Assembly (NCBI RefSeq): GCF_902506425.1
Contig: NZ_LR732469.1
Location: 620,001 to 684,000, forward strand
Length of the DNA stretch: 64,000 bases
Direction of reading: 5' to 3'
DNA from: Novosphingobium sp. 9U
GTDB lineage: Bacteria; Pseudomonadota; Alphaproteobacteria; Sphingomonadales; Sphingomonadaceae
Position 1 is the stretch's first letter, and each line of letters opens with the position of its first letter. This document shows, piece after piece, positions 1 through 64,000 of this stretch. Below the pieces are notes generated by a model. The model saw only the letters and a program-made list of their open reading frames with translations. It was not told where the DNA came from and made no database searches. A program made the position numbers and the translations under genes.

Positions 1-121
1 CGTCGCCGTTGTTGCTCATCGGCCGCGAAGTGGTGCCGCCATCGGCGCATTGCGTGGTCATCATCGAGTAGTCGAGCTTGGCCATCTTCTTGGACAAGTC
101 GTGCAGGGTCAGTTCGCTCAT
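1..121 (-). CDS. Pyridoxamine 5'-phosphate oxidase-like general stress protein (5' part only)
   Basis: Only the first 40 residues are present because the gene runs off the left edge. The reverse-strand ATG at 121 has an AGGAG ribosome site 7 bases upstream. The peptide contains KLDYSMMTTQ and SRPMSNNGD, typical of the N-terminal flavin-binding split barrel of general-stress-protein-26-like pyridoxamine-phosphate-oxidase relatives. Such proteins bind FMN or FAD in the cytoplasm and are usually stress-linked; the substrate cannot be told from this fragment. Identification rests on the short N-terminal motif alone. Confidence 0.6.
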   Translation of the reverse strand, partial: MSELTLHDLSKKMAKLDYSMMTTQCADGGTTSRPMSNNGD

Positions 122-281
122 GATTGATCTCCTATTGGGGTGAGAACGCGCGCCGGTCGTCAGGGGCTGCTGCCCCAAGGTGCGGTGCGTCGGAACTGCG
201 ACCCTTTGCGTCGACCCAATCCAGCGCTTGCACGTGGCCGCAAAAGAGGGCTGACTGGCCATAAGAATGGGAGAACAGGTG

Positions 282-1562
282 ATGCACGCTCGTCGATCTT
301 TAGCCAAATTGGGCCTTTCCGGCCTTGCAACCGCGCTGCTCGCCTCGTCGGCAGGTGCAGCGCCCGTCAGCCCACCAAGCGCGGTTCCGGGCTGGAGCGA
401 GATGCTCGACAGTCTGCGCGACTTGCCGGACCGCGTGCTCGCCAAGCTGCCGGAGGATCAGCGCAACGACCCGCAAGTTCGCGCGGAAGTCGGCCGCCTG
501 GCCCTGTCCGCCGTCGCCGCCGCCACCCTGGACGCCCTCGCTGGTGATCCGGATCACCCCACATTCACGCCGCAGCTAAACAACTACATCACCGTCGGCC
601 AGCCCAATGCCGACACCAACTACCGCGCCGCGAAGATCACGCCCGGCGGCACGTACCGGCTGCGCGGCCGACGCGGGTCGATGAACCAGGCGCGCCTGAT
701 GGAGACCGCACCGCCCTCCAAGCAAGCCGCCGTGAACCCGGGCAAGCCGCGGCCGGTGCACGACTTCAACACGCTCAAGGTCGATGCCGAGGGGCGCTAC
801 GACGTGATCCTCAGCCCGGTTCGTCCAAAGGGTTATACCGGTGAGTGGTGGCCGCTCGATCCTGCGACCAACTCGCTGCTGGTGCGCATGGTCGGATCGA
901 AGTGGGACAAGGAGCGCGAGCCTACACTCTCGATCGAACGGCTCGATGTGCCTGCCCCGCGGCTGCGGCCGTCCGCGCAAGTGCTGGAAGCCAAGCTGCG
1001 CGCGATCCCCGCCTCGGCCGGCTTTATCGCCCCACTGCTCGTGGACCGTCCGCGCAAGCTGCGCGAGGAAGGCGTCGTCAACCAGCTGAAGGCGGTCAAC
1101 TTCGCCGCGCTCGGCGGGCTTGCCGGCCAATTCTACTTCGAGGGCGCGTACGACCTGAAGGACGATGAGGCGCTGCTGATCGAAACGCCTGTGCCCGACA
1201 AGTGCACCTATCGCTCACTGATCCTGACCAACGAGATCTACGAGACGACGGACTGGTACAACAACCTGAGCAGCCTGAACGGCGAACAGGCCGCGCCCGA
1301 CAAGGATGGTGTCCTGCGGGTCGTCGTCTCGGCCAAGGACCCGGGCGTCGCCAATTGGCTGGCAACGGCGGGCTATCCCAGCGGCGTCGTCCAGGGCCGC
1401 TGGATGGAGTGTTCGACCCAGCCGGTCCCCAAGGTGCGCAAGCTGCCGCTAAGTCAGGTGATCGCCGCGCTTCCCAAAGACACGCCGCGCATTACGCCGG
1501 CGCAGCGCGACCAGCAGATCCGTGATCGTCGGGCGGTCCTGCAGCAGCGGCCACTGTGGTGA
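282..1562 (+). CDS. Secreted DUF1214-type protein
   Basis: A 426-residue protein if translation begins at ATG 282, which has GGGAG seven bases upstream; an in-frame ATG at 267 lacks a ribosome site. It opens with a basic stretch and a hydrophobic alanine/leucine run ending in SAGAAP, a good Sec signal peptide, so it should be periplasmic. The C-terminal third carries the TNEIYETTDWYNNLSSLNG block typical of the DUF1214 family, often paired with DUF1254. Function is unknown. It converges on the dehydrogenase gene that follows; the short gap contains a weak GAGGCG/CGCCTC hairpin but no T-run. Confidence 0.72.
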   Translation: MHARRSLAKLGLSGLATALLASSAGAAPVSPPSAVPGWSEMLDSLRDLPDRVLAKLPEDQRNDPQVRAEVGRLALSAVAAATLDALAGDPDHPTFTPQLNNYITVGQPNADTNYRAAKITPGGTYRLRGRRGSMNQARLMETAPPSKQAAVNPGKPRPVHDFNTLKVDAEGRYDVILSPVRPKGYTGEWWPLDPATNSLLVRMVGSKWDKEREPTLSIERLDVPAPRLRPSAQVLEAKLRAIPASAGFIAPLLVDRPRKLREEGVVNQLKAVNFAALGGLAGQFYFEGAYDLKDDEALLIETPVPDKCTYRSLILTNEIYETTDWYNNLSSLNGEQAAPDKDGVLRVVVSAKDPGVANWLATAGYPSGVVQGRWMECSTQPVPKVRKLPLSQVIAALPKDTPRITPAQRDQQIRDRRAVLQQRPLW

Positions 1563-1617
1563 GGCGCGCGCTCGCCTCTTCACCCATGATTGGCGCCTTG
1601 GGAGCCTGAACTGACTG

Positions 1618-2741
1618 TCAGCCTTTCGTGGGATCGATCAGGAACTTCTCGCCCGTCGCCTTGCGCACGTAGGCGCGCAGTACATCCGGGTCGAGCGCCT
1701 CGGCCAGGCCGATCACCCGCGTGTAATGGCTGGCGAAGGTCGTCGTCAGTTCATCCACCACCCGCGCGCGGAAGCGCTGGGCCACCGCGTCGCCGGCCTT
1801 CTGCAGGAACGGGAAAAGCAGCCATCCCGAGATGCTGAACTGAAACCCGATCGGCCCGCGGTTGAACGTCGTCGCCGAGGTGTCCAGCATCCCGTAGATG
1901 TAAAGTTGCTTGCAGGTGGTGGAGCCGTAGCGGTTGTACTCGGTCGCAGTGCGCACGGCGGCCCGTTCCATCGCGGCCAGGATTTCGCCGCCAAGTGTGC
2001 CCCCGCCGATCGCGTCGAAGGCGATGGTCGCGCCCGTCTCCGCGATCGCGTCGGTCAGGGCTTCGGCGAAGTCGGCGTCCTTGCTGTCGAGCACATGGGT
2101 GGCGCCGATCGCGCGCAGCAGCTCGGCCTGCTCGGGTGAGCGGACGATGTTGATCAGCGGTATGCCCTCTGCCAGGCAGAGCTTCTGCAGCATCTGCCCC
2201 AGGTTCGAAGCCGCCGCGGTGTGGATGATGGCCTTGTGCCCTTCGGTTCGCGCCGTCTCCACGAACCCTTGCGCCGTGAGCGGATTGACGAACATCGCCG
2301 CGCCGTCCTGAGCACTGGCTCCGGCTGGCAGGGGGATCACGTCGCGCGCCTTGATGCGGCGGTAATCGGCGTACATCGCGCCGCCGATCATGCCCACGCG
2401 CTGACCTTCGAGCGCGGATGCATCGCGGCCCGCAGCGACGACAGTCCCGGCGCCCTCGTTGCCGACGGGCAGCGATTGTCCGAGCCGGCCCTGCAGGCCT
2501 CGCAAGTGCTGCGGCGGCACGCTGAAGGTCAGGCCGCTGCTTTCATCGGTGGCACGCTGCAGGCTCGCCATGTCGGCCGGTCCCAGCAGCAGGCCCAAAT
2601 CGCTCGGGTTGATCGGCGCGGCCTCGACACGGACGATGATCTCGTCATCGGCGGGATCGTCGATCGTCACCTGTTCCAGGACAGCACGAGCCGGCCATCC
2701 TCTTCGATCTTCGTGCGCAGTTCACGTCCGGTGAAGGCCAT
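1618..2741 (-). pseudogene. Zinc-binding-type (MDR) alcohol dehydrogenase / quinone oxidoreductase, frameshifted near its 5' end
   Basis: The long frame (1618-2670, about 350 residues) is a medium-chain dehydrogenase/reductase of the quinone-oxidoreductase type: GroES-like N-domain (INPSDLGLLLGP), then a nucleotide-binding domain (HTAAASNLGQM, FDAIGGG). It has no upstream ATG. A different frame starts at ATG 2741, seven bases after GGGAG, and reads MAFTGRELRTKIEEDGRLVLS before a TGA at 2667-2669. Adding one base in the GG at 2679-2680 joins the frames as ...GRLVLS-LEQVTIDDP..., which is what an intact member looks like. So the gene either carries a real one-base deletion or this is a sequencing error. 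Either way the family call is firm. Confidence 0.75.
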
Positions 2742-2831
2742 GTTCGTCTCCCTTGCCTGGTGCGTCAGGCACATGGGGTGCGAGCATCCTGACGCAAGCA
2801 GCAGCGACGCGATCGCGCCGGCCGTCGGGCC

Positions 2832-3218
2832 TCAGCTGCGGAGAAAGCTGCTCGGGGCGGCGGCATCCTGGAAGTCGTACGCGAACCAGGCTGCGTGCTC
2901 ATGGTCGTAGAGCTGCACCACGCTGTCGCTGACTTGCGCGGTGTAGAACGACGACGAGCCGCGATCGTAGCCCTTGGCTTGCGCGCCGGCGGTCTCGAAC
3001 GAGATCCACGCCTTGTCCCCGGCGTCGTGGATCTCCGGCAGAGTGCCGCCGAAAGCCACGCCGCGCTCGCCATCGAAGCCCTGGACCTTGCCGCCTTGCG
3101 CCTCGGCCGCAATCTCCAGATTGCGGGCGGTCGCATGATCGTAGACACCGGCGACCTTCTTGCCGGCGATCACGGCGAATGCGGTTGCGGCGATGATGGC
3201 GCGGGTGTGTGGCTGCAT
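2832..3218 (-). CDS. Hypothetical protein with N-terminal hydrophobic segment
   Basis: A 128-residue protein starting at ATG 3218, with AAAGGAG four bases upstream; longer upstream ATGs lack a site. Residues 7-20 (IIAATAFAVIAG) form a short hydrophobic segment that could be a signal anchor. The rest is soluble and acidic, rich in Tyr, Asp and His near the C terminus (YDRGSSSFYTAQVSD, QLYDHEHAAWFAYDF). I do not recognise a domain. It lies between the frameshifted dehydrogenase and an alpha/beta hydrolase on the same strand, with gaps of roughly 80-90 bases, so shared transcription is possible but not shown. Confidence 0.6.
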   Translation of the reverse strand: MQPHTRAIIAATAFAVIAGKKVAGVYDHATARNLEIAAEAQGGKVQGFDGERGVAFGGTLPEIHDAGDKAWISFETAGAQAKGYDRGSSSFYTAQVSDSVVQLYDHEHAAWFAYDFQDAAAPSSFLRS

Positions 3219-3299
3219 GTCGCTCCTTTGGCATTCGCAGCGATGACGGATCAAGCCTTCTCATCCGCCATCACCGCGCACGCGCCACCGACCGGCCGC

Positions 3300-4226
3300 T
3301 TACCGGCGTGCATCCAGGAAGCGGCGCACCGTGGCGATGGTCGCGATCGGCTGCTCCTCCATGAGCCAGTGTCCGGCATCGGAGATCGTCGCCTCGGTCA
3401 CGTCATTGGCGGCAAAGCGCATCACTGTCGCCATCATCGGGCCGAACGACTTCTCGCCGCCGATCGCCAGCACCGGCATCGTCAACTTGCCGGCCGCGAC
3501 GAACGCGCGATCGTCGACAGCATCCTGGTCGAAGGCCGCGAATTGCGCGAAGCCGGCATGCATCGCGCCGGGCCGCGCATAAAGCGCGGCGTAGTGGACC
3601 CGCGATGCTTCGCTGAAGCGCTCGGGCTTTGCGGAGAACTCGTTCCAGAAGCGGTCGAGGTAGATGCGCTCGCGACCGGCGACCAGGCGCTCCATGTCCG
3701 CACCGCCGAAGCGGAAGTGCCAGAGCAGCGGGTTCTTCAGGATCTCCTCCCAAGGGCCAACGCCGGGCAAGGGCGCATCCATCAGCACGAAGCGGCTGAC
3801 GCGTGCGCGGTTCTGCGCGGCGAAGGCATAGCCGACCATGTTGCCGATATCGTGCGTGACCAGATCGACCTTGCCGACCTTCAGCGCGTCGAGCAGCCCG
3901 GCAATGTCCTGCCCCTGCGTCTTCTTGTCATAGCCGGCAGCCGGCCTGGCGGAGAGGCCCATGCCGCGCAGATCGGGCACGATCACCAGGTGATCGCGCG
4001 CAAGATCGGCGGCCAGCGGCGCCCACATGTCGCCCGTCTCGCCGTAGCCATGCAACAGGACCACGGCAGGCCCCTTCCCGCCGACGCGGGTGTGGATGGT
4101 GGTACCGTTGGTGGCGATCTCCCGCGTGCTGAAGGTGGCGGGAAAACTCTCGACCTGCGCGGCGGCGGAGCCGGCGGTCAGCATGGCGGAAAGTGCCAGT
4201 GCGCCGGCGAGAATGCGAGTGATCAT
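3300..4226 (-). CDS. Exported alpha/beta hydrolase, epoxide hydrolase / dehalogenase type
   Basis: A 308-residue protein from ATG 4226, preceded by AGGAGG at 8 bases. The first 22 residues (MITRILAGALALSAMLTAGSAAAQ) are a Sec signal peptide, so it acts in the periplasm. The alpha/beta-hydrolase core is clear: oxyanion motif HGYGETG, then PDLRGMG. The nucleophile elbow THDIGNMVG has Asp rather than Ser, as in epoxide hydrolases and haloalkane or fluoroacetate dehalogenases, and the catalytic His lies in DAGHWLMEE. It is transcribed away from the adjacent LysR gene with a 115-base gap, so that LysR is the likely regulator. The natural substrate is not evident. Confidence 0.8.
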   Translation of the reverse strand: MITRILAGALALSAMLTAGSAAAQVESFPATFSTREIATNGTTIHTRVGGKGPAVVLLHGYGETGDMWAPLAADLARDHLVIVPDLRGMGLSARPAAGYDKKTQGQDIAGLLDALKVGKVDLVTHDIGNMVGYAFAAQNRARVSRFVLMDAPLPGVGPWEEILKNPLLWHFRFGGADMERLVAGRERIYLDRFWNEFSAKPERFSEASRVHYAALYARPGAMHAGFAQFAAFDQDAVDDRAFVAAGKLTMPVLAIGGEKSFGPMMATVMRFAANDVTEATISDAGHWLMEEQPIATIATVRRFLDARR

Positions 4227-4341
4227 GACAGTGGCCTCCTGGCGTGCGCTCCCCTCGCGCAGCCTCGACGCCAAGATGATTTACAGCCATCGTGCGCACT
4301 AGCCGCCAAATGCCGGAACCGCCTTTCGGGAGTGCCGAACA

Positions 4342-5259
4342 ATGTTGAAGCTCGACGGCATCGCGGCGTTTGTCGCGGTGGCCGAAGCCGGTTCGATCAG
4401 CGAAGCGGCACGTCGTCTCGGCCTCGCGAAATCGGTGGTGAGCGAGCGCGTGGCGGAGCTCGAACGCGTGCTGGGCGCAAGCCTCATGCAGCGCACGACG
4501 CGCAAACTGACGTTGACGGTAGAAGGCGAACTGTTCCTCGAACGCGGACGCAGAATCCTGGGGGAGGCCGCAGAAGCACGCGCGGAGATCGCCGAGCGTC
4601 GCGGGTCGCTGTCCGGTCCGCTCCGCGTGGCCGGCCCCATCGGGTTCGGCACCCTCCACCTCGGCCGCATCCTGAGCGAGTTCCTGCGAACGCATCCCGC
4701 GATCGAACTCACCGTCGATCTCGACGACAGATTCATCGACGTCGCATCGGACGGCTACGACGCGGTCATCCGCCACGGTGCGGTCGAGGACTCGCGCCTA
4801 ATCGCCAAGCCGCTGGCATCCAGCCGCCGCCTGCTCGTGGCAGCGCCATCGTACCTGGAGCAACATGGGACGCCATCGTCGCTGGAGGAGCTGGGTGGCG
4901 CCTGTGCCATCCTCTATTCGAACCGCGGGATCGACTGGCGCTTTCGGTCCGGCGACGGCGAGACGATCCTGCGGCCTCGCGCCTGCCTGCGCGTCAACAA
5001 CGGCATCATGATGCGAGAGGCCGCGACGACGGGCCTCGGGATCGCGCTCCTGCCGACGTTCTTCATCCACGCCGAACTGGCGAGCGGCAGCCTACGCGTC
5101 CTCGATGTCGGCGCCGAAGCGGAGGGGGCGCAGCTGTTCGTGGCTTACCCGCGCAACCGCAGCACCTCGGCCAAAGTCACCGCGCTGGTCGCCTCGCTGA
5201 AGCAAGCGATCGGATCGCCGCCTTATTGGGAGAGCGCCGGCCCCGAGGAAAAGCGCTGA
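4342..5259 (+). CDS. LysR-family transcriptional regulator
   Basis: A 305-residue DNA-binding regulator. Residues 1-60 form the winged helix-turn-helix (GIAAFVAVAEAGSISEAARRLGLAKSVVSERVAELE is the recognition region). The remainder is a periplasmic-binding-protein-like effector domain (LRVAGPIGFGTLHLGRIL, TTGLGIALLPTFF). It is divergent from the exported alpha/beta hydrolase, the usual arrangement in which a LysR protein controls both itself and its neighbour. The inducer is unknown. Start is the first ATG consistent with the family length of about 300 residues. Confidence 0.9.
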   Translation: MLKLDGIAAFVAVAEAGSISEAARRLGLAKSVVSERVAELERVLGASLMQRTTRKLTLTVEGELFLERGRRILGEAAEARAEIAERRGSLSGPLRVAGPIGFGTLHLGRILSEFLRTHPAIELTVDLDDRFIDVASDGYDAVIRHGAVEDSRLIAKPLASSRRLLVAAPSYLEQHGTPSSLEELGGACAILYSNRGIDWRFRSGDGETILRPRACLRVNNGIMMREAATTGLGIALLPTFFIHAELASGSLRVLDVGAEAEGAQLFVAYPRNRSTSAKVTALVASLKQAIGSPPYWESAGPEEKR

Positions 5260-5274
5260 AGGCCGTTTCTACCG

Positions 5275-5577
5275 CTAGACGTAGCGCGGGATGGGTCCGA
5301 GTTGGCGCGTCCGGTCCGGCAGATCGACCACCACTTCGTCGACGTAGCACCATCCCCAGCCTTCCGGGGGATCGTACCCCTCGATGATCGGGTGCGCTGT
5401 AGCGCGGAAGTGAGCCGTGGCGTGGCGGTGCGGGGAATCGTCGCAGCAGCCGACATGGCCACAGGACCTGCATAAGCGCAGGTGCACCCAGGCGCTGCCG
5501 ATCGCCAGGCACTCCTCGCATCCCTTCGCGCTCGGGGTGACCTGCCTAATGGTGGACGTGTGGCTGCAGTCACTCAT
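5275..5577 (-). CDS. UBP-type zinc finger protein
   Basis: A 100-residue cytoplasmic protein whose Cys/His pattern matches the ZnF-UBP domain: CEECLAIGSAWVHLRLCRSCGHVGCCDDSPHRHATAHFRATAHPI. In bacteria this small domain occurs alone and its partner is unknown. Its ATG overlaps the stop codon of the upstream FAD oxidoreductase gene in an ATGA arrangement, so the two are translationally coupled. It is the last of three overlapping genes (DUF4126, oxidoreductase, this one) and may work with the oxidoreductase in thiol or redox sensing; that role is inference. Confidence 0.85.
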   Translation of the reverse strand: MSDCSHTSTIRQVTPSAKGCEECLAIGSAWVHLRLCRSCGHVGCCDDSPHRHATAHFRATAHPIIEGYDPPEGWGWCYVDEVVVDLPDRTRQLGPIPRYV

Positions 5578-6962
5578 GCTTGCTTCTCCGATGGTGGCGT
5601 CAGGCCGAGCAGAACGGTGGGGATCAGCTCCGATACGGTCGGATGGATCGGCACTGCCCAGCGCAGGGTGTCGATCGGCTGGTCGGCATTCATCATGTCG
5701 AGGATGCCATGGATGGCCTCGTCGCCGCTGGTGCCCAGCATGGCCGCACCCAGGATGCGCTGCGTTTCCGCGTCGGCGACGATCTTGATGAAGCCTTTCG
5801 TTTCGCCTTTCTCCACGGCCCGGCCGACGCGCGTCATGGGTCGCTTGGAGATCAGGAGTGGCCGCCCGCTCTTGCGCGCCTCCGTCTCGCTCAGGCCCAC
5901 GCGGCCGAGCGGCGGATCGGTGTAGAGCGCGTAGCCGAGCAATCGTTGGCTCACCTTGCGATCCTCACCGTCGAGCAGATTGGCAGCGACGATCTCGAAG
6001 TCGTTGTAGGCGGTGTGCGTGAAGGCGCCACGGCCATTGCAGTCGCCCAGCGCCCAGATGCCCGGCACGTTCGTCTGCAGCGTGTCATCGACCTGGATGT
6101 AGCCGCGCGCGTCGGTCACGATTCCGGCGACGTCCAGCCCGAGGTCATCGGTGTTCGGTCGGCGTCCGACAGCGAGCAGCACGTGACTGCCCGTCACGGT
6201 CGGCTCTCCAGAACTGCAGTCGACGGAAACGAGGACTCCGTTCTGGTGTGGCGCGAAGCCGATGCAATTGGCGCCGGTTCGCACGACGATGCCCTCGTCC
6301 TCCAGGATCGCGCGCACGGCATCGGAGACGTCCTCATCCTCATGCGCGATCAACCGCTCGCCCCGCTCGACCACGGTCACCGCCGCGCCGAAGCGGCGAT
6401 ACATCTGAGCGAACTCGAGCCCGACATAACTGCCGCCCACCACCACCAGATGCTCGGGCACGGTGTCGAGCGTGACCATGTCGGTATTGTCGAGATGCGG
6501 TACGTCGCCGACGCCCGGCATGTCGGGGACCAGCGCGCGGCCGCCGACGTTGAGGAAGATGCACGGCGCAGTCAGCTCCTCATCATCGACCGCAAGGACG
6601 TTCGGGGCAGTGAAGCGCGCATGGCCGCGTAGCAGGGTCAGCCCGGCCATGCCCTCCAGCCACCGTTCGTTATTCGTCCGCGCATCGGTGACAACCTTCT
6701 GCGCCCTGGCCGCCACCGCCTTCATGTCGATGGCGATCTCGCCCGTGGTGACGCCGAACTCGGCCCCGCGCCGCGCCAGGTGCGCGGCATAGGCACTGGC
6801 GACCAGCGTCTTGGTCGGCATGCAGCCGGTGTTGACGCAGGTCCCGCCCACCAGCTTGCGTTCGACGAGCGCGACTTGCATGCCCGCCGCGGTCAGCCGC
6901 CCGGCTAGCGGAGGCCCGGCTTGGCCCGCGCCGACGATGATCGCATCGAACGTCCGCCTCAT
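5574..6962 (-). CDS. FAD-containing pyridine nucleotide-disulfide oxidoreductase
   Basis: About 462 residues from ATG 6962, which overlaps the TGA of the upstream DUF4126 gene. The FAD-binding motif is IIVGAGQAGPPLAGRL, followed by the redox-active dithiol GGTCVNTGCMPTKT of the mercuric reductase/dihydrolipoamide dehydrogenase family. The NAD(P)-binding motif is VVVGGSYVGLEFAQM, a second FAD motif is WALGDCNGRGAFTHTAYND, and the C-terminal dimerisation domain contains HPTVSELIPT. That last His-Pro pair is typical of two-dithiol enzymes. The true electron acceptor is unclear; it lacks the N-terminal metal-binding domain and C-terminal Cys pair of true mercuric reductases. Confidence 0.87.
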   Translation of the reverse strand: MRRTFDAIIVGAGQAGPPLAGRLTAAGMQVALVERKLVGGTCVNTGCMPTKTLVASAYAAHLARRGAEFGVTTGEIAIDMKAVAARAQKVVTDARTNNERWLEGMAGLTLLRGHARFTAPNVLAVDDEELTAPCIFLNVGGRALVPDMPGVGDVPHLDNTDMVTLDTVPEHLVVVGGSYVGLEFAQMYRRFGAAVTVVERGERLIAHEDEDVSDAVRAILEDEGIVVRTGANCIGFAPHQNGVLVSVDCSSGEPTVTGSHVLLAVGRRPNTDDLGLDVAGIVTDARGYIQVDDTLQTNVPGIWALGDCNGRGAFTHTAYNDFEIVAANLLDGEDRKVSQRLLGYALYTDPPLGRVGLSETEARKSGRPLLISKRPMTRVGRAVEKGETKGFIKIVADAETQRILGAAMLGTSGDEAIHGILDMMNADQPIDTLRWAVPIHPTVSELIPTVLLGLTPPSEKQA

Positions 6963-7414
6963 AGCATCAGCACGACGGCTGCAGCGGCCAGGATGGCGAC
7001 TGCATCCTCGACCAGCGCGGCCGGCCGATCGCTGCCGAACGCCGCCGCCAGCCTGGCGCGCGCCGCCGCTCCGCCAAGCGTGCCGATCACTGTGCCGACG
7101 AGGCCGAGCAACAGACCGATGACCCACGATCCCGACCCCACGCCGATGGCAGCCCCGCAGACACCGCCACTCACCAACCGCGCCCCGAACTGCACCGGCA
7201 CCTTGCGACTGGGCGTCGACGGCAGCTGGTCGGTCACAAGCTCGCCCACCGCAAGCAGCGACAGGACCCAAGGGCTGAACCGGTAGCCGAGGAACGCCAG
7301 CCAGCTCCCGTCGAGCTGCAACCGGCTCGATGCAGCGGCCCAGGCGATGGCGGCCGGCGCCAACATGGCGCGCAGCCCCGCGACAATGCCAATAATGAGT
7401 GCGAGGACGATCAC
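6959..7414 (-). CDS. DUF4126 family membrane protein
   Basis: A 151-residue, very hydrophobic protein with about four membrane segments (residues 2-25, 45-60, 80-120 and 135-150), several glycine-rich. The N-terminal GLRAMLAPAAIAWA and the central VPVQFGARLVSGGVCGA blocks are typical of the DUF4126 inner-membrane family. It is the first gene of an ATGA-overlapped operon with an FAD disulfide-type oxidoreductase and a UBP zinc finger. The function of the family is unknown; the operon suggests a link to a membrane-associated redox task. Confidence 0.8.
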   Translation of the reverse strand: MIVLALIIGIVAGLRAMLAPAAIAWAAASSRLQLDGSWLAFLGYRFSPWVLSLLAVGELVTDQLPSTPSRKVPVQFGARLVSGGVCGAAIGVGSGSWVIGLLLGLVGTVIGTLGGAAARARLAAAFGSDRPAALVEDAVAILAAAAVVLML

Positions 7415-7481
7415 GCTCTTGCCCTTTCAGCTAAGGGCGGAATGGTCTCACGCCCGATCCGCGCCGACAAGTATGATCGGC

Positions 7482-7613
7482 ATGTCGGAAGCCACTGCGA
7501 GGTATGCCGAAGGCGGCAAGCAGAACATCGTTGACGCCGCGGGCGTCGATGGTCCCTGCAAAAAAGCGCAGGTCCGAAAGGCCGCCGCGACGAAAAAGAT
7601 CGACATGGAGTGA
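7482..7613 (+). CDS. Possible 43-residue small protein
   Basis: This frame lies in the gap between DUF4126 and the ECF sigma gene. From ATG 7482 it encodes a lysine- and alanine-rich basic peptide (SEATARYAEGGKQNIVDAAG, then KKAQVRKAAATKKIDME). Codon third positions are GC-rich as in real genes here, and the amino acid composition is protein-like. There is no good ribosome site. The rest of the 7415-7725 gap shows nothing I recognise. Confidence 0.3.
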   Translation: MSEATARYAEGGKQNIVDAAGVDGPCKKAQVRKAAATKKIDME

Positions 7614-7725
7614 CCGAGGCCGCTCGACGCGCGAATAAGGGATCATGCGCTCGCATCTCCTGTCGAGATTGATCTCCAAGCCGTCGTCGGGCGCGGCGCC
7701 GCTCACGCGTGAGCGTCCGTCCCGC

Positions 7726-8256
7726 ATGACGCCGGACAGCTGGAGCAGCCTGATGGCAGCGGCCCAGGATGGTCATGGCGGTGCGTATCGAAGGCTGCTT
7801 GGCGAAACGTCGGAATGGCTCAAGCGCTACTTCGAGCGGCGACTGCCGCCCGGCGACGTGGACGATGCCGTCCAGGAAAATCTGCTCGCCATCCATCGGC
7901 GGCGTCATTCCTACGATCCGCAATACCCCTTCGGCCCCTGGCTGGCGGCCATCGCCAAGAACAAGTGGGTCGACCAGTTACGAAGCCTGGCGCGGCGCCC
8001 GCTCGACGCGCTTTCGGAAGACTCGGCGGTGGGGGATCACGAGGCGTCGGTGGTTAGCAGCTCGGTACTCGCCAGCCTTCTTGAGGAACTGCGCCCCGCC
8101 CAGGCCCAGGCGATCCTGCTGGTCAAGGTGCAGGGCTACAGCGTCGAGGAGGCCTCGTCCCAGACCGGCCTCTCTCCCTCGGCCGTGAAGATGAACATCC
8201 ACCGTGGCCTCGTGCGCCTCACGGCATTGATTGAGAAGACCCCCGATGTCGAATGA
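7726..8256 (+). CDS. ECF RNA polymerase sigma factor (NrsF-associated)
   Basis: A 176-residue sigma-70-family protein if started at ATG 7726 (MTPDSWSSLMAAAQDG, matching the usual N terminus). An in-frame ATG at 7645 has AAGGG upstream and would add 27 residues, so the start is uncertain. Region 2 contains DVDDAVQENLLAIHRRRHSYDP and PFGPWLAAIAKNKWVDQLR. Region 4 contains LRPAQAQAILLVKVQGYSVEEAS and the helix-turn-helix TGLSPSAVKMNIHRGLVRL. Its end overlaps the start of an NrsF-type anti-sigma gene, the classical arrangement for an ECF sigma held inactive at the membrane. Confidence 0.88.
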   Translation: MTPDSWSSLMAAAQDGHGGAYRRLLGETSEWLKRYFERRLPPGDVDDAVQENLLAIHRRRHSYDPQYPFGPWLAAIAKNKWVDQLRSLARRPLDALSEDSAVGDHEASVVSSSVLASLLEELRPAQAQAILLVKVQGYSVEEASSQTGLSPSAVKMNIHRGLVRLTALIEKTPDVE

Positions 8257-8887
8257 AGCCCTGATCGCCGACCTGACCTCAGGTCTCGCGCCGGTCCAGC
8301 GCCGCAGCATGGTGCGAGAGGGCGCGCTCGTCTTTGCACTGTGTGGACTGGAACTTGCGCTCGTTCTCGCCGGAGGCGTGATGCGACCGGACATGCATCA
8401 CATGGCCGGTTCGCCATACCTGATGTGGAGAGTGGGAAGCCTGGGACTTCTCGCGCTGGCGGCCTGCGCGCTGGCAGTGCGGTCATTCTCGCCCACAACG
8501 CGGCCGCGGCAGGGGCTGATGCTCGCCTGCGCCTTGGCAGCCCTAGCCATCGCTGCCGGCGCCTTCGTCATGCCAGATGGAGCGAGTGGCCGAGGGCTGC
8601 TCGACCGGATCGATCCGACAAGCGGGATGATGTGCGCGACATCGATCTTCGTGCTCTCGCTGCCGATCGTCGCATTGCTGGGCGCCCTGATGCGCAAGGC
8701 CGCGCCGATTCAGCCGAGGCGCAGCGCGCTCGCATCGGGCATCGCCGCGGGCACCTGCGGAGCCTTCGTGTTCGCGTTCTACTGCCCCTTCAACGATCCG
8801 CTCTACGTGGTGTTCTGGTACAGCATCGGCTGCGCCGCGGTCACCGGCGTAGCACGATGGTGCCTGCCGCGACGCTTTCGGCTTTAG
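8246..8887 (+). CDS. NrsF (DUF1109) family membrane anti-sigma factor
   Basis: A 213-residue integral membrane protein beginning at ATG 8246, inside the last codons of the sigma gene (11-base overlap). It has a short cytoplasmic N terminus (SNEALIADLTSGLAPVQ, the sigma-binding part in NrsF proteins) and then six predicted membrane helices. A conserved FYCPFNDPLYVVFWYSIGC stretch sits near the C terminus. Family knowledge: NrsF proteins sequester their cognate ECF sigma at the inner membrane and release it on oxidative or heavy-metal stress, with conserved cysteines as sensors; here Cys lies in TCGAFVFAFYCP. Confidence 0.87.
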   Translation: MSNEALIADLTSGLAPVQRRSMVREGALVFALCGLELALVLAGGVMRPDMHHMAGSPYLMWRVGSLGLLALAACALAVRSFSPTTRPRQGLMLACALAALAIAAGAFVMPDGASGRGLLDRIDPTSGMMCATSIFVLSLPIVALLGALMRKAAPIQPRRSALASGIAAGTCGAFVFAFYCPFNDPLYVVFWYSIGCAAVTGVARWCLPRRFRL

Positions 8888-8999
8888 CCTGACCTCGCGC
8901 GGACGCCCCGCGCCGCGCAGTGAAAACTACCCCTCACCGTTCCACCCCGGACTTCCCGGGAACGGAGACGTGCGCCCTCATCACAATAGGAAACGTGCC

Positions 9000-9581
9000 A
9001 TGACGACCAACTTCGAGGCGTCCGCTCCCGACAGGGACTGGCTCAAGACCTACTACTATCTGCGCTTCGCGGTCTCTGCCGCCTGGGTCGCGCTGGCGTT
9101 CACGCTGGGCAGGAGCGTGCCGCAACTGGCCGCTGTGATGCTCGTCGCCTATCCTGCATGGGACGCCCTTGCGAACGTTCTCGACGCGAGCCGAAGCGGC
9201 GGCCTTGCGAGGAACAAGAGCCAGGTGCTGAACTTCGTCATCAGCACGCTCACCGCAGTCGCAGTCGCCGCCACCCTCTCGCATGGCATGCACACGGTGC
9301 TGCAGATCTTCGGCGTGTGGGCCGTCCTGTCCGGCCTTCTGCAGCTCGTCACCGGCGCGCGGCGCTGGAAGGCGTATGGAGTGCAGTGGGCGATGATCCT
9401 GAGCGGCGCGCAGTCGGGTCTGGCCGGAACCCACATGCTCAACCAGGCAGCAGGTGCCGCACCGGTTAGCATAGTCGACATCGCCCCCTATGCGGCGTTC
9501 GGCGCCTTCTATTTCCTCATCTCGGCCGTCTCGCTGACCGTCAGCGACAAGCGGCGCCGCGCCGGGACCGCTGCGGCCTGA
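9000..9581 (+). CDS. Small integral membrane protein (HdeD/DUF308-like)
   Basis: A 193-residue protein from ATG 9000 (AGGAAA upstream). After a hydrophilic N terminus ending in WLKTYYYLRF there are about five or six hydrophobic helices (AVSAAWVALAFTLG; LAAVMLVAYPAWDAL; VISTLTAVAVAATL; LQIFGVWAVLSGLLQLV; WAMILSGAQSGLAG; AFGAFYFLISAVSL). The layout resembles HdeD/DUF308 acid-resistance membrane proteins, but I see no decisive motif. It follows the sigma/anti-sigma pair on the same strand by 112 bases and may belong to that sigma regulon. Confidence 0.7.
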   Translation: MTTNFEASAPDRDWLKTYYYLRFAVSAAWVALAFTLGRSVPQLAAVMLVAYPAWDALANVLDASRSGGLARNKSQVLNFVISTLTAVAVAATLSHGMHTVLQIFGVWAVLSGLLQLVTGARRWKAYGVQWAMILSGAQSGLAGTHMLNQAAGAAPVSIVDIAPYAAFGAFYFLISAVSLTVSDKRRRAGTAAA

Positions 9582-9643
9582 GCTTGCGCGGGCGAGACGG
9601 TACCTTGCGCTCGCCTGAGAAGAGGAAAGGCTGGTGCAGTGCT

Positions 9644-9672
9644 TGCTCTATGCAATTGAGCGCTACACCACG
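9644..9672 (-). other. tRNA-like 5' fragment (D-arm remnant)
   Basis: Read on the reverse strand, this segment contains a D-arm-like string that differs from the common TAGCTCAATTGGATAGAGCA by a two-base insertion and one substitution. It is preceded by seven bases where the acceptor strand would be. No anticodon arm, T arm or matching 3' acceptor follows, so it is not a working tRNA. It could be a leftover of a tRNA gene disrupted by integration or deletion, or a chance match. Confidence 0.3.
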
Positions 9673-9713
9673 TTGATCCTGTTCATGGGCGATCGAAAAT
9701 ATCACCCAACCCA

Positions 9714-9740
9714 TGTCACACCGCGACTGCCCGCCTCGTC
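9714..9740 (+). promoter_or_regulatory. ECF41-type sigma promoter
   Basis: TGTCACA (9714-9720), a 16-base spacer, then CGTC (9737-9740). This is an exact match to the known ECF41 target promoter (TGTCACA-N16-CGTC). It lies 32 bases upstream of the carboxymuconolactone-decarboxylase-like gene that is coupled to the ECF41 sigma gene, as expected for autoregulation. Confidence 0.85.
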
Positions 9741-9772
9741 ATGTCAGCGCAACCCACGAAAGGACCGCTGAC

Positions 9773-10240
9773 ATGACTGCAAAGCTCAATCCCTACGCCG
9801 CCGCACCCCAACTGATGAAGAACTGGACTGCAACGTCGCTGCTCGTCAACGACAGCCTTGAGGCGGGTCTTGTCGAACTGGTCAAGATCCGTGCTTCGCA
9901 GATCAACGGCTGCGCCAACTGCATCAACATGCACACCGCCGAGGCGCGCGAGCGCGGTGAGCACGAGCAGCGCATCTACTTGCTCTCGGCCTGGCAGGAG
10001 GCGCCATGCTATAGCGAGCGTGAACGGGCGGCGCTGGCTTGGACCGAGGCATTGATCCGCCTGTCCGAGAGCCACAACCACGAAGCCGCCTACGAAGCGC
10101 TGGCGGCACAGTTCACACAGGAGGAGCAGGTGAAGCTCACGCTCGTCATCAACGTGATTGCTGCCTGGAACCGCATGGCCATCGGCTTTGGCATGTGGCT
10201 AGAGACGGACGCCACGCGCAAGCTCCAGGCGGCGGCGTGA
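9773..10240 (+). CDS. Carboxymuconolactone decarboxylase family protein (AhpD-like, ECF41 partner)
   Basis: A 155-residue cytoplasmic protein from ATG 9773 (AAAGGA upstream). It carries the alkylhydroperoxidase AhpD-like core with CANCINMH at residues 47-54: two redox cysteines and the adjacent His. In the family this CxxC/His site handles peroxides or acts as a disulfide reductant. It is co-transcribed with, and overlaps by TGATG, an ECF41 sigma factor gene. Carboxymuconolactone decarboxylases, oxidoreductases and epimerases are the standard partners of ECF41 sigmas. A perfect ECF41 promoter lies just upstream. Confidence 0.88.
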   Translation: MTAKLNPYAAAPQLMKNWTATSLLVNDSLEAGLVELVKIRASQINGCANCINMHTAEARERGEHEQRIYLLSAWQEAPCYSERERAALAWTEALIRLSESHNHEAAYEALAAQFTQEEQVKLTLVINVIAAWNRMAIGFGMWLETDATRKLQAAA

Positions 10241-11121
10241 TGCTGGCGGCAGGCGGCGGCGCCCACCTCTTTCCCGAGGTGGAGGACGCGGCGACAAGCT
10301 TCGGACCCTTGCGACCCCGCCTGCTGCGCGTTGCCTACCGCATGCTCGGCTCGGTGAGCGATGCCGAAGACGTGGTGCAAGAGGCATTCATTCGCTGGAT
10401 GAAGGCAGACCGCGCCATTGTGCGCGAACCCGAGGCATTCCTGCGCCGCACGGTCACGCGGCTATGCCTGGACCAGCTCAAGTCGGCGCGGCATCGCCGC
10501 GAGACTTACGTAGGCCCGTGGTTGCCGGAACCGCTCGTCGAAGCAGACGAGGAAGACGAGGTCACCCTGCCGCTGATGCTCGCGCTGGAGCGCCTGTCGC
10601 CGCTCGAACGCGCCGCCTTTCTGCTCCACGATGTGTTCGGTCTCGCCTTCGAGGAAGTGGCGGCGACGATCGGTCGCGATCCCGCCGCTTGCCGGCAACT
10701 GGCCGCACGCGGCCGCGCCCATGTGCGCGCCGGCCGCCCACGCTTTGCTGTTGAGAAGCAGCGCGGCCAGGAAATCGCCGAGGCCTTCTTCGCCGCTTCG
10801 CGCAGCGGTGACATGACGGCGCTGGGCACACTGCTGGCAGCCGACGTCAGCCTCCACTCCGACGGCGGCGGCAAGCGGGCTGCGGCGGTCACAGCGGTAT
10901 GCGGTCTCAAGCCCGTCCTGCGCCTGCATAGGGGGCTAGCCGTGCTGTTCGGCAAGTCCGGCTCGCAACTGGTGCGCACGACCACGATCAACGGGTTGCC
11001 CGGCTTCGTCACCTGCGAAGCGGACGGCGAACTGCAGACCACCGCGCTGGAAATCGAAGACGGGAAGATCGTCGCGATCTACATCATGCGTAATCCGGAC
11101 AAGCTGCGACATCTGCACTGA
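10240..11121 (+). CDS. ECF41 sigma factor with C-terminal SnoaL-like domain (SigJ-like)
   Basis: A 293-residue protein starting at ATG 10240 within the stop codon of the preceding gene. Sigma region 2 covers about residues 25-88 (YRMLGSVSDAEDVVQEAFIRW) and region 4 about 110-165. A SnoaL/NTF2-like domain follows (about 175-293). All three ECF41 signatures are visible: WLPEP at 94-98 in the linker, DGGGK at 208-212, and NPDKL at 285-289. In this family the C-terminal domain, not a separate anti-sigma, controls activity. No anti-sigma gene is nearby, in agreement. The inducing signal is unknown. Confidence 0.93.
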   Translation: MLAAGGGAHLFPEVEDAATSFGPLRPRLLRVAYRMLGSVSDAEDVVQEAFIRWMKADRAIVREPEAFLRRTVTRLCLDQLKSARHRRETYVGPWLPEPLVEADEEDEVTLPLMLALERLSPLERAAFLLHDVFGLAFEEVAATIGRDPAACRQLAARGRAHVRAGRPRFAVEKQRGQEIAEAFFAASRSGDMTALGTLLAADVSLHSDGGGKRAAAVTAVCGLKPVLRLHRGLAVLFGKSGSQLVRTTTINGLPGFVTCEADGELQTTALEIEDGKIVAIYIMRNPDKLRHLH

Positions 11122-11191
11122 AATGGCATGTCGGCGGCGCTCAAGGTGGCCTACACTATGGCAGCATGGCGAAGTCTGGCCCGCGCCGCCC

Positions 11192-14100
11192 TCAATCGAC
11201 TGCTACGACGTTGTCATCTGAGTTGCGATCGATGTAGAAGTTGTACGGGTCTACTCCGGCGAACGCCGGCTTCTGCGCCGATCTCAGCACGATCCGCTGC
11301 CTGCCGGTGACCACATCCTGGCGCGCCATCGCGATCACGTCACTGCGATCGAAAACGCCTTGGCCTGGCTTCTGCTTGAACAAGCCGACTTCGATCGGCT
11401 CGCGCAGTGACGCGGAGCGTTCCGTGCCCTTGCCATCGGCGTAGTACTTGGCGGCATCGATGGTGAGCGTCGTGGTCCAGCTGCCATCGGGATTCTTCGT
11501 CACCTTGGCATTGTCCGCCTTCAGATCGTAGATCGTGATGCGTTCGAACAAGTCGGTGATCAGCGCCTGCTGCTCGGGCGTGTGGGCTTCCTTGCAGAAC
11601 TCGGCAATGAGATCGACCGAGCGCGGGTAAGGCGCGCCCTCGAAGCGGTAGCGCGCCAGGAACCGCGCCAGCGCCCGGTCGACCGCGTCCTCGCCCAGCC
11701 GTTGCTGGAGCAGGTACATGACCAGCGATCCCTTGCGGTAGTGGATGTAGCCCTGGTCCTCGACGCGGTAGAGCGGCAGCTCCTGCAATCGCTCGCCCTT
11801 GCGGTTGCTCAGGTATTGATCCAGTTCGTACTTCAGGAAGCGCCGGATCTTGTCGGGGCCATAAAGGCGTTTCATCACCATCAAAGCCGAGTATTGCGCC
11901 ATCGTCTCGGATAGCAGGGTGTCGCCCTGCATCGCGCCGCCGACCACCTGGTGTGCCCAGTACTGGTGCGCCAGCTCGTGCGCAGTCACGTAGCTGACAT
12001 AGTCGATCTTGTCCGGATCGCGTACGTCGGCGGCGAAGCCGATGCTTTCCGAGTAGGGCACGGTGCCAGCGAAGGCTTGGGCGAAGGTACTGTAGCCGGG
12101 GAACTCGATGATCCGCGCATAGTCGAACTGGTAGGGGCCAAAGTGTGCGGTGTAGTAGTCGAGCGAAGCCTTCATCGCGGCGAGCATCTTGGGCACGTTC
12201 CAGGCGTGCCGCGGGTCGTGGTATACCGAGAGGCGGATGCCGGCATGGTCGTCGTGCGCCTCTGCATAGCGGGCCGACTGGATCGAGAAGAAGTTCAGGA
12301 TGGGCGCGGGGCTGACGAACGTCGCGGTTCGCCGCCCATTTCGGGTCACGTCGGAAATCTTGTTGCCCGGCGCGATCGGCACTTGGTCTGCGCTGGTACT
12401 GAGCACGATGCGCGAGTTGACCCAATCGGCATGCACGTAGTTCTCGCGCTGTGCCGAAGTATCGTCGAGCGAGGCGGGGCGCAGCTCGTCGGGTAGGCCC
12501 TGGCGCCGGCGCGCGGTGCGGTCGGTCAGCAAGGCATCGCGGGTCATTCCGATCACCGGCGCGAACACGAAGTTGTTCACGAAGCTGCCGTTCTCGACCA
12601 GGTCGGTGTGGGGCTCACCGTTCTCGAAACCGCGCCGCCAGATGGTGGATCGGAAATCGAGCGTGGCGGTGCGGCCAGGCAGCAACGGCGTATCGAAGCG
12701 GTAAATGCGATAGCCGTTCAACTTGTCGTAAAAGGCAAGCCTGGCTCCGGCGAGCGCGAGGCTGGTGAAATCGACGGTATCGTCGGACTGGCGCACGTGC
12801 ACTTGCCAGATTGGCGCCTGGGTCTCGTTGCGCAGGACGTAGCGGCCGGTCACGTCCATCCGGCGGCGGGCGGGGTCGAGCGCGACATTGAAGGCGACGT
12901 CGGTCACCACGGGACGTGGCAGGTTCTCGTACTTGAGATAGCGACGTTCGTAGTCGGCGGTCTGCTTCTCGATCTGGTCCTTCGTGCGGTAGAGGTTGAG
13001 CTCGGCAATGTTGTGGTGGATCAGGATGCCGCTGCCCACCATGCCCGCCAGCCCGAGCGCGGCGAGGGTCGCCGAAACGGGCGTGATCCGCCGGCCGATG
13101 CCCGCGATCCGCGGCCGCACCGCGACCACCGTGCCGCGCGGCCACATCCAGTGTGCGAGCACCAGCAGGATCAGACCGAAGCAGCCCCAGTACAGCCGGC
13201 CCCACATCGCCCCGGCCCAGAATCCCGAGCCGTTCATGTCACTGAGCGGCTCGGTCGGTCCACCACCGTAGATATACAGCATGTTCGAATAGCCGAGATT
13301 GCTCAAGAACACGCGGCTGACGAACCACACCAGCATCACGCCCCAGCCCACGTACTTGTTGGGGCTGACGACTTGCACGAAGACCGACAGGATCGCGATC
13401 GCCAGCAGGTCGATGCTCTGCGGTAAGACCAGCCAGGCGAGATAGCTGCCCCACTCAATGTGAGTCACGCCGCGGCTCAGCTGATAGGCCACACCCATCG
13501 CCATGCCGCCGAGCGTCATGGCCAGCAGCACCGCGAGGATTGCGAGGATCTTGGGCACGAAGATCGCCCAGGCCGGCGCGGGCGTGGAATCGACAATTTC
13601 GTTGATCCGAGTGTCGCGCTCGCGCCAGACCAGCTCGCCGCCGTAGAACACCGCGACGACAACGGTGAACAGGGTCATGCCAATCATCACTGTCGAAATG
13701 ACATTGGCAGTCAACGGATAGGACGGCGTCCCGTACTGCGTCTCCGCGAAGGCTAGCGCGGTCCCGGTGTATATCAGCGCGATCAGCAGCAGCACGATGA
13801 GGCCGGGGCTCTTCAGGACGAGAAGCACCTCGGTCTTCAAGCGCTGACGGAATATCGCGGCGACAGCTTGGGCCGATCCGGCGCGGCCGGTCACCGTTTG
13901 CCCACCCGTCACCGGGAGCACTGCCGCGGCCTTGGCCAGCTTGCGGTCGTCTCGCGCGATCTTGCGCAGACGACGCTTGGAGGGCGCACGCTCGGTCATG
14001 CTGAAGCGCTGCCAGGTCACGCCCAGGAACAGCGCGCTGAGCGCCAGAACGACGAGGCGGTTGAACAGCAGGTTGCCCGCAAGCGGCAGCAGGCGGCCGT

Positions 14101-14788
14101 TCATGTCGTCCGCCGTCCAGTACCGTGTGACCTGCTCGAGCGCGCCCATCGCCATCGGTTCGAACTGGGCGAGCACGTCCTGGTATTCGGGGCGCGGACC
14201 CAGCACGCTGTTGACGATGAGATAGCCCATCACGAACACGAGCACGCCGACGTAGCTCGCCAGCATAGAGCGCGTCATCGTCGTCAAGGCGAAGAGGAAC
14301 GCCGAGGATAGCAGGATGTTGGGGATCGCGATGATGAGGAACGGCCAGGCGTATGCCGCCAGTCCCCCAGGTCCCACCGTCTCGGGATCGACCCAAGGCA
14401 TGGACGCGCCGACGCCGATGCCGATCGGCACCGCCATATAGCCCAGGATCGCGACTGCCAGTCCGCCTAGAAACCGCCCGGCGAGGAACTGGCCGCGCGT
14501 GATCGGCGTGGCGCGGATCATCGGGCTGAACCCGGTGACGTCGTCGCGCACCACCGCGTTCGCCACGAAGGAGGTAATCACGAACAGGTAGAACAGCCCC
14601 ATGACGGCCGTTGCCACGGAGATCGCATAAGGCGAGTTCTCGTGCACCGAGCCGGGCGTCCCGATACTCACGTTGGCACTCGCCGAGATGCCGAAGCCGA
14701 GCAGGAAGAAGATAGCGGCCGAGACCCAGAACACCGGGTTCTTCAACTGATAGCGAAGCTCGAAACGAGCGATGGAAACGAACATCAT
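11192..14788 (-). CDS. ABC transporter permease fused to M1-family aminopeptidase
   Basis: A 1198-residue membrane protein. Residues 1-270 form an ABC-2-type permease half and about 300-580 a second, similar half. From about 640 a large periplasmic part ends in a gluzincin aminopeptidase domain. The zinc site is THELAHQYWAHQV near residues 935-947 (HExxH), with the third ligand Glu in LLSETMAQYSALMV. Fusions of this kind are found in Proteobacteria and Bacteroidetes, next to an ATPase gene. Here that gene ends 17 bases upstream but is frameshifted. The substrate is unknown; peptide processing at the membrane is the natural inference. Confidence 0.9.
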   Translation of the reverse strand: MMFVSIARFELRYQLKNPVFWVSAAIFFLLGFGISASANVSIGTPGSVHENSPYAISVATAVMGLFYLFVITSFVANAVVRDDVTGFSPMIRATPITRGQFLAGRFLGGLAVAILGYMAVPIGIGVGASMPWVDPETVGPGGLAAYAWPFLIIAIPNILLSSAFLFALTTMTRSMLASYVGVLVFVMGYLIVNSVLGPRPEYQDVLAQFEPMAMGALEQVTRYWTADDMNGRLLPLAGNLLFNRLVVLALSALFLGVTWQRFSMTERAPSKRRLRKIARDDRKLAKAAAVLPVTGGQTVTGRAGSAQAVAAIFRQRLKTEVLLVLKSPGLIVLLLIALIYTGTALAFAETQYGTPSYPLTANVISTVMIGMTLFTVVVAVFYGGELVWRERDTRINEIVDSTPAPAWAIFVPKILAILAVLLAMTLGGMAMGVAYQLSRGVTHIEWGSYLAWLVLPQSIDLLAIAILSVFVQVVSPNKYVGWGVMLVWFVSRVFLSNLGYSNMLYIYGGGPTEPLSDMNGSGFWAGAMWGRLYWGCFGLILLVLAHWMWPRGTVVAVRPRIAGIGRRITPVSATLAALGLAGMVGSGILIHHNIAELNLYRTKDQIEKQTADYERRYLKYENLPRPVVTDVAFNVALDPARRRMDVTGRYVLRNETQAPIWQVHVRQSDDTVDFTSLALAGARLAFYDKLNGYRIYRFDTPLLPGRTATLDFRSTIWRRGFENGEPHTDLVENGSFVNNFVFAPVIGMTRDALLTDRTARRRQGLPDELRPASLDDTSAQRENYVHADWVNSRIVLSTSADQVPIAPGNKISDVTRNGRRTATFVSPAPILNFFSIQSARYAEAHDDHAGIRLSVYHDPRHAWNVPKMLAAMKASLDYYTAHFGPYQFDYARIIEFPGYSTFAQAFAGTVPYSESIGFAADVRDPDKIDYVSYVTAHELAHQYWAHQVVGGAMQGDTLLSETMAQYSALMVMKRLYGPDKIRRFLKYELDQYLSNRKGERLQELPLYRVEDQGYIHYRKGSLVMYLLQQRLGEDAVDRALARFLARYRFEGAPYPRSVDLIAEFCKEAHTPEQQALITDLFERITIYDLKADNAKVTKNPDGSWTTTLTIDAAKYYADGKGTERSASLREPIEVGLFKQKPGQGVFDRSDVIAMARQDVVTGRQRIVLRSAQKPAFAGVDPYNFYIDRNSDDNVVAVD

Positions 14789-14805
14789 GGCGCGTTCCGT
14801 CCGGC

Positions 14806-15692
14806 TCAGGCAGTTTCGACGGCGGGGCGGCGCACCGACGCGAGCGTGGCGAAGTAGACGTCCTCCAGCCCGCCCTGCACCGGATCAAACCCATCCGGGC
14901 GCTCGTCGCTGAGGACGTGGATGATGACGCGCCCGGCGAAGAAGCGATGCGAGATGATCTCGTGGTTGAGCTTGTAGTTATCTAGCTGGTCGTGATCGAT
15001 GGTGCGTTGCCAGACGCGGCCGCGGGTCGACTCGATCAGGTCGCGCGGCGCGCCTTCCAGCTGTACGCGCCCGTTCGCCAAGACCGCCATGCGCGGGCAC
15101 AAGTCGGCGACGCGTCGACGATGTGGGTGGAGAGGATCACGACTACATTCTCGCCGATGCCGGCGAGCAGGTTAAGGAAGCGGTTGCGCTCCTCGGGATC
15201 GAGACCGGCGGTGGGCTCGTCGACGATGATCAGCTCGGGGTTCCCGATCAGTGCCTGGGCAATGCCGAAGCGCTGCCGCATGCCGCCTGAAAAGCCGGCG
15301 ATCGCCTTGCCACGCACGCTCCACAAGTTGGTCTGCTCCAGCAGCGTCTCGACCACGATCCTGCGATCCGCGCGGCCGGAAATGCCCTTCAACACGGCCA
15401 TGTGGTCCAGCATCTGGTATGCCGAGACGCGCGGATAGACACCGAAGTCCTGCGGCAGATAGCCGAGGGTGCGGCGCAGCTTCTCCGGCTCGGCCAGGAT
15501 GTCGATATCGCCCAGCGAGATGCTGCCGTGAGTCGGGGCCTGCAGCGTCGCGATCGTGCGCATCAGCGTCGACTTGCCCGCGCCATTGGGGCCGAGCAGG
15601 CCGAACATGCCACGCGGTATGGAGAGCGTGACATCGTCGAGCGCGCGTGTGCCGTTAGGATAGACGTGGCTTACGCCGACTAGTTCCAGCAT
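14806..15692 (-). pseudogene. ABC transporter ATP-binding protein, frameshifted in the C-terminal part
   Basis: The N-terminal frame (to about 15036) has a complete ATPase core: Walker A GLLGPNGAGKST, Q-loop GYLPQDFG, signature FSGGMRQRFGIA, Walker B ELIIVDEPTAGLD and switch His in STHIVD. Directly after it the frame reads ASPTCARAW. The other frame continues as ...LCPRMAVLANGRVQLEG and runs to 14806. Inserting one base near 15112 (GACGCGTCG to GACGACGTCG on the coding strand) restores STHIVDDVADLCPRMAVL, the normal continuation. So this is a single-base deletion or a sequencing error. It is the partner of the permease/M1 fusion 17 bases downstream. Start at ATG 15692 (ELVGVSHVYPNG) is the family-like choice. 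Confidence 0.8.
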
Positions 15693-15733
15693 TCGCGTAA
15701 CCCCCATGAACCCGCCGCATACTAGCAAGCTTT

Positions 15734-15753
15734 CGAACGCTTCAAAGCGTTCG
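15734..15753. promoter_or_regulatory. Perfect 20-base palindrome upstream of the ABC operon
   Basis: CGAACGCTTCAAAGCGTTCG is a perfect inverted repeat: 9-base arms around CA, or a 20-base palindrome with a CA/TG-type centre. It ends about 40 bases upstream of the ATPase start, where an operator would overlap the promoter of the ATPase-permease/M1 operon. The regulator is unknown and no regulator gene is adjacent. Confidence 0.45.
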
Positions 15754-16486
15754 CTGCAATCGACACAAGCGGCCGAGCAAGCAATCTAGAGCGCGTCTCC
15801 AGCTTCGGGCGGCTATGACCGGTCGTTGCAGTCTGACCCCTACGCTACTCAGCGGCGCGCGATGGCTTTCCACTTGCTCGTGCCGACAGGTGCGCATCCG
15901 CAAACAGCTTTGCAGCACAGCGTGAGCCTAGTACTCCGCTTTTTGCACTTTGTTTCCAACACCAAGCGCACTTCTGTGTTGATGTAAATCAACTACTTAG
16001 TCAGATCTGATGGGGAACTGTTCGCGCTCCACAGGGTTGTCGATGTAATCGTAAGATTGGGAGCTCAAAGGATGCACGCGGTGACAGATGCCGATCGCGC
16101 GGCGGCGGAGGAATTGCGTGCGGCCTTGGCGGATATTTCTGGTTTCTGGCACACGCCCGGCGACTTGAGCCCGATATGCGTGGCTATGGCCCGTCACCGC
16201 GAAACCGTTGAGCGTCAGCAACTTGCCGTTATGGGGCAAGCAACGCTTGGGAACTCCTTGGGCGGCTTGGCGCCGGCAGGCCGAGAGGTCTCGGTCGGCC
16301 GCAGGGAGGTTGCCGAGCGGCGCAAGGGCCAGGGTCTGGGCTATCGCGCGCGAACCTCGATCTGATCTGCATGAGCACATGCTTGGCAACGTAGCTGTGA
16401 GGAACTGGCGCATCGCTCAGTAATCACCTGATTGATCCCGCGAGGACGAAAGCGGCCTCGCCGAACCGGCAGTAATGGAGACGCGC
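15754..16486. other. Long intergenic region without a convincing gene
   Basis: About 730 bases between the divergent ABC operon and the alcohol dehydrogenase. The part up to about 16010 is relatively AT-rich (TTTTTGCACTTTGTTTCC, TGATGTAAATCAACTAC) and may hold promoters. The only frame with some protein character is 16072-16365 (+), reading ADRAAAEELRAALADISGFW, but it has AAAGG directly abutting its ATG and degenerates into low-quality sequence after about 60 codons. It could be a gene remnant. Confidence 0.4.
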
Positions 16487-17632
16487 ATGTTGGCGATGGA
16501 TTACCGCGGCCCTTACCGCGTCCGACTTTCCGAGAAACCGATGCCGCGCATCCAGCATCCGGGCGACGCGATCGTGCGGGTGACGCGCTCGTGCATTTGC
16601 GGCTCGGACCTGCATCTTTACCACGGCATGGTTCCCGACACGCGCGTGGGCACGACGTTCGGTCACGAGTTCTGCGGCATCGTGGAAGAGGTCGGTTCCG
16701 AAGTTCAGAACCTCAAGGTCGGTGATCACGTGCTGGTCCCATTCAACATCGCGTGCGGGAAGTGCCACTTCTGCCAGCAGGGCCTGTTCGGAAATTGCCA
16801 CGAGTCCAACCCGCAGGCGACCGCTGTGGGCGGCATCTTCGGATACTCGCATACGGCAGGCGGATATGACGGAGGGCAAGCCGAGTACGTGCGCGTGCCC
16901 TACGCCGATGTAGGCCCAACCGTGATCCCCGAGTGGATGGATCCGGACGACGCCGTGTTGCTCACCGACGTCGTGCCGACCGGGTATCAGGCCGCCGAGA
17001 TGGGAGGCATCCAGAAGGGCGACACCGTCGTCATCTTCGGCGCCGGACCTGTCGGCATCATGGCCGCACGCTGCGCGTGGCTGTTTGGCGCCGGCCGCGT
17101 GATCGTGTTCGACATGCACGACTATCGCCTGGAGTTCGTCAAGACTTACGCTCCGGCCGAAGTCTACAACTTCAAGGAAGTCGACGACGTGGTCGTCTTC
17201 ATGAAGAAGACCACCGATGGCCTTGGCGCAGACGTGGTGATCGATGCCGTCGGCGGCGATGCGCAAGGCAACTTCCTGCAATGGCTGATGGGCAGCAAGC
17301 TCAAGCTGGAAGCCGGCTCGGCCACCGCGCTGCACTGGGCGATCAACTCGGTGAAGAAGGGCGGGATCGTCTCGATCGTCGGCGTCTACGGACCGACCGG
17401 CAACATGATTCCGATCGGCAATGTCGTGAACAAAGGCATCACCATCCGCGCCAACCAGGCTTCGGTGAAGCGACTGCTACCGCGCCTGATCGAGCACGTG
17501 CGCGTCGGCCACATCAATCCCAAGGCGCTGATCACGCACAAGGTTCCCCTGCGCGAGATCGCCGACGCCTACCACATCTTCGCGGCCAAGCTGGACGGCT
17601 GCATCAAGCCGGTGCTGGTGCCCCATGGCTGA
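16487..17632 (+). CDS. Zinc-dependent alcohol dehydrogenase
   Basis: A 381-residue MDR-family dehydrogenase. ATG 16487 is preferred (GGAG six bases upstream) over ATG 16475. It has both zinc sites: catalytic CICGSD and GHEFCG, and the structural four-cysteine lobe in ACGKCHFCQQGLFGNCHES. The Rossmann motif FGAGPVGIMAA and the acidic FDMHDYRLE point to NAD. The overall pattern resembles glutathione-independent formaldehyde or threonine-type dehydrogenases. It precedes a small membrane-anchored unknown protein by 16 bases and probably shares its mRNA. The physiological alcohol is not evident. Confidence 0.88.
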   Translation: MLAMDYRGPYRVRLSEKPMPRIQHPGDAIVRVTRSCICGSDLHLYHGMVPDTRVGTTFGHEFCGIVEEVGSEVQNLKVGDHVLVPFNIACGKCHFCQQGLFGNCHESNPQATAVGGIFGYSHTAGGYDGGQAEYVRVPYADVGPTVIPEWMDPDDAVLLTDVVPTGYQAAEMGGIQKGDTVVIFGAGPVGIMAARCAWLFGAGRVIVFDMHDYRLEFVKTYAPAEVYNFKEVDDVVVFMKKTTDGLGADVVIDAVGGDAQGNFLQWLMGSKLKLEAGSATALHWAINSVKKGGIVSIVGVYGPTGNMIPIGNVVNKGITIRANQASVKRLLPRLIEHVRVGHINPKALITHKVPLREIADAYHIFAAKLDGCIKPVLVPHG

Positions 17633-17648
17633 CGAACAGGAGCGAACG

Positions 17649-18164
17649 ATGGACTTGCCGGTGAAGACCCAGAGCCCGCACCTTGTCGACACCTCGACGA
17701 TCCCCGGCTGGGGCGTAGACGCGGACCCGCGCAACGACCCTACGTACCCGATCCGCGACCAGCGCGCCGATCACGGGCTGACCAAGAACTGGGACCGGCC
17801 CACGGTACAGCAGCCGCAAGTCGAGATCCTGCAATCGATCGAGCACATCCGCCAACCTGCGGTTGTGGGCACATCGGTGCCGCCAACGGGGTTCAGCGGG
17901 ATGATGCGCCGCGCTGCATTCCGCTGGAGCGAGTCGAACTGGATGCACTGGCTGCTCCTGCTGGGCGCCGATCGCGTGAACGTGGTCGAGGGGCTGGTCG
18001 AAGATCTGGCGCATGCGCGCCTCCCCAACATTCCGGGCGAGATGGGGATCAAGGCAGAGCTGTCGTTCAACAAGCGGGGGTTCGCGCGCAAGATCGCCGT
18101 TGCCGGCGCTGGCGCGGCCCTGGGCTATGTCGCGATCAAGGCGGCCCGTCACCCCCGACCGTAG
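17649..18164 (+). CDS. Hypothetical protein with C-terminal membrane segment
   Basis: A 171-residue protein from ATG 17649, with AGGAG six bases upstream; an ATG at 17625 overlaps the dehydrogenase end and lacks a site. The N terminus is hydrophilic and proline-rich (STIPGWGVDADPRNDPTYP). The middle has SESNWMHWLLLLGADRVNVVEGL. The end, KIAVAGAGAALGYVAIKAA, is one glycine/alanine membrane segment. It follows the zinc alcohol dehydrogenase and precedes a DUF4142 lipoprotein. I do not recognise a family. Confidence 0.7.
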   Translation: MDLPVKTQSPHLVDTSTIPGWGVDADPRNDPTYPIRDQRADHGLTKNWDRPTVQQPQVEILQSIEHIRQPAVVGTSVPPTGFSGMMRRAAFRWSESNWMHWLLLLGADRVNVVEGLVEDLAHARLPNIPGEMGIKAELSFNKRGFARKIAVAGAGAALGYVAIKAARHPRP

Positions 18165-18211
18165 CCCTGCTCTCGCCTTTTAGCGCGATCCATCAGTCGA
18201 CAGGAGCCCCT

Positions 18212-18820
18212 ATGCCCAGAACTCTCTATCTCGCTGCAGCCGTCCTCGCACTGTCGGCTTGCGGCACGCATGACAACGGATCCAATGCGCAAGACCTGCA
18301 GAGCGAAGGCGCCGTCGACAAGGCCGGCACGGTCGACGATCCCGGCGTCGCGCAAGCCGAAGCGCAGCCTTCCGACAACACGAACATCTACGTGTCGCAG
18401 GCCGCCATCGGCGACCTCTTCGAAATACAGTCCAGTCAGCTCGCGCTGAAGAAGGCGCAATCGGCTGAAGTAAAGGCATTCGCCAAGCAGATGATCGCCG
18501 ATCACACCGCGACCACTGCTCAGCTCAAGACGCTGGCATCGCTGCAGGAAGTCGGCCGCGCTCTCCCGACGCAAGTCGATGCGCCGCACAAGGCCATGCT
18601 CGACCAGCTGAATGCGGTATCGGGCGCGGCCTTCGACAAGGCCTACCTCGACCAGCAAGCTCGGGCCCATCAGGAAGCACTGCTGCTGCACGCGGATTAT
18701 GCGGACAAGGGCACGGTGAGTGCGGTAAAATCCTTTGCACAGACGGTCACGCCCAAGATCCAGCATCATGCCGACATGGTGAAACAGCTTCAGGCCAGCC
18801 TCGCGGGCGGCGCACGCTAA
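18212..18820 (+). CDS. DUF4142 lipoprotein
   Basis: A 202-residue exported protein with AGGAG upstream of ATG 18212. The signal peptide ends in a lipobox (VLALSAC, lipidated Cys at about residue 17), so it should be anchored to a membrane facing the periplasm. Residues 50-195 form the all-helical DUF4142 domain (FEIQSSQLALKKAQSAEVKAFAKQMIADHTATTAQLK, AHQEALLLHADYA), a ferritin-like four-helix bundle without clear metal ligands. These proteins are often stress-induced; the role is unknown. Confidence 0.85.
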   Translation: MPRTLYLAAAVLALSACGTHDNGSNAQDLQSEGAVDKAGTVDDPGVAQAEAQPSDNTNIYVSQAAIGDLFEIQSSQLALKKAQSAEVKAFAKQMIADHTATTAQLKTLASLQEVGRALPTQVDAPHKAMLDQLNAVSGAAFDKAYLDQQARAHQEALLLHADYADKGTVSAVKSFAQTVTPKIQHHADMVKQLQASLAGGAR

Positions 18821-18829
18821 GGCATTACC

Positions 18830-20680
18830 ATGATCAAGGCGCCTCAGCCTCTCTCCCAGCCGCTGCCCATCCCCGAACCCAAAGACGAGTCCTACGGCGC
18901 GGCTCTGCGGCTCCATGTCGACGCTACCGACGTGCTGCGCCGGATATTCCGGGTTCAAGAGACGATCCCCGTACGACAAGCCGGCGTGCTGACACTCATG
19001 TATCCCAAGTGGCTGCCGGGCTACCACTCGCCACAAGCACCGATCGAGCTGCTTGCCGGGCTGGTGTTCGAAGCGAACGGCGAACGCCTGCACTGGGTGC
19101 GCCATCCGACCGAGGTGCATGCCTTCCACGTTCACGTTCCCGACGGCGTGGATGCGATCGAGGCCTCGTTCCAGTACGTCACGCCGACCAGTAGCGTGCA
19201 GGGACGCGTCGTCGTCAGCCAGAGGCTGCTGAACCTCGCCTGGAACGCAGTGGTCCTCTATCCCGCCGGGTACTTCTCGCGCGGGATTGAGGTCGAAGCG
19301 AGCGTCACTCTGCCGGACGGCTGGAGTTTCGCCACCGCGCTGCCGGTCGAGACACAGGAAGGCAGCAGCGTATCGTTCCGCCGGGTTGGCCTGGACGAAT
19401 TCGTGGACTCGCCGATGATGGGCGGGCTTCATGCGAAGCGGATAGCGTTGGACGATACGGTCACGCTCAATGTCTTTGCCGAAGAATCCGAGCACCTCGA
19501 TGCCAGTGACGAACAGATCGCGGCCCACCGCGGCGTGGTCGAGCAAGCGGACTTGTTGTTCGGCCCGCGCCCCTTCGACCGCTTCGAAGTGCTGCTGGCG
19601 CTGAGCGATGAGATCGGCAGCATCGGCGTCGAGCACCATCGCTCATGCGAGATCGCCAGCGTGCCGGGCTACTTTGCCGATTGGGAGAACACCTTTCCCC
19701 GGCGGGACAGCTTTCCGCACGAGTATATTCACGGTTGGAACGGCAAGCACCGGCGGGGCGCGGACTCCTGGGCGCCCTGCTTCTACCAGCCTATCCGCAA
19801 CAGCCTGATGTGGGTCTACGAGGGCCAGACGCAGTACTGGGATCGCGTGCTCTCGGCGCGCTCGGGCTTGTGGTCGGCTGAACATGCCCTGGCAGCCCTG
19901 GCGGACACAGCGGCGACGCACGACATGCAGGCCGGCTCACGATGGCGGCCGATGAGCGACACGACGCGAGATCCGATCATCGCGGCGCGCAGCCCGCTGC
20001 CCTGGCCCAGCTGGCAGCGCAGCGAAGACTACTACACCGAGGGCGCGCTCATCTGGCTGGACGTCGACACGCGAATACGCGAGTTGAGCGGCGACTGTCG
20101 TTCGCTCGATGATTTCGCACGAGCCTTCTTCGGCGCCGATGAGCCGAGGGGCGGCTATACCGAGACGTACCTGTTCGATGACGTTGTTCGCACTCTCAAC
20201 AGCATCGCCGAATACGATTGGTCCAGCTTCTTCATCGACATGCTCGAGAACACCCGCGGCGAGGCTCCGCTCGCGGGAATCGAACGCGGCGGGTATCAGT
20301 TGGTATATCGCGACACACCCACCGCCCTATGGCGCGCCCGCGAGCAGCTGACAGGAGTGACGAGCTTCATCTTCTCGCTTGGGCTCACCGTCTCCGGCGA
20401 CGGAGCCTTGGGGGAGGTGCGCTGGGACAGTCCGGCCTTCGAGCAAGCGCTGACGTCCGGCTCGCAGCTGCTCGGCGTGAACGGCCAGACTTTCAGCGTC
20501 GAGAGCCTGGACAGGGCAGTCTCGAGAAGCCGCGAGGGCGAGCGGGTCCAATGCCTGGTGCAAGACGGCCATCGCCAGCGCGAGGTTGAGTTCGACTATA
20601 CCGAAGGCCACCGCTACCCGGCATTGCAGCCCCTCCCCGACCAGCCACCGCGCCTCGATCGGATCCTGATGCCGCGTTAG
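18830..20680 (+). CDS. M61 family metallopeptidase with PDZ domain
   Basis: A 616-residue protein. The N-terminal beta-rich M61 domain is followed by the peptidase core with the zinc motif HEYIHGWNGKHRR at about residue 296 and the downstream Glu in WVYEGQTQYW. The C terminus (about 510-600) is a PDZ-like domain (LLGVNGQTFSVESLDRAV). Family knowledge: glycyl aminopeptidase type, removing N-terminal Gly or Ala from peptides. Relatives usually carry a signal peptide, but none is seen here, so it may be cytoplasmic. It follows the DUF4142 gene by 9 bases. Confidence 0.88.
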   Translation: MIKAPQPLSQPLPIPEPKDESYGAALRLHVDATDVLRRIFRVQETIPVRQAGVLTLMYPKWLPGYHSPQAPIELLAGLVFEANGERLHWVRHPTEVHAFHVHVPDGVDAIEASFQYVTPTSSVQGRVVVSQRLLNLAWNAVVLYPAGYFSRGIEVEASVTLPDGWSFATALPVETQEGSSVSFRRVGLDEFVDSPMMGGLHAKRIALDDTVTLNVFAEESEHLDASDEQIAAHRGVVEQADLLFGPRPFDRFEVLLALSDEIGSIGVEHHRSCEIASVPGYFADWENTFPRRDSFPHEYIHGWNGKHRRGADSWAPCFYQPIRNSLMWVYEGQTQYWDRVLSARSGLWSAEHALAALADTAATHDMQAGSRWRPMSDTTRDPIIAARSPLPWPSWQRSEDYYTEGALIWLDVDTRIRELSGDCRSLDDFARAFFGADEPRGGYTETYLFDDVVRTLNSIAEYDWSSFFIDMLENTRGEAPLAGIERGGYQLVYRDTPTALWRAREQLTGVTSFIFSLGLTVSGDGALGEVRWDSPAFEQALTSGSQLLGVNGQTFSVESLDRAVSRSREGERVQCLVQDGHRQREVEFDYTEGHRYPALQPLPDQPPRLDRILMPR

Positions 20681-20708
20681 CAAGCACCCGCGCGGTAGCT
20701 GATCGGGC

Positions 20709-21551
20709 TCATGTGGTTCCCGCAGCAGCCCGTTGCAGCGCTTCCAGTTCGACCTGGTCGTGCGAGCAGAAGATGGTCAGCTCGGTCCCGTGTCGACGCT
20801 TGAGGTCTCTCAGGCGCTCTTGGTTGCCGAGACGTTGCACGCGATCGACTTCCATCAGCCTCTGGTAAGCGCGCAAACCGGGCGTGCAGCGCGTGTGTTT
20901 CAGGTCCATTTCGCCGCGGTAGAAGTAGGCATCGCCCGCATTGAGCACCCAGCCCTGACCCGCATCGACTGCGATGCCGGCGTGGCCGAAGGTATGACCG
21001 GGCAGTGGCACCATCAGGATCTCGGGCGGCAGACCTTCCAACTGACGCACCGCTTCGAAGCCGAACCACGTCTCACCGGCGTGCCCATACGTCCGCCAGT
21101 CGCGTACCTCGTCCCACTGGTCCGGGCGATAGCGCCGGCGTGCGATGAAGCCCTGCCGCTTGCGCTCGGCGGCGTCGCGTTCGCGCTCCATGACGTGTAC
21201 GCGGGCCTCGGGGAAGTCCTCGATCCCACCGGCATGGTCGAAGTCCAGGTGCGTGAGCACGATGTGGCGCACGTCCCGTGGCGAGAAGCCGAGTTGCTCG
21301 ACCTGGTAGCGCGCCGTGTCCTCGATCCGGAAGCGGATGTTGAGCAGTGCGTGGAAGAAGCGGCTGAGGCGCGGATGGGGGTGGCGCACGTCGGCAGTTC
21401 CATAGCCGGTATCGATGAGAACCAATCCCTGATCGGTCTCGATCAGCTGCGCGGTACACGGGATTGTCGCCAAGGGGCCATGGCTGAAGCCGTCGAACAG
21501 CGGCCCGCCAAGCGGACAGTCCGTCCCGCACTTGAGATAGTGGATGCGCAT
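20709..21551 (-). CDS. Metallo-beta-lactamase-fold hydrolase, N-acyl homoserine lactonase-like
   Basis: A 280-residue protein. The dinuclear zinc site motif is THLDFDHAGG (HxxxDH), with later His and Asp ligands in PGHTFGHAGIAVD and NAGDAYFYRG, and a C-terminal FCSHDQVE. The N terminus YLKCGTDCPLGGPL resembles the AiiA/AttM branch, which opens acyl-homoserine lactone rings. No luxI or luxR gene is visible here, so quenching of signals from others or another lactone or ester substrate is equally possible. It is convergent with the M61 gene. Confidence 0.75.
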   Translation of the reverse strand: MRIHYLKCGTDCPLGGPLFDGFSHGPLATIPCTAQLIETDQGLVLIDTGYGTADVRHPHPRLSRFFHALLNIRFRIEDTARYQVEQLGFSPRDVRHIVLTHLDFDHAGGIEDFPEARVHVMERERDAAERKRQGFIARRRYRPDQWDEVRDWRTYGHAGETWFGFEAVRQLEGLPPEILMVPLPGHTFGHAGIAVDAGQGWVLNAGDAYFYRGEMDLKHTRCTPGLRAYQRLMEVDRVQRLGNQERLRDLKRRHGTELTIFCSHDQVELEALQRAAAGTT

Positions 21552-21774
21552 GATGGTCCTTCCGTGACGCTACCCTATGTCGAACGCAGTGCAGACGGGT
21601 TCGGATGATACTTTTTCGTCATTGGGCGAAGAATAGCCAAGGGTGATCGCCCCGGATAAGGCCAGCTCGGAGCGCGACATGGCAAGTAGTGCGGCTGAGC
21701 GCTGTTCCGCTTTGTTGCCTCAGCCGCGATCTGCCTGCATCCTCGGGGCGGCCCATGCTCAAGAAGGATAGGTG

Positions 21775-22209
21775 ATGATCAAGCCAGCCGTTGCTGCCGT
21801 CTGTCTGGCCATTCTCCTGCTTGCCGGATCGGCACAGGCGCAGAGCAATCTTTGGTTCGGCACCTGGAAGCTCCGGCCGAACGATGCGAGCGAGAAGCCG
21901 GAGACGCTGATCTATAGCGACGCAGGAGACGGAGCCATGAAGATGGTCTCTGTCGAGCAGCAAAGCATCATTATCACTCACTTAGACGGTAAGCGGGCAG
22001 CGGACGTGGGTCCCGGAAACCGGCAAGGCGCATCGCTGGCGGTCAAGGCCACCTCGCCAACCAGCTATGATTGGACCTTCTTCAAGGATGGCAAGCCTTT
22101 CGTCCAGGGCAGGAACACGCTCGCGGCAGATCTGAAGTCGTTCAACGAGGTGAGTTGGCTGGTAACAAGGCCGAGCGACGTAGTCGCCCTCGTCTACGAG
22201 CGGCAGTGA
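21775..22209 (+). CDS. Small exported hypothetical protein
   Basis: A 144-residue protein from ATG 21775 (AAGGA six bases upstream). Residues 1-22 are a clear signal peptide ending in AQA. The mature part begins QSNLWFGTWKLRPNDASEKPETLIYSDAGDGAMKMVSVEQQ, a lipocalin-like small beta protein in appearance. The GTWKLRPNDAS phrase recurs in many exported proteins annotated only as hypothetical. It stands alone between two oppositely oriented genes. Confidence 0.75.
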   Translation: MIKPAVAAVCLAILLLAGSAQAQSNLWFGTWKLRPNDASEKPETLIYSDAGDGAMKMVSVEQQSIIITHLDGKRAADVGPGNRQGASLAVKATSPTSYDWTFFKDGKPFVQGRNTLAADLKSFNEVSWLVTRPSDVVALVYERQ

Positions 22210-22287
22210 GATGTGCCGATGTGATCAAAGACCGTGATGGACAAAGGGCATCACCTATACACCAAGCGATCCGGAGCGCGCTGCGGC

Positions 22288-23037
22288 TCAAAGCTTCGCA
22301 AGCCGTCCACCATCAACCGCGAGCGAAGTACCGGTGATGAACTTCGCATCGTCACTGGCAAGGAACGCCACGGCCGCGGCGATGTCCTCGGGCGTGCCGA
22401 CATCGCGCTTGTCGATCGTCTCGGCGCCTGATTTCACGTTGGGGTTGTCCCAAAGCATCGGCGTGTCGATCGCGCCGGGCAGCACCGCGTTGGCACGGAT
22501 CCTGACATCTCGCCCTTCGATCGAGCTTGTGCGCGTCAGCGATAGCAACGCCGCCTTTGCCGCCGAATAGGGAGCGGCGTTGGCGCTTGTCTCGATCGCA
22601 TGGACGCTGGCGATGTTGACGATGGCGCCGCCCTTGTCGCCGCAATGCAGGAAGGCCTGACGCGTAAAGAACGCCGCACCAAGCAAATCGACACGCAGCA
22701 CCTTCAGCCAGTCCTCGCCGGTGAACTCCGCCAAGGTCTTGAAGGTCATCAGCCCGGCGTTGTTGACCACCACATCGAGCCGGCCGAACCTGTCGAGCGC
22801 CGTACGCACCGTAGCTTCGACCTGCTCTTCCGCGCCAACATCGCAAGCCACGCCGATCGCCAGCCCGCCGGCATCGGCCACGAGCTTGTCGGCCGTCGCC
22901 TTGGCGGCATCGCCCTTGAGATCGGCTATAATGACGCTTGCGCTTTCAGCGTGCAGCCGAGCGGCGATGGCAGCGCCGATCCCTCCGGCGGCACCCGTGA
23001 CGATGGCGACTTTACCTACGAAGCGGCGTTCCATCAT
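22288..23037 (-). CDS. Short-chain dehydrogenase/reductase
   Basis: A 249-residue SDR of the classical type: TGAAGGIGAAIAARL cofactor motif, Asp after strand 2 (IIADLKG, favouring NAD), NNAGLM, catalytic Ser in NIASVHA, and YSAAK for the Tyr/Lys pair. The ATG at 23037 overlaps the stop codon of the upstream GH1-family gene (ATGA), with AGGAG five bases before it. Translation is therefore coupled with the glycosidase, suggesting that the SDR oxidises a sugar or aglycone released by it. Confidence 0.88.
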   Translation of the reverse strand: MMERRFVGKVAIVTGAAGGIGAAIAARLHAESASVIIADLKGDAAKATADKLVADAGGLAIGVACDVGAEEQVEATVRTALDRFGRLDVVVNNAGLMTFKTLAEFTGEDWLKVLRVDLLGAAFFTRQAFLHCGDKGGAIVNIASVHAIETSANAAPYSAAKAALLSLTRTSSIEGRDVRIRANAVLPGAIDTPMLWDNPNVKSGAETIDKRDVGTPEDIAAAVAFLASDDAKFITGTSLAVDGGRLAKL

Positions 23038-24329
23038 CCATTCTCCTGAACTGCAGGCGCCGTCGGTCTCGCCTTGATCATGCTGGCGGCGCGTTGCATC
23101 TGGCGTCTGGCGTGCTGCTCGCTGACTTCGTCGGGCAGGACGACCGGCACCGTCAAACACAGGCTCTGCGTCGGCAGCACGTCGCGCCACTCGCTGATGA
23201 GCTTCTTGTAGGCCTCGCCGACCGGGCGGATCTTGCGATCCAGATCGTAGAGGCCGAGCGGATTGACGTTACCGTTCTTCTCGCGCAGCGCACTGTCCCA
23301 ATCGACCTGGTCCGTCAGCGAGTACCAGGTGAAGCCGACAACCGGCACGCCATCATTACGCACGCGCAAGACGTTGGCCCATTCCTTCCAGAGCCAGTCG
23401 ACCGCTTCGCTGCCGGCAGGGCCCTGGTTGAGGTTGGTCTCGGTATGCATGACCGGGAGGCGATAGCGGTCGTGATACTGCCGGGTGATCTCGCTATAGC
23501 CGAAAATCTCGCCCGAGGCACGTGTCGACCCGTCCGCCGAAACGCGGTGCTCGTTGGTGACGTAGTAGTCGTTCCCCATGATGCAGTGCTGCTTCATGCG
23601 GTTCTGCAGGAAGAAATGGTACTCATCTCGGGACATGCCGTTGTCGAGCAAGTACTCGTACATTTCTGAGTCGACCCGTCGGCCATAGTTGAGGTCGAGC
23701 GAGAGGAACCGCTGCGAGTTCATCACCTCGGCCGGGCGGATCGCCGCGGGGCTGTCGGCGTGGAAGTATTCGGAAGACTCGCTCTGCACGAAGATCGCAT
23801 CCGGCCGGACCTTGAGGATTGCTTGCATCGCCAGCACGTTGGCCTTGACGATGTGCTTGAGCGCGGTGACGAACGCGAGGTCGCTGCTAAGCTGTTCGTT
23901 CCACCATCCATATCGCGCTGAGAAGGTTGCGCAGATGTACATCTCGTTGACCGGGGTATAGAGTTGCACCCACGGAAAGCGCTCTGCAAAGGCGAGCGCG
24001 TAGTGGCAGAACCGCTCGGAGAAGTCGGGGTTCTGGAAGTTGCCGATCCAGTCCGGCACGCCGAAGTGGCACAAGTCGACGATCGGTACGATATTGCGCC
24101 GTTTCAGCTCGGCAAAGGCAAGGTCGGAAAACTCCCAGTCGTACTTGTCCGGGCCAAGCCAGGTCTTGTGGATCGGTGGGCCGAACCGCAGGTACCCGAT
24201 GCCCATTTCCTGGACGAGGGCGAAGTCCTCTTTCCAGCGCTGGTAATGGCCGCAGCTCTCCATCTCATCGACGCGGGTGCGACCGCCATCGATGGTCGGC
24301 ACGGAGTTCTCGATGCCGGTGGCGAACAT
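23034..24329 (-). CDS. Family 1 glycoside hydrolase-like protein
   Basis: A 431-residue TIM-barrel glycosidase. The GH1 acid/base Glu is in TPVNEMY (E129) and the nucleophile Glu in HTETNLN (E297); the barrel strand motifs YLRFGPPIHKTW and VDLCHFGVPDWI fit. The usual GH1 N-terminal SFLWG and C-terminal GWYxWS motifs are altered (MFATGIENS, GFTWYSLTDQ), so it is a divergent branch. Start problem: ATG 24329 has no ribosome site. A strong AGAAGGAG lies seven bases before an ATT at 24341, which would add Ile-Thr-Thr-Phe. It is the first gene of a pair with an SDR. Confidence 0.8.
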   Translation of the reverse strand: MFATGIENSVPTIDGGRTRVDEMESCGHYQRWKEDFALVQEMGIGYLRFGPPIHKTWLGPDKYDWEFSDLAFAELKRRNIVPIVDLCHFGVPDWIGNFQNPDFSERFCHYALAFAERFPWVQLYTPVNEMYICATFSARYGWWNEQLSSDLAFVTALKHIVKANVLAMQAILKVRPDAIFVQSESSEYFHADSPAAIRPAEVMNSQRFLSLDLNYGRRVDSEMYEYLLDNGMSRDEYHFFLQNRMKQHCIMGNDYYVTNEHRVSADGSTRASGEIFGYSEITRQYHDRYRLPVMHTETNLNQGPAGSEAVDWLWKEWANVLRVRNDGVPVVGFTWYSLTDQVDWDSALREKNGNVNPLGLYDLDRKIRPVGEAYKKLISEWRDVLPTQSLCLTVPVVLPDEVSEQHARRQMQRAASMIKARPTAPAVQENG

Positions 24330-24341
24330 GAAGGTGGTAAT

Positions 24342-24834
24342 GAGGAATCTCCTTCTGCCCAGCTAAACGCAGCCGTACGCATCTGGAGCCCGCCTAAGTT
24401 CGATATTCATCGGTGCATTGCTCTTGAGCCATTACCGTCGTGGCCTGGTCGAGGCCAAGTCAACCCATGAGCGAAGTGCTCGATTGCACTGGATAGCGCC
24501 GGCATTGAGGCATCCTTTGCACTGACGAGCGCGCTGGCATGCGGATGTCGCGCTCCGATGCAGAAGATGCCTTCGCACCATCTACCTGCGGCAATGTTGG
24601 CGGTTTACCGAACAGGTTCAGCATGCCCAACATGAAGATGCGGACGGCCAGACGGCTTCGATGGCAGCGCCGCCGAGAACCATGTGCAGGATGCTGCCGC
24701 CCGGCATGGTCGATTGCAGCTGCTCGTGCTCATGCTTTTAGGAGCCTTGATCGTCCGGCTCCACCGAGTGCAACAACGGCTAGCGAAGCTCAGGCCACGT
24801 TACTGCGCTGCAGGTACGACGCGAAGCCGCAATT
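24342..24834. other. Intergenic region, nothing recognised
   Basis: About 490 bases between the GH1 gene start and the end of the TetR gene. The frames here have poor codon use and no ribosome sites. I see no repeat, RNA or hairpin worth naming; the promoter for the GH1/SDR pair should lie in the first 100 bases. Confidence 0.4.
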
Positions 24835-25488
24835 CTACCGGCAGCATCCCGCGATGAATACCGGGACGACGCGCTCCACCCAGCTCTCGCGCTCTTCCCC
24901 AGAAATCTCGCGGCTCGAGAGCATCGCGTTCACATACCAGCCGCGCAGCAGCAGGATGAAGGCTTCGGCGGCCGTGTGGCAGTCGTTGCTACCCAGCCCG
25001 GACGCGGCGCTGCATTGCTTGATGAACCACGCCACCTGAGCGATGCCTACTTGCGTGCGTTCCGCCGCCGCCAGCCCCAGCTCCGGGAAGCGATGAGCTT
25101 CGGAGTAGATGAGGCGATTGACCGCCATGAGGTCGCCACTCAGACTGATGGCCAGCGTGCGATTGGCATAGGCCTTCAGGCCCGCTTCGAGATTGAGCGG
25201 CGCCGAGCCGGTTAGCGTCGCGATAACGGAGAGACGTTCGACCTGCTGGCGCATGATCGCGCGGAACAACTCGTCCTTGGATCGGTAGCGAGAGTACAGC
25301 GTGGTCTTCGATATCCGCGCGACCTTGACGATCCTCGAGATCGAGGCTCCGCCATAGCCATGCTGGAGGAACTCCTGCAGAGCGACCTCGAGCAGTTCCT
25401 CTTCGATGAGCGGGACACTCTCCGTCGGCGGCCGGCCGCGAGACCGGCGCCCGGAACCCTCCACTTCCAGCTCTGTCACACTCGCCAA
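24835..25488 (-). CDS. TetR/AcrR-family transcriptional regulator
   Basis: About 217 residues. The N-terminal helix-turn-helix is LLEVALQEFLQHGYGGASISRIVKVARISKTTLYSRYRSKDELF, and the ligand-binding C-terminal domain is helical (TAAEAFILLLRGWYVNAML). The start is uncertain: the frame opens with TTG 25488, and a GTG at 25479 is an alternative. It lies 106 bases downstream of the Baeyer-Villiger-type monooxygenase gene on the same strand and probably controls it and the divergent dioxygenase operon. The effector is unknown. Confidence 0.87.
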   Translation of the reverse strand: MASVTELEVEGSGRRSRGRPPTESVPLIEEELLEVALQEFLQHGYGGASISRIVKVARISKTTLYSRYRSKDELFRAIMRQQVERLSVIATLTGSAPLNLEAGLKAYANRTLAISLSGDLMAVNRLIYSEAHRFPELGLAAAERTQVGIAQVAWFIKQCSAASGLGSNDCHTAAEAFILLLRGWYVNAMLSSREISGEERESWVERVVPVFIAGCCR

Positions 25489-25594
25489 ATCAGCCGTTCC
25501 ACTTGCTACCGTCCTGAAGGAAACATCCGCTTAGCTGGCTGCGCTGGTTTCGGCGACCATCCATGCCGTAAACTCACGACGAGGCCGGGCGCCG

Positions 25595-27448
25595 TCAGGC
25601 AGTGGATCCAACTGCCTCGGGATCGCGCACGATCATGCCCGCCAGAATCTCGCCTTCACGCCAGGAGCCGACCAGCTCTTCGAACGCGTCCCAACCGGGG
25701 CCGTATGACTCTCCCAGGTACCAGCGGTTCTTGGACGTATCGCCGTCGTTGTTGAAGTAGCTCGGCGGGCACTCGCGCTGCAGGTACGACACGTCGATCG
25801 CCGTTTCGCGCAGGAGCTTCACCCAATCGTCTTGTGCTTCCAGGCTCGGTTCCACGGACGTATGCCCGCGGTCCAACGCGGTTTTGATGATGTAGGCGAT
25901 GTGGAAGCCCTGGCGGCTGAACTGGTGCGTCGTGGTGGCGAAGAAGCCGCCCTGGACATAGCCGGTGAAGAACTGATTGGGGAAGTTGCTGGCCATCGTG
26001 CCGTGCAGCGTGCGGTATCCGTCCGACCAGTAATCGTAGAGCGAGAGCCCGTCGCGCCCCTCGATCGTGCGGATGCCCCACCGCTTTTCCAAATCGCTGG
26101 TCACTTCGAAACCGCTGGCGCAGACCAGGCAGTCGATCTCGTACTCGGTGCCTTCGTGCACGAAGCCGTTCTGCGTCATGCGCTCGACGCCGCGCGTGTT
26201 CGACACGTCGATCAACTTGACGTTGGGCTGGTTGAACGCTGGGTAATAGTGGTCGTTCGAGAGCGGGCGCTTGCAGTTGAACATGAACCACGGCTTCAGA
26301 GCCTCGGCGGTCTGCTCGTCCTGCACGATGCTTTCGACGCGGCGGCGCATGCGCTCCATCACGCGCACGTCCATCGCCGCGCGCCGCTCGGCGTACTCCT
26401 CCGGGCTCTGCGGCCAGCCGATCTGCTCACTCTCCGCGGCCATGTTGCGGTTGATCTCGGTCCAGATGTCGCAGATCTGGTCGGCTTGGCCCGGCTTGAG
26501 CCCGAACACCGCGCCGTCGTGGAAGTTCTTCTGCCGCTCGTACTGCCAGCCCGGCTGGAGCGAGGCCGCCCAGTCCGGATCGGTGGGCGGATTGGGCCGC
26601 TCGTCTACGCTCGAGGGTGTGCGCTGGATCACGTAGACCTGCTTGGCGTACTTGGCGAGATACGGAATGGCCTGGATCGCCGTAGCGCCGGTGCCGACGA
26701 TCGCCACGCGCTTGTCGGCAAGCTTGCTGAGCACCGGGTCCCGCCACTCGCCGCCGGTGTAGTCGTAGTCCCAGCGGGCGGTGTGGAACAGCTTGCCCTT
26801 GAAGTCACGAATTCCCGGAATGCCGGGAAGCTTGGGCTTGTTGAGCGGGCCGCCGCACATGATCACGAAGCGCGCTCGGATATCGTCGCCGCGATTGGTT
26901 TCGATGTGCCAGCGCTGGATCGCCTCGTCCCACTTCAGCGAGCGCACCAGAGTGTGGAACAGGGCGTTCTCGTACAAGCCGTACTGCGTGGCGATTCGGA
27001 CGCAATGCCCTTGGATTTCATAGCCGTCCGCGAACTTCTTGGACGGCATCCACCCCGTCTCTTCCAACAACGGAAGGTAACAGTAAGCGTCGTTGTCGCA
27101 CTGGATGCCGGGATAGCGGTTCCAGTACCAGACACCGCCGAAATCACCGGCATGCTCGATGTGACGGAAAGTGTTGACGCCCGCATTGCGCAAGTGAACG
27201 CCGGCCATGATGCCCGAAAAGCCGCCACCCAGGATGGCAACGTCGAGATCTTCACTGATCGGCTCGCGCGCCGTCATCGGCGTGTGCGGATCGGCTTCGT
27301 AAGCCTCGGCAAAGCCGGTTTCGGTGCGGACATACTGGTTGCCGCCCTCGGGGCGCAGCCGCCTTAGACGCTCCTGCTTGTAGCGCTCGCGGATCGCGGA
27401 GACATCGAGTTCCTCGACGGGCGGCACGTTGGTGGGCTGGCAGGTCAT
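25595..27448 (-). CDS. Baeyer-Villiger-type flavin monooxygenase
   Basis: A 617-residue class B flavoprotein monooxygenase with GGGAG eight bases upstream of its ATG. It has an N-terminal extension (about 70 residues), then FAD motif ILGGGFSGIMAGVHL, HAGDFGGVWYWNRYPGIQCD, the type-1 BVMO fingerprint FKGKLFHTARWDYDY, and NADPH motif VAIVGTGATAIQAIP. These enzymes use NADPH and O2 to insert oxygen beside a ketone, giving esters or lactones. The N-terminal extension and length resemble steroid/cyclododecanone-type BVMOs. It is divergent from a six-gene dioxygenase operon, and a shared pathway is likely. Confidence 0.9.
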   Translation of the reverse strand: MTCQPTNVPPVEELDVSAIRERYKQERLRRLRPEGGNQYVRTETGFAEAYEADPHTPMTAREPISEDLDVAILGGGFSGIMAGVHLRNAGVNTFRHIEHAGDFGGVWYWNRYPGIQCDNDAYCYLPLLEETGWMPSKKFADGYEIQGHCVRIATQYGLYENALFHTLVRSLKWDEAIQRWHIETNRGDDIRARFVIMCGGPLNKPKLPGIPGIRDFKGKLFHTARWDYDYTGGEWRDPVLSKLADKRVAIVGTGATAIQAIPYLAKYAKQVYVIQRTPSSVDERPNPPTDPDWAASLQPGWQYERQKNFHDGAVFGLKPGQADQICDIWTEINRNMAAESEQIGWPQSPEEYAERRAAMDVRVMERMRRRVESIVQDEQTAEALKPWFMFNCKRPLSNDHYYPAFNQPNVKLIDVSNTRGVERMTQNGFVHEGTEYEIDCLVCASGFEVTSDLEKRWGIRTIEGRDGLSLYDYWSDGYRTLHGTMASNFPNQFFTGYVQGGFFATTTHQFSRQGFHIAYIIKTALDRGHTSVEPSLEAQDDWVKLLRETAIDVSYLQRECPPSYFNNDGDTSKNRWYLGESYGPGWDAFEELVGSWREGEILAGMIVRDPEAVGSTA

Positions 27449-27655
27449 CGCACTCTCCCGATGCTAATCATACACGCTTGAACGTTTGCGCTGTCACCGC
27501 ACTTCATACGTGTCAAGCCCGGCTTATGTGCATGGATGTGTGCGGGTATAGCGCCGGCGAAGACCGCTCCCGACGCCTACCGCTTTTTACATTGACAGTG
27601 CTGCCATGCTTCACGCAATGCTTCCATGCGGTATCAATAATGGCGTGGAGCAATC

Positions 27656-28468
27656 ATGGCCTTGGAAGTGATCGATCTGACTCCGGTGACCGGCTCGGAA
27701 GTTCGGGTGGACCTTGCGACGCTCTTGGCGCCTGAGACCGGAAAGGAGCTCCGCCGCCTGCTCGTGCAGCGAGGCGTGCTGGTATTCCGCGGCGCCAACC
27801 TGACCGACGAGCAACAGGTCCAGCTCGCCGGAAACATGGGCAACATCCGCGATGAAGGTAAGGACGGCGTCTTCAAGGTCACGTTGGACAAGCGTGAGAA
27901 CGCGGGCGCTGAGTACCTCAAGGGTTCGTTCCTGTGGCACATGGATGGCACGCACGATCAGGTGCCGGTCTTCGCCTCCCTGCTGAGCGGCCGCAAGCTG
28001 TCGCAGGAAGGCGGGCAGACCATGTTCGCCAATTCCTACGCTGCGTACGAAGCGCTGCGCGAGGAGATGAAGCGCAAGATCGAGAACCTGCATGCGGTTC
28101 ACAGCCTCGGCATGTCCATGACGCGCGCCGGCGTCGAGGCGACCGACGAAGATCGCGCTCGCTGGCACATGGCGCCCGATCGTACGCACAAGCTCGTCTG
28201 GCCTCACGCCAATGGACGCAAATCCCTGGTGATCGGTTGCCACGCCTCGCACATTGCCGAAATGGACCGACAGGAAGGCGAGGAACTGATCGAGGATCTC
28301 ATTGCATGGACGACGCAGCCGCGCTTCGTCTACGTACATGAGTGGACTCCGGGAGACCTGCTGATCTGGGACAACACCGGCGTTCTGCACCGCGTCGAGC
28401 CGTACCCGATGGACAGCGGGCGGATGATGCACCGCACGACACTGCTGGGCGAGGAAGCCTTCGCTTAA
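27656..28468 (+). CDS. TauD/TfdA-family Fe(II)/2-oxoglutarate dioxygenase (first of two)
   Basis: A 270-residue cytoplasmic enzyme. The facial triad is visible: H95 and D97 in WHMDGTH and H245 in TGVLHRVEPY; R256 in DSGRMMHRTT binds 2-oxoglutarate. In this family an unactivated C-H bond is hydroxylated while 2-oxoglutarate becomes succinate and CO2; alkyl sulfates, sulfonates, phenoxyacids and other carboxylates are known substrates. It heads a same-strand run of six genes with short gaps. A second, diverged copy ends that run (32030-32860). TTGACA at 27592-27597 may be its -35 box. Confidence 0.88.
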   Translation: MALEVIDLTPVTGSEVRVDLATLLAPETGKELRRLLVQRGVLVFRGANLTDEQQVQLAGNMGNIRDEGKDGVFKVTLDKRENAGAEYLKGSFLWHMDGTHDQVPVFASLLSGRKLSQEGGQTMFANSYAAYEALREEMKRKIENLHAVHSLGMSMTRAGVEATDEDRARWHMAPDRTHKLVWPHANGRKSLVIGCHASHIAEMDRQEGEELIEDLIAWTTQPRFVYVHEWTPGDLLIWDNTGVLHRVEPYPMDSGRMMHRTTLLGEEAFA

Positions 28469-28502
28469 AGCACAAGAAAAAGAATGTGAGAGGATAAGAG
28501 CG

Positions 28503-30206
28503 ATGATCCGGAACCTGCCCGAGAAGTGGGACCTTGAAGTCGATCTGGTGGCCATCGGGTCAGGCGGCGGAGGCCTGGCAGCGGCCATTACTGCGCAGGA
28601 CCATGGCCTCAAGGCCGTCGTCCTGGAGCGCTCGGACGAAGTCGGCGGCGTGACCGCTTATTCAATGGGCGAGGTGTGGATCCCCGGCAACCATCACGAG
28701 CGCGAGCTCGGGATCGAGGACTCGCCGGAGAGCGGCTATCGTTACGTCAAGTCGCTGTCGATGGGTTACGGCGACGAGCGCGCCATGCTGAACCAGTCTA
28801 TCCACGGGCCGGTCGCGCTGAAATACTTCGAAGACGCCATCGGCCTGAAAATGGACGTCACGCGCAACTTCCCGGATTATTACTACCCGCACAACAACGA
28901 CAGTGTGGCCGAAGGGCGCTACCTGGAGGTGGAGCCGTTCCCGGCCGAGACACTGGGCGAGTGGCAGCACAAGACCCGGCTCACGCCGCACCTGCCCGCC
29001 GGCTTCACCCACCACGACATCTTCCGCGGCGGCGGCCTCGCCAACATGCTGGGCTGGGACTACGAACTGCTTGCGGACCGCATCAGCAAGGATCTGCGCT
29101 GCTTGGGGCCGGGCCTTGCAGCTTACTTCGTCAAGGGCGCGCTCGACCGGGGCATCCCGCTCCTCACGGGAACGAGCGCGGAGGAACTCATCGGCGATGG
29201 CGAGCGGATCATCGGCGTTCGCGCGGTGCGCGAGGGCAAAGACCTGTTCATCAAGGCTGAGCGCGGTGTCGTTATCGCCGTCAGCGGCTACGAGCGGAAC
29301 CCTGAACTCGCCAAGACCCTGAGCAACGTGCTCGAGCCCGTTTCGATGGTGATGAGCACCGTCGATGGTGCGCACTTCCGCCTTGCGGGCCCGGTCGGTG
29401 CCCGGATCGCCCGCGTGCCCGATCCGGCGAACTTGGGCATCCACATGCCCGGTGAGGAGCACGACAATGGTTCGGCACTGTGGCGCGGCTCGCTGCCGTT
29501 CCTCGGCCTGCCGCACACGATCGTCGTCAATCGAGCGGGCAAGCGCTTCGCCAATGAGGCCTTTTACCGCTCCGTCTACTATGCGGTGGATGCGGTAGAC
29601 GGCGCAACGCAGACCCACCCGAACTATCCCTGCTGGGCTGTCATCGACAGTCAAGCACGCACCAAATACCCGTTCGGCTCCTTCATGCCTGGCGACGAGC
29701 TACCTGAAGGACTCGCTGTCAAAGGCGAGACACTCGCCGAGCTTGCCAGCAAGATCGGCGTCGATCCGCAGGGGCTGACCGAAACCGTCGAGCGCTTCAA
29801 CGGCTTTGCTGCAGCGGGCGAGGACCCCGACTTCAAACGTGGCACGTATCCCTGGGGCGCGGCCATGACCGGTGACCTCAACCACAAGCCCAATCCCAAT
29901 CTCGGCACGCTCGAACAGGGACCGTACTACGCCATCGAGCTCAAACGGATGGGCGGCGGCGGCATCACCGGCACCGGCCTGCTCGCAGACAACCACTGCC
30001 GCGTGATCGGCTGGAACGACAAGCCGATCGAAGGCCTCTACGTGGCCGGCAACTCGATGGCGCGGCTCGATACCGGTGCGGTGATGCAGAGCGGCATCTC
30101 CAACGCTCGGGGCATGACGCACGGATACCTCGCAGGGCGCCACGCGGCAGGCAAGCCGAGCGACCTGCTTGACCGCAAGCTCGCCAGCGAGCCGGTGCCA
30201 GCGTGA
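28503..30206 (+). CDS. FAD-dependent oxidoreductase, 3-ketosteroid dehydrogenase / fumarate reductase type
   Basis: A 567-residue flavoprotein. N-terminal FAD motif VAIGSGGGGLAAAITAQDHGLKAVVLE is followed by VGGVTAYSMGEVWIPGN. The C-terminal FAD contact is GLYVAGNSMARLDTGAVMQSGISNARGMTHGYLAG. This is the KstD/succinate-dehydrogenase-flavoprotein fold, which removes hydrogens next to a carbonyl in cyclic ketones such as 3-ketosteroids. The GTG start of the next gene overlaps its stop codon, so translation is coupled. The substrate need not be a steroid; a terpenoid or other cyclic ketone fits the neighbouring BVMO. Confidence 0.87.
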   Translation: MIRNLPEKWDLEVDLVAIGSGGGGLAAAITAQDHGLKAVVLERSDEVGGVTAYSMGEVWIPGNHHERELGIEDSPESGYRYVKSLSMGYGDERAMLNQSIHGPVALKYFEDAIGLKMDVTRNFPDYYYPHNNDSVAEGRYLEVEPFPAETLGEWQHKTRLTPHLPAGFTHHDIFRGGGLANMLGWDYELLADRISKDLRCLGPGLAAYFVKGALDRGIPLLTGTSAEELIGDGERIIGVRAVREGKDLFIKAERGVVIAVSGYERNPELAKTLSNVLEPVSMVMSTVDGAHFRLAGPVGARIARVPDPANLGIHMPGEEHDNGSALWRGSLPFLGLPHTIVVNRAGKRFANEAFYRSVYYAVDAVDGATQTHPNYPCWAVIDSQARTKYPFGSFMPGDELPEGLAVKGETLAELASKIGVDPQGLTETVERFNGFAAAGEDPDFKRGTYPWGAAMTGDLNHKPNPNLGTLEQGPYYAIELKRMGGGGITGTGLLADNHCRVIGWNDKPIEGLYVAGNSMARLDTGAVMQSGISNARGMTHGYLAGRHAAGKPSDLLDRKLASEPVPA

Positions 30207-30772
30207 TCGACACCGAACAGAAGGTCGTCATCGAGGCACCGATCGAGACGGTCTGGGCTTTCGCGCGGGATATCAGAGCCTGGGCTCAACTGATGCCGGG
30301 CCTGCAGGACTGCGACGTCATCGACGATGACAACTCGCGCTGGACCTTGAAGGTCGGTGCCGGCGCACTCGTGCGGGTCGTCAAGGTGGCGGTCAGCGTC
30401 GATCGCTGGGCCGGGCCTGAAGAGGTCGACTTCACGTACAAGCTGGAAGGCGACCCCGTGAAGGGCGGCGGCACCTACCGTGCTCGCAGACTGAGCCCCA
30501 CGGAGACCGAGATCGCGCTTGCCGTGCGGGTCGAAGGTACCGGACCGATGGCGCCGATGTGGGAAGCTATGGGCCGCCCCCTCCTGCCCAAGTTCGCGCG
30601 CGGCTTTGCCGAGCAGTTCAAGGCCGAGATCGAGCAAGCGAACCCACCCGTCGCGGCCGCATCGGCAGAGCCTCGCGGTGCCGAGCCGACCACGCCGCCG
30701 TCGGGACTTGTGGCGCGGATAATCGCGTTTGTTCGCACGCTGTTCGGCCGGGCGGCCGGCGCATCTAAATAA
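30203..30772 (+). CDS. SRPBCC/CoxG-like protein with C-terminal basic hydrophobic tail
   Basis: A 189-residue protein started by GTG 30203, which overlaps the TGA of the preceding flavoprotein gene. Residues 1-145 match the CoxG-type START/SRPBCC fold (EQKVVIEAPIETVWAFARDIRAWAQLMPGLQDCDVID, RARRLSPTETEIALAVRVEGTGPMAP). After a Pro/Ala linker the tail LVARIIAFVRTLFGRAAG could be a membrane-binding amphipathic helix, as in CoxG. Family members bind hydrophobic ligands or recruit oxidoreductases to the membrane; here it may escort the flavoprotein or its substrate. Confidence 0.82.
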   Translation: MIDTEQKVVIEAPIETVWAFARDIRAWAQLMPGLQDCDVIDDDNSRWTLKVGAGALVRVVKVAVSVDRWAGPEEVDFTYKLEGDPVKGGGTYRARRLSPTETEIALAVRVEGTGPMAPMWEAMGRPLLPKFARGFAEQFKAEIEQANPPVAAASAEPRGAEPTTPPSGLVARIIAFVRTLFGRAAGASK

Positions 30773-30789
30773 AAAGGGAAGAGGCTGCC

Positions 30790-31224
30790 ATGAGCGAAGA
30801 AAACAAGGCTGTCGTCATCAAGTTCATTAAGGCGTTCAGCGACGGAGATGCCGAGACCGCCAAGACCTGCTTGGCGCCCGATGCGATGACCATCGCCAAG
30901 GGGTTCGGCAAGCTTTCGGGTCCGCGACCGTACGAACTCATCGTCGCTACCACCGCTCTGTTCAAGGAAACGGTTCCGACCGGCCTGCGCCCCGACTTCA
31001 AGACCGTCACGGCCGAGGACAACCGGGTCGTCGTGGAGTTCGAAGGCAATGCGGTCCTCGCCAACGGCGCGGACTACTGCAACCAGTATTGCATGGCGTT
31101 CACGATCGAGAACGGCCTGATCAAGAACGTGAACGAGTACTACTGCACCATCCTTGCCGACGATCGGATCCTGCCGCTGCTCGCCAGCGTCGAGGACCAG
31201 CGTCACGAAATTGACGCGATTTAA
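30790..31224 (+). CDS. NTF2-like (SnoaL-type) protein
   Basis: A 144-residue protein with GGGAAGAGG upstream. The start SEENKAVVIKFIKAFSDGDAETAKTCLAPDAMTI and the end YCNQYCMAFTIENGLIKNVNEYYCTIL are the standard NTF2/SnoaL cone-shaped fold. Members are isomerases, cyclases, epoxide hydrolases or non-catalytic ligand binders. Within this operon an isomerase or dehydratase step is possible. No catalytic residue can be assigned by eye. Confidence 0.82.
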   Translation: MSEENKAVVIKFIKAFSDGDAETAKTCLAPDAMTIAKGFGKLSGPRPYELIVATTALFKETVPTGLRPDFKTVTAEDNRVVVEFEGNAVLANGADYCNQYCMAFTIENGLIKNVNEYYCTILADDRILPLLASVEDQRHEIDAI

Positions 31225-31243
31225 GCTGGGCGAGAGACGAATC

Positions 31244-31999
31244 ATGACCAGGAAAGTAGCGCTCGTGACCGGCGCGGCTGCGGGTATCGGCGCAGCGTGC
31301 GCTCGGCGCCTTGCCCGCGACGGTGTCGCTGTTGGAGTTCTCGACCTTGATGCGGAGCGCTGCGCCGACGCGGTGGCAACCATCGCGGCCGACGGTGGCC
31401 AGGCCATCGCGCTGGGAGCCGACATCTCGGACCGCGCGCAAGTGAAGGCAGCGCTGGCACAGCTGCGCGAGGCGTTCGGGCCGGTGTCCATCATCGTCAA
31501 CAATGCGGCGATCACCGGCTACGTACCGTTCCTCGAAATGACGGAGGAGCAGTGGGAGACAGTGCACCGCGTCAATCTGACCGGGACCTTCATCGTCACC
31601 CAGGAAGCGCTTCCTGACATGATCGAGGCATCATGGGGCCGCGTCATCAACATCGCCTCATCCGCAGCTCAGACCGGCGCGCCACGTATGGCGCATTATG
31701 CTTCGTCGAAAGGCGGCATGATCGCGCTCACGCGTACGCTGGCGGTTGAGTTCGGTCCTTCGGGTGTCACCGCGAACGTGATCCCGCCGCGCTTCATCAC
31801 CGGCACGATCATGTCCGAGCATTCGTTCGCCAACTCCAAGCAGCCGATGAGCCGGGAGGCGCTCGCCGCCAGCGGGCCGATCTGCCGCGAAGGTCAACCT
31901 GAGGATATCGCCGGTGCCGTTGCCTGGCTCGCATCCGATGAGGCTGGCTTCGTGACGGGTCAGGTGATCGGTGTGAACGGCGGCCGGATCATCGCCTGA
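31244..31999 (+). CDS. Short-chain dehydrogenase/reductase
   Basis: A 251-residue classical SDR from ATG 31244 (GAGAG upstream); a longer frame begins in the previous gene. TGAAAGIGAACARRL binds the cofactor, Asp in VLDLDAERC favours NAD, NNAAITGY follows, and the active site has NIASSAA (Ser) and YASSK (Tyr/Lys). The sequence GPSGVTANVIPPRFITG resembles FabG-like enzymes. It lies between the NTF2-like gene and the second dioxygenase, so it probably oxidises a hydroxylated intermediate of this pathway. Confidence 0.88.
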   Translation: MTRKVALVTGAAAGIGAACARRLARDGVAVGVLDLDAERCADAVATIAADGGQAIALGADISDRAQVKAALAQLREAFGPVSIIVNNAAITGYVPFLEMTEEQWETVHRVNLTGTFIVTQEALPDMIEASWGRVINIASSAAQTGAPRMAHYASSKGGMIALTRTLAVEFGPSGVTANVIPPRFITGTIMSEHSFANSKQPMSREALAASGPICREGQPEDIAGAVAWLASDEAGFVTGQVIGVNGGRIIA

Positions 32000-32029
32000 A
32001 CCAGACGAGACAATATCGGGAGTTGCGCG

Positions 32030-32860
32030 ATGAAACTGAACTACGAAGTCTTGAAGCCGACTATCGGTGCGCGTGTCGAACTGAGCCGCGATCAGATCGG
32101 CGACCCGCAAGTCGCCCAGGACCTGCTCGAACTGCTCGAGCAGCACACCGTATTGGCGTTCCCGCAGGTCAACTTCACGAACGACGAGCAGCTCGCCCTC
32201 ACCGACGCGTTGGGTAGCCGCGTCAACATCGCCGCGAGCATCGCCGGCCGCGAGAACTCCGACGAGGTCTATGAAGTGACGCTCAACGAAGGCGCCAAGA
32301 TCGAGAAGGAATACGTGCTCGGCACGTTCTTCTGGCACATGGACGGCCTGACGGTCGATCTCACTCCGCCCAAGGCCACGGTCCTCAGCGCCCGACGCCT
32401 GTCACCCACCGGCGGCCAGACCGAATTCGCAAGCACCAAGGCCGCGTACGCCGCGCTTTCCGAAGAGGAGAAGGCAGAGCTGCAGGACCTGCGCGTGCTG
32501 CACACGGTCACAGCTTCCTTGCGCGAAATACTGAGCGAGGAGGAAGTCGATCCCGTGCGACGCACCTTGCGCCACGAGCATCCCCTCGTCTGGAGGCGTG
32601 CCGATGGCACGACGTCGATGGTCCTGGGCTCGACCGCGGACCTGATCATCGGCAAGAGCAAGGCTGAGAGCCGGGCGATCCTGGCGCGCCTGCTCGAGTG
32701 GACGGTGCAGCCGGCGTTTACTTACCGCCACAACTGGCAGGACGGTGACTGCGTGGTCTGGGACAACACCTCGGCGCTGCACCGGGTCGTTCCCTACGCG
32801 CAGGACTCAGGGCGCATGATGCACCGCACGACCATCGCCGGGGTAGAAGCCGTCCATTAA
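32030..32860 (+). CDS. TauD/TfdA-family Fe(II)/2-oxoglutarate dioxygenase (second of two)
   Basis: A 276-residue enzyme with GGGAG upstream. Triad H103/D105 in WHMDGLT and H251 in SALHRVVPY; 2-oxoglutarate Arg R262 in DSGRMMHRTT. It shares the C-terminal GRMMHRTT block and overall layout with the first dioxygenase of the operon, but the two differ through most of their length (active-site lid EEVDPVRRTLRHEHPLVW here against DEDRARWHMAPDRTHKLVW there). They are therefore old paralogues likely to act on different intermediates. Confidence 0.88.
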   Translation: MKLNYEVLKPTIGARVELSRDQIGDPQVAQDLLELLEQHTVLAFPQVNFTNDEQLALTDALGSRVNIAASIAGRENSDEVYEVTLNEGAKIEKEYVLGTFFWHMDGLTVDLTPPKATVLSARRLSPTGGQTEFASTKAAYAALSEEEKAELQDLRVLHTVTASLREILSEEEVDPVRRTLRHEHPLVWRRADGTTSMVLGSTADLIIGKSKAESRAILARLLEWTVQPAFTYRHNWQDGDCVVWDNTSALHRVVPYAQDSGRMMHRTTIAGVEAVH

Positions 32861-33061
32861 GCGTCGTCTCGCGAGGGAAGCATAGGTGAGCAACGGACAG
32901 GTTACATGTGTCCCGGCGTTAAGCTCAGCAAGATCATGGGCGTCTCCTAAGACTGGCTTGGTGAGCTGTTTCGTGCCACATGAGGCCTGATGCACGCTTC
33001 GCTACCTTCCAGACATCCATTGCGTTCATGACCTCCGCATTGCACCGGCGCCGACCATGCC

Positions 33062-33169
33062 ATGAACGTTCAGGAGCACCTGCCAGCCTTGGATGACGAG
33101 CAGTTCTGCGAGATGTTGTGGTCGCTGCCTGAAGTGAAGCGTGTCCTTATTGAGGGGAACAGGGGATGA
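33062..33169 (+). CDS. Possible 35-residue small protein
   Basis: This is the only frame with protein character in the 32861-33178 gap. It encodes a short acidic amphipathic peptide (LDDEQFCEMLWSLPEVKRVL) ending in TGA at 33167. There is no clear ribosome site. It may be a real microprotein or the end of a decayed gene. The rest of the gap shows nothing I recognise. Confidence 0.25.
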   Translation: MNVQEHLPALDDEQFCEMLWSLPEVKRVLIEGNRG

Positions 33170-33178
33170 GGGCTTACT

Positions 33179-34009
33179 TCAAGCGCCTAGCCAATCGCAT
33201 GTGATCGCGCCCCTATGCCCTTCCGGCGCCAGCGCGCACCGCAGGGCTTCCAACAGCGGCGGCAACGCTTGGGTGAAAGCGTAGGGCGGATTGACGATAT
33301 AGAGGCCGGCGCCGTTATAGATGCCGGGCTGATCGCTATCGTACAACCAGTGCTCCACCGACAGCATCTTCGGAATGCCGAGCTTGCGCAATTGCTCCTT
33401 CCACCGCGTATGCGTGCCCCGATCCTTCAGCGGGTACCAGATCACCGTCACACCATGCGCCCATTTGCGACACGCGGCAGCGAGGGTGGCAGTGATGCGG
33501 GCGCGTTCATCGGTCTGCTCGTACGGCGGATCGACCACTACCACGCCACGTGCAGTGCGGGGCGGTAGCATCGCCAGCCAAAGCTCATAGGCATCGCGCT
33601 CATGAACGGCAGCGGATGTATTACGCATCGCGCGGCGCAGGGCACTGGCGTCCTCGGGATGCTTCTCGTTGAGGATCAGGAAGTCTTGCGGGCGCAGAAG
33701 CTGTGCAAGGATTCGCGGCGAGCCGGGATAAAGGTGCGGCTCGCGCCCGACATTGACCGCTTCTACGGTGGCGCGATAGTCGTTCAGCAAGGGGTTCGTG
33801 TCCGTAAAGGCACGCAGCACGCCTTGCACGGCCTCGCCAGTACGTCGTGCTTCCTCGCCGCCAAGATCGTAGATCCCGCAGCCGGCGTGTGTGTCGATCA
33901 GGGTCAGCGCGCCTTGTTTCTGCTGCAAGGCCCGCACAAGCGCGATCAGCAGGCTGTGCTTCACGACATCGGCGCTGTTGCCGGCATGAAATGAATGTCG
34001 ATAGTTCAT
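33179..34009 (-). CDS. rlmJ: 23S rRNA (adenine-2030-N6)-methyltransferase RlmJ
   Basis: A 276-residue enzyme. The opening NYRHSFHAGNSADVVKHSLL is the RlmJ family signature. The methyltransferase domain has THAGCGIYDL for S-adenosylmethionine and the catalytic DPPYE at residues 160-164. YPGSP near 95 and the C-terminal NPPY complete the family pattern. It methylates A2030 of 23S rRNA using S-adenosylmethionine in the cytoplasm. Length matches the family. It stands alone, with small unrelated genes on either side. Confidence 0.93.
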   Translation of the reverse strand: MNYRHSFHAGNSADVVKHSLLIALVRALQQKQGALTLIDTHAGCGIYDLGGEEARRTGEAVQGVLRAFTDTNPLLNDYRATVEAVNVGREPHLYPGSPRILAQLLRPQDFLILNEKHPEDASALRRAMRNTSAAVHERDAYELWLAMLPPRTARGVVVVDPPYEQTDERARITATLAAACRKWAHGVTVIWYPLKDRGTHTRWKEQLRKLGIPKMLSVEHWLYDSDQPGIYNGAGLYIVNPPYAFTQALPPLLEALRCALAPEGHRGAITCDWLGA

Positions 34010-34078
34010 GGTGACTCAAGGATCCGACGGCGTGCCGTCATACGTGCTGTTGGACGCGCTTGCAGCATGACTGCTGGT

Positions 34079-34315
34079 TCACAGCCGGCCAAAAACCTTC
34101 AACGCACATCGGTGCAGGGACTCAAGCCACCCGGTGACGGTCGACACTAGAGGCGGAGACGCACGGATCCGGTCGTGTAGCAATCTCTGATCCTCGATGA
34201 GCCGGAACCGACTGATGTAATCGCGAAGCGCATGTTGCGCGCCTTCGATTGCGCGGAGGCAGCCTGGTGGACTTTGGCTCTCCTCCGCGTCGACCTCTTT
34301 AATTGCCTTCGGCAT
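34079..34315 (-). CDS. Possible small helical protein overlapping the preceding gene
   Basis: A 78-residue frame from ATG 34315, overlapping the 3' end of the 106-residue gene by 17 bases. The peptide is amphipathic and mostly helical in appearance (GAQHALRDYISRFRLIEDQRLLHDRI, then STVTGWLESLHRCALKVFGRL). No ribosome site is obvious. I do not recognise it; the overlap would allow coupled translation. Confidence 0.3.
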   Translation of the reverse strand: MPKAIKEVDAEESQSPPGCLRAIEGAQHALRDYISRFRLIEDQRLLHDRIRASPPLVSTVTGWLESLHRCALKVFGRL

Positions 34316-34619
34316 CGACTGTGAACACCACTGGCTTGCCTCGGGACATCGGCTCCCAACCGGCTGACATAGCGGCGCGCACGCACCGCGAAATCGTGGC
34401 GTCATCGAGTTGAAGACGACCTGGCGGCAAGCCCTTCAAAAGCCGCTTAGGTGGCGGAAACTGTACCCTTGCTTCGCGCTTGGCATCACGCTGGAGTAGG
34501 GCAATCGTCATTCCTTTCCAACCTTCGTCATCCGAATGGTGCGGTTCACTTTGGAGGTGCCAATCGTATAGCGCGCCATCGACATCGACGGTGCCGCTCT
34601 TGCTCTGGGATTTCGACAT
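34299..34619 (-). CDS. Conserved hypothetical protein, about 106 residues
   Basis: A small soluble protein starting MSKSQSKSGTVDVDGALYDWHLQSEPHHSDDEGWKG by position 36 and ending GWEPMSRGKPVVFTVDAEGN. The middle PPPKRLLKGLPPGRLQLDDATISRCVRAAM looks like a surface helix region. The compact length and clean coding pattern support a real gene. I know similar proteins only as sphingomonad hypotheticals, with no assigned function. Confidence 0.65.
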   Translation of the reverse strand: MSKSQSKSGTVDVDGALYDWHLQSEPHHSDDEGWKGMTIALLQRDAKREARVQFPPPKRLLKGLPPGRLQLDDATISRCVRAAMSAGWEPMSRGKPVVFTVDAEGN

Positions 34620-34899
34620 CGGGCGGCTCTAGCATGCTATCTCCACCAAAGCACAGAAGCTGTCGACACGTTGTCGACGGCCACAAACGGTCGGGGCGGT
34701 TGCCCTTCCTGCGGAAAAAGCCAGTCGGCACGGCGAACGCCACCATCGCAAAGGCTGAGGCAACAGCGCTCAGTGAAGGGCCGTTCTGTCGAACTTGTGA
34801 GATGATCGATGCCATGACTGGTGCACAGCACAGGCAAACGAACATCGCGAAGGGCCCGAGAAGCGGCACAAGGCTGTGCCGTGGCCCGGGCCCCTGCAT
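34546..34899 (-). CDS. Possible small membrane protein coupled to the TonB receptor gene
   Basis: From ATG 34899, which overlaps the TonB receptor stop codon as TGATG, a 117-residue frame runs into the next gene. Its first half has two hydrophobic helices (SLVPLLGPFAMFVCLCCAPVMASII and AVASAFAMVAFAVPTGFF). Its second half is arginine-rich and overlaps the 106-residue gene by 74 bases, so the frame may be partly accidental. It is the only candidate in this 280-base gap. Confidence 0.28.
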   Translation of the reverse strand: MQGPGPRHSLVPLLGPFAMFVCLCCAPVMASIISQVRQNGPSLSAVASAFAMVAFAVPTGFFRRKGNRPDRLWPSTTCRQLLCFGGDSMLEPPDVEIPEQERHRRCRWRAIRLAPPK

Positions 34900-37331
34900 C
34901 ACCAAGCCAGGTTCACGCGCGCATAAAGGAAGCGACCGTTGAAGCCGAAAGGCGAGTAGTACGGGAACGCGGTGCCGCCATTGTTGTAGTTGATCACGTT
35001 GGTGTCCGGCACGCGATCGGGATAGACGTCGAACAGGTTGTTGACGCCAATCGCGACGTTGGACTTGCCGAACAATGGCGCACGCAGCTCGGCATCGACG
35101 ATGACGTGCTTGCCGGTCTCGACGTAGTCGACCAGGCTGGAGGCCGGCTGGGTGACGCTGCCGTAGTACGTCGCGCGCACCAGGCCGCCGAAGCCGGACT
35201 TGTTCCAGTCGACCTGGCCGGTCAGCTTCTCGCCCGGAGTGCCGTCCTCGATGCTGACGATGCGCTGCTGGCCGAACAGCGCGGGCACCGTGATCGTGCC
35301 GGTGCCGGTGGGCACGCGGGTGAGCTTCACGTCGTTGAGGTTGCCCGCCACGGTGAAGTCGAAGTTGCCGGCCGCATCTGTCGCCACGCGATAGTGGGCG
35401 ACGAGGTCGATACCCTTGGTGGTCGAGCGGATGCCGTTCACGAAGAAGCGCGCTGCGCTCACGTTGAACGGCCGCAGCAGTGCTGTGATCGCGGGGCTGG
35501 CGTTCACGCCGGTGCCGAGGTTATCCGACAACGCGAGCTGGTCGCGCAGCTTGATGCGATAGGCATCCACCGTGAGATCGAACCCGCCCGAGCGGAAGAC
35601 GAAGCCGCCCGACAGGTTGAACGACTTCTCGGCATCGAGCGCCTTGCCGCCCAGCGCGGTCGCGACCGGGCTGGTGGACGGAAAGGTGCCGGTATCGACG
35701 ATCGCGGCCGCGCCGTTCACGTTGGTAACCTGCGGCTGCGTCAGCGTGTAATACTGCTGCTGCAGCGAAGGTGCACGGAAGCCGGTCGAGACCGTACCGC
35801 GCAGTGCGAAGCTGTCCGTCAGGTCATAGCGGGCTGAGAACTTGCCGGTACCTGTCTCGCCAAAGTCGGAATAGCTTTCGCCGCGCGCCGCCAAGCCGAG
35901 CAGCAGCTTGCCAAGCTGTGCCTCCAGGTCAATGTAGCCGCTCACGTTGTCACGATGGCGGCTGAGCGCGTTAGCGGGCGAGAATCCCTGGAAACCTTGC
36001 GCGCCGCTACCCAGCGTGGTGGTAGCGCCGAGCGGACCGCGCGCGTAGCTCTCAACCTGTCCTTCGCGGATCTCGAAGCCCTCGTTGCGATACTCCACAC
36101 CCCAGGCGACGTTCAGCGAGTTGCCCTCGGCAAAGTCGAACTTCTTGCTGACATCCAGGCCGCCGACGATCTGGTCGTAGATCAGCTTGCCGTCATAGAA
36201 GTCGGTCGGCGAGGCAGCGCCATAAGTCGAGTTGATCGAGTTGCGAGTGTGCAGCGTCAGTTCGTTGCGGCCGTAGGAGACGCTGAGGTCGACATTCCAA
36301 GTGCTCAGTTCACCTCGGATGCCGAGCGCGGAGTTGATATCATCGGACTTCACGTTGATCTTGGGCAGGAAGCCGGTGGGGTAGATCGCGGCGACGTTGT
36401 TGGCGTTGGTGGCTAGGCGCGGGAAGGCCGCGCCGGTGCTGTCGCGGTTCTGATAGCCAGCGTAGCCGTAGACCGACCACACGTCGTTCACCGGTGCGCC
36501 GAAGTTGGCGAAGACGGTGTACTGCTCGACTTCGGGATCGCCGAAGCGGCTGGTCACGTCGTTGGGCGTCACCCGACGATCGAGGTCGCCGCGGCTGGTA
36601 TATCCGCGCTTCAGGTAATCGCCCGAGATTGTCAGGAAGCCGTTCTCGCCGAGGCCGAAGCCCTGCCAGACTGAGGCGTTGTAAGTCTTGCCGTCGTGGC
36701 GGTCGCGGCTCTGGCGCGCGGTGTCGACACTGGTCTCATATTGGCCATAGCTTGCCGAGGCGCCGCCGCCGGAGCGCGCTTCACGCAGGCGCAAGTTGAT
36801 GACACCGGCGATCGCGTCCGAGCCGTACTGCGCGGATGCGCCGTCACGCAGCACTTCGACACGGTCGAGTGCAACGGTGGGAACGGTGTTGAGGTCGAAC
36901 GCCGCCGAGCCGCGGCCGACCGAGCCGTTGGTGTTGAGCAGCGCCGACGCATGGCCGCGGATGCCGTTGATCAGCACCAGCGTCTGGTCGGGGGAAAGGC
37001 CGCGCAGCGTGGCTGGGCGGATTGAATCAGTGCCGTCAACCGCCGCCGAGCGCGGAAAATCGATGGAGGGCGTTACGTTGGAAAGCGCCTGCCCCAGCTC
37101 GCTGGTGCCCTGCGACCGCAAGGCGGCAGCCGAGAGCACGTCTACCGGCGAGGCAGTGTCCAGCCGCTGGCGGCCGGCGACACGAGTGCCGGTTACGATG
37201 ATGTCCTCGCCCGTCGCGCCTAGATCGGCATCGGAAGCGATCGTCGCGCGCGCATCCTGCGCCGAGGCAAGGCCGGGTGCCAGCATAGCGGTGAGCGAGC
37301 AGGCAATCAGGGCTGCAGTGCGCGTGTTCAT
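34899..37331 (-). CDS. TonB-dependent outer membrane receptor
   Basis: An 810-residue receptor from ATG 37331 (GGAGAA upstream). A signal peptide ending ASAQ is followed by a TonB-box-like DIIVTG, a plug domain (LDTASPVDVLSAAALRSQGTSELGQAL, TLRGLSPDQTLVLINGIRGH, LRDGASAQYGSDAIAGVIN) and a 22-strand barrel ending in RFLYARVNLAW with C-terminal aromatic. The plug pattern fits sphingomonad receptors for large catabolic substrates rather than siderophores. No substrate enzymes are adjacent, so the ligand is unknown. Confidence 0.92.
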   Translation of the reverse strand: MNTRTAALIACSLTAMLAPGLASAQDARATIASDADLGATGEDIIVTGTRVAGRQRLDTASPVDVLSAAALRSQGTSELGQALSNVTPSIDFPRSAAVDGTDSIRPATLRGLSPDQTLVLINGIRGHASALLNTNGSVGRGSAAFDLNTVPTVALDRVEVLRDGASAQYGSDAIAGVINLRLREARSGGGASASYGQYETSVDTARQSRDRHDGKTYNASVWQGFGLGENGFLTISGDYLKRGYTSRGDLDRRVTPNDVTSRFGDPEVEQYTVFANFGAPVNDVWSVYGYAGYQNRDSTGAAFPRLATNANNVAAIYPTGFLPKINVKSDDINSALGIRGELSTWNVDLSVSYGRNELTLHTRNSINSTYGAASPTDFYDGKLIYDQIVGGLDVSKKFDFAEGNSLNVAWGVEYRNEGFEIREGQVESYARGPLGATTTLGSGAQGFQGFSPANALSRHRDNVSGYIDLEAQLGKLLLGLAARGESYSDFGETGTGKFSARYDLTDSFALRGTVSTGFRAPSLQQQYYTLTQPQVTNVNGAAAIVDTGTFPSTSPVATALGGKALDAEKSFNLSGGFVFRSGGFDLTVDAYRIKLRDQLALSDNLGTGVNASPAITALLRPFNVSAARFFVNGIRSTTKGIDLVAHYRVATDAAGNFDFTVAGNLNDVKLTRVPTGTGTITVPALFGQQRIVSIEDGTPGEKLTGQVDWNKSGFGGLVRATYYGSVTQPASSLVDYVETGKHVIVDAELRAPLFGKSNVAIGVNNLFDVYPDRVPDTNVINYNNGGTAFPYYSPFGFNGRFLYARVNLAW

Positions 37332-37649
37332 GAATTCTCCGTATTCAAGAGTGTGGAGCTCCAATACACAACTGCGCTTGTAGACATACCTCTTCCATAT
37401 GCGGGCAGCAACATTCCGCGGGACCGATGCTGAGCTGCAACACTAACCGGCCGCGTTGTCAGCGCTTGCCTCGCGGGCCTTCCCTCTTCCAGCGTGACCA
37501 GGTTCCGGCTGTTCCGATCGCGCTCTTGGCTCGCGAACTTCCGACACTTACTTCCGCGCGTCGATCACCGCTCAAAGCCACGTATCCGGCGCATGAGAGG
37601 CCGATCTGGAGCGAACCCGTCGTTCTACCGAAGCAAGGCCAAGCGCAAA
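37332..37649. other. Intergenic region, nothing recognised
   Basis: About 320 bases between the TonB receptor start and the end of the histidine kinase gene. No frame is convincing and I see no strong hairpin. The receptor promoter must lie in the first 100 bases. Confidence 0.4.
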
Positions 37650-41030
<3,381 letters not shown>

Positions 41031-41031
41031 G

Positions 41032-42549
41032 CTAGCTGCGCAGCGCTCCCGAACCGGTCTCGCCGCGGCTTGCCATCAAGGTCTTGGTCTCACCCGAGAA
41101 CGTGGGCACGCCGGTCAGGACACCCTGGAAGTCGTTGAGCGGCTCGCCCAACACGAGCCCGCCGCGGTCGATCTGAAACTCACGGATCGTGCGTTCGTGA
41201 CGGGCCGTGCGCGTCTTGATCACCGAGATCGCCTGCCGAACCTCTCCGCTCGCCTCGAAATAGCGCAGCTGAACGACGGTATCGGAGAGATAGCTCAGAT
41301 CCACGTCCGACCGGATATCTCCTGTCACGCCGTGCAGGCCAAGGATGAGCAGACTGATCACTCCCTTCTGACCAAGATAGCTGAGCATCTCGTGCATCTG
41401 GAGCACAAGGAACTGCTCGTTCGACATCGACTGCAAGTAGGCATTCAGGCTGTCGACCACCACCACCGTTGCATGGTGGCTCTCCACCGCGTCCCGCACC
41501 GCAGCAGCGAATTCGCCGGGCGACATCTCGGCCGGATCTATCGCACGAACCTGTAGCTGACCACTCTCGAAGTAAGGCCGCAGATCCATGCCCAGTGAAG
41601 CGCTTCTCGCCAGAAGTGTCGGCAGGCGCTCGTCGAACAGGAAATAGGAGGCATTCTCGCCGCGCTTTAGAGCAGCGATCATGCATTGGACGCACGCCGT
41701 GGTCTTGCCGACACCTGCCGGCCCGGTGAGCAAGGTCGACGTTCCGGGCACAAGTCCGCCGCCGAGCAAGGCGTCGAGCGCCGCTGAGTTGGTCGTGGCC
41801 GCACCGCCGATGTCGGCTCCTGCGTGCTCGGACGCAACGAGCCGAGGAAACACGCGCAAGCCACCCCGCTCAATCTCGAAATCGTGATAGCCGCCGCGAA
41901 ACGGCACGCCGCGCATCTTCACGACGTGGAGGCGGCGCCGCTGCGCGCCGAAGCTTGCCAAGTCCTGATCGAGAGAGATGACGCCGTGGGCAATGCTGTG
42001 GAGCTGCAGATCGCTGCCCGTGGCGCCTTTGTCGTCCAAGATGAGAACGGTGCACTGGCGCGTCGAAAAGAAGTGCTTCAATGCCAGGATCTGGCGGCGG
42101 TAACGGACAGGGCTTTGGGCCAGCAAGCGTAGTTCGGAGAGGCTATCGAGCACGACCCGCCTGGGCCGAACTTCGTCCACTTTGGCCATGATGTTGCGAA
42201 CGGTCTCGCCCAGCTCGACCTCGCTAGGATGCAGTAAGGTCTGTTCCTGGTCGTCGGCAAAGCCGTCCGGCGGCACCATCTCGAATAGCCGAAGGCTGTC
42301 CAGCGACCAGCCGTGCGACTGGCCGACGGCGCGCAGTTCTAACTCGGTCTCTGCAAGGGTGATGTATAAGCCCGTCTCATTATGCGCCGCCCCTGCGAGT
42401 AGAAAGCCCAGCCCAAGCGTCGTCTTGCCTGTTCCGGGTGTCCCTTCGACCAGGTACATGCGCTCAGGTGTGAGCCCGCCGTTGAGGATGTTATCCAACC
42501 CCGGGATGCCGGTGGATTCCAACGACGGCATTGAAGCGCTCGGCGACAT
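41032..42549 (-). CDS. Double-domain KaiC-like ATPase
   Basis: A 505-residue RecA-fold protein with GGAGG six bases before its ATG. Two tandem KaiC domains: Walker A GTPGTGKTT at about 37-45 and GPAGVGKTT at about 275-283, with Walker B-like strands RRVVLDSLSELR and ATVVVVDSLNAYL. The C-terminal tail that carries the phosphorylation sites of cyanobacterial KaiC is not recognisable. No kaiA or kaiB is present. In proteobacteria such proteins pair with histidine kinases, and here a hybrid kinase follows after one base. A role in timing or stress signalling is inference. Confidence 0.88.
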   Translation of the reverse strand: MSPSASMPSLESTGIPGLDNILNGGLTPERMYLVEGTPGTGKTTLGLGFLLAGAAHNETGLYITLAETELELRAVGQSHGWSLDSLRLFEMVPPDGFADDQEQTLLHPSEVELGETVRNIMAKVDEVRPRRVVLDSLSELRLLAQSPVRYRRQILALKHFFSTRQCTVLILDDKGATGSDLQLHSIAHGVISLDQDLASFGAQRRRLHVVKMRGVPFRGGYHDFEIERGGLRVFPRLVASEHAGADIGGAATTNSAALDALLGGGLVPGTSTLLTGPAGVGKTTACVQCMIAALKRGENASYFLFDERLPTLLARSASLGMDLRPYFESGQLQVRAIDPAEMSPGEFAAAVRDAVESHHATVVVVDSLNAYLQSMSNEQFLVLQMHEMLSYLGQKGVISLLILGLHGVTGDIRSDVDLSYLSDTVVQLRYFEASGEVRQAISVIKTRTARHERTIREFQIDRGGLVLGEPLNDFQGVLTGVPTFSGETKTLMASRGETGSGALRS

Positions 42550-42890
42550 TCTCGACCTCCAGTTATCGGCGATCGCCTGATGATGCGACCATCACGATTC
42601 CTCCAAACCGCGCCAGTGGTCGCTTTTCAGGCATCGGCAAACAGAACAACGCACGAGGAGCGTATCAGAGCCCGATACGTTCCGGATGTGTTTGTCCCCG
42701 AGGTCACATAGCTCCAGCTTGACGAGGATCCCGAGCGATGATGCCAGTAGAACGCCACGCCACTTCATCGCCGAACGAGTATAGCGGCCGGATGGCTTAT
42801 TTGGGTTGAACCTGCGGGCAAACCGAACATCTCACGCGCAGATTCACACAGCTGCAGCCTCGCGCGGACCTGCCTGCACCGGAACTGCGC

Positions 42891-43082
42891 ATGCCGCTCT
42901 TGACCAACAAGCTTGCGCGCACCGACCCGTCAGCAGACACGCAGGGCACTTGGCCATCCCGCGAGACCTACCACTCGTTCATCTCGCTTCGCCAGCGGGT
43001 ATCAATCACCATCGGCGACCTGAGCTTCGGCCACTTTTACCAAGGGTTGCAGCAGATGCCCTTCACCGGATTCTCTGGTTGA
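42891..43082 (+). CDS. Possible 63-residue small protein in the 42550-43179 gap
   Basis: A short frame with GC-rich third positions and a natural composition (KLARTDPSADTQGTWPSRET, then VSITIGDLSFGHFYQGLQQM). GGAA lies eight bases before ATG 42891. It is not recognised. It is the only convincing coding signal in the 630-base gap; the rest includes the promoter region of the KaiC-like gene and shows nothing else I can name. Confidence 0.4.
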   Translation: MPLLTNKLARTDPSADTQGTWPSRETYHSFISLRQRVSITIGDLSFGHFYQGLQQMPFTGFSG

Positions 43083-43179
43083 GAAAGGGCAGGTCCGGGC
43101 TCGCCGTTCAATCGGCAGTTGCGAGGCAAACGGACCGAAATGGCGTGCATTGAACATAGCATTGATCCTGGAATTGCAC

Positions 43180-44247
43180 CTACTTACACGCTTCCATGCT
43201 CTGCATGGCGAGCGTGACTATCCGCGGCAGGCTCTTGGCACGCTCGCGGGCATGCTCGGATGCGGCGGTTCCCCGTAGGACGCGACCCTTTATGCCGTGG
43301 AAGATCGCAGCGAGGCGGAAGAAGTTGAAGGCGATGTAGAAGCCGTAATCGGCCTGCGAAATCAGCGGACGCTGTACGTTGCGGCAGTAGGCAGCGCAGT
43401 ACTCCTCCTCCGATGGGATGCCGAGCGCCGCGAGGTCTGCGCCGCTCAATCCAGCGACGATTTCGGGCGGCATGCGGAACATCATGGCATGGTAGGCGAA
43501 GTCGGCCAAAGGGTGTCCCAAGGTCGAGAGTTCCCAATCCAGAACCGCTAGCACTCGCGGCTCGGTGGGATGGAAGATCATGTTGTCGCAGCGAAAGTCG
43601 CCATGAACGACACGGGTCTCGTCTCCCGGGGGGATGGCCGTGGGTAGCCACTCGATCAGCCGATCCATGCCCTCATCTCGCCCTGCCTCCTCGTCGGCGA
43701 GGTATTGCTTGGACCAGCGAGCTATCTGACGCTCGAAGTAGTTCCCGGGCTTTCCATAGTCGGCTAAGTTGATCGCCCCCGGGTCGAAGCGATGAAGTGC
43801 AGCGATCGTCTCGTTCATCGCCTCGAAGTAGGCGCCGCGCTCGGCTCTGCTCACGTCGGGAAAGGTAGCATCCCAGAAGATGCGGCCTTCGACCATGTCC
43901 ATGACGTAGAACCAGCTGCCGATCACGGTGTCGTCAGTGCAAAGCCCGAACACATGCGGCACCGGAAAGCCGGCGCGACCGACCGCGGAAAGCACTCGCG
44001 CCTCGCGCTCCACGGCGTGCGCTCCCTTGAGCAACGGCCCAGGGGGCTTGCGCCTCAAGACGTAGGAGCGCAGCGGCGTCACCAGCTTGTAGGTCGGGTT
44101 GGACTGCCCCCCCTTGAACTGCTCGACACGCAACGGTCCGGCATAGCCAGCGACGTGCTCAGCCAGCCACGCTGCCAAGCGTGCTTCATCGAAACGATGC
44201 GTCTCGCGCACATCTGTGGTCCCGGCGTTGGCGGCCGCGTCGAGCAT
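43180..44247 (-). CDS. APH-family phosphotransferase (ACAD10/11- and LvaA-like)
   Basis: A 355-residue kinase-fold protein whose ATG 44247 shares a base with the upstream acyl-CoA dehydrogenase stop (TAATG). Motifs: GGQSNPTYKL glycine loop, SYVLRRKPPG lysine, catalytic VVHGDFRCDNMIFHP, and DFG-equivalent LDWELSTLGHPLADFAYH. Family knowledge: in ACAD10/11 and the levulinate kinase LvaA, this fold phosphorylates the hydroxyl of 4-hydroxyacyl-CoAs, and the adjacent dehydrogenase-fold partner eliminates phosphate. The tight coupling here suggests the same two-step chemistry. Confidence 0.88.
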   Translation of the reverse strand: MLDAAANAGTTDVRETHRFDEARLAAWLAEHVAGYAGPLRVEQFKGGQSNPTYKLVTPLRSYVLRRKPPGPLLKGAHAVEREARVLSAVGRAGFPVPHVFGLCTDDTVIGSWFYVMDMVEGRIFWDATFPDVSRAERGAYFEAMNETIAALHRFDPGAINLADYGKPGNYFERQIARWSKQYLADEEAGRDEGMDRLIEWLPTAIPPGDETRVVHGDFRCDNMIFHPTEPRVLAVLDWELSTLGHPLADFAYHAMMFRMPPEIVAGLSGADLAALGIPSEEEYCAAYCRNVQRPLISQADYGFYIAFNFFRLAAIFHGIKGRVLRGTAASEHARERAKSLPRIVTLAMQSMEACK

Positions 44248-45437
44248 TACACGGGCGCTCCTTGCTGCTGTGCCGCCTTCCAATCGCGCTTGATCTTCTT
44301 GGCGAGGCTCCACTTGTGGACTTCGGTTGGCCCATCGTAGATGCGGAATGCGCGTATTTCGCGGAACACCTGCTCGACGATGGTGTCGGCCGTGACGCCC
44401 GAGCCGCCCATGACTTGCACGCAGCGATCCGCCACCCGCATGAGCGCTTCGGATACGGCGACCTTGGTCATCGAGCTTTCCGCCGTTCCGAGTGCCCCCG
44501 TGTCGAGCACGTCGGCGCACCATTCGATCATCAACTCGGCTTGGCGTAGATCGATGAGGTTTTCAGCCAACATAAAGCCGACACCTTCGTGGTCGATCAG
44601 GAGCTTGCCGAAGGCCATGCGCCTGTTGGCGTAATCGGTCGCGATCTCGTTGGCGCGCACGCAGGCACCCAGCCAGCGCATGCAATGTGAAAGCCGCGCT
44701 GGGCTCAGCCGCACTTGCGCGTACTGGAAGCCTTCGCCCGCTTCTCCCAGCATCTGGTCGGCGGGCACGCGCAGGTTGTCGATCGTCACAACGGCATGGC
44801 CGCCAGGCATGGAGCTGTCGATCGTGTTGGGCACATGATCGATGCGGATCGCCGGGTCAGGCAAGTCGACAAGGAACATGCATGCGCCCTCCTCGGCCTT
44901 GGCCATGACGATGCCGACTTGCGCGCCTTGCGCGCCGGTGATGAAGGCCTTTCGGCCATTGATAAGCCAGTGATTGCCGTCACGACGGCAAGTGGTGCGC
45001 ATCATCGAAGGATCGGATCCGGCACCGCCTTCGCTTGCGGGCTCGGTCATGAAGAAGGCGGAGCGCGCACGGCCTTCGACCAGTGGTCTGAGGAACCGTT
45101 CCTTTATGTCCGCCGAGCCCACCTTGCCAAGAAGGTACATGTTGCCCTCGTCAGGCGCGCCCGTATTGCAGGCGAGCGGTCCTAGTGGTGACAGCCCTGT
45201 GCGCTGGAGCACGATGGCGGTTTCGCGCTGCGATAAGTGGCTGCCGTCGGGCAGGATATGCGGGGTCAAGACGCCGGCTTCTCTTGCTTTGTCCTTAAGC
45301 TCGGCGACGAGTTCCTCAGTGGGGCAATCGTGATGATCGCGGCGAGGATCGCGCTCATAGGGAACCACGACGTCGCGAACGAAAGCCTCGACGCGGCTTG
45401 CGATCTTGGCAGTAACTTCAAGGCCGGCGCCACTCAA
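44247..45437 (-). CDS. Acyl-CoA dehydrogenase family protein (ACAD10/11-like)
   Basis: A 396-residue flavoenzyme. The start is TTG 45437, seven bases after AAGGAG, giving SGAGLEVTAKIASRVEAFV; no ATG fits. Motifs include FFMTEPASEGGAGSDPSMM (FAD/substrate loop), WLINGRKAFITGA, RMAFGKLLIDHEGVGFMLAE, and the C-terminal QVMGGSGVTADTIVEQVFREIRAFRIYDGPTEVHKWSLA. This is the long-chain/ACAD11 branch. It lies downstream of a TonB receptor, separated by a large hairpin, and overlaps the APH kinase gene. Confidence 0.9.
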   Translation of the reverse strand: MSGAGLEVTAKIASRVEAFVRDVVVPYERDPRRDHHDCPTEELVAELKDKAREAGVLTPHILPDGSHLSQRETAIVLQRTGLSPLGPLACNTGAPDEGNMYLLGKVGSADIKERFLRPLVEGRARSAFFMTEPASEGGAGSDPSMMRTTCRRDGNHWLINGRKAFITGAQGAQVGIVMAKAEEGACMFLVDLPDPAIRIDHVPNTIDSSMPGGHAVVTIDNLRVPADQMLGEAGEGFQYAQVRLSPARLSHCMRWLGACVRANEIATDYANRRMAFGKLLIDHEGVGFMLAENLIDLRQAELMIEWCADVLDTGALGTAESSMTKVAVSEALMRVADRCVQVMGGSGVTADTIVEQVFREIRAFRIYDGPTEVHKWSLAKKIKRDWKAAQQQGAPV

Positions 45438-45456
45438 CTGATTGCTCCTTGATTGA

Positions 45457-45504
45457 CCGTCGAAGAGGCCGCGACCCTGAGGTCGCGGCCGATTAGGTCG
45501 ACGG
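45457..45504 (-). terminator. Large intercistronic hairpin between TonB receptor and acyl-CoA dehydrogenase genes
   Basis: A perfect 10-base stem (GGCCGCGACC, loop CTGA, GGTCGCGGCC; 45467-45490) is flanked by a second pairing (CCGTCGA 45457-45463 with TCGACGG 45498-45504). There is no T-run, so it may act as a partial terminator or as an mRNA stabiliser that lowers expression of the two downstream genes relative to the receptor. Confidence 0.6.
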
Positions 45505-45507
45505 AGC

Positions 45508-47808
45508 TTAGAAGTCGTAGCCGACGGTGATGCCGTAAGTTGCCGGGCGCGCCGCGTAGCGCACGATGGTGTCCTGACCGGCAACGACATTGGTCCAGTA
45601 ATACTTTTTGGTGATGTTCTTTCCCCAGATGAACGCACGCAAGCCCGCATCCGAAGTCACGCCCAGCTGCCCGTCCAGCAGGGTGAAGGCACCGATCTTG
45701 TAGTCAGGCGTTTCACCCACGATTGCATAGGTCTTGCTGCGATACGTGAGCTGCGGGCTGATGAAGGCCTTCAAGCCGTTGCCGATCTCGGTTTCGTAGC
45801 GGGCGTTGGCGCCGACTTGCCATTCGGGCGTGAACGGCACGCTCGAGCCGGCGAAGTCTGCGGTGACACCGCCGGCATTGACGCCGGTGTAGCGGTCGAT
45901 CTTCGACTTCACGTAGACGGCCGACGCGGTGAGGCTCAGGCCGTCCGTGGGGCGGGCCGTCACTTCCAACTCGCCGCCGTAAAGGTGTGACTTGGGGATG
46001 TTGATCAGCGCGTCGAGCACACCGAAAGTAGCGTCGATCAGCTTGGACCTCAGCTGCTTGTCCTTGTAGTCCATGTAGAACACGGCGCCGTTCACCTGCA
46101 CCGCACGATCGGCAAGCGTCGCCTTGAAACCGCCTTCATAGTTGACGATCGATTCCTGCGTAGCCGGCGGGTATTGCAGCGTGGAGGATGCGTTCAAGTT
46201 CCCGAAGCCGCCAGCCTTGTAGCCCTTGGCGATGTTGACATAGAATAGCAGGTCGCTGTTCGGCTTGTAGTCAATGCCGCCGCGCCAGGAGACATTGTTC
46301 TCCTTCAGCTTGCCGAAGTAGGGCTCACCGTTGAAGAAGTTCTCGTCCAACTGGAAGCAGTCGTTGATGCCAAGCGCAGGACGGTTGGGATCACCCGACA
46401 ACAGGCGCGAGAACACGGTGAAGAGTGCCGCGGTGCCGCCATCTCCGCCATCATGGTTGCAGATCTCTGCGGTGCGGTTCGACTGGGTGTAGCGTAAACC
46501 ACCTTTCAGCGTCACCGTGGGGGTGATATCCCATTCGACGTTGCCGAAGCCTGCGTAGTTCTTCATCCGCTGGACGGAGTAGTTCTGGCTCGAGATGATG
46601 CCAAAGTTGTAGAACGCGGATGAGTCCGCATAAAGCAGGCGCTCGTCGTAATCGACGGCGTCATGACTATAGTTCGCACCGACGACCCAGCGCACGCCCG
46701 CGCCGCTGCCATTCGAAACGCGCAGCTCTTGTGAGAAACTGCGGATCTTGCCCTTGTAGGGATCGAGATCGATATCGGACAGCGCTGTGCCGTCCTGATC
46801 CATCTCGCCGCGCTCCTTGAAATGCGTATACGCCGTGATCGAGGTCAGCGTGAGCCCGTCCGCGAACTCCCAGTCGCCGCGCAATGCTGCCTGCTGCAAG
46901 TCGCGCTTGCCGTACATGCCATTTTCCGGACTCCAGTCCGCCGCGCGTGGCTTCAATGGCGAACGGGGATAGTTGAGCACGGGCGCCGTGTTCGACACTG
47001 CCTGTTGGTTGAAACGGTAGTACTGCACTGCCTGCGGATCGCTGCCGTCGTGCCAGGCATTGAGGTTCAACTCAAACTTGAGCGTGCTCGACGCTTCCCA
47101 GTCCAGCAACAGGCGCCCGGCGAGCTGCCGCGTCTTGCCGTTTTTGGCATCGCGCGTGTAGCTGCGCTGCCACTCGTCGGCACGCTCGCCGCGCACGGCC
47201 AGGCGCGCGTTGAGTCCAGGCGCGAGCGGACCACTGATGAAGGCATTGCCGATGACATCGTTGAAACGACCATAAGTGAGGTCGGCACCAGCGGCAAAGT
47301 CGCTGGTCGGCTTGGCAGCGATGTAGTTGATTGCGCCACCGGTGGAGTTTTGTCCGAATAGCGTGCCCTGCGGCCCTTTGAGAACTTCGATGCGCTCAAG
47401 ATCGAAGGCCGTTAGATTGGTCAAGATCGGAAACGGCAGCGGGACCTGATCGAGATAGACGCTATTCGCCGGGTAGGAGCCGAGGGAGGTATCGTAGAAG
47501 CCCACGCCGCGCAGCGTGTAGACTGGCGTATTGTTTGCGCTGTTGGTGTAGGTGAGACCCGGAACGGCTTTGGCAATATCATCCACCGACTGGATCTGCC
47601 GCTCCTGCAGCGCACTGGCACCAAGCGCGGTGATCGTCAGGCCAACGTCGTTGATGCTCTGCTCGCGCTTGTTGGCGGTAACCACGATTTCGCCGGTGTT
47701 GCGCGGCGACTCGGCAGCCTCTTGCGCTTGAACCGAACCCGCGGTGGCCATCACCGCCAGAGCCCCGAGGGACACGCTCGCCAGCGTGGATCTGCGCATC
47801 ATACCCAT
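45508..47808 (-). CDS. TonB-dependent outer membrane receptor of the catabolic regulon
   Basis: A 766-residue receptor. ATG 47808 is chosen (GGGGAG nine bases upstream); the signal peptide runs to SVQAQ. A TonB box-like EIVVTANKR is followed by a plug domain (SINDVGLTITALGASALQERQIQSVDDIAKAVPGLTYT, YTLRGVGFYD, VEVLKGPQGTLFGQNSTGGAINYI) and a barrel ending in YGITVGYDF. This is the sphingomonad plug type often linked to uptake of aromatic or hydrophobic compounds. Its promoter carries the palindrome shared with the dikinase and carboxylase operons, tying it to the same pathway. Confidence 0.92.
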   Translation of the reverse strand: MGMMRRSTLASVSLGALAVMATAGSVQAQEAAESPRNTGEIVVTANKREQSINDVGLTITALGASALQERQIQSVDDIAKAVPGLTYTNSANNTPVYTLRGVGFYDTSLGSYPANSVYLDQVPLPFPILTNLTAFDLERIEVLKGPQGTLFGQNSTGGAINYIAAKPTSDFAAGADLTYGRFNDVIGNAFISGPLAPGLNARLAVRGERADEWQRSYTRDAKNGKTRQLAGRLLLDWEASSTLKFELNLNAWHDGSDPQAVQYYRFNQQAVSNTAPVLNYPRSPLKPRAADWSPENGMYGKRDLQQAALRGDWEFADGLTLTSITAYTHFKERGEMDQDGTALSDIDLDPYKGKIRSFSQELRVSNGSGAGVRWVVGANYSHDAVDYDERLLYADSSAFYNFGIISSQNYSVQRMKNYAGFGNVEWDITPTVTLKGGLRYTQSNRTAEICNHDGGDGGTAALFTVFSRLLSGDPNRPALGINDCFQLDENFFNGEPYFGKLKENNVSWRGGIDYKPNSDLLFYVNIAKGYKAGGFGNLNASSTLQYPPATQESIVNYEGGFKATLADRAVQVNGAVFYMDYKDKQLRSKLIDATFGVLDALINIPKSHLYGGELEVTARPTDGLSLTASAVYVKSKIDRYTGVNAGGVTADFAGSSVPFTPEWQVGANARYETEIGNGLKAFISPQLTYRSKTYAIVGETPDYKIGAFTLLDGQLGVTSDAGLRAFIWGKNITKKYYWTNVVAGQDTIVRYAARPATYGITVGYDF

Positions 47809-47869
47809 CTTCAGGTTCTCCCCTGCCATGCGAGCGGAGGCTTGGCGCCCCTCATCTCTTCGTAACCGT

Positions 47870-47912
47870 CGTATCGAGCCGTACCTGCGATCTGTCAAGA
47901 TCGTTTGACGAT
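47870..47912 (-). promoter_or_regulatory. Promoter of the TonB receptor with GntR-type operator
   Basis: The palindrome ATCGTTTGACGAT (47900-47912 on the plus strand) fits the FadR-subfamily consensus TNGTNNNACNA. On the reverse strand it is followed after one base by -35 TTGACA (47893-47898 region), a 17-base spacer and -10-like GATACG (47870-47875). A separate inverted repeat GATCAA-N6-TTGATC (47933-47950) lies toward the regulator gene. Confidence 0.7.
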
Positions 47913-48010
47913 TTCGTGAAATGAGACTGCCGGATCAAATTGTATTGATCGTGGACGCATGAAGGTCATCGCGCTAAGCTCCTACAATTCACACACAAGG
48001 CGACGACAGG

Positions 48011-48748
48011 ATGGCAACCCGGACAAGCGACAGGACCGATACCGACACTCTCGACACTGCGGCCGAAACCACGAAGGCAGATACAAACGTCGGCAGCGCG
48101 GCAGATAAGGTGTCGGAAGCCATCATTCGCGGCATTCGTGCCGGCGTCTTTGTTCCGGGACAGCACCTCGTCGAACCGGATCTGACGCAGCGCTTGGGGA
48201 TCAGTCGGGGGTCCTTGCGCGAAGCGCTCAAGCACCTGGCCGCCGACGGGATCGTGACGCTCAACCGGTTCCGCGGCGCCTACATCGCTACCCTCGATCG
48301 CAAGGCCGTTCTGGACCTGTTGCAGACACTCGAGCCTTTGGCATCGCTAGCAGCGCGCCTCGCTGCCGACCACTGCGACACAGACGCGAAGCGTGCACAG
48401 ATCATCAGTGCGGCAAACGCGATCGACGAAGCCAATCGCAGCCACAATCGCGCCCTTTATCTCGAACTTCGTCGGCAGTTCTATTCCGTGCTCGTGGCGA
48501 TCGGCGGCAACGGCGAGCTGGAGCGTGCGATGCCACTGACCCGCACCGACCTGTTCCGCGCCCAGATCGAGTCGATCCAGTCCGAGAAGCAACGTGTCCG
48601 CCACGCGTCAGGCTATAGCAAAATCGCCAAGGCCGTAGCAGAAGCCAATCCGGCCGCTGCCGAGCGCGCCGTGCAGCGCCATTTCGCCGGCACGCGCAAG
48701 ACAATCGAAGAATTGCCAGACTTGGCGTTCGCCAGCTTCAGTTCCTGA
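48011..48748 (+). CDS. GntR-family regulator, FadR subfamily (FCD domain)
   Basis: A 245-residue repressor-like protein. The winged helix-turn-helix is at about residues 34-100 (KVSEAIIRGIRAGVFVPGQHLVEPDLTQRLGISRGSLREALKHLAADGIV) and the helical FCD ligand-binding domain at about 105-235. It is divergent from the TonB receptor, and the operator-like palindrome between them matches the FadR-subfamily consensus. The same palindrome recurs at three other promoters within 16 kb, making this protein the obvious candidate for controlling the dikinase/carboxylase pathway. The inducer is probably a pathway acid or CoA ester. Confidence 0.9.
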   Translation: MATRTSDRTDTDTLDTAAETTKADTNVGSAADKVSEAIIRGIRAGVFVPGQHLVEPDLTQRLGISRGSLREALKHLAADGIVTLNRFRGAYIATLDRKAVLDLLQTLEPLASLAARLAADHCDTDAKRAQIISAANAIDEANRSHNRALYLELRRQFYSVLVAIGGNGELERAMPLTRTDLFRAQIESIQSEKQRVRHASGYSKIAKAVAEANPAAAERAVQRHFAGTRKTIEELPDLAFASFSS

Positions 48749-48818
48749 GCCAAGCGCACCGCGAAGCGGGGCCGCACAAAAAGCGATGCTTCGCTGATCT
48801 TGTTTTTTGCTAGACGAA

Positions 48819-48858
48819 ATCGTCCGACGCTTTACACCTGTGATCGGGATTGGATAGC
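48819..48858 (+). promoter_or_regulatory. Promoter of the EthD operon with GntR-type operator
   Basis: ATCGTCCGACGCT (48819-48831) is the shared palindrome with one mismatch in the last arm. It runs into TTTACA (48831-48836) as -35, and about 17 bases on ATAGCA could be the -10. The start codon of the EthD gene lies at 48873. Confidence 0.6.
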
Positions 48859-48872
48859 AGGGCTACAAGCCT

Positions 48873-49202
48873 ATGATTCGGATCAGCGCGGTCTATGCGA
48901 ACGAGCATGGCAGCCGCTTCGATACGCAGTATTACCAGCACCGGCACGAGCCGTTTGCGACCGATCTGCTGACGCCGCATGGCCTCTTGGGCCTACGCAC
49001 GACGTTAGGTGAAGCCGCGCTGGACGGAGCGGCACCGCCCTTCTGGGCAATATCCGAACTGCTCTTCGCCTCACGCGAAGTATTCGACGCCGCCTTATCC
49101 CATTGCGGCGAGGCGCTGTTCGCCGACATCATCAACTACACCGATGTCGCCCCCACGCTGCAGGTCAGCGTGCTCGGAAGCGACTGGAACAAGGGAGCCT
49201 GA
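48873..49202 (+). CDS. EthD-family small protein
   Basis: A 109-residue protein with the ferredoxin-like dimeric barrel pattern of EthD: IRISAVYANEHGSRFDTQYYQHRHEPF at the start and EALFADIINYTDVAPTLQVSVL at the end. EthD proteins are small companions of aromatic or ether degradation operons; some are isomerases or lactone-forming enzymes. It is the first gene of a three-gene operon behind a shared palindrome and is followed after one base by the 402-residue unknown. Confidence 0.82.
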   Translation: MIRISAVYANEHGSRFDTQYYQHRHEPFATDLLTPHGLLGLRTTLGEAALDGAAPPFWAISELLFASREVFDAALSHCGEALFADIINYTDVAPTLQVSVLGSDWNKGA

Positions 49203-49203
49203 C

Positions 49204-50412
49204 ATGGACACGCAATTGCTGAACACGCCGACCCGCTACGTGCGCAATGCGATGGAAGACATCGGCATGATCACGGCACTGGACGAGTTCCTGAACCACC
49301 AGATTGTCGACACCTTCGCCTCCGTCAGCACTTCGGAACTGAGCTGGACCGAGAAGATCTGGACTGCGATTGTGCGCAAGGACGGCACTCTTGGCATCGA
49401 TTTCGGGCTCGGCCGCTACCACAACCGCGGCGTGCTCGATGGCTGGGCTGCCGTATCACGCGGCAGCGAACAGTGGACGGTGCGCGCCAATCGCGAGTTG
49501 CGTGACGATCCGCTCACCACCGAAGTGGGGCCGCTGAGCTATGAGATCATAGAGCCGCTGCGCCAGGTGCGTTTCGCGTGTGCCCGCAACGACCAGCAGC
49601 CAATCGCCTACGACATCACCTTCACCGCCGAGTTGCCACCCTTCTTCGAGGACCGCCACAAGCAGAGGGAGAAAGATGGCTTCCGCATTGGCTCTGACGT
49701 CATACGCTACCATCAGGTCGGGGTGCCGTCGGGCTGGGTGGAGCTCGAAGGTGAGCGGATCGAGATCAACCCCGATGATTGGACGCAGTATCGCGATCAT
49801 TCCTGGGGTACTCGGCTCGATGTCGGTGCGCACAATCCCGATATTCGCCCGACCTCCGACTTCGGCGACGTGAAATTCGGCGAAGGCGAATACGTGCTGA
49901 TCTGGAGCCCGTTCATGCTGGTTTCGCCGAGCGGCGAAAAGATCGCGTACCACATGTACTTCCAGTCCAAGCAGGGCCGCATCTTCTACTCATCCGGCTA
50001 TCGCAATCTTCCGGACGGCACGCAGGAGAAGATCGCCCGCGTTCGGCCCGAACTGCGCTTCGACGACGTGACGCGCCGACTGCTCGGCGGGCAATTGCAC
50101 TTCGACATGCTTCAGGGCGGATCGCACACGATCGAGGTGGAAGTGGTGGGTACCTCGGGCGTGCACCTCGGGCCCGGTCTCTATCTCGGCTTCGACGGGC
50201 GCAAGCACGGTTCGTGGCATGGTCCTCTGACGGTGGAGGGCGAGAAGTTCGACAACACGCTCGACCGCAAGACGCTGGAGCGCATCCGTCAGCTCCGGGA
50301 CTGCCCGATCAAGGTCACCGAAGGCGACTGGATCGGCTACGGCATCATGGAGACCATCATCCACGGCGAGCATCCCGACATGGGGCTCACCACCGCGAAT
50401 TCGCTGGTCTGA
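49204..50412 (+). CDS. Large hypothetical protein of a catabolic operon (AttH/CrtC-like in appearance)
   Basis: A 402-residue soluble protein starting at ATG 49204. It is beta-rich with conserved-looking blocks: GTLGIDFGLGRYHNRGVLDG, QPIAYDITFTAELPPFFED, DDWTQYRDHSWGTR and GLYLGFDGRKHGSWHGP. The RDHSWG block and the beta pattern remind me of the AttH/CrtC lipocalin-like hydratase fold, but I cannot confirm this. It sits between an EthD protein and an APH phosphotransferase in one operon, and a hydratase or ligand-binding role is possible. Confidence 0.75.
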   Translation: MDTQLLNTPTRYVRNAMEDIGMITALDEFLNHQIVDTFASVSTSELSWTEKIWTAIVRKDGTLGIDFGLGRYHNRGVLDGWAAVSRGSEQWTVRANRELRDDPLTTEVGPLSYEIIEPLRQVRFACARNDQQPIAYDITFTAELPPFFEDRHKQREKDGFRIGSDVIRYHQVGVPSGWVELEGERIEINPDDWTQYRDHSWGTRLDVGAHNPDIRPTSDFGDVKFGEGEYVLIWSPFMLVSPSGEKIAYHMYFQSKQGRIFYSSGYRNLPDGTQEKIARVRPELRFDDVTRRLLGGQLHFDMLQGGSHTIEVEVVGTSGVHLGPGLYLGFDGRKHGSWHGPLTVEGEKFDNTLDRKTLERIRQLRDCPIKVTEGDWIGYGIMETIIHGEHPDMGLTTANSLV

Positions 50413-50417
50413 CCGCG

Positions 50418-51401
50418 ATGGCGCGCGACACCGAGAAGCTGGCAGCGGGTCTTCGGGCCTGGCTGCCTCGCGGAGAGCGGATCACCGGGGTCAAGACCCT
50501 GTCCGCCGGTCACTCGAACGAGACTTACCTGGTTGAAGGGACCAATGAGATCCTGCGCATGCCGCCGTCGGAGGAAGGTTTGCTGCCGCCCTACGACATG
50601 GTGCGCCAGCATGCGGTCCTCTCCGCCGTCGCGGCCAACGCACCTGAGGTGCCGCTTCCGCCCGTGCTGGAACTTTGCGACGATCCGCGGGTGCTGGGTG
50701 ATCCCTTTTTCCTGATGGGTTGCATCAAGGGTGAAGCTTTCGAGTACAGCGTGCCCGAGTGGCTTGCCGCTGACCCGGACGCCGGCGCCGACCACGTCTG
50801 CCGCCAATGGTTCGATGCGATCATCGCGCTGCACAACATGCCCGCCTCGGCAATGCCACCCGGTGCACGAACGGTGCAGCAGGAGGCGCAGCACTGGCTG
50901 GAGGTCGCACGCGGGGCGGACTCGGTGCCGCCACTGATCTCAGTGCTGGAGGACCTCGCTGCGCGCCCGCCACGAACATCGGGTGCGCCGACGCCGGTGC
51001 ATGGTGATCCCAAGCACGGCAACTGCCTGTGGCACGAGGGCCAACTTACAGGGTTGCTCGACTGGGAAATGGCCCAAGTGTCGGAGCCGCTGCTGGACCT
51101 TGGCTACGTGTTGATGTTCCATGATCAGGGTGAGGCGTCGCTCGCCAACGCTGGCTTCGAGTTGCCGGGCTGGTGGTCGCCGCAACGCATGATCGACGAG
51201 TGGGAAGCCGGCACCGGCCGCACTGCCGTTGATGTGGCGCGCTATGGCGTGCTCGGCCAGGCCAAAGTGGCGGCGATCATCTCGGTGGGTGCGTTCCTGT
51301 TCAACTCGGGCCGCATCGCCGATCCACGCTTCCAGGCGTTCGGAGCGCTGATCCCATCCTATACCGCCTTGCTCGAACGGCGCGCCATGGCTGCTGGCTG
51401 A
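50418..51401 (+). CDS. APH-family phosphotransferase
   Basis: A 327-residue kinase-fold protein that starts five bases after the preceding stop. Motifs: LSAGHSNETYLVEG nucleotide loop, catalytic TPVHGDPKHGNCLWH and the metal-binding LLDWEMAQVSEPLLDLGYVL. It is the second APH protein of this region, and its closest relatives are the ACAD10/11-type acyl kinases rather than antibiotic kinases. It ends the EthD operon just before a strong terminator. Confidence 0.87.
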   Translation: MARDTEKLAAGLRAWLPRGERITGVKTLSAGHSNETYLVEGTNEILRMPPSEEGLLPPYDMVRQHAVLSAVAANAPEVPLPPVLELCDDPRVLGDPFFLMGCIKGEAFEYSVPEWLAADPDAGADHVCRQWFDAIIALHNMPASAMPPGARTVQQEAQHWLEVARGADSVPPLISVLEDLAARPPRTSGAPTPVHGDPKHGNCLWHEGQLTGLLDWEMAQVSEPLLDLGYVLMFHDQGEASLANAGFELPGWWSPQRMIDEWEAGTGRTAVDVARYGVLGQAKVAAIISVGAFLFNSGRIADPRFQAFGALIPSYTALLERRAMAAG

Positions 51402-51428
51402 TCTCCCCAACTCGCCCGCCCACAAGAG

Positions 51429-51462
51429 AAGGGGCAGGTCCGCGAAGGACCTGCCCCTTTTT
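51429..51462 (+). terminator. Rho-independent terminator
   Basis: Perfect 13-base stem (AAGGGGCAGGTCC / GGACCTGCCCCTT) with a five-base loop GCGAA, followed by TTTTT. It ends the EthD operon and lies between two convergent operons, so it may also serve the opposite strand. Confidence 0.92.
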
Positions 51463-51490
51463 CGTGCTCCGAGTGTGCGACCCTCGGGGC

Positions 51491-51886
51491 TTATGCGGCT
51501 TCGATCTCGATCAGGTCGTTGCCGAACTCGATGAGTGCTGAGGCGTCGACGAGCACTGCGCGGACCTTGCCGGACGCGGGGCTCAGGACCTCGGTCTTGC
51601 GCCCGAGCACATCGACCAGAGCAATGAGATCGCCAGCAGCCACTTGTGCGCCTGCTTCGCAATGCGGTTCGAACAGACCGAGGTGCGGTGCCTTGACCCT
51701 CGCAACCTGAGGCACGTCCCTGACCTGCTTCGGCTCCGGCGGGCCCGCGAGCAGCGGGTTAGGACCACCCTCCTTGCGGGCAAGGAACATCGTCCAGTCG
51801 GCTGAGCGGAAGAACAGGTCCTTCAGCGAGGATCGCTCGAACTGCAGGAGCATCGCGCGAATCTCGTGAATGGGCATTGTCGTCAT
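51491..51886 (-). CDS. Biotinyl/lipoyl-like carrier protein lacking the modified lysine
   Basis: A 131-residue protein. The C-terminal half (about 63-130) is a biotinyl-type hammerhead: RVKAPHLGLFEPHCEAGAQV, GDLIALVDVL, SPASGKV. It aligns with the true BCCP of this cluster (61590-62108), but the lysine (VEVMKL there) is replaced by Gly95 (VDVLGRK), so it cannot be biotinylated at the normal place. The N terminus also resembles the BCCP N terminus. It overlaps the dikinase gene (ATGA) and is the last gene of that operon. A structural or docking role is the likely explanation. Confidence 0.8.
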   Translation of the reverse strand: MTTMPIHEIRAMLLQFERSSLKDLFFRSADWTMFLARKEGGPNPLLAGPPEPKQVRDVPQVARVKAPHLGLFEPHCEAGAQVAAGDLIALVDVLGRKTEVLSPASGKVRAVLVDASALIEFGNDLIEIEAA

Positions 51887-53604
51887 GAGTCCTCCAAAGC
51901 GACGAGGAGGGCCGGCAGAACCGGCTCCGTGATCATCCGACTCACGCCCGCGCGACGCGCGATGCGGGCGATCTCGGCGTTGGCGAGCCCGCTGCCGCGT
52001 GCAGCATCCTGACCCTGCAATGCCGCGGCGAGTTGCTCGTGCGTACCCTCCGCAAGCAGGCGGTCGACATCGATGCCGTCGTCGCTCTCCGCAGGGCGCA
52101 GCACTTCGACGGCCGAGCGCTCACGCGCCCAACCGATGAGACGCGACAGGCGCGCATCGTCCTGCTCCGAGGGGACCTGTGTCTCCAGTGCGCCGGCGTA
52201 GACCTTACCGGTGGCGCCATCGACCGTGACAGTCTGGCCCGCCTTCGCAACCGCGCCGGCACCGACACCGACGACACAAGGCCGTCCCAATGCGCGGCTG
52301 ACGACGGCAGCATGCGAAGTGGATCCGCCTTGCTCGGTGACGACTGCGCGCGCCGCGATCATGCCGTGGACGTCATCAGGGCTGGTCGTCGCGCGCACCA
52401 GGATCACCGCTTCGCCCGCAGCTGCGCGGCGCTCGGCCTCGTCCGAATCCGCGACCAGAACACCGGTGGCAACGCCGGGGCAAGCGCCCTCGCCGGTCGC
52501 CACGGTCTCAGCGCCGTCAGCCGCACCTGGCACCAGTCGTGGCAGCAGCAGCGTCGAGACCTGCTCAGCACTGACACGCGACAAAGCGGTGGCGGCATCG
52601 ATGCGGCCTTCGCTCACCATGTCGACGGCGATGCGCACGGCGGCCTCAGGCGCCCGCTTGGCCGAGCGCGACTGCAGCAGGTAGAGCTTGCCCGATTGCA
52701 CCGTGAATTCGATGTCCTGCACGTCGCCATTCTCGCGTTCGAGCATGTCGCTCGCCGCCAGCAATGCCGCGTGTGCCTGCGGCACATGCGCGTGCATGGC
52801 GTCGAGCGAGAGCGGCGTGAACTTGCCCGAGACCACATCCTCACCCTGCGCTCGTGGCAGGTACTCGCCATAAGGCGCGGGATCGCCCTGCAGCGGATTG
52901 CGACTGAATAACACGCCAGTGCCGCTCTGCTCGTCGAGGTTGCCGAACACCATGGCCTGGATGGTCACCGCGGTGCCCATGTCGTGCGCGATGTTGTTGT
53001 GATCACGGTAACGCCTCGCCCGGCGCGTGTTCCAGCTTTCGAACACTGCGTGGACCCCGCCCAGGAGCTGGCTTTGCACGTCCAGCGGGATCTCGCCGCC
53101 TGCCTTCGCGATCTCGCCACGCCACATCGCCGAGCCGCCCCCATGCTCCAGTTCGACCGGCTGCTTGAGCACGATCGCGCTGTAGAGCTCCAGAAAGCGT
53201 CGGTGCGTGTCGCAGGCGAAGTCGGCCAGCCCGGTCTCGGCCGCCAGTGCGGCCTCTCCGTCATCGTCGATGCCAAGGTTGAGCACCGTGTCCATCATGC
53301 CGGGCATCGAGATCGCCGCGCCCGATCGGATCGAGAGGAGCAACCGCTTGTCGCCGCCGCCAAAGGTGCGTCCGGTACGCTCCTGCAGCCAATTGAGGCC
53401 CTCCGCGATCTCCGCTTCCAAGCCCTCCGGCATGGCGCCGTGCTCCAGGTATGCGAGGCAGGCCTTGGTGGTGATCACGAAGGCCGGCGGCACGTCGAGG
53501 CCGAGGGCGGCCATGCGCGCCACCGACCAGGCCTTGCCGCCGATGAGCGCGCGGTCGGGCAGGCTGCTGCCGTCGAGCAGCGTGGTCCATTGCGCCATCG
53601 TCAT
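51883..53604 (-). CDS. Pyruvate-phosphate-dikinase-like kinase without a PEP-binding barrel
   Basis: A 573-residue enzyme. Residues 1-330 are the ATP-grasp domain of PPDK (IGGKAWSVARMAALGLDVPPAF, SIRSGAAISMPGMMDTVLNLG, GTGVLFSRNPLQGD, VQDIEFTVQSGKLYLLQSRSAKR). Residues 375-480 form the phospho-His swivel domain with H431 in GGSTSHAAVVSRALGRPCVVG. The C-terminal PEP/pyruvate barrel of PPDK (full length about 870) is absent. The pattern is shared with phenylphosphate synthase, rifampicin phosphotransferase and the aryl-ketone kinases of acv/hpe systems: ATP gives AMP and Pi while phosphate is passed via His to an acceptor. Confidence 0.9.
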   Translation of the reverse strand: MTMAQWTTLLDGSSLPDRALIGGKAWSVARMAALGLDVPPAFVITTKACLAYLEHGAMPEGLEAEIAEGLNWLQERTGRTFGGGDKRLLLSIRSGAAISMPGMMDTVLNLGIDDDGEAALAAETGLADFACDTHRRFLELYSAIVLKQPVELEHGGGSAMWRGEIAKAGGEIPLDVQSQLLGGVHAVFESWNTRRARRYRDHNNIAHDMGTAVTIQAMVFGNLDEQSGTGVLFSRNPLQGDPAPYGEYLPRAQGEDVVSGKFTPLSLDAMHAHVPQAHAALLAASDMLERENGDVQDIEFTVQSGKLYLLQSRSAKRAPEAAVRIAVDMVSEGRIDAATALSRVSAEQVSTLLLPRLVPGAADGAETVATGEGACPGVATGVLVADSDEAERRAAAGEAVILVRATTSPDDVHGMIAARAVVTEQGGSTSHAAVVSRALGRPCVVGVGAGAVAKAGQTVTVDGATGKVYAGALETQVPSEQDDARLSRLIGWARERSAVEVLRPAESDDGIDVDRLLAEGTHEQLAAALQGQDAARGSGLANAEIARIARRAGVSRMITEPVLPALLVALEDS

Positions 53605-54212
53605 TCCTCCCGCTCACGGCCCATGATGCGCAGCAGTTCTTCGTGCAGCTCGAACCAGACGGTGTGGTAGCTGTCTCGACGGATGTCGCTGACCCACTCG
53701 TGGTCGCCGTCTTCCGAGGCTTCCAGCGCCGCGAGGAGCTTGTCGGCGTAGTACTTCAGGCGCGGCAAACGGCTGGCAAGGCGCTGCAGGATCGGCTCGG
53801 CCTGCTCGTGCAAGCCCCCGAGCCGGTCGATCACCGCCTCGTCATGCGCCTTGTCGCTGTGATCGTTCGCCACTTTGGCGCCGCCCACGTCGAGAGTCTG
53901 CCAGTCGGTGATGATCTGCTTGAGCGTGCGATTGATCCGCTCGAAGCCCTCGTAGGCGCCGACGAACACCGCATCCTCACGCAGCGTCCCGAAGTGACGA
54001 GGGTAACGTGCCACCAGGGCCACGCCGGCAAGCGGCGTCAAGGCATAGGCGCCACGCGCCTCGACCATGCGGCCGGTGGCGACGGCGCTCTCGATCACCG
54101 CCTGCGCGTGCGCCTCGGGCACGCCGGCCAGCTTGGCGATCGCGGGCAGCGGAGCGTGGCGCTTGATGGCGGTTGCGTGCAGCACGAGGTCGCGCTCGTT
54201 CATGGCGGTCAT
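53601..54212 (-). CDS. Dikinase accessory protein with winged-helix-like N terminus
   Basis: A 203-residue protein whose ATG 54212 overlaps the stop of the swivel-protein gene and whose stop overlaps the dikinase start. Residues 5-75 look like a winged helix (LVLHATAIKRHAPLPAIAKLAGVPEAHAQAVIESAVATGRMVEARGAYALTPLA). The rest is helical (EGFERINRTLKQIITDWQTL; LHEQAEPILQRLASRLPRLKYYADKLLAALEA). A small third subunit also exists in phenylphosphate synthase. Position between the two phosphotransfer proteins suggests a structural subunit or substrate lid. Confidence 0.8.
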   Translation of the reverse strand: MTAMNERDLVLHATAIKRHAPLPAIAKLAGVPEAHAQAVIESAVATGRMVEARGAYALTPLAGVALVARYPRHFGTLREDAVFVGAYEGFERINRTLKQIITDWQTLDVGGAKVANDHSDKAHDEAVIDRLGGLHEQAEPILQRLASRLPRLKYYADKLLAALEASEDGDHEWVSDIRRDSYHTVWFELHEELLRIMGREREE

Positions 54213-54958
54213 GCCGCATCCTCCAGAACCCACACGCGTGCGACGCGTTCGACGCCCTGCTGGTAGTCTTCGGTGGTCTTGGCTGCAGCCGTGACCTCGA
54301 CGGCGATGCGATCGCCTTCACGGATCCCGGTGACCTTGGCGTTCATCACGCAAGGGATATTGTACTCGCGCGTCAGAATGCCGAGGTGCGATCTCACGGA
54401 GCCACCAGCACAGACGACGCCCGCGAACTGGTCGATGATCGGCGCCGTGAGGGTTCCGCCCGAGTCGTCTATGATGGCGATCGAGCCTTGCGGCACCCCG
54501 TTCGACAGCAGCTCCATCACGCGCTCGTTCGAGCGCACGTAGAGCGCGCGGCCGACCACGTCCTTGGCATGGCGCACGACGTTGTCGCCGATGCCTCGCA
54601 GCGCCCTGCCCTCGGCGTCCGTCTCGCCGGTGGGTGCATCCGGATGAGCGAAGCCGGCGCCCTCTTCTGCGGCCGAGCCGTCCGCCTTGTGTGCCTCTGG
54701 TCGCTCGACGACGGACACGCGCGCCGACCAGTCGAAGCGGTGGCCGCTGGCAAGAATACGCGCTTCGACGGCCTCTATATCCTCCCGTGTGACCAATCGA
54801 TCCGAGCCCGCGAAGACGAAGTCGTTCCAATCCTGTCCTGACTCGCGCAGACGCGCCCGCACCTTCTCACGCACGAGATCCAGCACCGCCTCAACCAACG
54901 GGGTGGCCGGCGGTTTGGCGTGCAGCACGTCGTCGATAGGCAATTTATCGCAGCCCAC
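54209..54958 (-). CDS. PEP-utilising-enzyme mobile (swivel) domain protein
   Basis: A 249-residue protein with GGGAGG upstream. The N-terminal 130 residues are of unknown type; residues 130-235 form a second phospho-His swivel domain with H191 in CAGGSVRSHLGILTREYNIPCVMN, typical of PEP synthase mobile domains. It is the first gene of the dikinase operon (swivel, accessory, dikinase, BCCP-like), all joined by ATGA overlaps. The system therefore has two possible phospho-His carriers. One may take phosphate from ATP and the other deliver it to the acceptor. Confidence 0.87.
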   Translation of the reverse strand: MGCDKLPIDDVLHAKPPATPLVEAVLDLVREKVRARLRESGQDWNDFVFAGSDRLVTREDIEAVEARILASGHRFDWSARVSVVERPEAHKADGSAAEEGAGFAHPDAPTGETDAEGRALRGIGDNVVRHAKDVVGRALYVRSNERVMELLSNGVPQGSIAIIDDSGGTLTAPIIDQFAGVVCAGGSVRSHLGILTREYNIPCVMNAKVTGIREGDRIAVEVTAAAKTTEDYQQGVERVARVWVLEDAA

Positions 54959-55009
54959 GATCCCTCCCGATCATTCTTGTGCCACCAAAATGACGCAAGC
55001 CTCAGCAGC

Positions 55010-55072
55010 TGTCAACATTATTGGATGAAATCGTTCGACGATCTTGACCGCTTTTATTGGCTCGAATAAGTC
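55010..55072. promoter_or_regulatory. Divergent promoter region with tandem GntR-type operators
   Basis: ATCGTTCGACGAT (55030-55042) is followed after one base by -35 TTGACC (55044-55049) and, 17 bases on, TAAGTC (55067-55072), facing the SurE gene. Directly before it, the weaker site ATTATTGGATGAA (55017-55029) is followed, on the reverse strand, after one base by TTGACA (55010-55015), facing the dikinase operon. Each promoter thus has its own operator at the same spacing. Confidence 0.65.
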
Positions 55073-55101
55073 CCGGCGAACAACAATCGGGAGGAATGTC
55101 G

Positions 55102-55875
55102 ATGTCTCAGGATCCACCCCGCGTGCTGCTCGTCAACGATGACGGCATCGACGCGCCAGGACTCGTCATGCTGGAGCAGGTGGTGCGCGGGTTCACCGAC
55201 GACATCTGGGTGGTCGCGCCGGACGAAGAACGTTCGGGTGCCGGGCACTCGTTCTCGACCACGCTGCCGATCCGCGTCAAGCAGCGCGACGAGCGACACT
55301 TCGCGGTCAAGGGCACGCCGACGGATTGCGCTTTGCTGGCGATTTACGAGTTGATCGAAGGCAAGCGCCCCGACGTGCTGATCTCGGGCATCAATCGCGG
55401 TCCGAACCTGGCCGAGGACATCACCTATTCGGGCACGGCTTCGGCGGCGATGGAGGGGGCCTTGCTCGGCATCCCCGCCATCGCGCTCAGCCAGTGCTTC
55501 CGTCCGCCCGCCGCGGTGCCGTGGGACAATGCCGAGCGTTATGCCGGCGAGGTGATCGAGAAGCTGCTGCGCTTCGATTGGAAGCCTGGCATGTTCATCA
55601 ACGTCAACTTCCCAGAGTGCCCGGCCGACCAGGTCACCGGCATGCGCGTGACCGAGCAGGGCCAGCGCCCGCCCGGCGCCTTCATCCCCGAGAAGCGCGT
55701 CGATGCCCGGCATTTTCCGTACTACTGGGTCAAGATCGCGCTACCCGCCGGCGGCCATGCGCCGGGCAACGACTTGCAGGCGATGCTCGATCGCGAGATC
55801 TCGATCACGCCCATGCAGCTCGACATGACTAGCCGTGCGGCGATCCCTGACTTGCAGGAGTTGTTCGCGGCCTAA
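55102..55875 (+). CDS. SurE-family phosphatase
   Basis: A 257-residue protein from ATG 55102 (GGAGG seven bases upstream). The N-terminal RVLLVNDDGIDAPGLVMLEQV gives the two metal-binding Asp residues of SurE. PDEERSGAGHSFS (Ser ligand), SGINRGPNLAEDITYSGTASAAMEG (Asn ligand) and INVNFPE follow. SurE proteins are 5'/3'-nucleotidases and general phosphomonoesterases. Here the gene is divergent from the dikinase operon and shares its operator region. It is not next to pcm or rpoS, as housekeeping surE often is. A pathway phosphatase that removes the activating phosphate is the best inference. Confidence 0.87.
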   Translation: MSQDPPRVLLVNDDGIDAPGLVMLEQVVRGFTDDIWVVAPDEERSGAGHSFSTTLPIRVKQRDERHFAVKGTPTDCALLAIYELIEGKRPDVLISGINRGPNLAEDITYSGTASAAMEGALLGIPAIALSQCFRPPAAVPWDNAERYAGEVIEKLLRFDWKPGMFINVNFPECPADQVTGMRVTEQGQRPPGAFIPEKRVDARHFPYYWVKIALPAGGHAPGNDLQAMLDREISITPMQLDMTSRAAIPDLQELFAA

Positions 55876-55913
55876 GCCTTGGCGGACATTCCGCCACTCT
55901 TCACCCATCTCAC

Positions 55914-55953
55914 CACCTTCGTCATACCCGCAAAAGCGGGGGTGACGAAGGTG
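55914..55953. terminator. Extended hairpin between convergent SurE and thiolase genes
   Basis: An 11-base stem CACCTTCGTCA / TGACGAAGGTG encloses an inner CCCGC-AAAA-GCGGG stem. There is no T-run. The GTCAT-CCCGC-loop-GCGGG-TGAC layout resembles short palindromic repeats scattered in alphaproteobacterial genomes, so it may be a REP-like unit that also protects the 3' ends of both messages. Confidence 0.65.
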
Positions 55954-55964
55954 AAGGAGACGGT

Positions 55965-57188
55965 TCAGTCTCGCGCCAGGATCGTCACGGCGGACATGCC
56001 ATCTTCCACGCCGTAGAACCCGCCGGAATTCTCTGCCACACCGATCCGCGCGCCTTCGACCTGGCGCTGTCCGGCCCGGCCGCGCAGCTGCGTGACCAAC
56101 TCGTGGATCTGCGCCGCACCCGTCGCGCCGAGCGGGTGCCCCTTCGACACCAGCCCGCCCGAGACGTTGACCGGCACCCGGCCGCCTAGCGCGGTATCGC
56201 CCAGCTCTGCCGAAATTCCGGCTTCGCCCGGCGCGCACAGGCCGAGCGCTTCGGTCTGGATCATCTCGCCGATCGAGCTGGCGTCATGCACTTCGGCGAA
56301 GTCGACGTCCTCCGGTCCGATCCCCGCGCGTGCATAAGCAAGCGTGGCTACCTTGCGCGTGACGTGGTTGGCATAGTCGTCGCAAGCCCGGTTGCTGCCG
56401 GTGCGGTTCTCGGCCGCGAGAACCCGGATCGGCTCGCCGGAGAAGCGCTTGGCCATCTCGGCCGAGCAGACGATCACCGCCGCCGCACCGTCACTGATCG
56501 GCGCGCACATGGGGTTGGTCAGCGGCCAGGCGACTTGCGGAGCGGCGAGGATCTCCTCGACGCTCATCGGCTCGCGATATTGGGATAACGGGTTGAACTG
56601 CGAGTGGTTGTGGTCCTTCGACGCCACCGCCGCGATCTGCGCCTGCGTCGAGCCGTACGTGCCCATGTGCAGTCGCGCCTGCGCCGCATAGGCCTCCATC
56701 AACACGTTCGGGCTGGTCGAGACTTTGTCCGCGGGCACAGGCTCGAGCAAGTCGCGCGTACGCTCCAGATACCCCTGCGCCTCGACGAGGTCGCGCGGCT
56801 GCTGGAACACTGCGAAGCGCTTGGCCCGATCGTCGCTATACAGCTTCTCCACCCCGACCACGAGCGCCATCTCGGCCAAGCCGGCGCGTACGTGATCTAC
56901 CGCGAGGTGCAGCCCGACAGTCGAGCTGGCACAGGCCGCCTCGACATGGAACCCGCGCACACCGGCGATGCCGAGCGGCCGCAGCGCATATTCGCCGGGG
57001 ATCGACATTTCGCCGGCAAAAAACCCCTGGATGACATTGGCGTAGACCGCCATGTCGACTTGCTCGCCCGCGAGCCCGGCATCCTCGAGCGCGAGGCGGA
57101 CGGCCGCTTGCGTCAGTTGCTCGTGCGTCTTGTCGAGGTGCCGGCCAAAGGGCGTCATGCCGACGCCCAAGATCACCGCCTCGCGCAT
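55965..57188 (-). CDS. Thiolase family protein (SCP-2/acetyl-CoA acetyltransferase type)
   Basis: A 407-residue thiolase-fold enzyme. The nucleophile is C86 in EAACASSTVGLHLA. Later motifs are VDFAEVHDASSIGEMIQTEALGLC (His) and NVSGGLVSKGHPLGATGAAQIHELV (GHPxGATG), of the SCP-2 thiolase branch. Its ATG overlaps the stop of the acyl-CoA synthetase gene. In the proposed pathway it would cleave a 3-oxoacyl-CoA (aroylacetyl-CoA) with CoA, giving acetyl-CoA and an aroyl-CoA. It is the last gene of the carboxylase operon. Confidence 0.9.
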   Translation of the reverse strand: MREAVILGVGMTPFGRHLDKTHEQLTQAAVRLALEDAGLAGEQVDMAVYANVIQGFFAGEMSIPGEYALRPLGIAGVRGFHVEAACASSTVGLHLAVDHVRAGLAEMALVVGVEKLYSDDRAKRFAVFQQPRDLVEAQGYLERTRDLLEPVPADKVSTSPNVLMEAYAAQARLHMGTYGSTQAQIAAVASKDHNHSQFNPLSQYREPMSVEEILAAPQVAWPLTNPMCAPISDGAAAVIVCSAEMAKRFSGEPIRVLAAENRTGSNRACDDYANHVTRKVATLAYARAGIGPEDVDFAEVHDASSIGEMIQTEALGLCAPGEAGISAELGDTALGGRVPVNVSGGLVSKGHPLGATGAAQIHELVTQLRGRAGQRQVEGARIGVAENSGGFYGVEDGMSAVTILARD

Positions 57189-58738
57189 CAGATCGCCCTT
57201 CCCGCCGCTGCCCAGTGCACTTTACGCAATTCGGAGCGCAGCACCTTGCCCGCGTTCGAACGAGGAAGGCTGGCGATAACCTCGATGCGCTTGGGCGTCT
57301 TCACCGGTCCAAGCCGCTCGCGTGCCTCAGCCAGCAAGGCTGTGACATCGACCATGCAGCCCTCGCGCGGTTCGACGACGGCGACAACGGCCTCCCCCCA
57401 CTTCTCGTCCGGAACGCCGATGACAGCGCAGTCCTGAACCTGCGGGTGCGCCATCAGCGCCTGCTCGACTTCCGCGGGGTAGACGTTGAAGCCACCCGAG
57501 ATGATCATGTCCTTCTTGCGATCGACGACGTAGAACCAGCCCTGCTCGTCGCGCACGCCGATGTCGCCGGTATGATGCCAGCCAAACGCCGAGACCTCTT
57601 CCGTCGCCTGCGGGTTCTTGTAGTAGCCTTGCATCACCAGCGGCCCACGGACGACGATCTCGCCGCGTTCGCCTGGGCGAAGGATACGGCCCTCATCGTC
57701 CATGATCTCGACGATCGAGAGCAGGTTCGCGCGCCCGCAGCTGCCAGGATGCGCCAGCTCGCCGTCGGGACTCAAGTGCTCGTGCGGCGGCATCGCGGTC
57801 ACGCACATCGGCGCCTCAGTCTGGCCGAAGCTGGCGTTCATCACCGGGCCGAGCACGTCAATGGCTTCCTTGAGCCGGTCGAGCGACATCGGTGCGCCCG
57901 CGTAGGAGATGTACTCCAGGCTGGAAAGGTCCGCTTCGCGCACACCCGGCTCGGCCAGCAGCATGTAGATCGCGGTCGGCGGCAGGAACATATAGGTGAC
58001 GCGGTGGCGTTCGATCGCCTGCAGCACCATGGGAGGCTCGAAGCGCGGCAGCACCACGACGGTCCCGCCCAGCGCCATGCTGGCGAGCGCGAGCGGCCCG
58101 GCGGCATGCGTCATCGGCGCCGCGACGAGATTCACCGGAGGGCCCTTCATCGGCATCGAGGCGACCAGGCTGGAGACGAGCGCCTGCCAGTTGCCATTGG
58201 AAAGCATCACGCCCTTAGAGCGGCCGGTCGTGCCGCCGGTGTTCGCCAGGAATGCCAGCTCGTCAGCCGCACCCGATCGGCGCTGGGCAACGGGGTCGTC
58301 GCTTTCTACCAGCATGTCGCCGAGGAACGCGTCAGCTTCAGCAAACGGCACATCGAGCGCGATGAAGCGACGGATATTTGGGCACTGCGTCCGAAAGCTG
58401 GCGACGCGTTCCGCGACCTCGGAGTGGATGAACAGCGTGTCGACGTCGAGCAGGTCGAGCAGGTAGGCGTTCTCGTCGACCGAGGCGCGGTTGTTCGCCA
58501 TGACCCAAACGCCATCCGCGCGAAGGATGCCCAGGATGGCTTCGAATGCGCGCGCGCTGTTGCCGCTGAGCACCGCGGCATGCCCGCCAGCGGGGAAGCC
58601 GTTCGCGATCAAGGCACGCGCAATGGCGTCGCTGCGCGCCTTGACCTCACCGTAGGTGCTGACGGTCTCGCCCTCGACCATGCACGGGCGATCGCCGCCC
58701 ATGCGCGCACCCCGGTCGAAGAAGTCGATCATCCGCAT
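57188..58738 (-). CDS. AMP-binding acyl-CoA synthetase
   Basis: A 516-residue ligase of the ANL family. The P-loop AFLANTGGTTGRSKGVMLS is at about 162-180, followed by SFGQTEAPMC, HTGDIGVRDEQGWFYVVDRKKDMIISGGFNVYPAEVE and the catalytic C-terminal Lys in RSNAGKVLRSELRK. It activates a carboxylic acid with ATP to acyl-AMP and then acyl-CoA. Placed between a biotin-dependent carboxyltransferase and a thiolase, it most likely activates the carboxylated (3-oxo) acid. It overlaps the thiolase gene as TGATG. Confidence 0.9.
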   Translation of the reverse strand: MRMIDFFDRGARMGGDRPCMVEGETVSTYGEVKARSDAIARALIANGFPAGGHAAVLSGNSARAFEAILGILRADGVWVMANNRASVDENAYLLDLLDVDTLFIHSEVAERVASFRTQCPNIRRFIALDVPFAEADAFLGDMLVESDDPVAQRRSGAADELAFLANTGGTTGRSKGVMLSNGNWQALVSSLVASMPMKGPPVNLVAAPMTHAAGPLALASMALGGTVVVLPRFEPPMVLQAIERHRVTYMFLPPTAIYMLLAEPGVREADLSSLEYISYAGAPMSLDRLKEAIDVLGPVMNASFGQTEAPMCVTAMPPHEHLSPDGELAHPGSCGRANLLSIVEIMDDEGRILRPGERGEIVVRGPLVMQGYYKNPQATEEVSAFGWHHTGDIGVRDEQGWFYVVDRKKDMIISGGFNVYPAEVEQALMAHPQVQDCAVIGVPDEKWGEAVVAVVEPREGCMVDVTALLAEARERLGPVKTPKRIEVIASLPRSNAGKVLRSELRKVHWAAAGRAI

Positions 58739-58754
58739 GGCGCGCGCCTGCCCC

Positions 58755-60212
58755 TCAGCGCCGCATCGAGAGTTCGAGCTGGCTGGATCGCACCTGCACC
58801 AGTGGCAAGCTCGCGACCTTCATCAGCCTCGCGACCTGATCGAGCTCGGGCGACGACAGCGTCGGGTAGTCGGGCCGCGGCGCGCCGGACAGCCGCATGC
58901 GATCGATGTCCGTGGCTGGCACCAGTGCGCGCAGCAGCAGTTCATCGTCATCTCCGCCGGTACCGTGCCGGCGGTGCAGCTCGGCGCGATCGGGCTGCTC
59001 GGGCGGGCTCGCCAGGATCTCCTTGGCGCGTGGCTTGGACATGATGCGGTCCATCACGTCGGCATCGATTGGCGCCACGGGTTCGCCGTAGAAGCCTGCC
59101 GCGTACTGGATCACCTCGTCGGGCACCACCGAGTAGCGTTGGCCGGTGACGATGTTGAGCACCGCCAGCGTGCCGACCAGCTGCGCGAACGGCGTCGCCA
59201 TGCCGGGATAGCCCAGCTCGCGCCGGACGCGGGCCACTTCCTCCAGCACGTCAGGCAAGCGGTCGAGCATATTCTGCTGCACCAGCTGCGCGCGCAACGT
59301 GCCCATCATGCCGCCCGGGATCTGGTGCTTGAGCGAGGTCACGTCGTACTCGAAATGCTGGTTCACCAGGAACCCGGCCGCCTTGCCGACGCGCTCGAAG
59401 TGATCAGCGACCGGCTTGAACATTGACGTATCCAGGTTGTGGGTATGACCCAACATCTCGACGTTCTTGGCCATGATCTCGACCGAGGGGATCGACGGCC
59501 CGTTCGCCATCGGCCGCACCGCGGTGTGGATCGTGGTGACGCCGAACTCGATCGCATCGATGTACGACTTGGCCGACTGGCCGAGCATGTTGTTGGCATG
59601 CATCTCGATCGGCTTGCCGCGCGCTTTGGCCTTGATCGCCGGCACCAGCGTGGAAATCCGATCGCGATCGAGCACGCCACCAGTGTCGTAGAGCAATAGG
59701 CTGTCGACCTCATCCAAGGCAGAGAGCTTGTCCGCCTTGTCCGCGTAGTAGGCATCGTCGTGCACCGGCGACAGCGTGAACAGCATCGTGCCCGCCACCT
59801 GGCAGCCATACCCCTTCGCGACCTTGGCCAAGCGGTGCATCTTGTCGATGTTGAACAGCACGTCATAGAGCCAGAAGCTGCGCATGCCGTGGGCGCAGAG
59901 CCGATCCACCCAAATGTCCATCAGCGCATCGGGCGTGAAGCCGAAAGTCACCGATCCGTTCGAGCGGCACCCGGCACGCAGCGGCGTCTCGGGCATCGCC
60001 TTGACCAACATGTCGAGCCCGGCCCAGGGGTCCTCCTGGCAGTGGCGGATCAGCACTTCGAACAGCGAGGAGCCGGCCAGGCTGATGATCTGATAGCCGG
60101 TCTTGTCGATCAGCGGCGCGACGGGCAGCGCCATGCCGGCCTGCATGCGCATGCCCCACAGGCTCTGCTGGCCATCGCGCAGCGTTTCGTCGAGGAAGTT
60201 GATGTGCGCCAA
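58755..60212 (-). CDS. Biotin-dependent carboxyltransferase (pyruvate carboxylase/OadA-type)
   Basis: A 485-residue TIM-barrel carboxyltransferase starting at TTG 60212 (GGAG eight bases before), giving AHINFLDETLRDGQQSLWG. DETLRDGQQS holds the metal-binding Asp; IEMHANNMLGQS is the HxxN-type metal site; LKHQIPGGMMGTLRAQL is the conserved domain also found in oxaloacetate decarboxylase. Unlike OadA it has no C-terminal biotinyl domain; a separate BCCP gene is in the operon. It would transfer CO2 from carboxybiotin to a ketone-like acceptor. The acceptor pocket is not readable from sequence. Confidence 0.88.
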   Translation of the reverse strand: MAHINFLDETLRDGQQSLWGMRMQAGMALPVAPLIDKTGYQIISLAGSSLFEVLIRHCQEDPWAGLDMLVKAMPETPLRAGCRSNGSVTFGFTPDALMDIWVDRLCAHGMRSFWLYDVLFNIDKMHRLAKVAKGYGCQVAGTMLFTLSPVHDDAYYADKADKLSALDEVDSLLLYDTGGVLDRDRISTLVPAIKAKARGKPIEMHANNMLGQSAKSYIDAIEFGVTTIHTAVRPMANGPSIPSVEIMAKNVEMLGHTHNLDTSMFKPVADHFERVGKAAGFLVNQHFEYDVTSLKHQIPGGMMGTLRAQLVQQNMLDRLPDVLEEVARVRRELGYPGMATPFAQLVGTLAVLNIVTGQRYSVVPDEVIQYAAGFYGEPVAPIDADVMDRIMSKPRAKEILASPPEQPDRAELHRRHGTGGDDDELLLRALVPATDIDRMRLSGAPRPDYPTLSSPELDQVARLMKVASLPLVQVRSSQLELSMRR

Positions 60213-60217
60213 AGGGG

Positions 60218-61585
60218 CTACTCCGCTGCCATGCGCTGGTCGGTGAGCAAATCCTGCTCCAGCCAACGGGTATGGATCTGATTGGACCGGAAGTGCTCGT
60301 CGCGAAGAATCTCGCTGTGGAGCGGAATTGTGGTGGGCACGCCTTCGACCTCGAAGCTGTCGAGTGCGCCGATCAGCTTGTCGATTGCAGCGTCACGCGT
60401 CTCGGCATGGACGATCAGCTTGCCGATCATGCTGTCGTAGAAGGGCGGGATGCTCGCGCCTTCGCTGATGTGACTGTCGAGGCGGATGCCCTCGCCTTCG
60501 GGCGGACGCCAGCGAGTTACAGTGCCCGGAACCGGCACGAAGTCGCGCGCCGGATCCTCGGCATTGATGCGGCATTCGATGGCATGGCCGGTCAGGACCA
60601 CGTCCTCCTGGCGGACAGACAAACCTTCGCCCCTGGCGACGCGCAGCTGCTCGCGCACTAGGTCGCGACCAGTGACCATCTCGCTGACCGGATGCTCGAC
60701 CTGGATGCGCGCGTTGACTTCGATGAAATAGATCTCTTGGCGCAGGACATCGTAGAGGAACTCGCACGTGCCCGCATTGCGGTAGTTGACGCTCTTGGCG
60801 AGGTTCACCGCGGCGGCGTGCAGCTGACTGCGCAATGCGTCAGGCATGGCGACGCAAGGCGCCTCCTCGATCACCTTCTGATAGCGGCGCTGCACCGAGC
60901 AGTCGCGCTCACCGAAGTGGACGACCTCGCCCCGCCCGTCGCCGACCAGTTGCACTTCGACGTGGCGCGCTTCGGGCACGAAGCGTTCCATGAACAAGGT
61001 GCCGTCATTGAACGCCGCTTGCGCCTCGGCACTGGCACGGTGGAAGCCAGCTTCGACTTCGCCAGGACCGTTGACGATCACCATGCCGCGCCCACCGCCG
61101 CCGGCCGCGGCCTTGAGCAGGACGGGGTAGCCAAGGCCGTCGGCGATACGCCGAGCGTCGGCGGCCGAAGCGATCTCGCCGCTGCCGGGCACCAGCGGCA
61201 CTCCGGCGGCGGCCGCCATCTCGCGGGCGCGCAGTTTGTCGCCGAGCGCGTCGATCATGTCGGCTTCGGGGCCGACGAAGGTAATGCCGTGCTCGACGCA
61301 AAGGCGCGCCAGTTCAGCACGTTCCGAAAGAAAACCATAGCCGGGGTGCAGCGCGTCGCAGCCGCTGGCCTTGGCGGCCTGGACGACGAGCCGCGCATCG
61401 AGGTAGCTCTTGGCGGCGGGACCGGGACCAAGCACCAGCTTGCGGTCGGCAAGCTGCGCGGCCATGCTGTCACGATCGGCATCGGACACGCCGATCACCG
61501 TCTCCAGGTTGAGACCTTGCGCGGCGCGTAGCACCCGCAGCGCGATCTCGCCGCGGTTGGCGATGAAGAGGCGGGACAGGGCCAC
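60218..61585 (-). CDS. Biotin carboxylase subunit
   Basis: A 455-residue ATP-grasp enzyme. N-terminal LFIANRGEIALRVLRAA, ALHPGYGFLSE, the glycine-rich loop LKAAAGGGGRGM, GERDCSVQRRYQKVIEEAP, and FIEVNARIQVEHPVSEMVTG are the full biotin carboxylase set. It carboxylates biotin on the carrier protein using ATP and bicarbonate. Length equals AccC. Its genes sit between the BCCP and carboxyltransferase genes (gaps of 4 and 5 bases). It is dedicated to this pathway rather than to fatty acid synthesis, judging by context. Confidence 0.92.
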   Translation of the reverse strand: MALSRLFIANRGEIALRVLRAAQGLNLETVIGVSDADRDSMAAQLADRKLVLGPGPAAKSYLDARLVVQAAKASGCDALHPGYGFLSERAELARLCVEHGITFVGPEADMIDALGDKLRAREMAAAAGVPLVPGSGEIASAADARRIADGLGYPVLLKAAAGGGGRGMVIVNGPGEVEAGFHRASAEAQAAFNDGTLFMERFVPEARHVEVQLVGDGRGEVVHFGERDCSVQRRYQKVIEEAPCVAMPDALRSQLHAAAVNLAKSVNYRNAGTCEFLYDVLRQEIYFIEVNARIQVEHPVSEMVTGRDLVREQLRVARGEGLSVRQEDVVLTGHAIECRINAEDPARDFVPVPGTVTRWRPPEGEGIRLDSHISEGASIPPFYDSMIGKLIVHAETRDAAIDKLIGALDSFEVEGVPTTIPLHSEILRDEHFRSNQIHTRWLEQDLLTDQRMAAE

Positions 61586-61589
61586 CGCG

Positions 61590-62108
61590 TCAGGCCTTCT
61601 GGATCACGAACAGCGGCTGACCGGCCGGGACCAAGTCGCCGTCGTTGGCCAGAACCCGCACGATCTTGCCTGGGGCCCCGGCGCGCACCGCGGTGAACAG
61701 CTTCATGACCTCGACCAGGCAGACCTCGGTCTCGGCCGAGACGGTCGCGCCGACTTCGACGTACGGCGCTGCGCCAGGTTTCGGCGAACGGTAAAAAGTG
61801 CCGAGATACGGAGCGTTCACGAAGACTTCGCCGTCCGCCGCCGTTGGCGCTGCGTTGCTGGACATAGGTGCGGCCGCAACCGGGGCCGTTGCATTGGGCG
61901 AAGCTATGGCAGGTGCAGCCGATGCCGCGCTCACCGAAACTCGCGCGCCGTCCAGCCCCGGCGCCTGTGAGTCATGCGAGAGATAGACTTCCAGCTCTCC
62001 GCAGCGGGCATGCAGCTCACGCAGGCCTGAGGTGCGGAACTCCTCGACCAGCAGCTCGAATTCGCCCAGCTCCGGAGCGGTTGATTTCTGATCGTCGTTG
62101 CCGCTCAT
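61590..62108 (-). CDS. Biotin carboxyl carrier protein
   Basis: A 172-residue protein with an N-terminal domain, an Ala/Pro-rich linker (about 58-92) and a C-terminal biotinyl domain (95-172). The biotinylated lysine is K136 in VEVMKLF; the usual motif is EAMKM. APYLGTFYRSPKPGAAPYVEVG matches AccB-type carriers. Its ATG overlaps the stop of the upstream 516-residue gene. It shuttles carboxybiotin between the biotin carboxylase and the carboxyltransferase encoded downstream. Confidence 0.9.
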   Translation of the reverse strand: MSGNDDQKSTAPELGEFELLVEEFRTSGLRELHARCGELEVYLSHDSQAPGLDGARVSVSAASAAPAIASPNATAPVAAAPMSSNAAPTAADGEVFVNAPYLGTFYRSPKPGAAPYVEVGATVSAETEVCLVEVMKLFTAVRAGAPGKIVRVLANDGDLVPAGQPLFVIQKA

Positions 62109-63655
62109 GCGCGTGCACTCCGAATGGTTTCGACTTCTTTGCGAGTCAGTCCCGCCCCCTTACCCGCCAGCGGCGAGCCCTCCTGCTCCAGGCGATAGAG
62201 CGCCTGAACCGCTTCGGCTTGCGGCGCGTACTTGGCGCTCGTGTCGCAGATGAAGCGGTACTCGGGCGCCATCTGTGCCGGCTTCGATGCCTGCGCCCTG
62301 GCGTTGTACTCGGCCAGGGTGAGGCGGCCTGCCGTGGTGGTGTAGAGGTCCTGCTTGGGTCCGTGATGGGTGATACCAGGGCCGATCGGCGCCAGTTTCG
62401 GCGCCTCCCCCCCGCGCTGCAGCACCGAGTAGGGGATCTGGGAGAGATAACGCACCGGATTGTTGTTGTGCTGCATCATCGCGTATCCGCTCAGCTGTTG
62501 GCTCGGCAAGGAGACCAGCCCGACCAGTTCGCCCAGGAAATCGCGGCCGAACTCATCATTGAACAGGCTGCGGAAACGATCGGCGCGCGGGTCGATCGTC
62601 ATCCAGTCGTTGACATCGTAGACACCGGCGATGTGGGCGATCTCCTTGATCAGCGAGAAGTAGACCAGCGCGCCCGCGTCCATCATCTCGTCGCGAGACC
62701 AGCCGGCCATGCGCTTCCAAAGCTCGACTGTCGCCTTGCGGATGCGATCGGTCAGGTCCTCGAAGGTAGACGCCAGTTCCTCGGCGGAGCCCATTCCGAC
62801 CGGGATGTAGCCGCCCGACAGCGCGTCCGACGTGTAGAGGCCGACGCCGGTCAGCTTGTCGGCGGTGAATTCGGGCCGAGATTCGAAGCTGCCCCAGTCA
62901 TCCATGAGGTAGAAGTGACAACCGGTGGCTTCCATCGTGACGGTCAGGTTGCTGAAGGGGATGTCGCCGGCAACGCCGTCGAGCCAGGGATAATCGCCTT
63001 CCGCCAGATCCGAAAAGTCGCGGATGATCATCTCGCGGTCGGCCGCGAGCTTGTACGGTCCCGAATTGTTGAGCGCGCAGCGGCTTTCGCACGATACCAG
63101 GAAGCCGTACTGCGAAATGGTCGCCAGGAAGGTCTGTGCGGCAGCACCGAGGCGGTCACCCGGCTTGCAGGGCAGCAGCTCCGAGTGGAAGCGCTGCACC
63201 CGGCGCTCGGGCAGAGACTGCACGCGCTGGCCGAACTCGCGTGCGTTGAGGTGGCCATCTTCGCGCTGCTGCGCCAGCTTGAAGCGGCGCCAGAAGTCCA
63301 TGACGTAAGCAACGTCCTCAGCCGCATCGTCCGGGCCAAGCATGCCGAAGTTGATCAGGATTTCGCGGCCGATAAGATAGAACGTCGGCAGCGCCCAACC
63401 GGGCAGATTGCCCAGCTTGCCGCCAAGCAGGCGAGTGCGGTCACCGATCTCCTCGGCGGGCATCACGGCCTCGGCTTTACGCAGCAGCTCCGGGTAGCGG
63501 TAGAAGCAGCACAAGTACGACAGCAGCATGTACGAGGGTACGGGGAACAGCTTCGACTCTTGCACAGTGCGGGTCACGCACAGCCAGTAGGTATCGTCGC
63601 CGATCGTCTGGATCGCATTGTTGGCTTCCAGCAAGCGAACGTAGTCGGTCATCAT
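62105..63655 (-). CDS. Large unknown protein leading the carboxylase operon
   Basis: A 516-residue soluble protein (ATG 63655 or 63652, AGGG just upstream). I do not recognise a domain. Visible features: FPVPSYMLLSYLCCFYRYPELLRKAE near residue 37, a His/Cys/Trp-containing middle (SQYGFLVSCESRCALNNSGPYKLAADREM), GVGLYTSDALSGGYIPVGMGS, and a His-rich C-terminal stretch (MMQHNNNPVRYLS, GPGITHHGPKQDLYTTTAGRL). It is the first gene of an operon with BCCP, biotin carboxylase and carboxyltransferase, joined by ATGA, so it is probably an extra carboxylase subunit or the enzyme that handles the phosphorylated substrate. Confidence 0.8.
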   Translation of the reverse strand: MMTDYVRLLEANNAIQTIGDDTYWLCVTRTVQESKLFPVPSYMLLSYLCCFYRYPELLRKAEAVMPAEEIGDRTRLLGGKLGNLPGWALPTFYLIGREILINFGMLGPDDAAEDVAYVMDFWRRFKLAQQREDGHLNAREFGQRVQSLPERRVQRFHSELLPCKPGDRLGAAAQTFLATISQYGFLVSCESRCALNNSGPYKLAADREMIIRDFSDLAEGDYPWLDGVAGDIPFSNLTVTMEATGCHFYLMDDWGSFESRPEFTADKLTGVGLYTSDALSGGYIPVGMGSAEELASTFEDLTDRIRKATVELWKRMAGWSRDEMMDAGALVYFSLIKEIAHIAGVYDVNDWMTIDPRADRFRSLFNDEFGRDFLGELVGLVSLPSQQLSGYAMMQHNNNPVRYLSQIPYSVLQRGGEAPKLAPIGPGITHHGPKQDLYTTTAGRLTLAEYNARAQASKPAQMAPEYRFICDTSAKYAPQAEAVQALYRLEQEGSPLAGKGAGLTRKEVETIRSARA

Positions 63656-63704
63656 CCCCTGCCCTTGTCTTGTTGAGATGCTTGTGGACCAGCCGCTCTG
63701 AGTC

Positions 63705-63724
63705 TGTCAATATCGTCCGACGAT
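63705..63724. promoter_or_regulatory. GntR-type operator between the carboxylase operon and bioB
   Basis: ATCGTCCGACGAT (63712-63724) is a perfect palindrome with one central base. On the reverse strand it is followed after one base by -35 TTGACA (63705-63710) directed at the carboxylase operon; a clear -10 is not visible. It also lies 56 bases upstream of the bioB start and may affect that gene. Confidence 0.7.
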
Positions 63725-63780
63725 TTTGATCGGAAGATCTTCGTTCATGCCGCGGAGCGAAGGAGTGGGGAGTGGGTGCC

Positions 63781-64000
63781 ATGAAACATGATCAGACGTG
63801 TCCAGAAGTAGTCAGCTTGGAGAGGAAGCTGGACTTGGCGCCTGTTCCATCCTCGGTATCAGCCCGCACCGACTGGACCCGCGACGAGATCGCCGCACTG
63901 TTCGACCTGCCGTTTACCGAACTGGTCTATCGCGCCGCCGAGGTGCATCGGCTCAGCTTCGATCCAGCCGAAGTGCAGCTCTCGACGCTGCTGTCGATCA
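63781..64000 (+). CDS. bioB: Biotin synthase (5' part only)
   Basis: The first 73 residues are present; the gene leaves the window on the right. After a short variable N terminus the sequence [20 protein letters not shown] and then [22 protein letters not shown] is the BioB N-terminal block that immediately precedes the CxxxCxxC iron-sulfur motif, which lies beyond the edge. BioB inserts sulfur into dethiobiotin by radical-SAM chemistry. Its position next to a biotin-dependent carboxylase operon and a shared operator suggests that extra biotin is made when the pathway is on. Confidence 0.87.

Follow-up and report, generated by a model that had tools for sequence, protein, structure and literature searches.

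A recurring gene cassette of Novosphingobium sp. 9U predicted to join a four-protein dikinase to a biotin-dependent ketone carboxylation pathway

What does a dikinase do beside a biotin-dependent carboxylase? The question is raised by eleven genes at 51491-63655 of the window (the whole stretch of 64,000 nucleotides of Novosphingobium sp. 9U DNA that was analysed). A split kinase operon, a SurE gene and a carboxylase-ligase-thiolase operon had been named here by a sequence-only reading, and all eleven genes were confirmed on the strands first given (Table 1), with the starts of SurE, k202 and the carboxyltransferase (CT) predicted by reading. Two tight operons, k249-k202-k573-bccpX and u516-BCCP-BC-CT-ligase-thiolase, flank SurE. 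The junctions within them range from a 34-base overlap (CT/BC, where the CT start is uncertain) to a 16-base gap. Families were assigned at cut-offs of E 0.001 for Pfam and E 1e-5 for NCBIfam.

Table 1. Genes of the cassette and two adjoining genes, with positions in the window
Feature	Position	Strand	Evidence or remark
p385, Rv3169-family	49204..50412	+	NF053593, 347.6 bits (cut-off 150)
APH-fold small-molecule kinase adjoining p385	50418..51401	+	PF01636, 113.6 bits
bccpX, 131-aa BCCP-like protein, no biotinyl lysine	51491..51886	-	PF00364 (Biotin_lipoyl), 25 bits
k573, ATP-grasp and first His-swivel, PPDK-like without PEP/pyruvate barrel	51883..53604	-	PPDK_N, PEP-utilizers; NF004531, 675.6 bits (cut-off 456)
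k202, probable winged-helix kinase subunit	53601..54212	-	Conserved with the cassette; fused to u516 in L031; start chosen by 4-base overlap with k249, alternative 54203
k249, second His-swivel kinase protein	54209..54958	-	PF00391 (PEP-utilizers), 37.1 bits
SurE-type phosphatase, divergent	55096..55875	+	PF01975, 200.5 bits
SCP2-type thiolase	55965..57188	-	Thiolase_N, Thiolase_C_1
Acyl-CoA ligase (AMP-forming)	57188..58738	-	PF00501, 231 bits
CT, PYC/OADA-type carboxyltransferase, remodelled metal site	58755..60251	-	True start may be near 60212
BC, biotin carboxylase	60218..61585	-	Pfam; NF006367, 613 bits (cut-off 597)
BCCP, biotinyl lysine present (EVMK)	61590..62108	-	Identified by BLAST and motif
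u516, 516 aa, predicted fourth kinase subunit, probably substrate-binding	62105..63655	-	Fusions, hhalign

The cassette recurs in sphingomonads, in other proteobacteria and on two Rhodococcus plasmids (about 50% identity). The same gene set in the same order is found in several genera, and thus is not due to chance. We counted 34 distinct loci, L075 and L076 being the same DNA as L007 and L022. For 25 distinct loci, 10 kb or more could be surveyed downstream of u516; k573 is present in 23 of them, and the other two carry it elsewhere in the genome. On the other side, the genome of L012 has its kinase operon and its carboxylase operon at separate places. Within Sphingomonadales, u516 was matched in 7 of 297 genomes, in five of them strongly, and a short k573 lies on the same contig in all five. 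This recurrence and the co-inheritance of k573 led us to reject a chance neighbourhood of two pathways; in sphingomonads the cassette, of some eleven genes, appears to be mobile. As to its surroundings, p385 is linked to it in 8 and the APH-fold kinase found in 6 of the 34 distinct loci, and the far flank (YidC, UvrB and others) holds nothing informative for it.

The kinase was examined protein by protein. Between them, k573 and k249 hold ATP-grasp and phosphohistidine swivel domains, and the pyruvate barrel is absent. Every one of 22 rows (21 distinct, four being relatives outside the cassette) keeps the swivel histidine of k573. That of k249, in the motif GG(S/T)xRSHLxIL, is kept in 27 of 28 (26 distinct), with the remaining row masked by N. 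The third protein, k202, had been read as a winged-helix accessory. It is indeed conserved and fused to other parts in relatives; it has no Pfam match itself, and the sign of the fold is indirect, namely weak, sub-threshold TrmB/MarR matches in the fused relatives. We take k202 to be probably a winged-helix protein.

The 516-aa protein u516, earlier regarded as an extra component, gave no Pfam or NCBIfam match at the above cut-offs. Its profile, however, aligned with that of a fused 794-aa 'PEP-utilizing' family (hhalign 100%, E 4.7e-41), and its relatives occur fused as u516-k202 (L031), as swivel-u516 in a paralogue (L032) and as swivel-u516-k202 in R. opacus B4. In diverged loci u516 sits between kinase genes. 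The fusions to winged-helix and swivel partners, together with the family match, assign u516 to the kinase as a predicted subunit, which would give a kinase made up of four proteins, two of which carry a phosphohistidine domain. A place in the carboxylase was rejected because relatives have u516 among kinase genes or joined in one chain to the proteins these encode, and because it is missing from three sister carboxylase loci that have no kinase. One candidate for a full kinase fusion, P0126 (1383 aa), was actually the swivel-u516 unit duplicated in tandem. No PDB match was obtained by single-sequence or profile search, and the AlphaFold2 model has pLDDT 82 and pTM 0.84. We consider u516 to be probably the substrate-binding subunit.

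From the observed gene content, domains, fusions, co-inheritance, conserved residues and altered CT positions, we infer the reactions, their order and the substrate, and with fair confidence propose a catabolic cassette for a hydroxy-methyl-ketone. The four-protein dikinase would phosphorylate the hydroxyl group of the substrate: k573 would bind ATP and charge a histidine, and the swivel k249, docked on u516, would pass the phosphate to the substrate held there, with k202 as a putative assembly or accessory part. BCCP, BC and CT would then add CO2 to the methyl group adjoining the carbonyl, SurE would remove the phosphate, the CoA ligase would activate the resulting beta-keto acid, and the thiolase would release acetyl-CoA, leaving an acyl-CoA that is perhaps an aroyl-CoA. 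This order of phosphorylation, carboxylation, dephosphorylation, CoA activation and thiolysis, analogous to Acv/Hpe, is what the sequence-only reading had put forward, and gene families and co-inheritance support it well. All 21 SurE rows (19 distinct) have the NDDG motif. The cassette SurE is present in 18 of the 34 distinct loci, most of the others being diverged or truncated. A phosphatase recurs: where this locus has SurE, the Rhodococcus plasmids have a gene annotated as a tyrosine phosphatase. One point against the scheme is that this thiolase lacks the OB-fold partner present on the Rhodococcus plasmids.

We then inspected the carboxylase. CT scored 98.2 bits for PYC_OADA and 29.1 bits for HMGL-like (cut-offs 27 and 29). 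The metal-ligand positions serve the enolate in known CT enzymes, and we take the canonical PYC/OADA ligands to be Asp, carbamylated Lys, His and His. Two of these four are changed in the cassette CT, Lys to Tyr (Tyr188, codon 59690-59688) and His to Asn (Asn220, codon 59594-59592; numbering of the 498-aa reading). Of 57 rows collected, two were dropped as too short and three of the remaining 55 were ungrouped. The four positions read DYHN in 26/26 cassette rows and in 3/3 rows from loci without the kinase, DEHH in 3/3 Rhodococcus rows, and DKHH in 20/20 acv-type, UPF0261-type and outgroup rows. The chemistry could thus be altered. Pyruvate carboxylase, oxaloacetate decarboxylase and transcarboxylase 5S CTs share the PYC_OADA and HMGL-like domains and the use with BCCP and BC; in contrast to them, the cassette CT has Tyr at the carbamyl-Lys position and Asn for the second His of HxH. 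Our literature search found no account of this cluster or of Lys-less carboxyltransferases. The biotin lysine of BCCP is kept in all 43 rows shown (two being repeats). The lysine-less BCCP reported earlier was borne out: in all five rows the biotin slot of bccpX is filled by G or D. The bccpX gene occupies the position after k573 that a true BCCP takes in the diverged cassettes L023, L030, L069 and L082. A role for bccpX within the kinase was discarded, as a 31% relative follows BC in L067, a locus with no kinase.

Which ketone is used is a matter of graded likelihood. No other substrate class is as likely as a phenolic aryl ketone, although the probability of that class falls somewhat short of even. 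In the genome itself, a search covering pobA and LigB found no 4-hydroxybenzoate 3-monooxygenase (pobA) over cut-off, so a route ending in 4-hydroxybenzoate would lack its usual next enzyme. A LigB match in this genome sits, by eye, in an apparent meta-cleavage cluster. The absence of pobA over cut-off also favours the leading alternative, a possibility of perhaps one chance in three, in which the same enzymology would act on an aliphatic or terpenoid/steroid hydroxy-ketone. Sister CTs, present in this genome too, occur in clusters without this kinase (L066-L068), and the one here (L068) neighbours two thiolases, a ChsH2-type OB protein, two acyl-CoA dehydrogenases and a P450; this CT type therefore need neither follow phosphorylation nor act on phenols. 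A kinase relative (L034) adjoins a P450 and alcohol and aldehyde dehydrogenases without a carboxylase, and the linkage of p385 and the APH kinase in some genomes points the same way. On the other hand, the characterised split relatives HpeHI, CreHI and PpsAB act on phenols, according to excerpts of PMC12167813, and the cassette is also present in Rhodococcus oxybenzonivorans S2-17, described in the literature as a benzophenone-3 degrader, which is a co-occurrence only.

Two further readings concern the kinase, and we judge both unlikely. It might phosphorylate the ketone enol, as PEP synthase does with pyruvate, with the enol phosphate priming carboxylation. That k573 is nearer PPDK than the acv-type ATP-grasp subunit would suit this, as would the altered CT positions; however, the pyruvate barrel is absent, dephosphorylation would have to precede carboxylation, and clusters lacking the kinase have this CT site too. 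To the same small degree, k573 might be a regulatory histidine kinase like VadK (Rv1127c), the kinase genes regulating rather than feeding the pathway. VadK is short like k573 and is not known to have a PEP/pyruvate domain. In the excerpts of PMC13400623 it is reported as a regulatory histidine kinase that evolved from PPDK, autophosphorylates and interacts with metabolic enzymes, and these excerpts mention no such cassette. Against this reading, k573 is inherited with the swivel and u516, which in relatives form a single PEP-utilizing protein, and this suits a small-molecule dikinase.

We finally compared the cassette with the Acv (acvABCDEF, Sphingobium SYK-6) and Hpe (hpeHICBADEF, Rhodococcus rhodochrous GD02) systems, to which the sequence-only reading had likened it. 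To stand in for SYK-6/GD02 we used a set of acv-type clusters identified by synteny, of which one, from Rhizobium leguminosarum BT01, is named. The likeness stood for the carboxylase, with CT 36-38% and BC 50-57% identical and BCCP homologous. It failed for u516, k202 and SurE, which have no BLAST match in the set (E 0.01 for u516); u516 has no detectable sequence homology to the HpeH-like substrate (A) subunit, with an hhalign probability of 0.4%. The ligase and thiolase also have no BLAST match in the set, which held one ligase and no thiolase. In the CT tree, the window clade (32 rows) is separate from the acv plus UPF0261-type rows (17), with supports of 100/99 and 100/100, the acv-type rows being stand-ins by synteny and not a single clade among themselves. 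Despite the shared logic and the homologous carboxylase, a plain Acv/Hpe orthologue is thus contradicted by the separate clade, the unmatched genes and the metal-ligand positions, which differ in every cassette row, and is very improbable. Judged by its sequences, the cassette is not the Acv/Hpe system, though its logic would be analogous.

Both systems share with the cassette a dikinase, a three-part biotin carboxylase with a PYC/OADA-type CT, and a phosphatase; the CoA step is shared with Hpe. They differ in the kinase, where the cassette replaces HpeHI by four proteins that carry two His-swivels and include u516, apparently unrelated; in the phosphatase, which is SurE in the cassette and HAD-type in the known systems; and in the presence of a thiolase where those systems have a hydrolase. 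HpeHI, CreHI, PpsAB and the single-chain rifampin phosphotransferase likewise combine ATP-grasp, phosphohistidine swivel and a separate substrate-binding part, whereas the ATP subunit of the cassette carries an extra swivel, and its swivel and substrate parts are separate genes, fused in relatives in the order swivel-u516-winged helix. In support of the proposed scheme, HpeCBA has a similar overall build and, according to excerpts of PMC9618137, carboxylates 4-phosphoacetophenones. The same excerpts put it at about 50% identity to XccABC of Aromatoleum aromaticum EbN1, a biotin ketone carboxylase with genes near hpeHI homologues; XccABC should therefore fall with the acv-type clade.

Taken as a whole, and tentatively, the kinase may be the first to receive an assigned role among widespread uncharacterised four-part dikinases that relay phosphate between two separate His-swivel proteins before it reaches the substrate, the CT may work without the canonical carbamyl-lysine metal site, and the cassette may be a second, independently assembled phospho-ketone carboxylation. 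This opens to testing the substrates of the dikinase, a possible relay between two phosphohistidines, and the workings of a CT in which two of the canonical metal ligands are exchanged. Lignin and pollutant conversion could also benefit from a new route of ketone carboxylation. Genes annotated 'hypothetical', 'PEP-utilizing enzyme' or 'pyruvate, phosphate dikinase' gain a likely role and composition, and the results suggest that the products of such short 'PPDK' genes may depend on a swivel protein and a substrate subunit encoded separately.

Gene calls and domain searches recovered all eleven genes that the sequence-only reading had named, each where it had been placed. Two tightly packed operons lie on the minus strand. 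The first consists of k249 (a His-swivel protein), k202 (a probable winged-helix kinase subunit), k573 (an ATP-grasp protein with its own His-swivel) and bccpX (a BCCP-like protein); the second consists of u516 (a 516-aa protein), the carboxylase genes for BCCP, BC and CT, a ligase and a thiolase. SurE is encoded on the opposite strand between them. Junctions within the operons vary between a 16-base gap and a 34-base overlap; the latter depends on the CT start, whose true position may be further downstream. The nearest identified gene upstream of u516 is yidC, and the other flank carries p385 (an Rv3169-family protein), an APH-type kinase, an EthD protein, a GntR regulator and a TonB receptor. 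In several genomes the Rv3169-family and APH pair accompanies the cassette, and Rv3169-family relatives also adjoin dikinase genes on Rhodococcus plasmids. The NCBIfam name of k573 (NF004531) is 'pyruvate, phosphate dikinase'; the PEP/pyruvate domain was not found there, and many genes of this kind may be misnamed.

Coordinates of the features, as positions within the window or locus
Feature	Location	Positions
Rv3169-family protein and APH kinase pair	window	49204-51401
k573	window	51883-53604
Fused swivel-u516-winged-helix gene	L034	9320-11701
844-aa PPDK-like gene, M. petroleiphilum PM1 plasmid	L035	9917-12451
UPF0261, BCCP, BC, CT and HAD phosphatase set	L038	4936-10321
UPF0261, BCCP, BC, CT and HAD phosphatase set	L040	5886-11368
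Second CT of the own genome	L068 (G000:C1:2351000-2369900)	8937-10394

In the Hpe and Acv pathways, a two-part dikinase phosphorylates acetovanillone and 4-hydroxyacetophenone, and a three-part biotin enzyme carboxylates the product, with a dephosphorylation as well (PMC9618137, PMC12167813, PMC13101465). We compared the cassette with an acv-type set of clusters having the same gene types (six from sphingomonads and that of Rhizobium leguminosarum BT01), which stand in for those of GD02, SYK-6 and EbN1; four of the six sphingomonad clusters showed no adjoining BC gene. Identities were 36-38% for CT and 36-49% for BCCP (BT01, L053, L059), and 50-57% for BC (BT01, L053). The k573 swivel matched at 37-41% (BT01, L053, L059), and its ATP-grasp part weakly at 23-28%, with 40% over 50 residues to BT01. 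No match to u516, k202 or SurE was found in BT01, L053 or L059, and none to the ligase or thiolase in the set, which contained one ligase only and no thiolases. The earlier proposal of an Acv/Hpe-like pathway thus holds for the shared logic and the related CT, BC and BCCP. Judged against these stand-ins, the cassette probably works like Hpe and Acv yet lies outside them.

Searches of Pfam, NCBIfam and PDB gave no match worth the name for u516. Its predicted role, a subunit of the kinase, emerges from gene fusions and gene order. At L031, u516 and k202 form one 722-aa reading frame; at L032, a u516 paralogue and a swivel domain share a frame; and a single 793-aa 'PEP-utilizing enzyme' of R. opacus B4 combines a swivel with parts like u516 and k202. 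Used as query, this enzyme had 438 relatives among the candidates scored. A profile of 41 fused relatives matched u516 plus k202 with 100% probability (E 4.7e-41), with the L031 fusion included in the u516 alignment. For the A subunit of the acv type, u516 had a profile probability of 0.4%, and the match of the fused family (87%) was confined to the swivel. Five diverged loci (L023, L024, L030, L069, L070) and two Rhodococcus plasmids have the order k249-u516-ligase-k202-k573-BCCP-BC-CT, so that u516 stands among the kinase genes; L026 and L082 are alike but cut short. In k249, 27 of 28 rows (26 distinct; the remaining row is masked) keep the swivel histidine, as do all 22 k573 rows (21 distinct, four being relatives outside the cassette).

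An AlphaFold2 model of u516 (42 sequences, mean pLDDT 82, pTM 0.84; residues 9-33 poor) predicted helices, a six-strand region at 195-275 and then long helices. The rifampin-binding domain is described as a four-helix apex, an alpha/beta sandwich and a helix bundle (PMC4844700); the make-up of the model resembles this description, a likeness that serves as a lead only. Fused swivel-u516-winged-helix 'PEP-utilizing enzymes', many actinobacterial, also occur at L034 and as proteins P0121-P0240, with P0126 a tandem duplication. On a Methylibium petroleiphilum PM1 plasmid (L035, L037), the 844-aa PPDK-like gene lies among genes for microcompartment shell proteins; about 27 kb away, genes resembling u516, the swivel protein and k202 stand separately.

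The CT barrel aligned with oxaloacetate decarboxylase, pyruvate carboxylase and transcarboxylase 5S, whose aligned lysine we take to be carbamylated and to bind the metal. CT has Tyr at this position, and Asn replaces the second His of HxH. In an alignment of 55 rows (three ungrouped; two more sequences were too short to align), Asp-Tyr-His-Asn was found in all 26 cassette rows and all three no-kinase sister rows, Asp-Glu-His-His in two Rhodococcus cassettes and L039, and Asp-Lys-His-His in every acv-type (7/7), UPF0261-type (10/10) and outgroup (3/3) row. A 52-row tree set the window clade (32 rows, support 100/99) apart from the acv and UPF0261 types (17 rows, 100/100); acv-type rows were not one clade, BT01 falling outside. 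The sister group (L066-L068) gave no match to queries for either kinase type, whereas acv-type queries matched 20 of 20 pairs in control loci. It contains a second CT of the own genome (L068), which is of the same Tyr/Asn type, lacks a u516 kinase and has as neighbours thiolases, a ChsH2-type OB protein, acyl-CoA dehydrogenases and a P450. The biotin lysine is kept in BCCP and absent from bccpX, which takes the place that BCCP has in diverged cassettes and may be a disused copy retained for a structural role.

Sets of UPF0261 (Tm-1-like), BCCP, BC, CT and HAD phosphatase were seen at L038, L040, L051, L052, L054, L055, L057, L060, L062 and L063; in S. yanoikuyae YC-JY1 and P. putida YC-AE1, both bisphenol degraders, they lie on plasmids. 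The tree places their CT beside that of the acv type. Queries for the acv-type and the window-type kinase both gave no match in these loci, and a related ketone route may have UPF0261 as its missing kinase.

A pattern scan of 84,980 species, reaching close relatives only, found 29 named loci encoding u516 relatives, with hosts including Novosphingobium, Sphingobium, Sphingopyxis, Croceicoccus, Aquisediminimonas and Alpha- and Gammaproteobacterial MAGs. Sphingomonad loci keep the gene order of the window as far as contigs extend. The Rhodococcus plasmid cassettes (R. oxybenzonivorans S2-17, R. pyridinivorans P23; about 50% identity) also have an OB-fold protein, a thiolase and a tyrosine phosphatase. 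Among 297 sampled Sphingomonadales genomes, u516 matched in seven, strongly in five, and the cassette is a patchy and probably mobile trait. All five strong-match genomes carry a short k573 (at least 51% identity) on the same contig; two of them (G269, G191) are the genomes of L007 and L022. Among the matches listed, one genome (G050) has a short 48% k573 relative without a u516 match, and in another (G014) the k573-like frame is interrupted by the contig end. Over 34 distinct loci, related rather than independent events, k573 was present in 23 of the 25 that have 10 kb or more of sequence downstream of u516. The genomes of the two exceptions, L012 and L031, have k573 elsewhere (71% and 61%) with k249 and k202 adjoining; the former keeps kinase and carboxylase operons separate, and the latter has a second, fuller set.

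We found no description of the cassette, a four-part dikinase or a lysine-less carboxyltransferase of this type in the open-licence literature. The probable pathway, and the simplest that gives every gene a use, is one in which a hydroxyl of the substrate would be phosphorylated, the methyl ketone carboxylated, the phosphate removed, the acid activated with CoA, and thiolysis would give acetyl-CoA and an acyl-CoA. The two swivel histidines could form a relay, or one swivel could be regulatory. Other hydroxy-ketones are kept as possible substrates because of the no-kinase sister carboxylase, the neighbours of a kinase relative and the own genome, where no pobA (4-hydroxybenzoate 3-monooxygenase gene) exceeded the cut-off; an aryl ketone is suggested by the phenolic substrates of the relatives.
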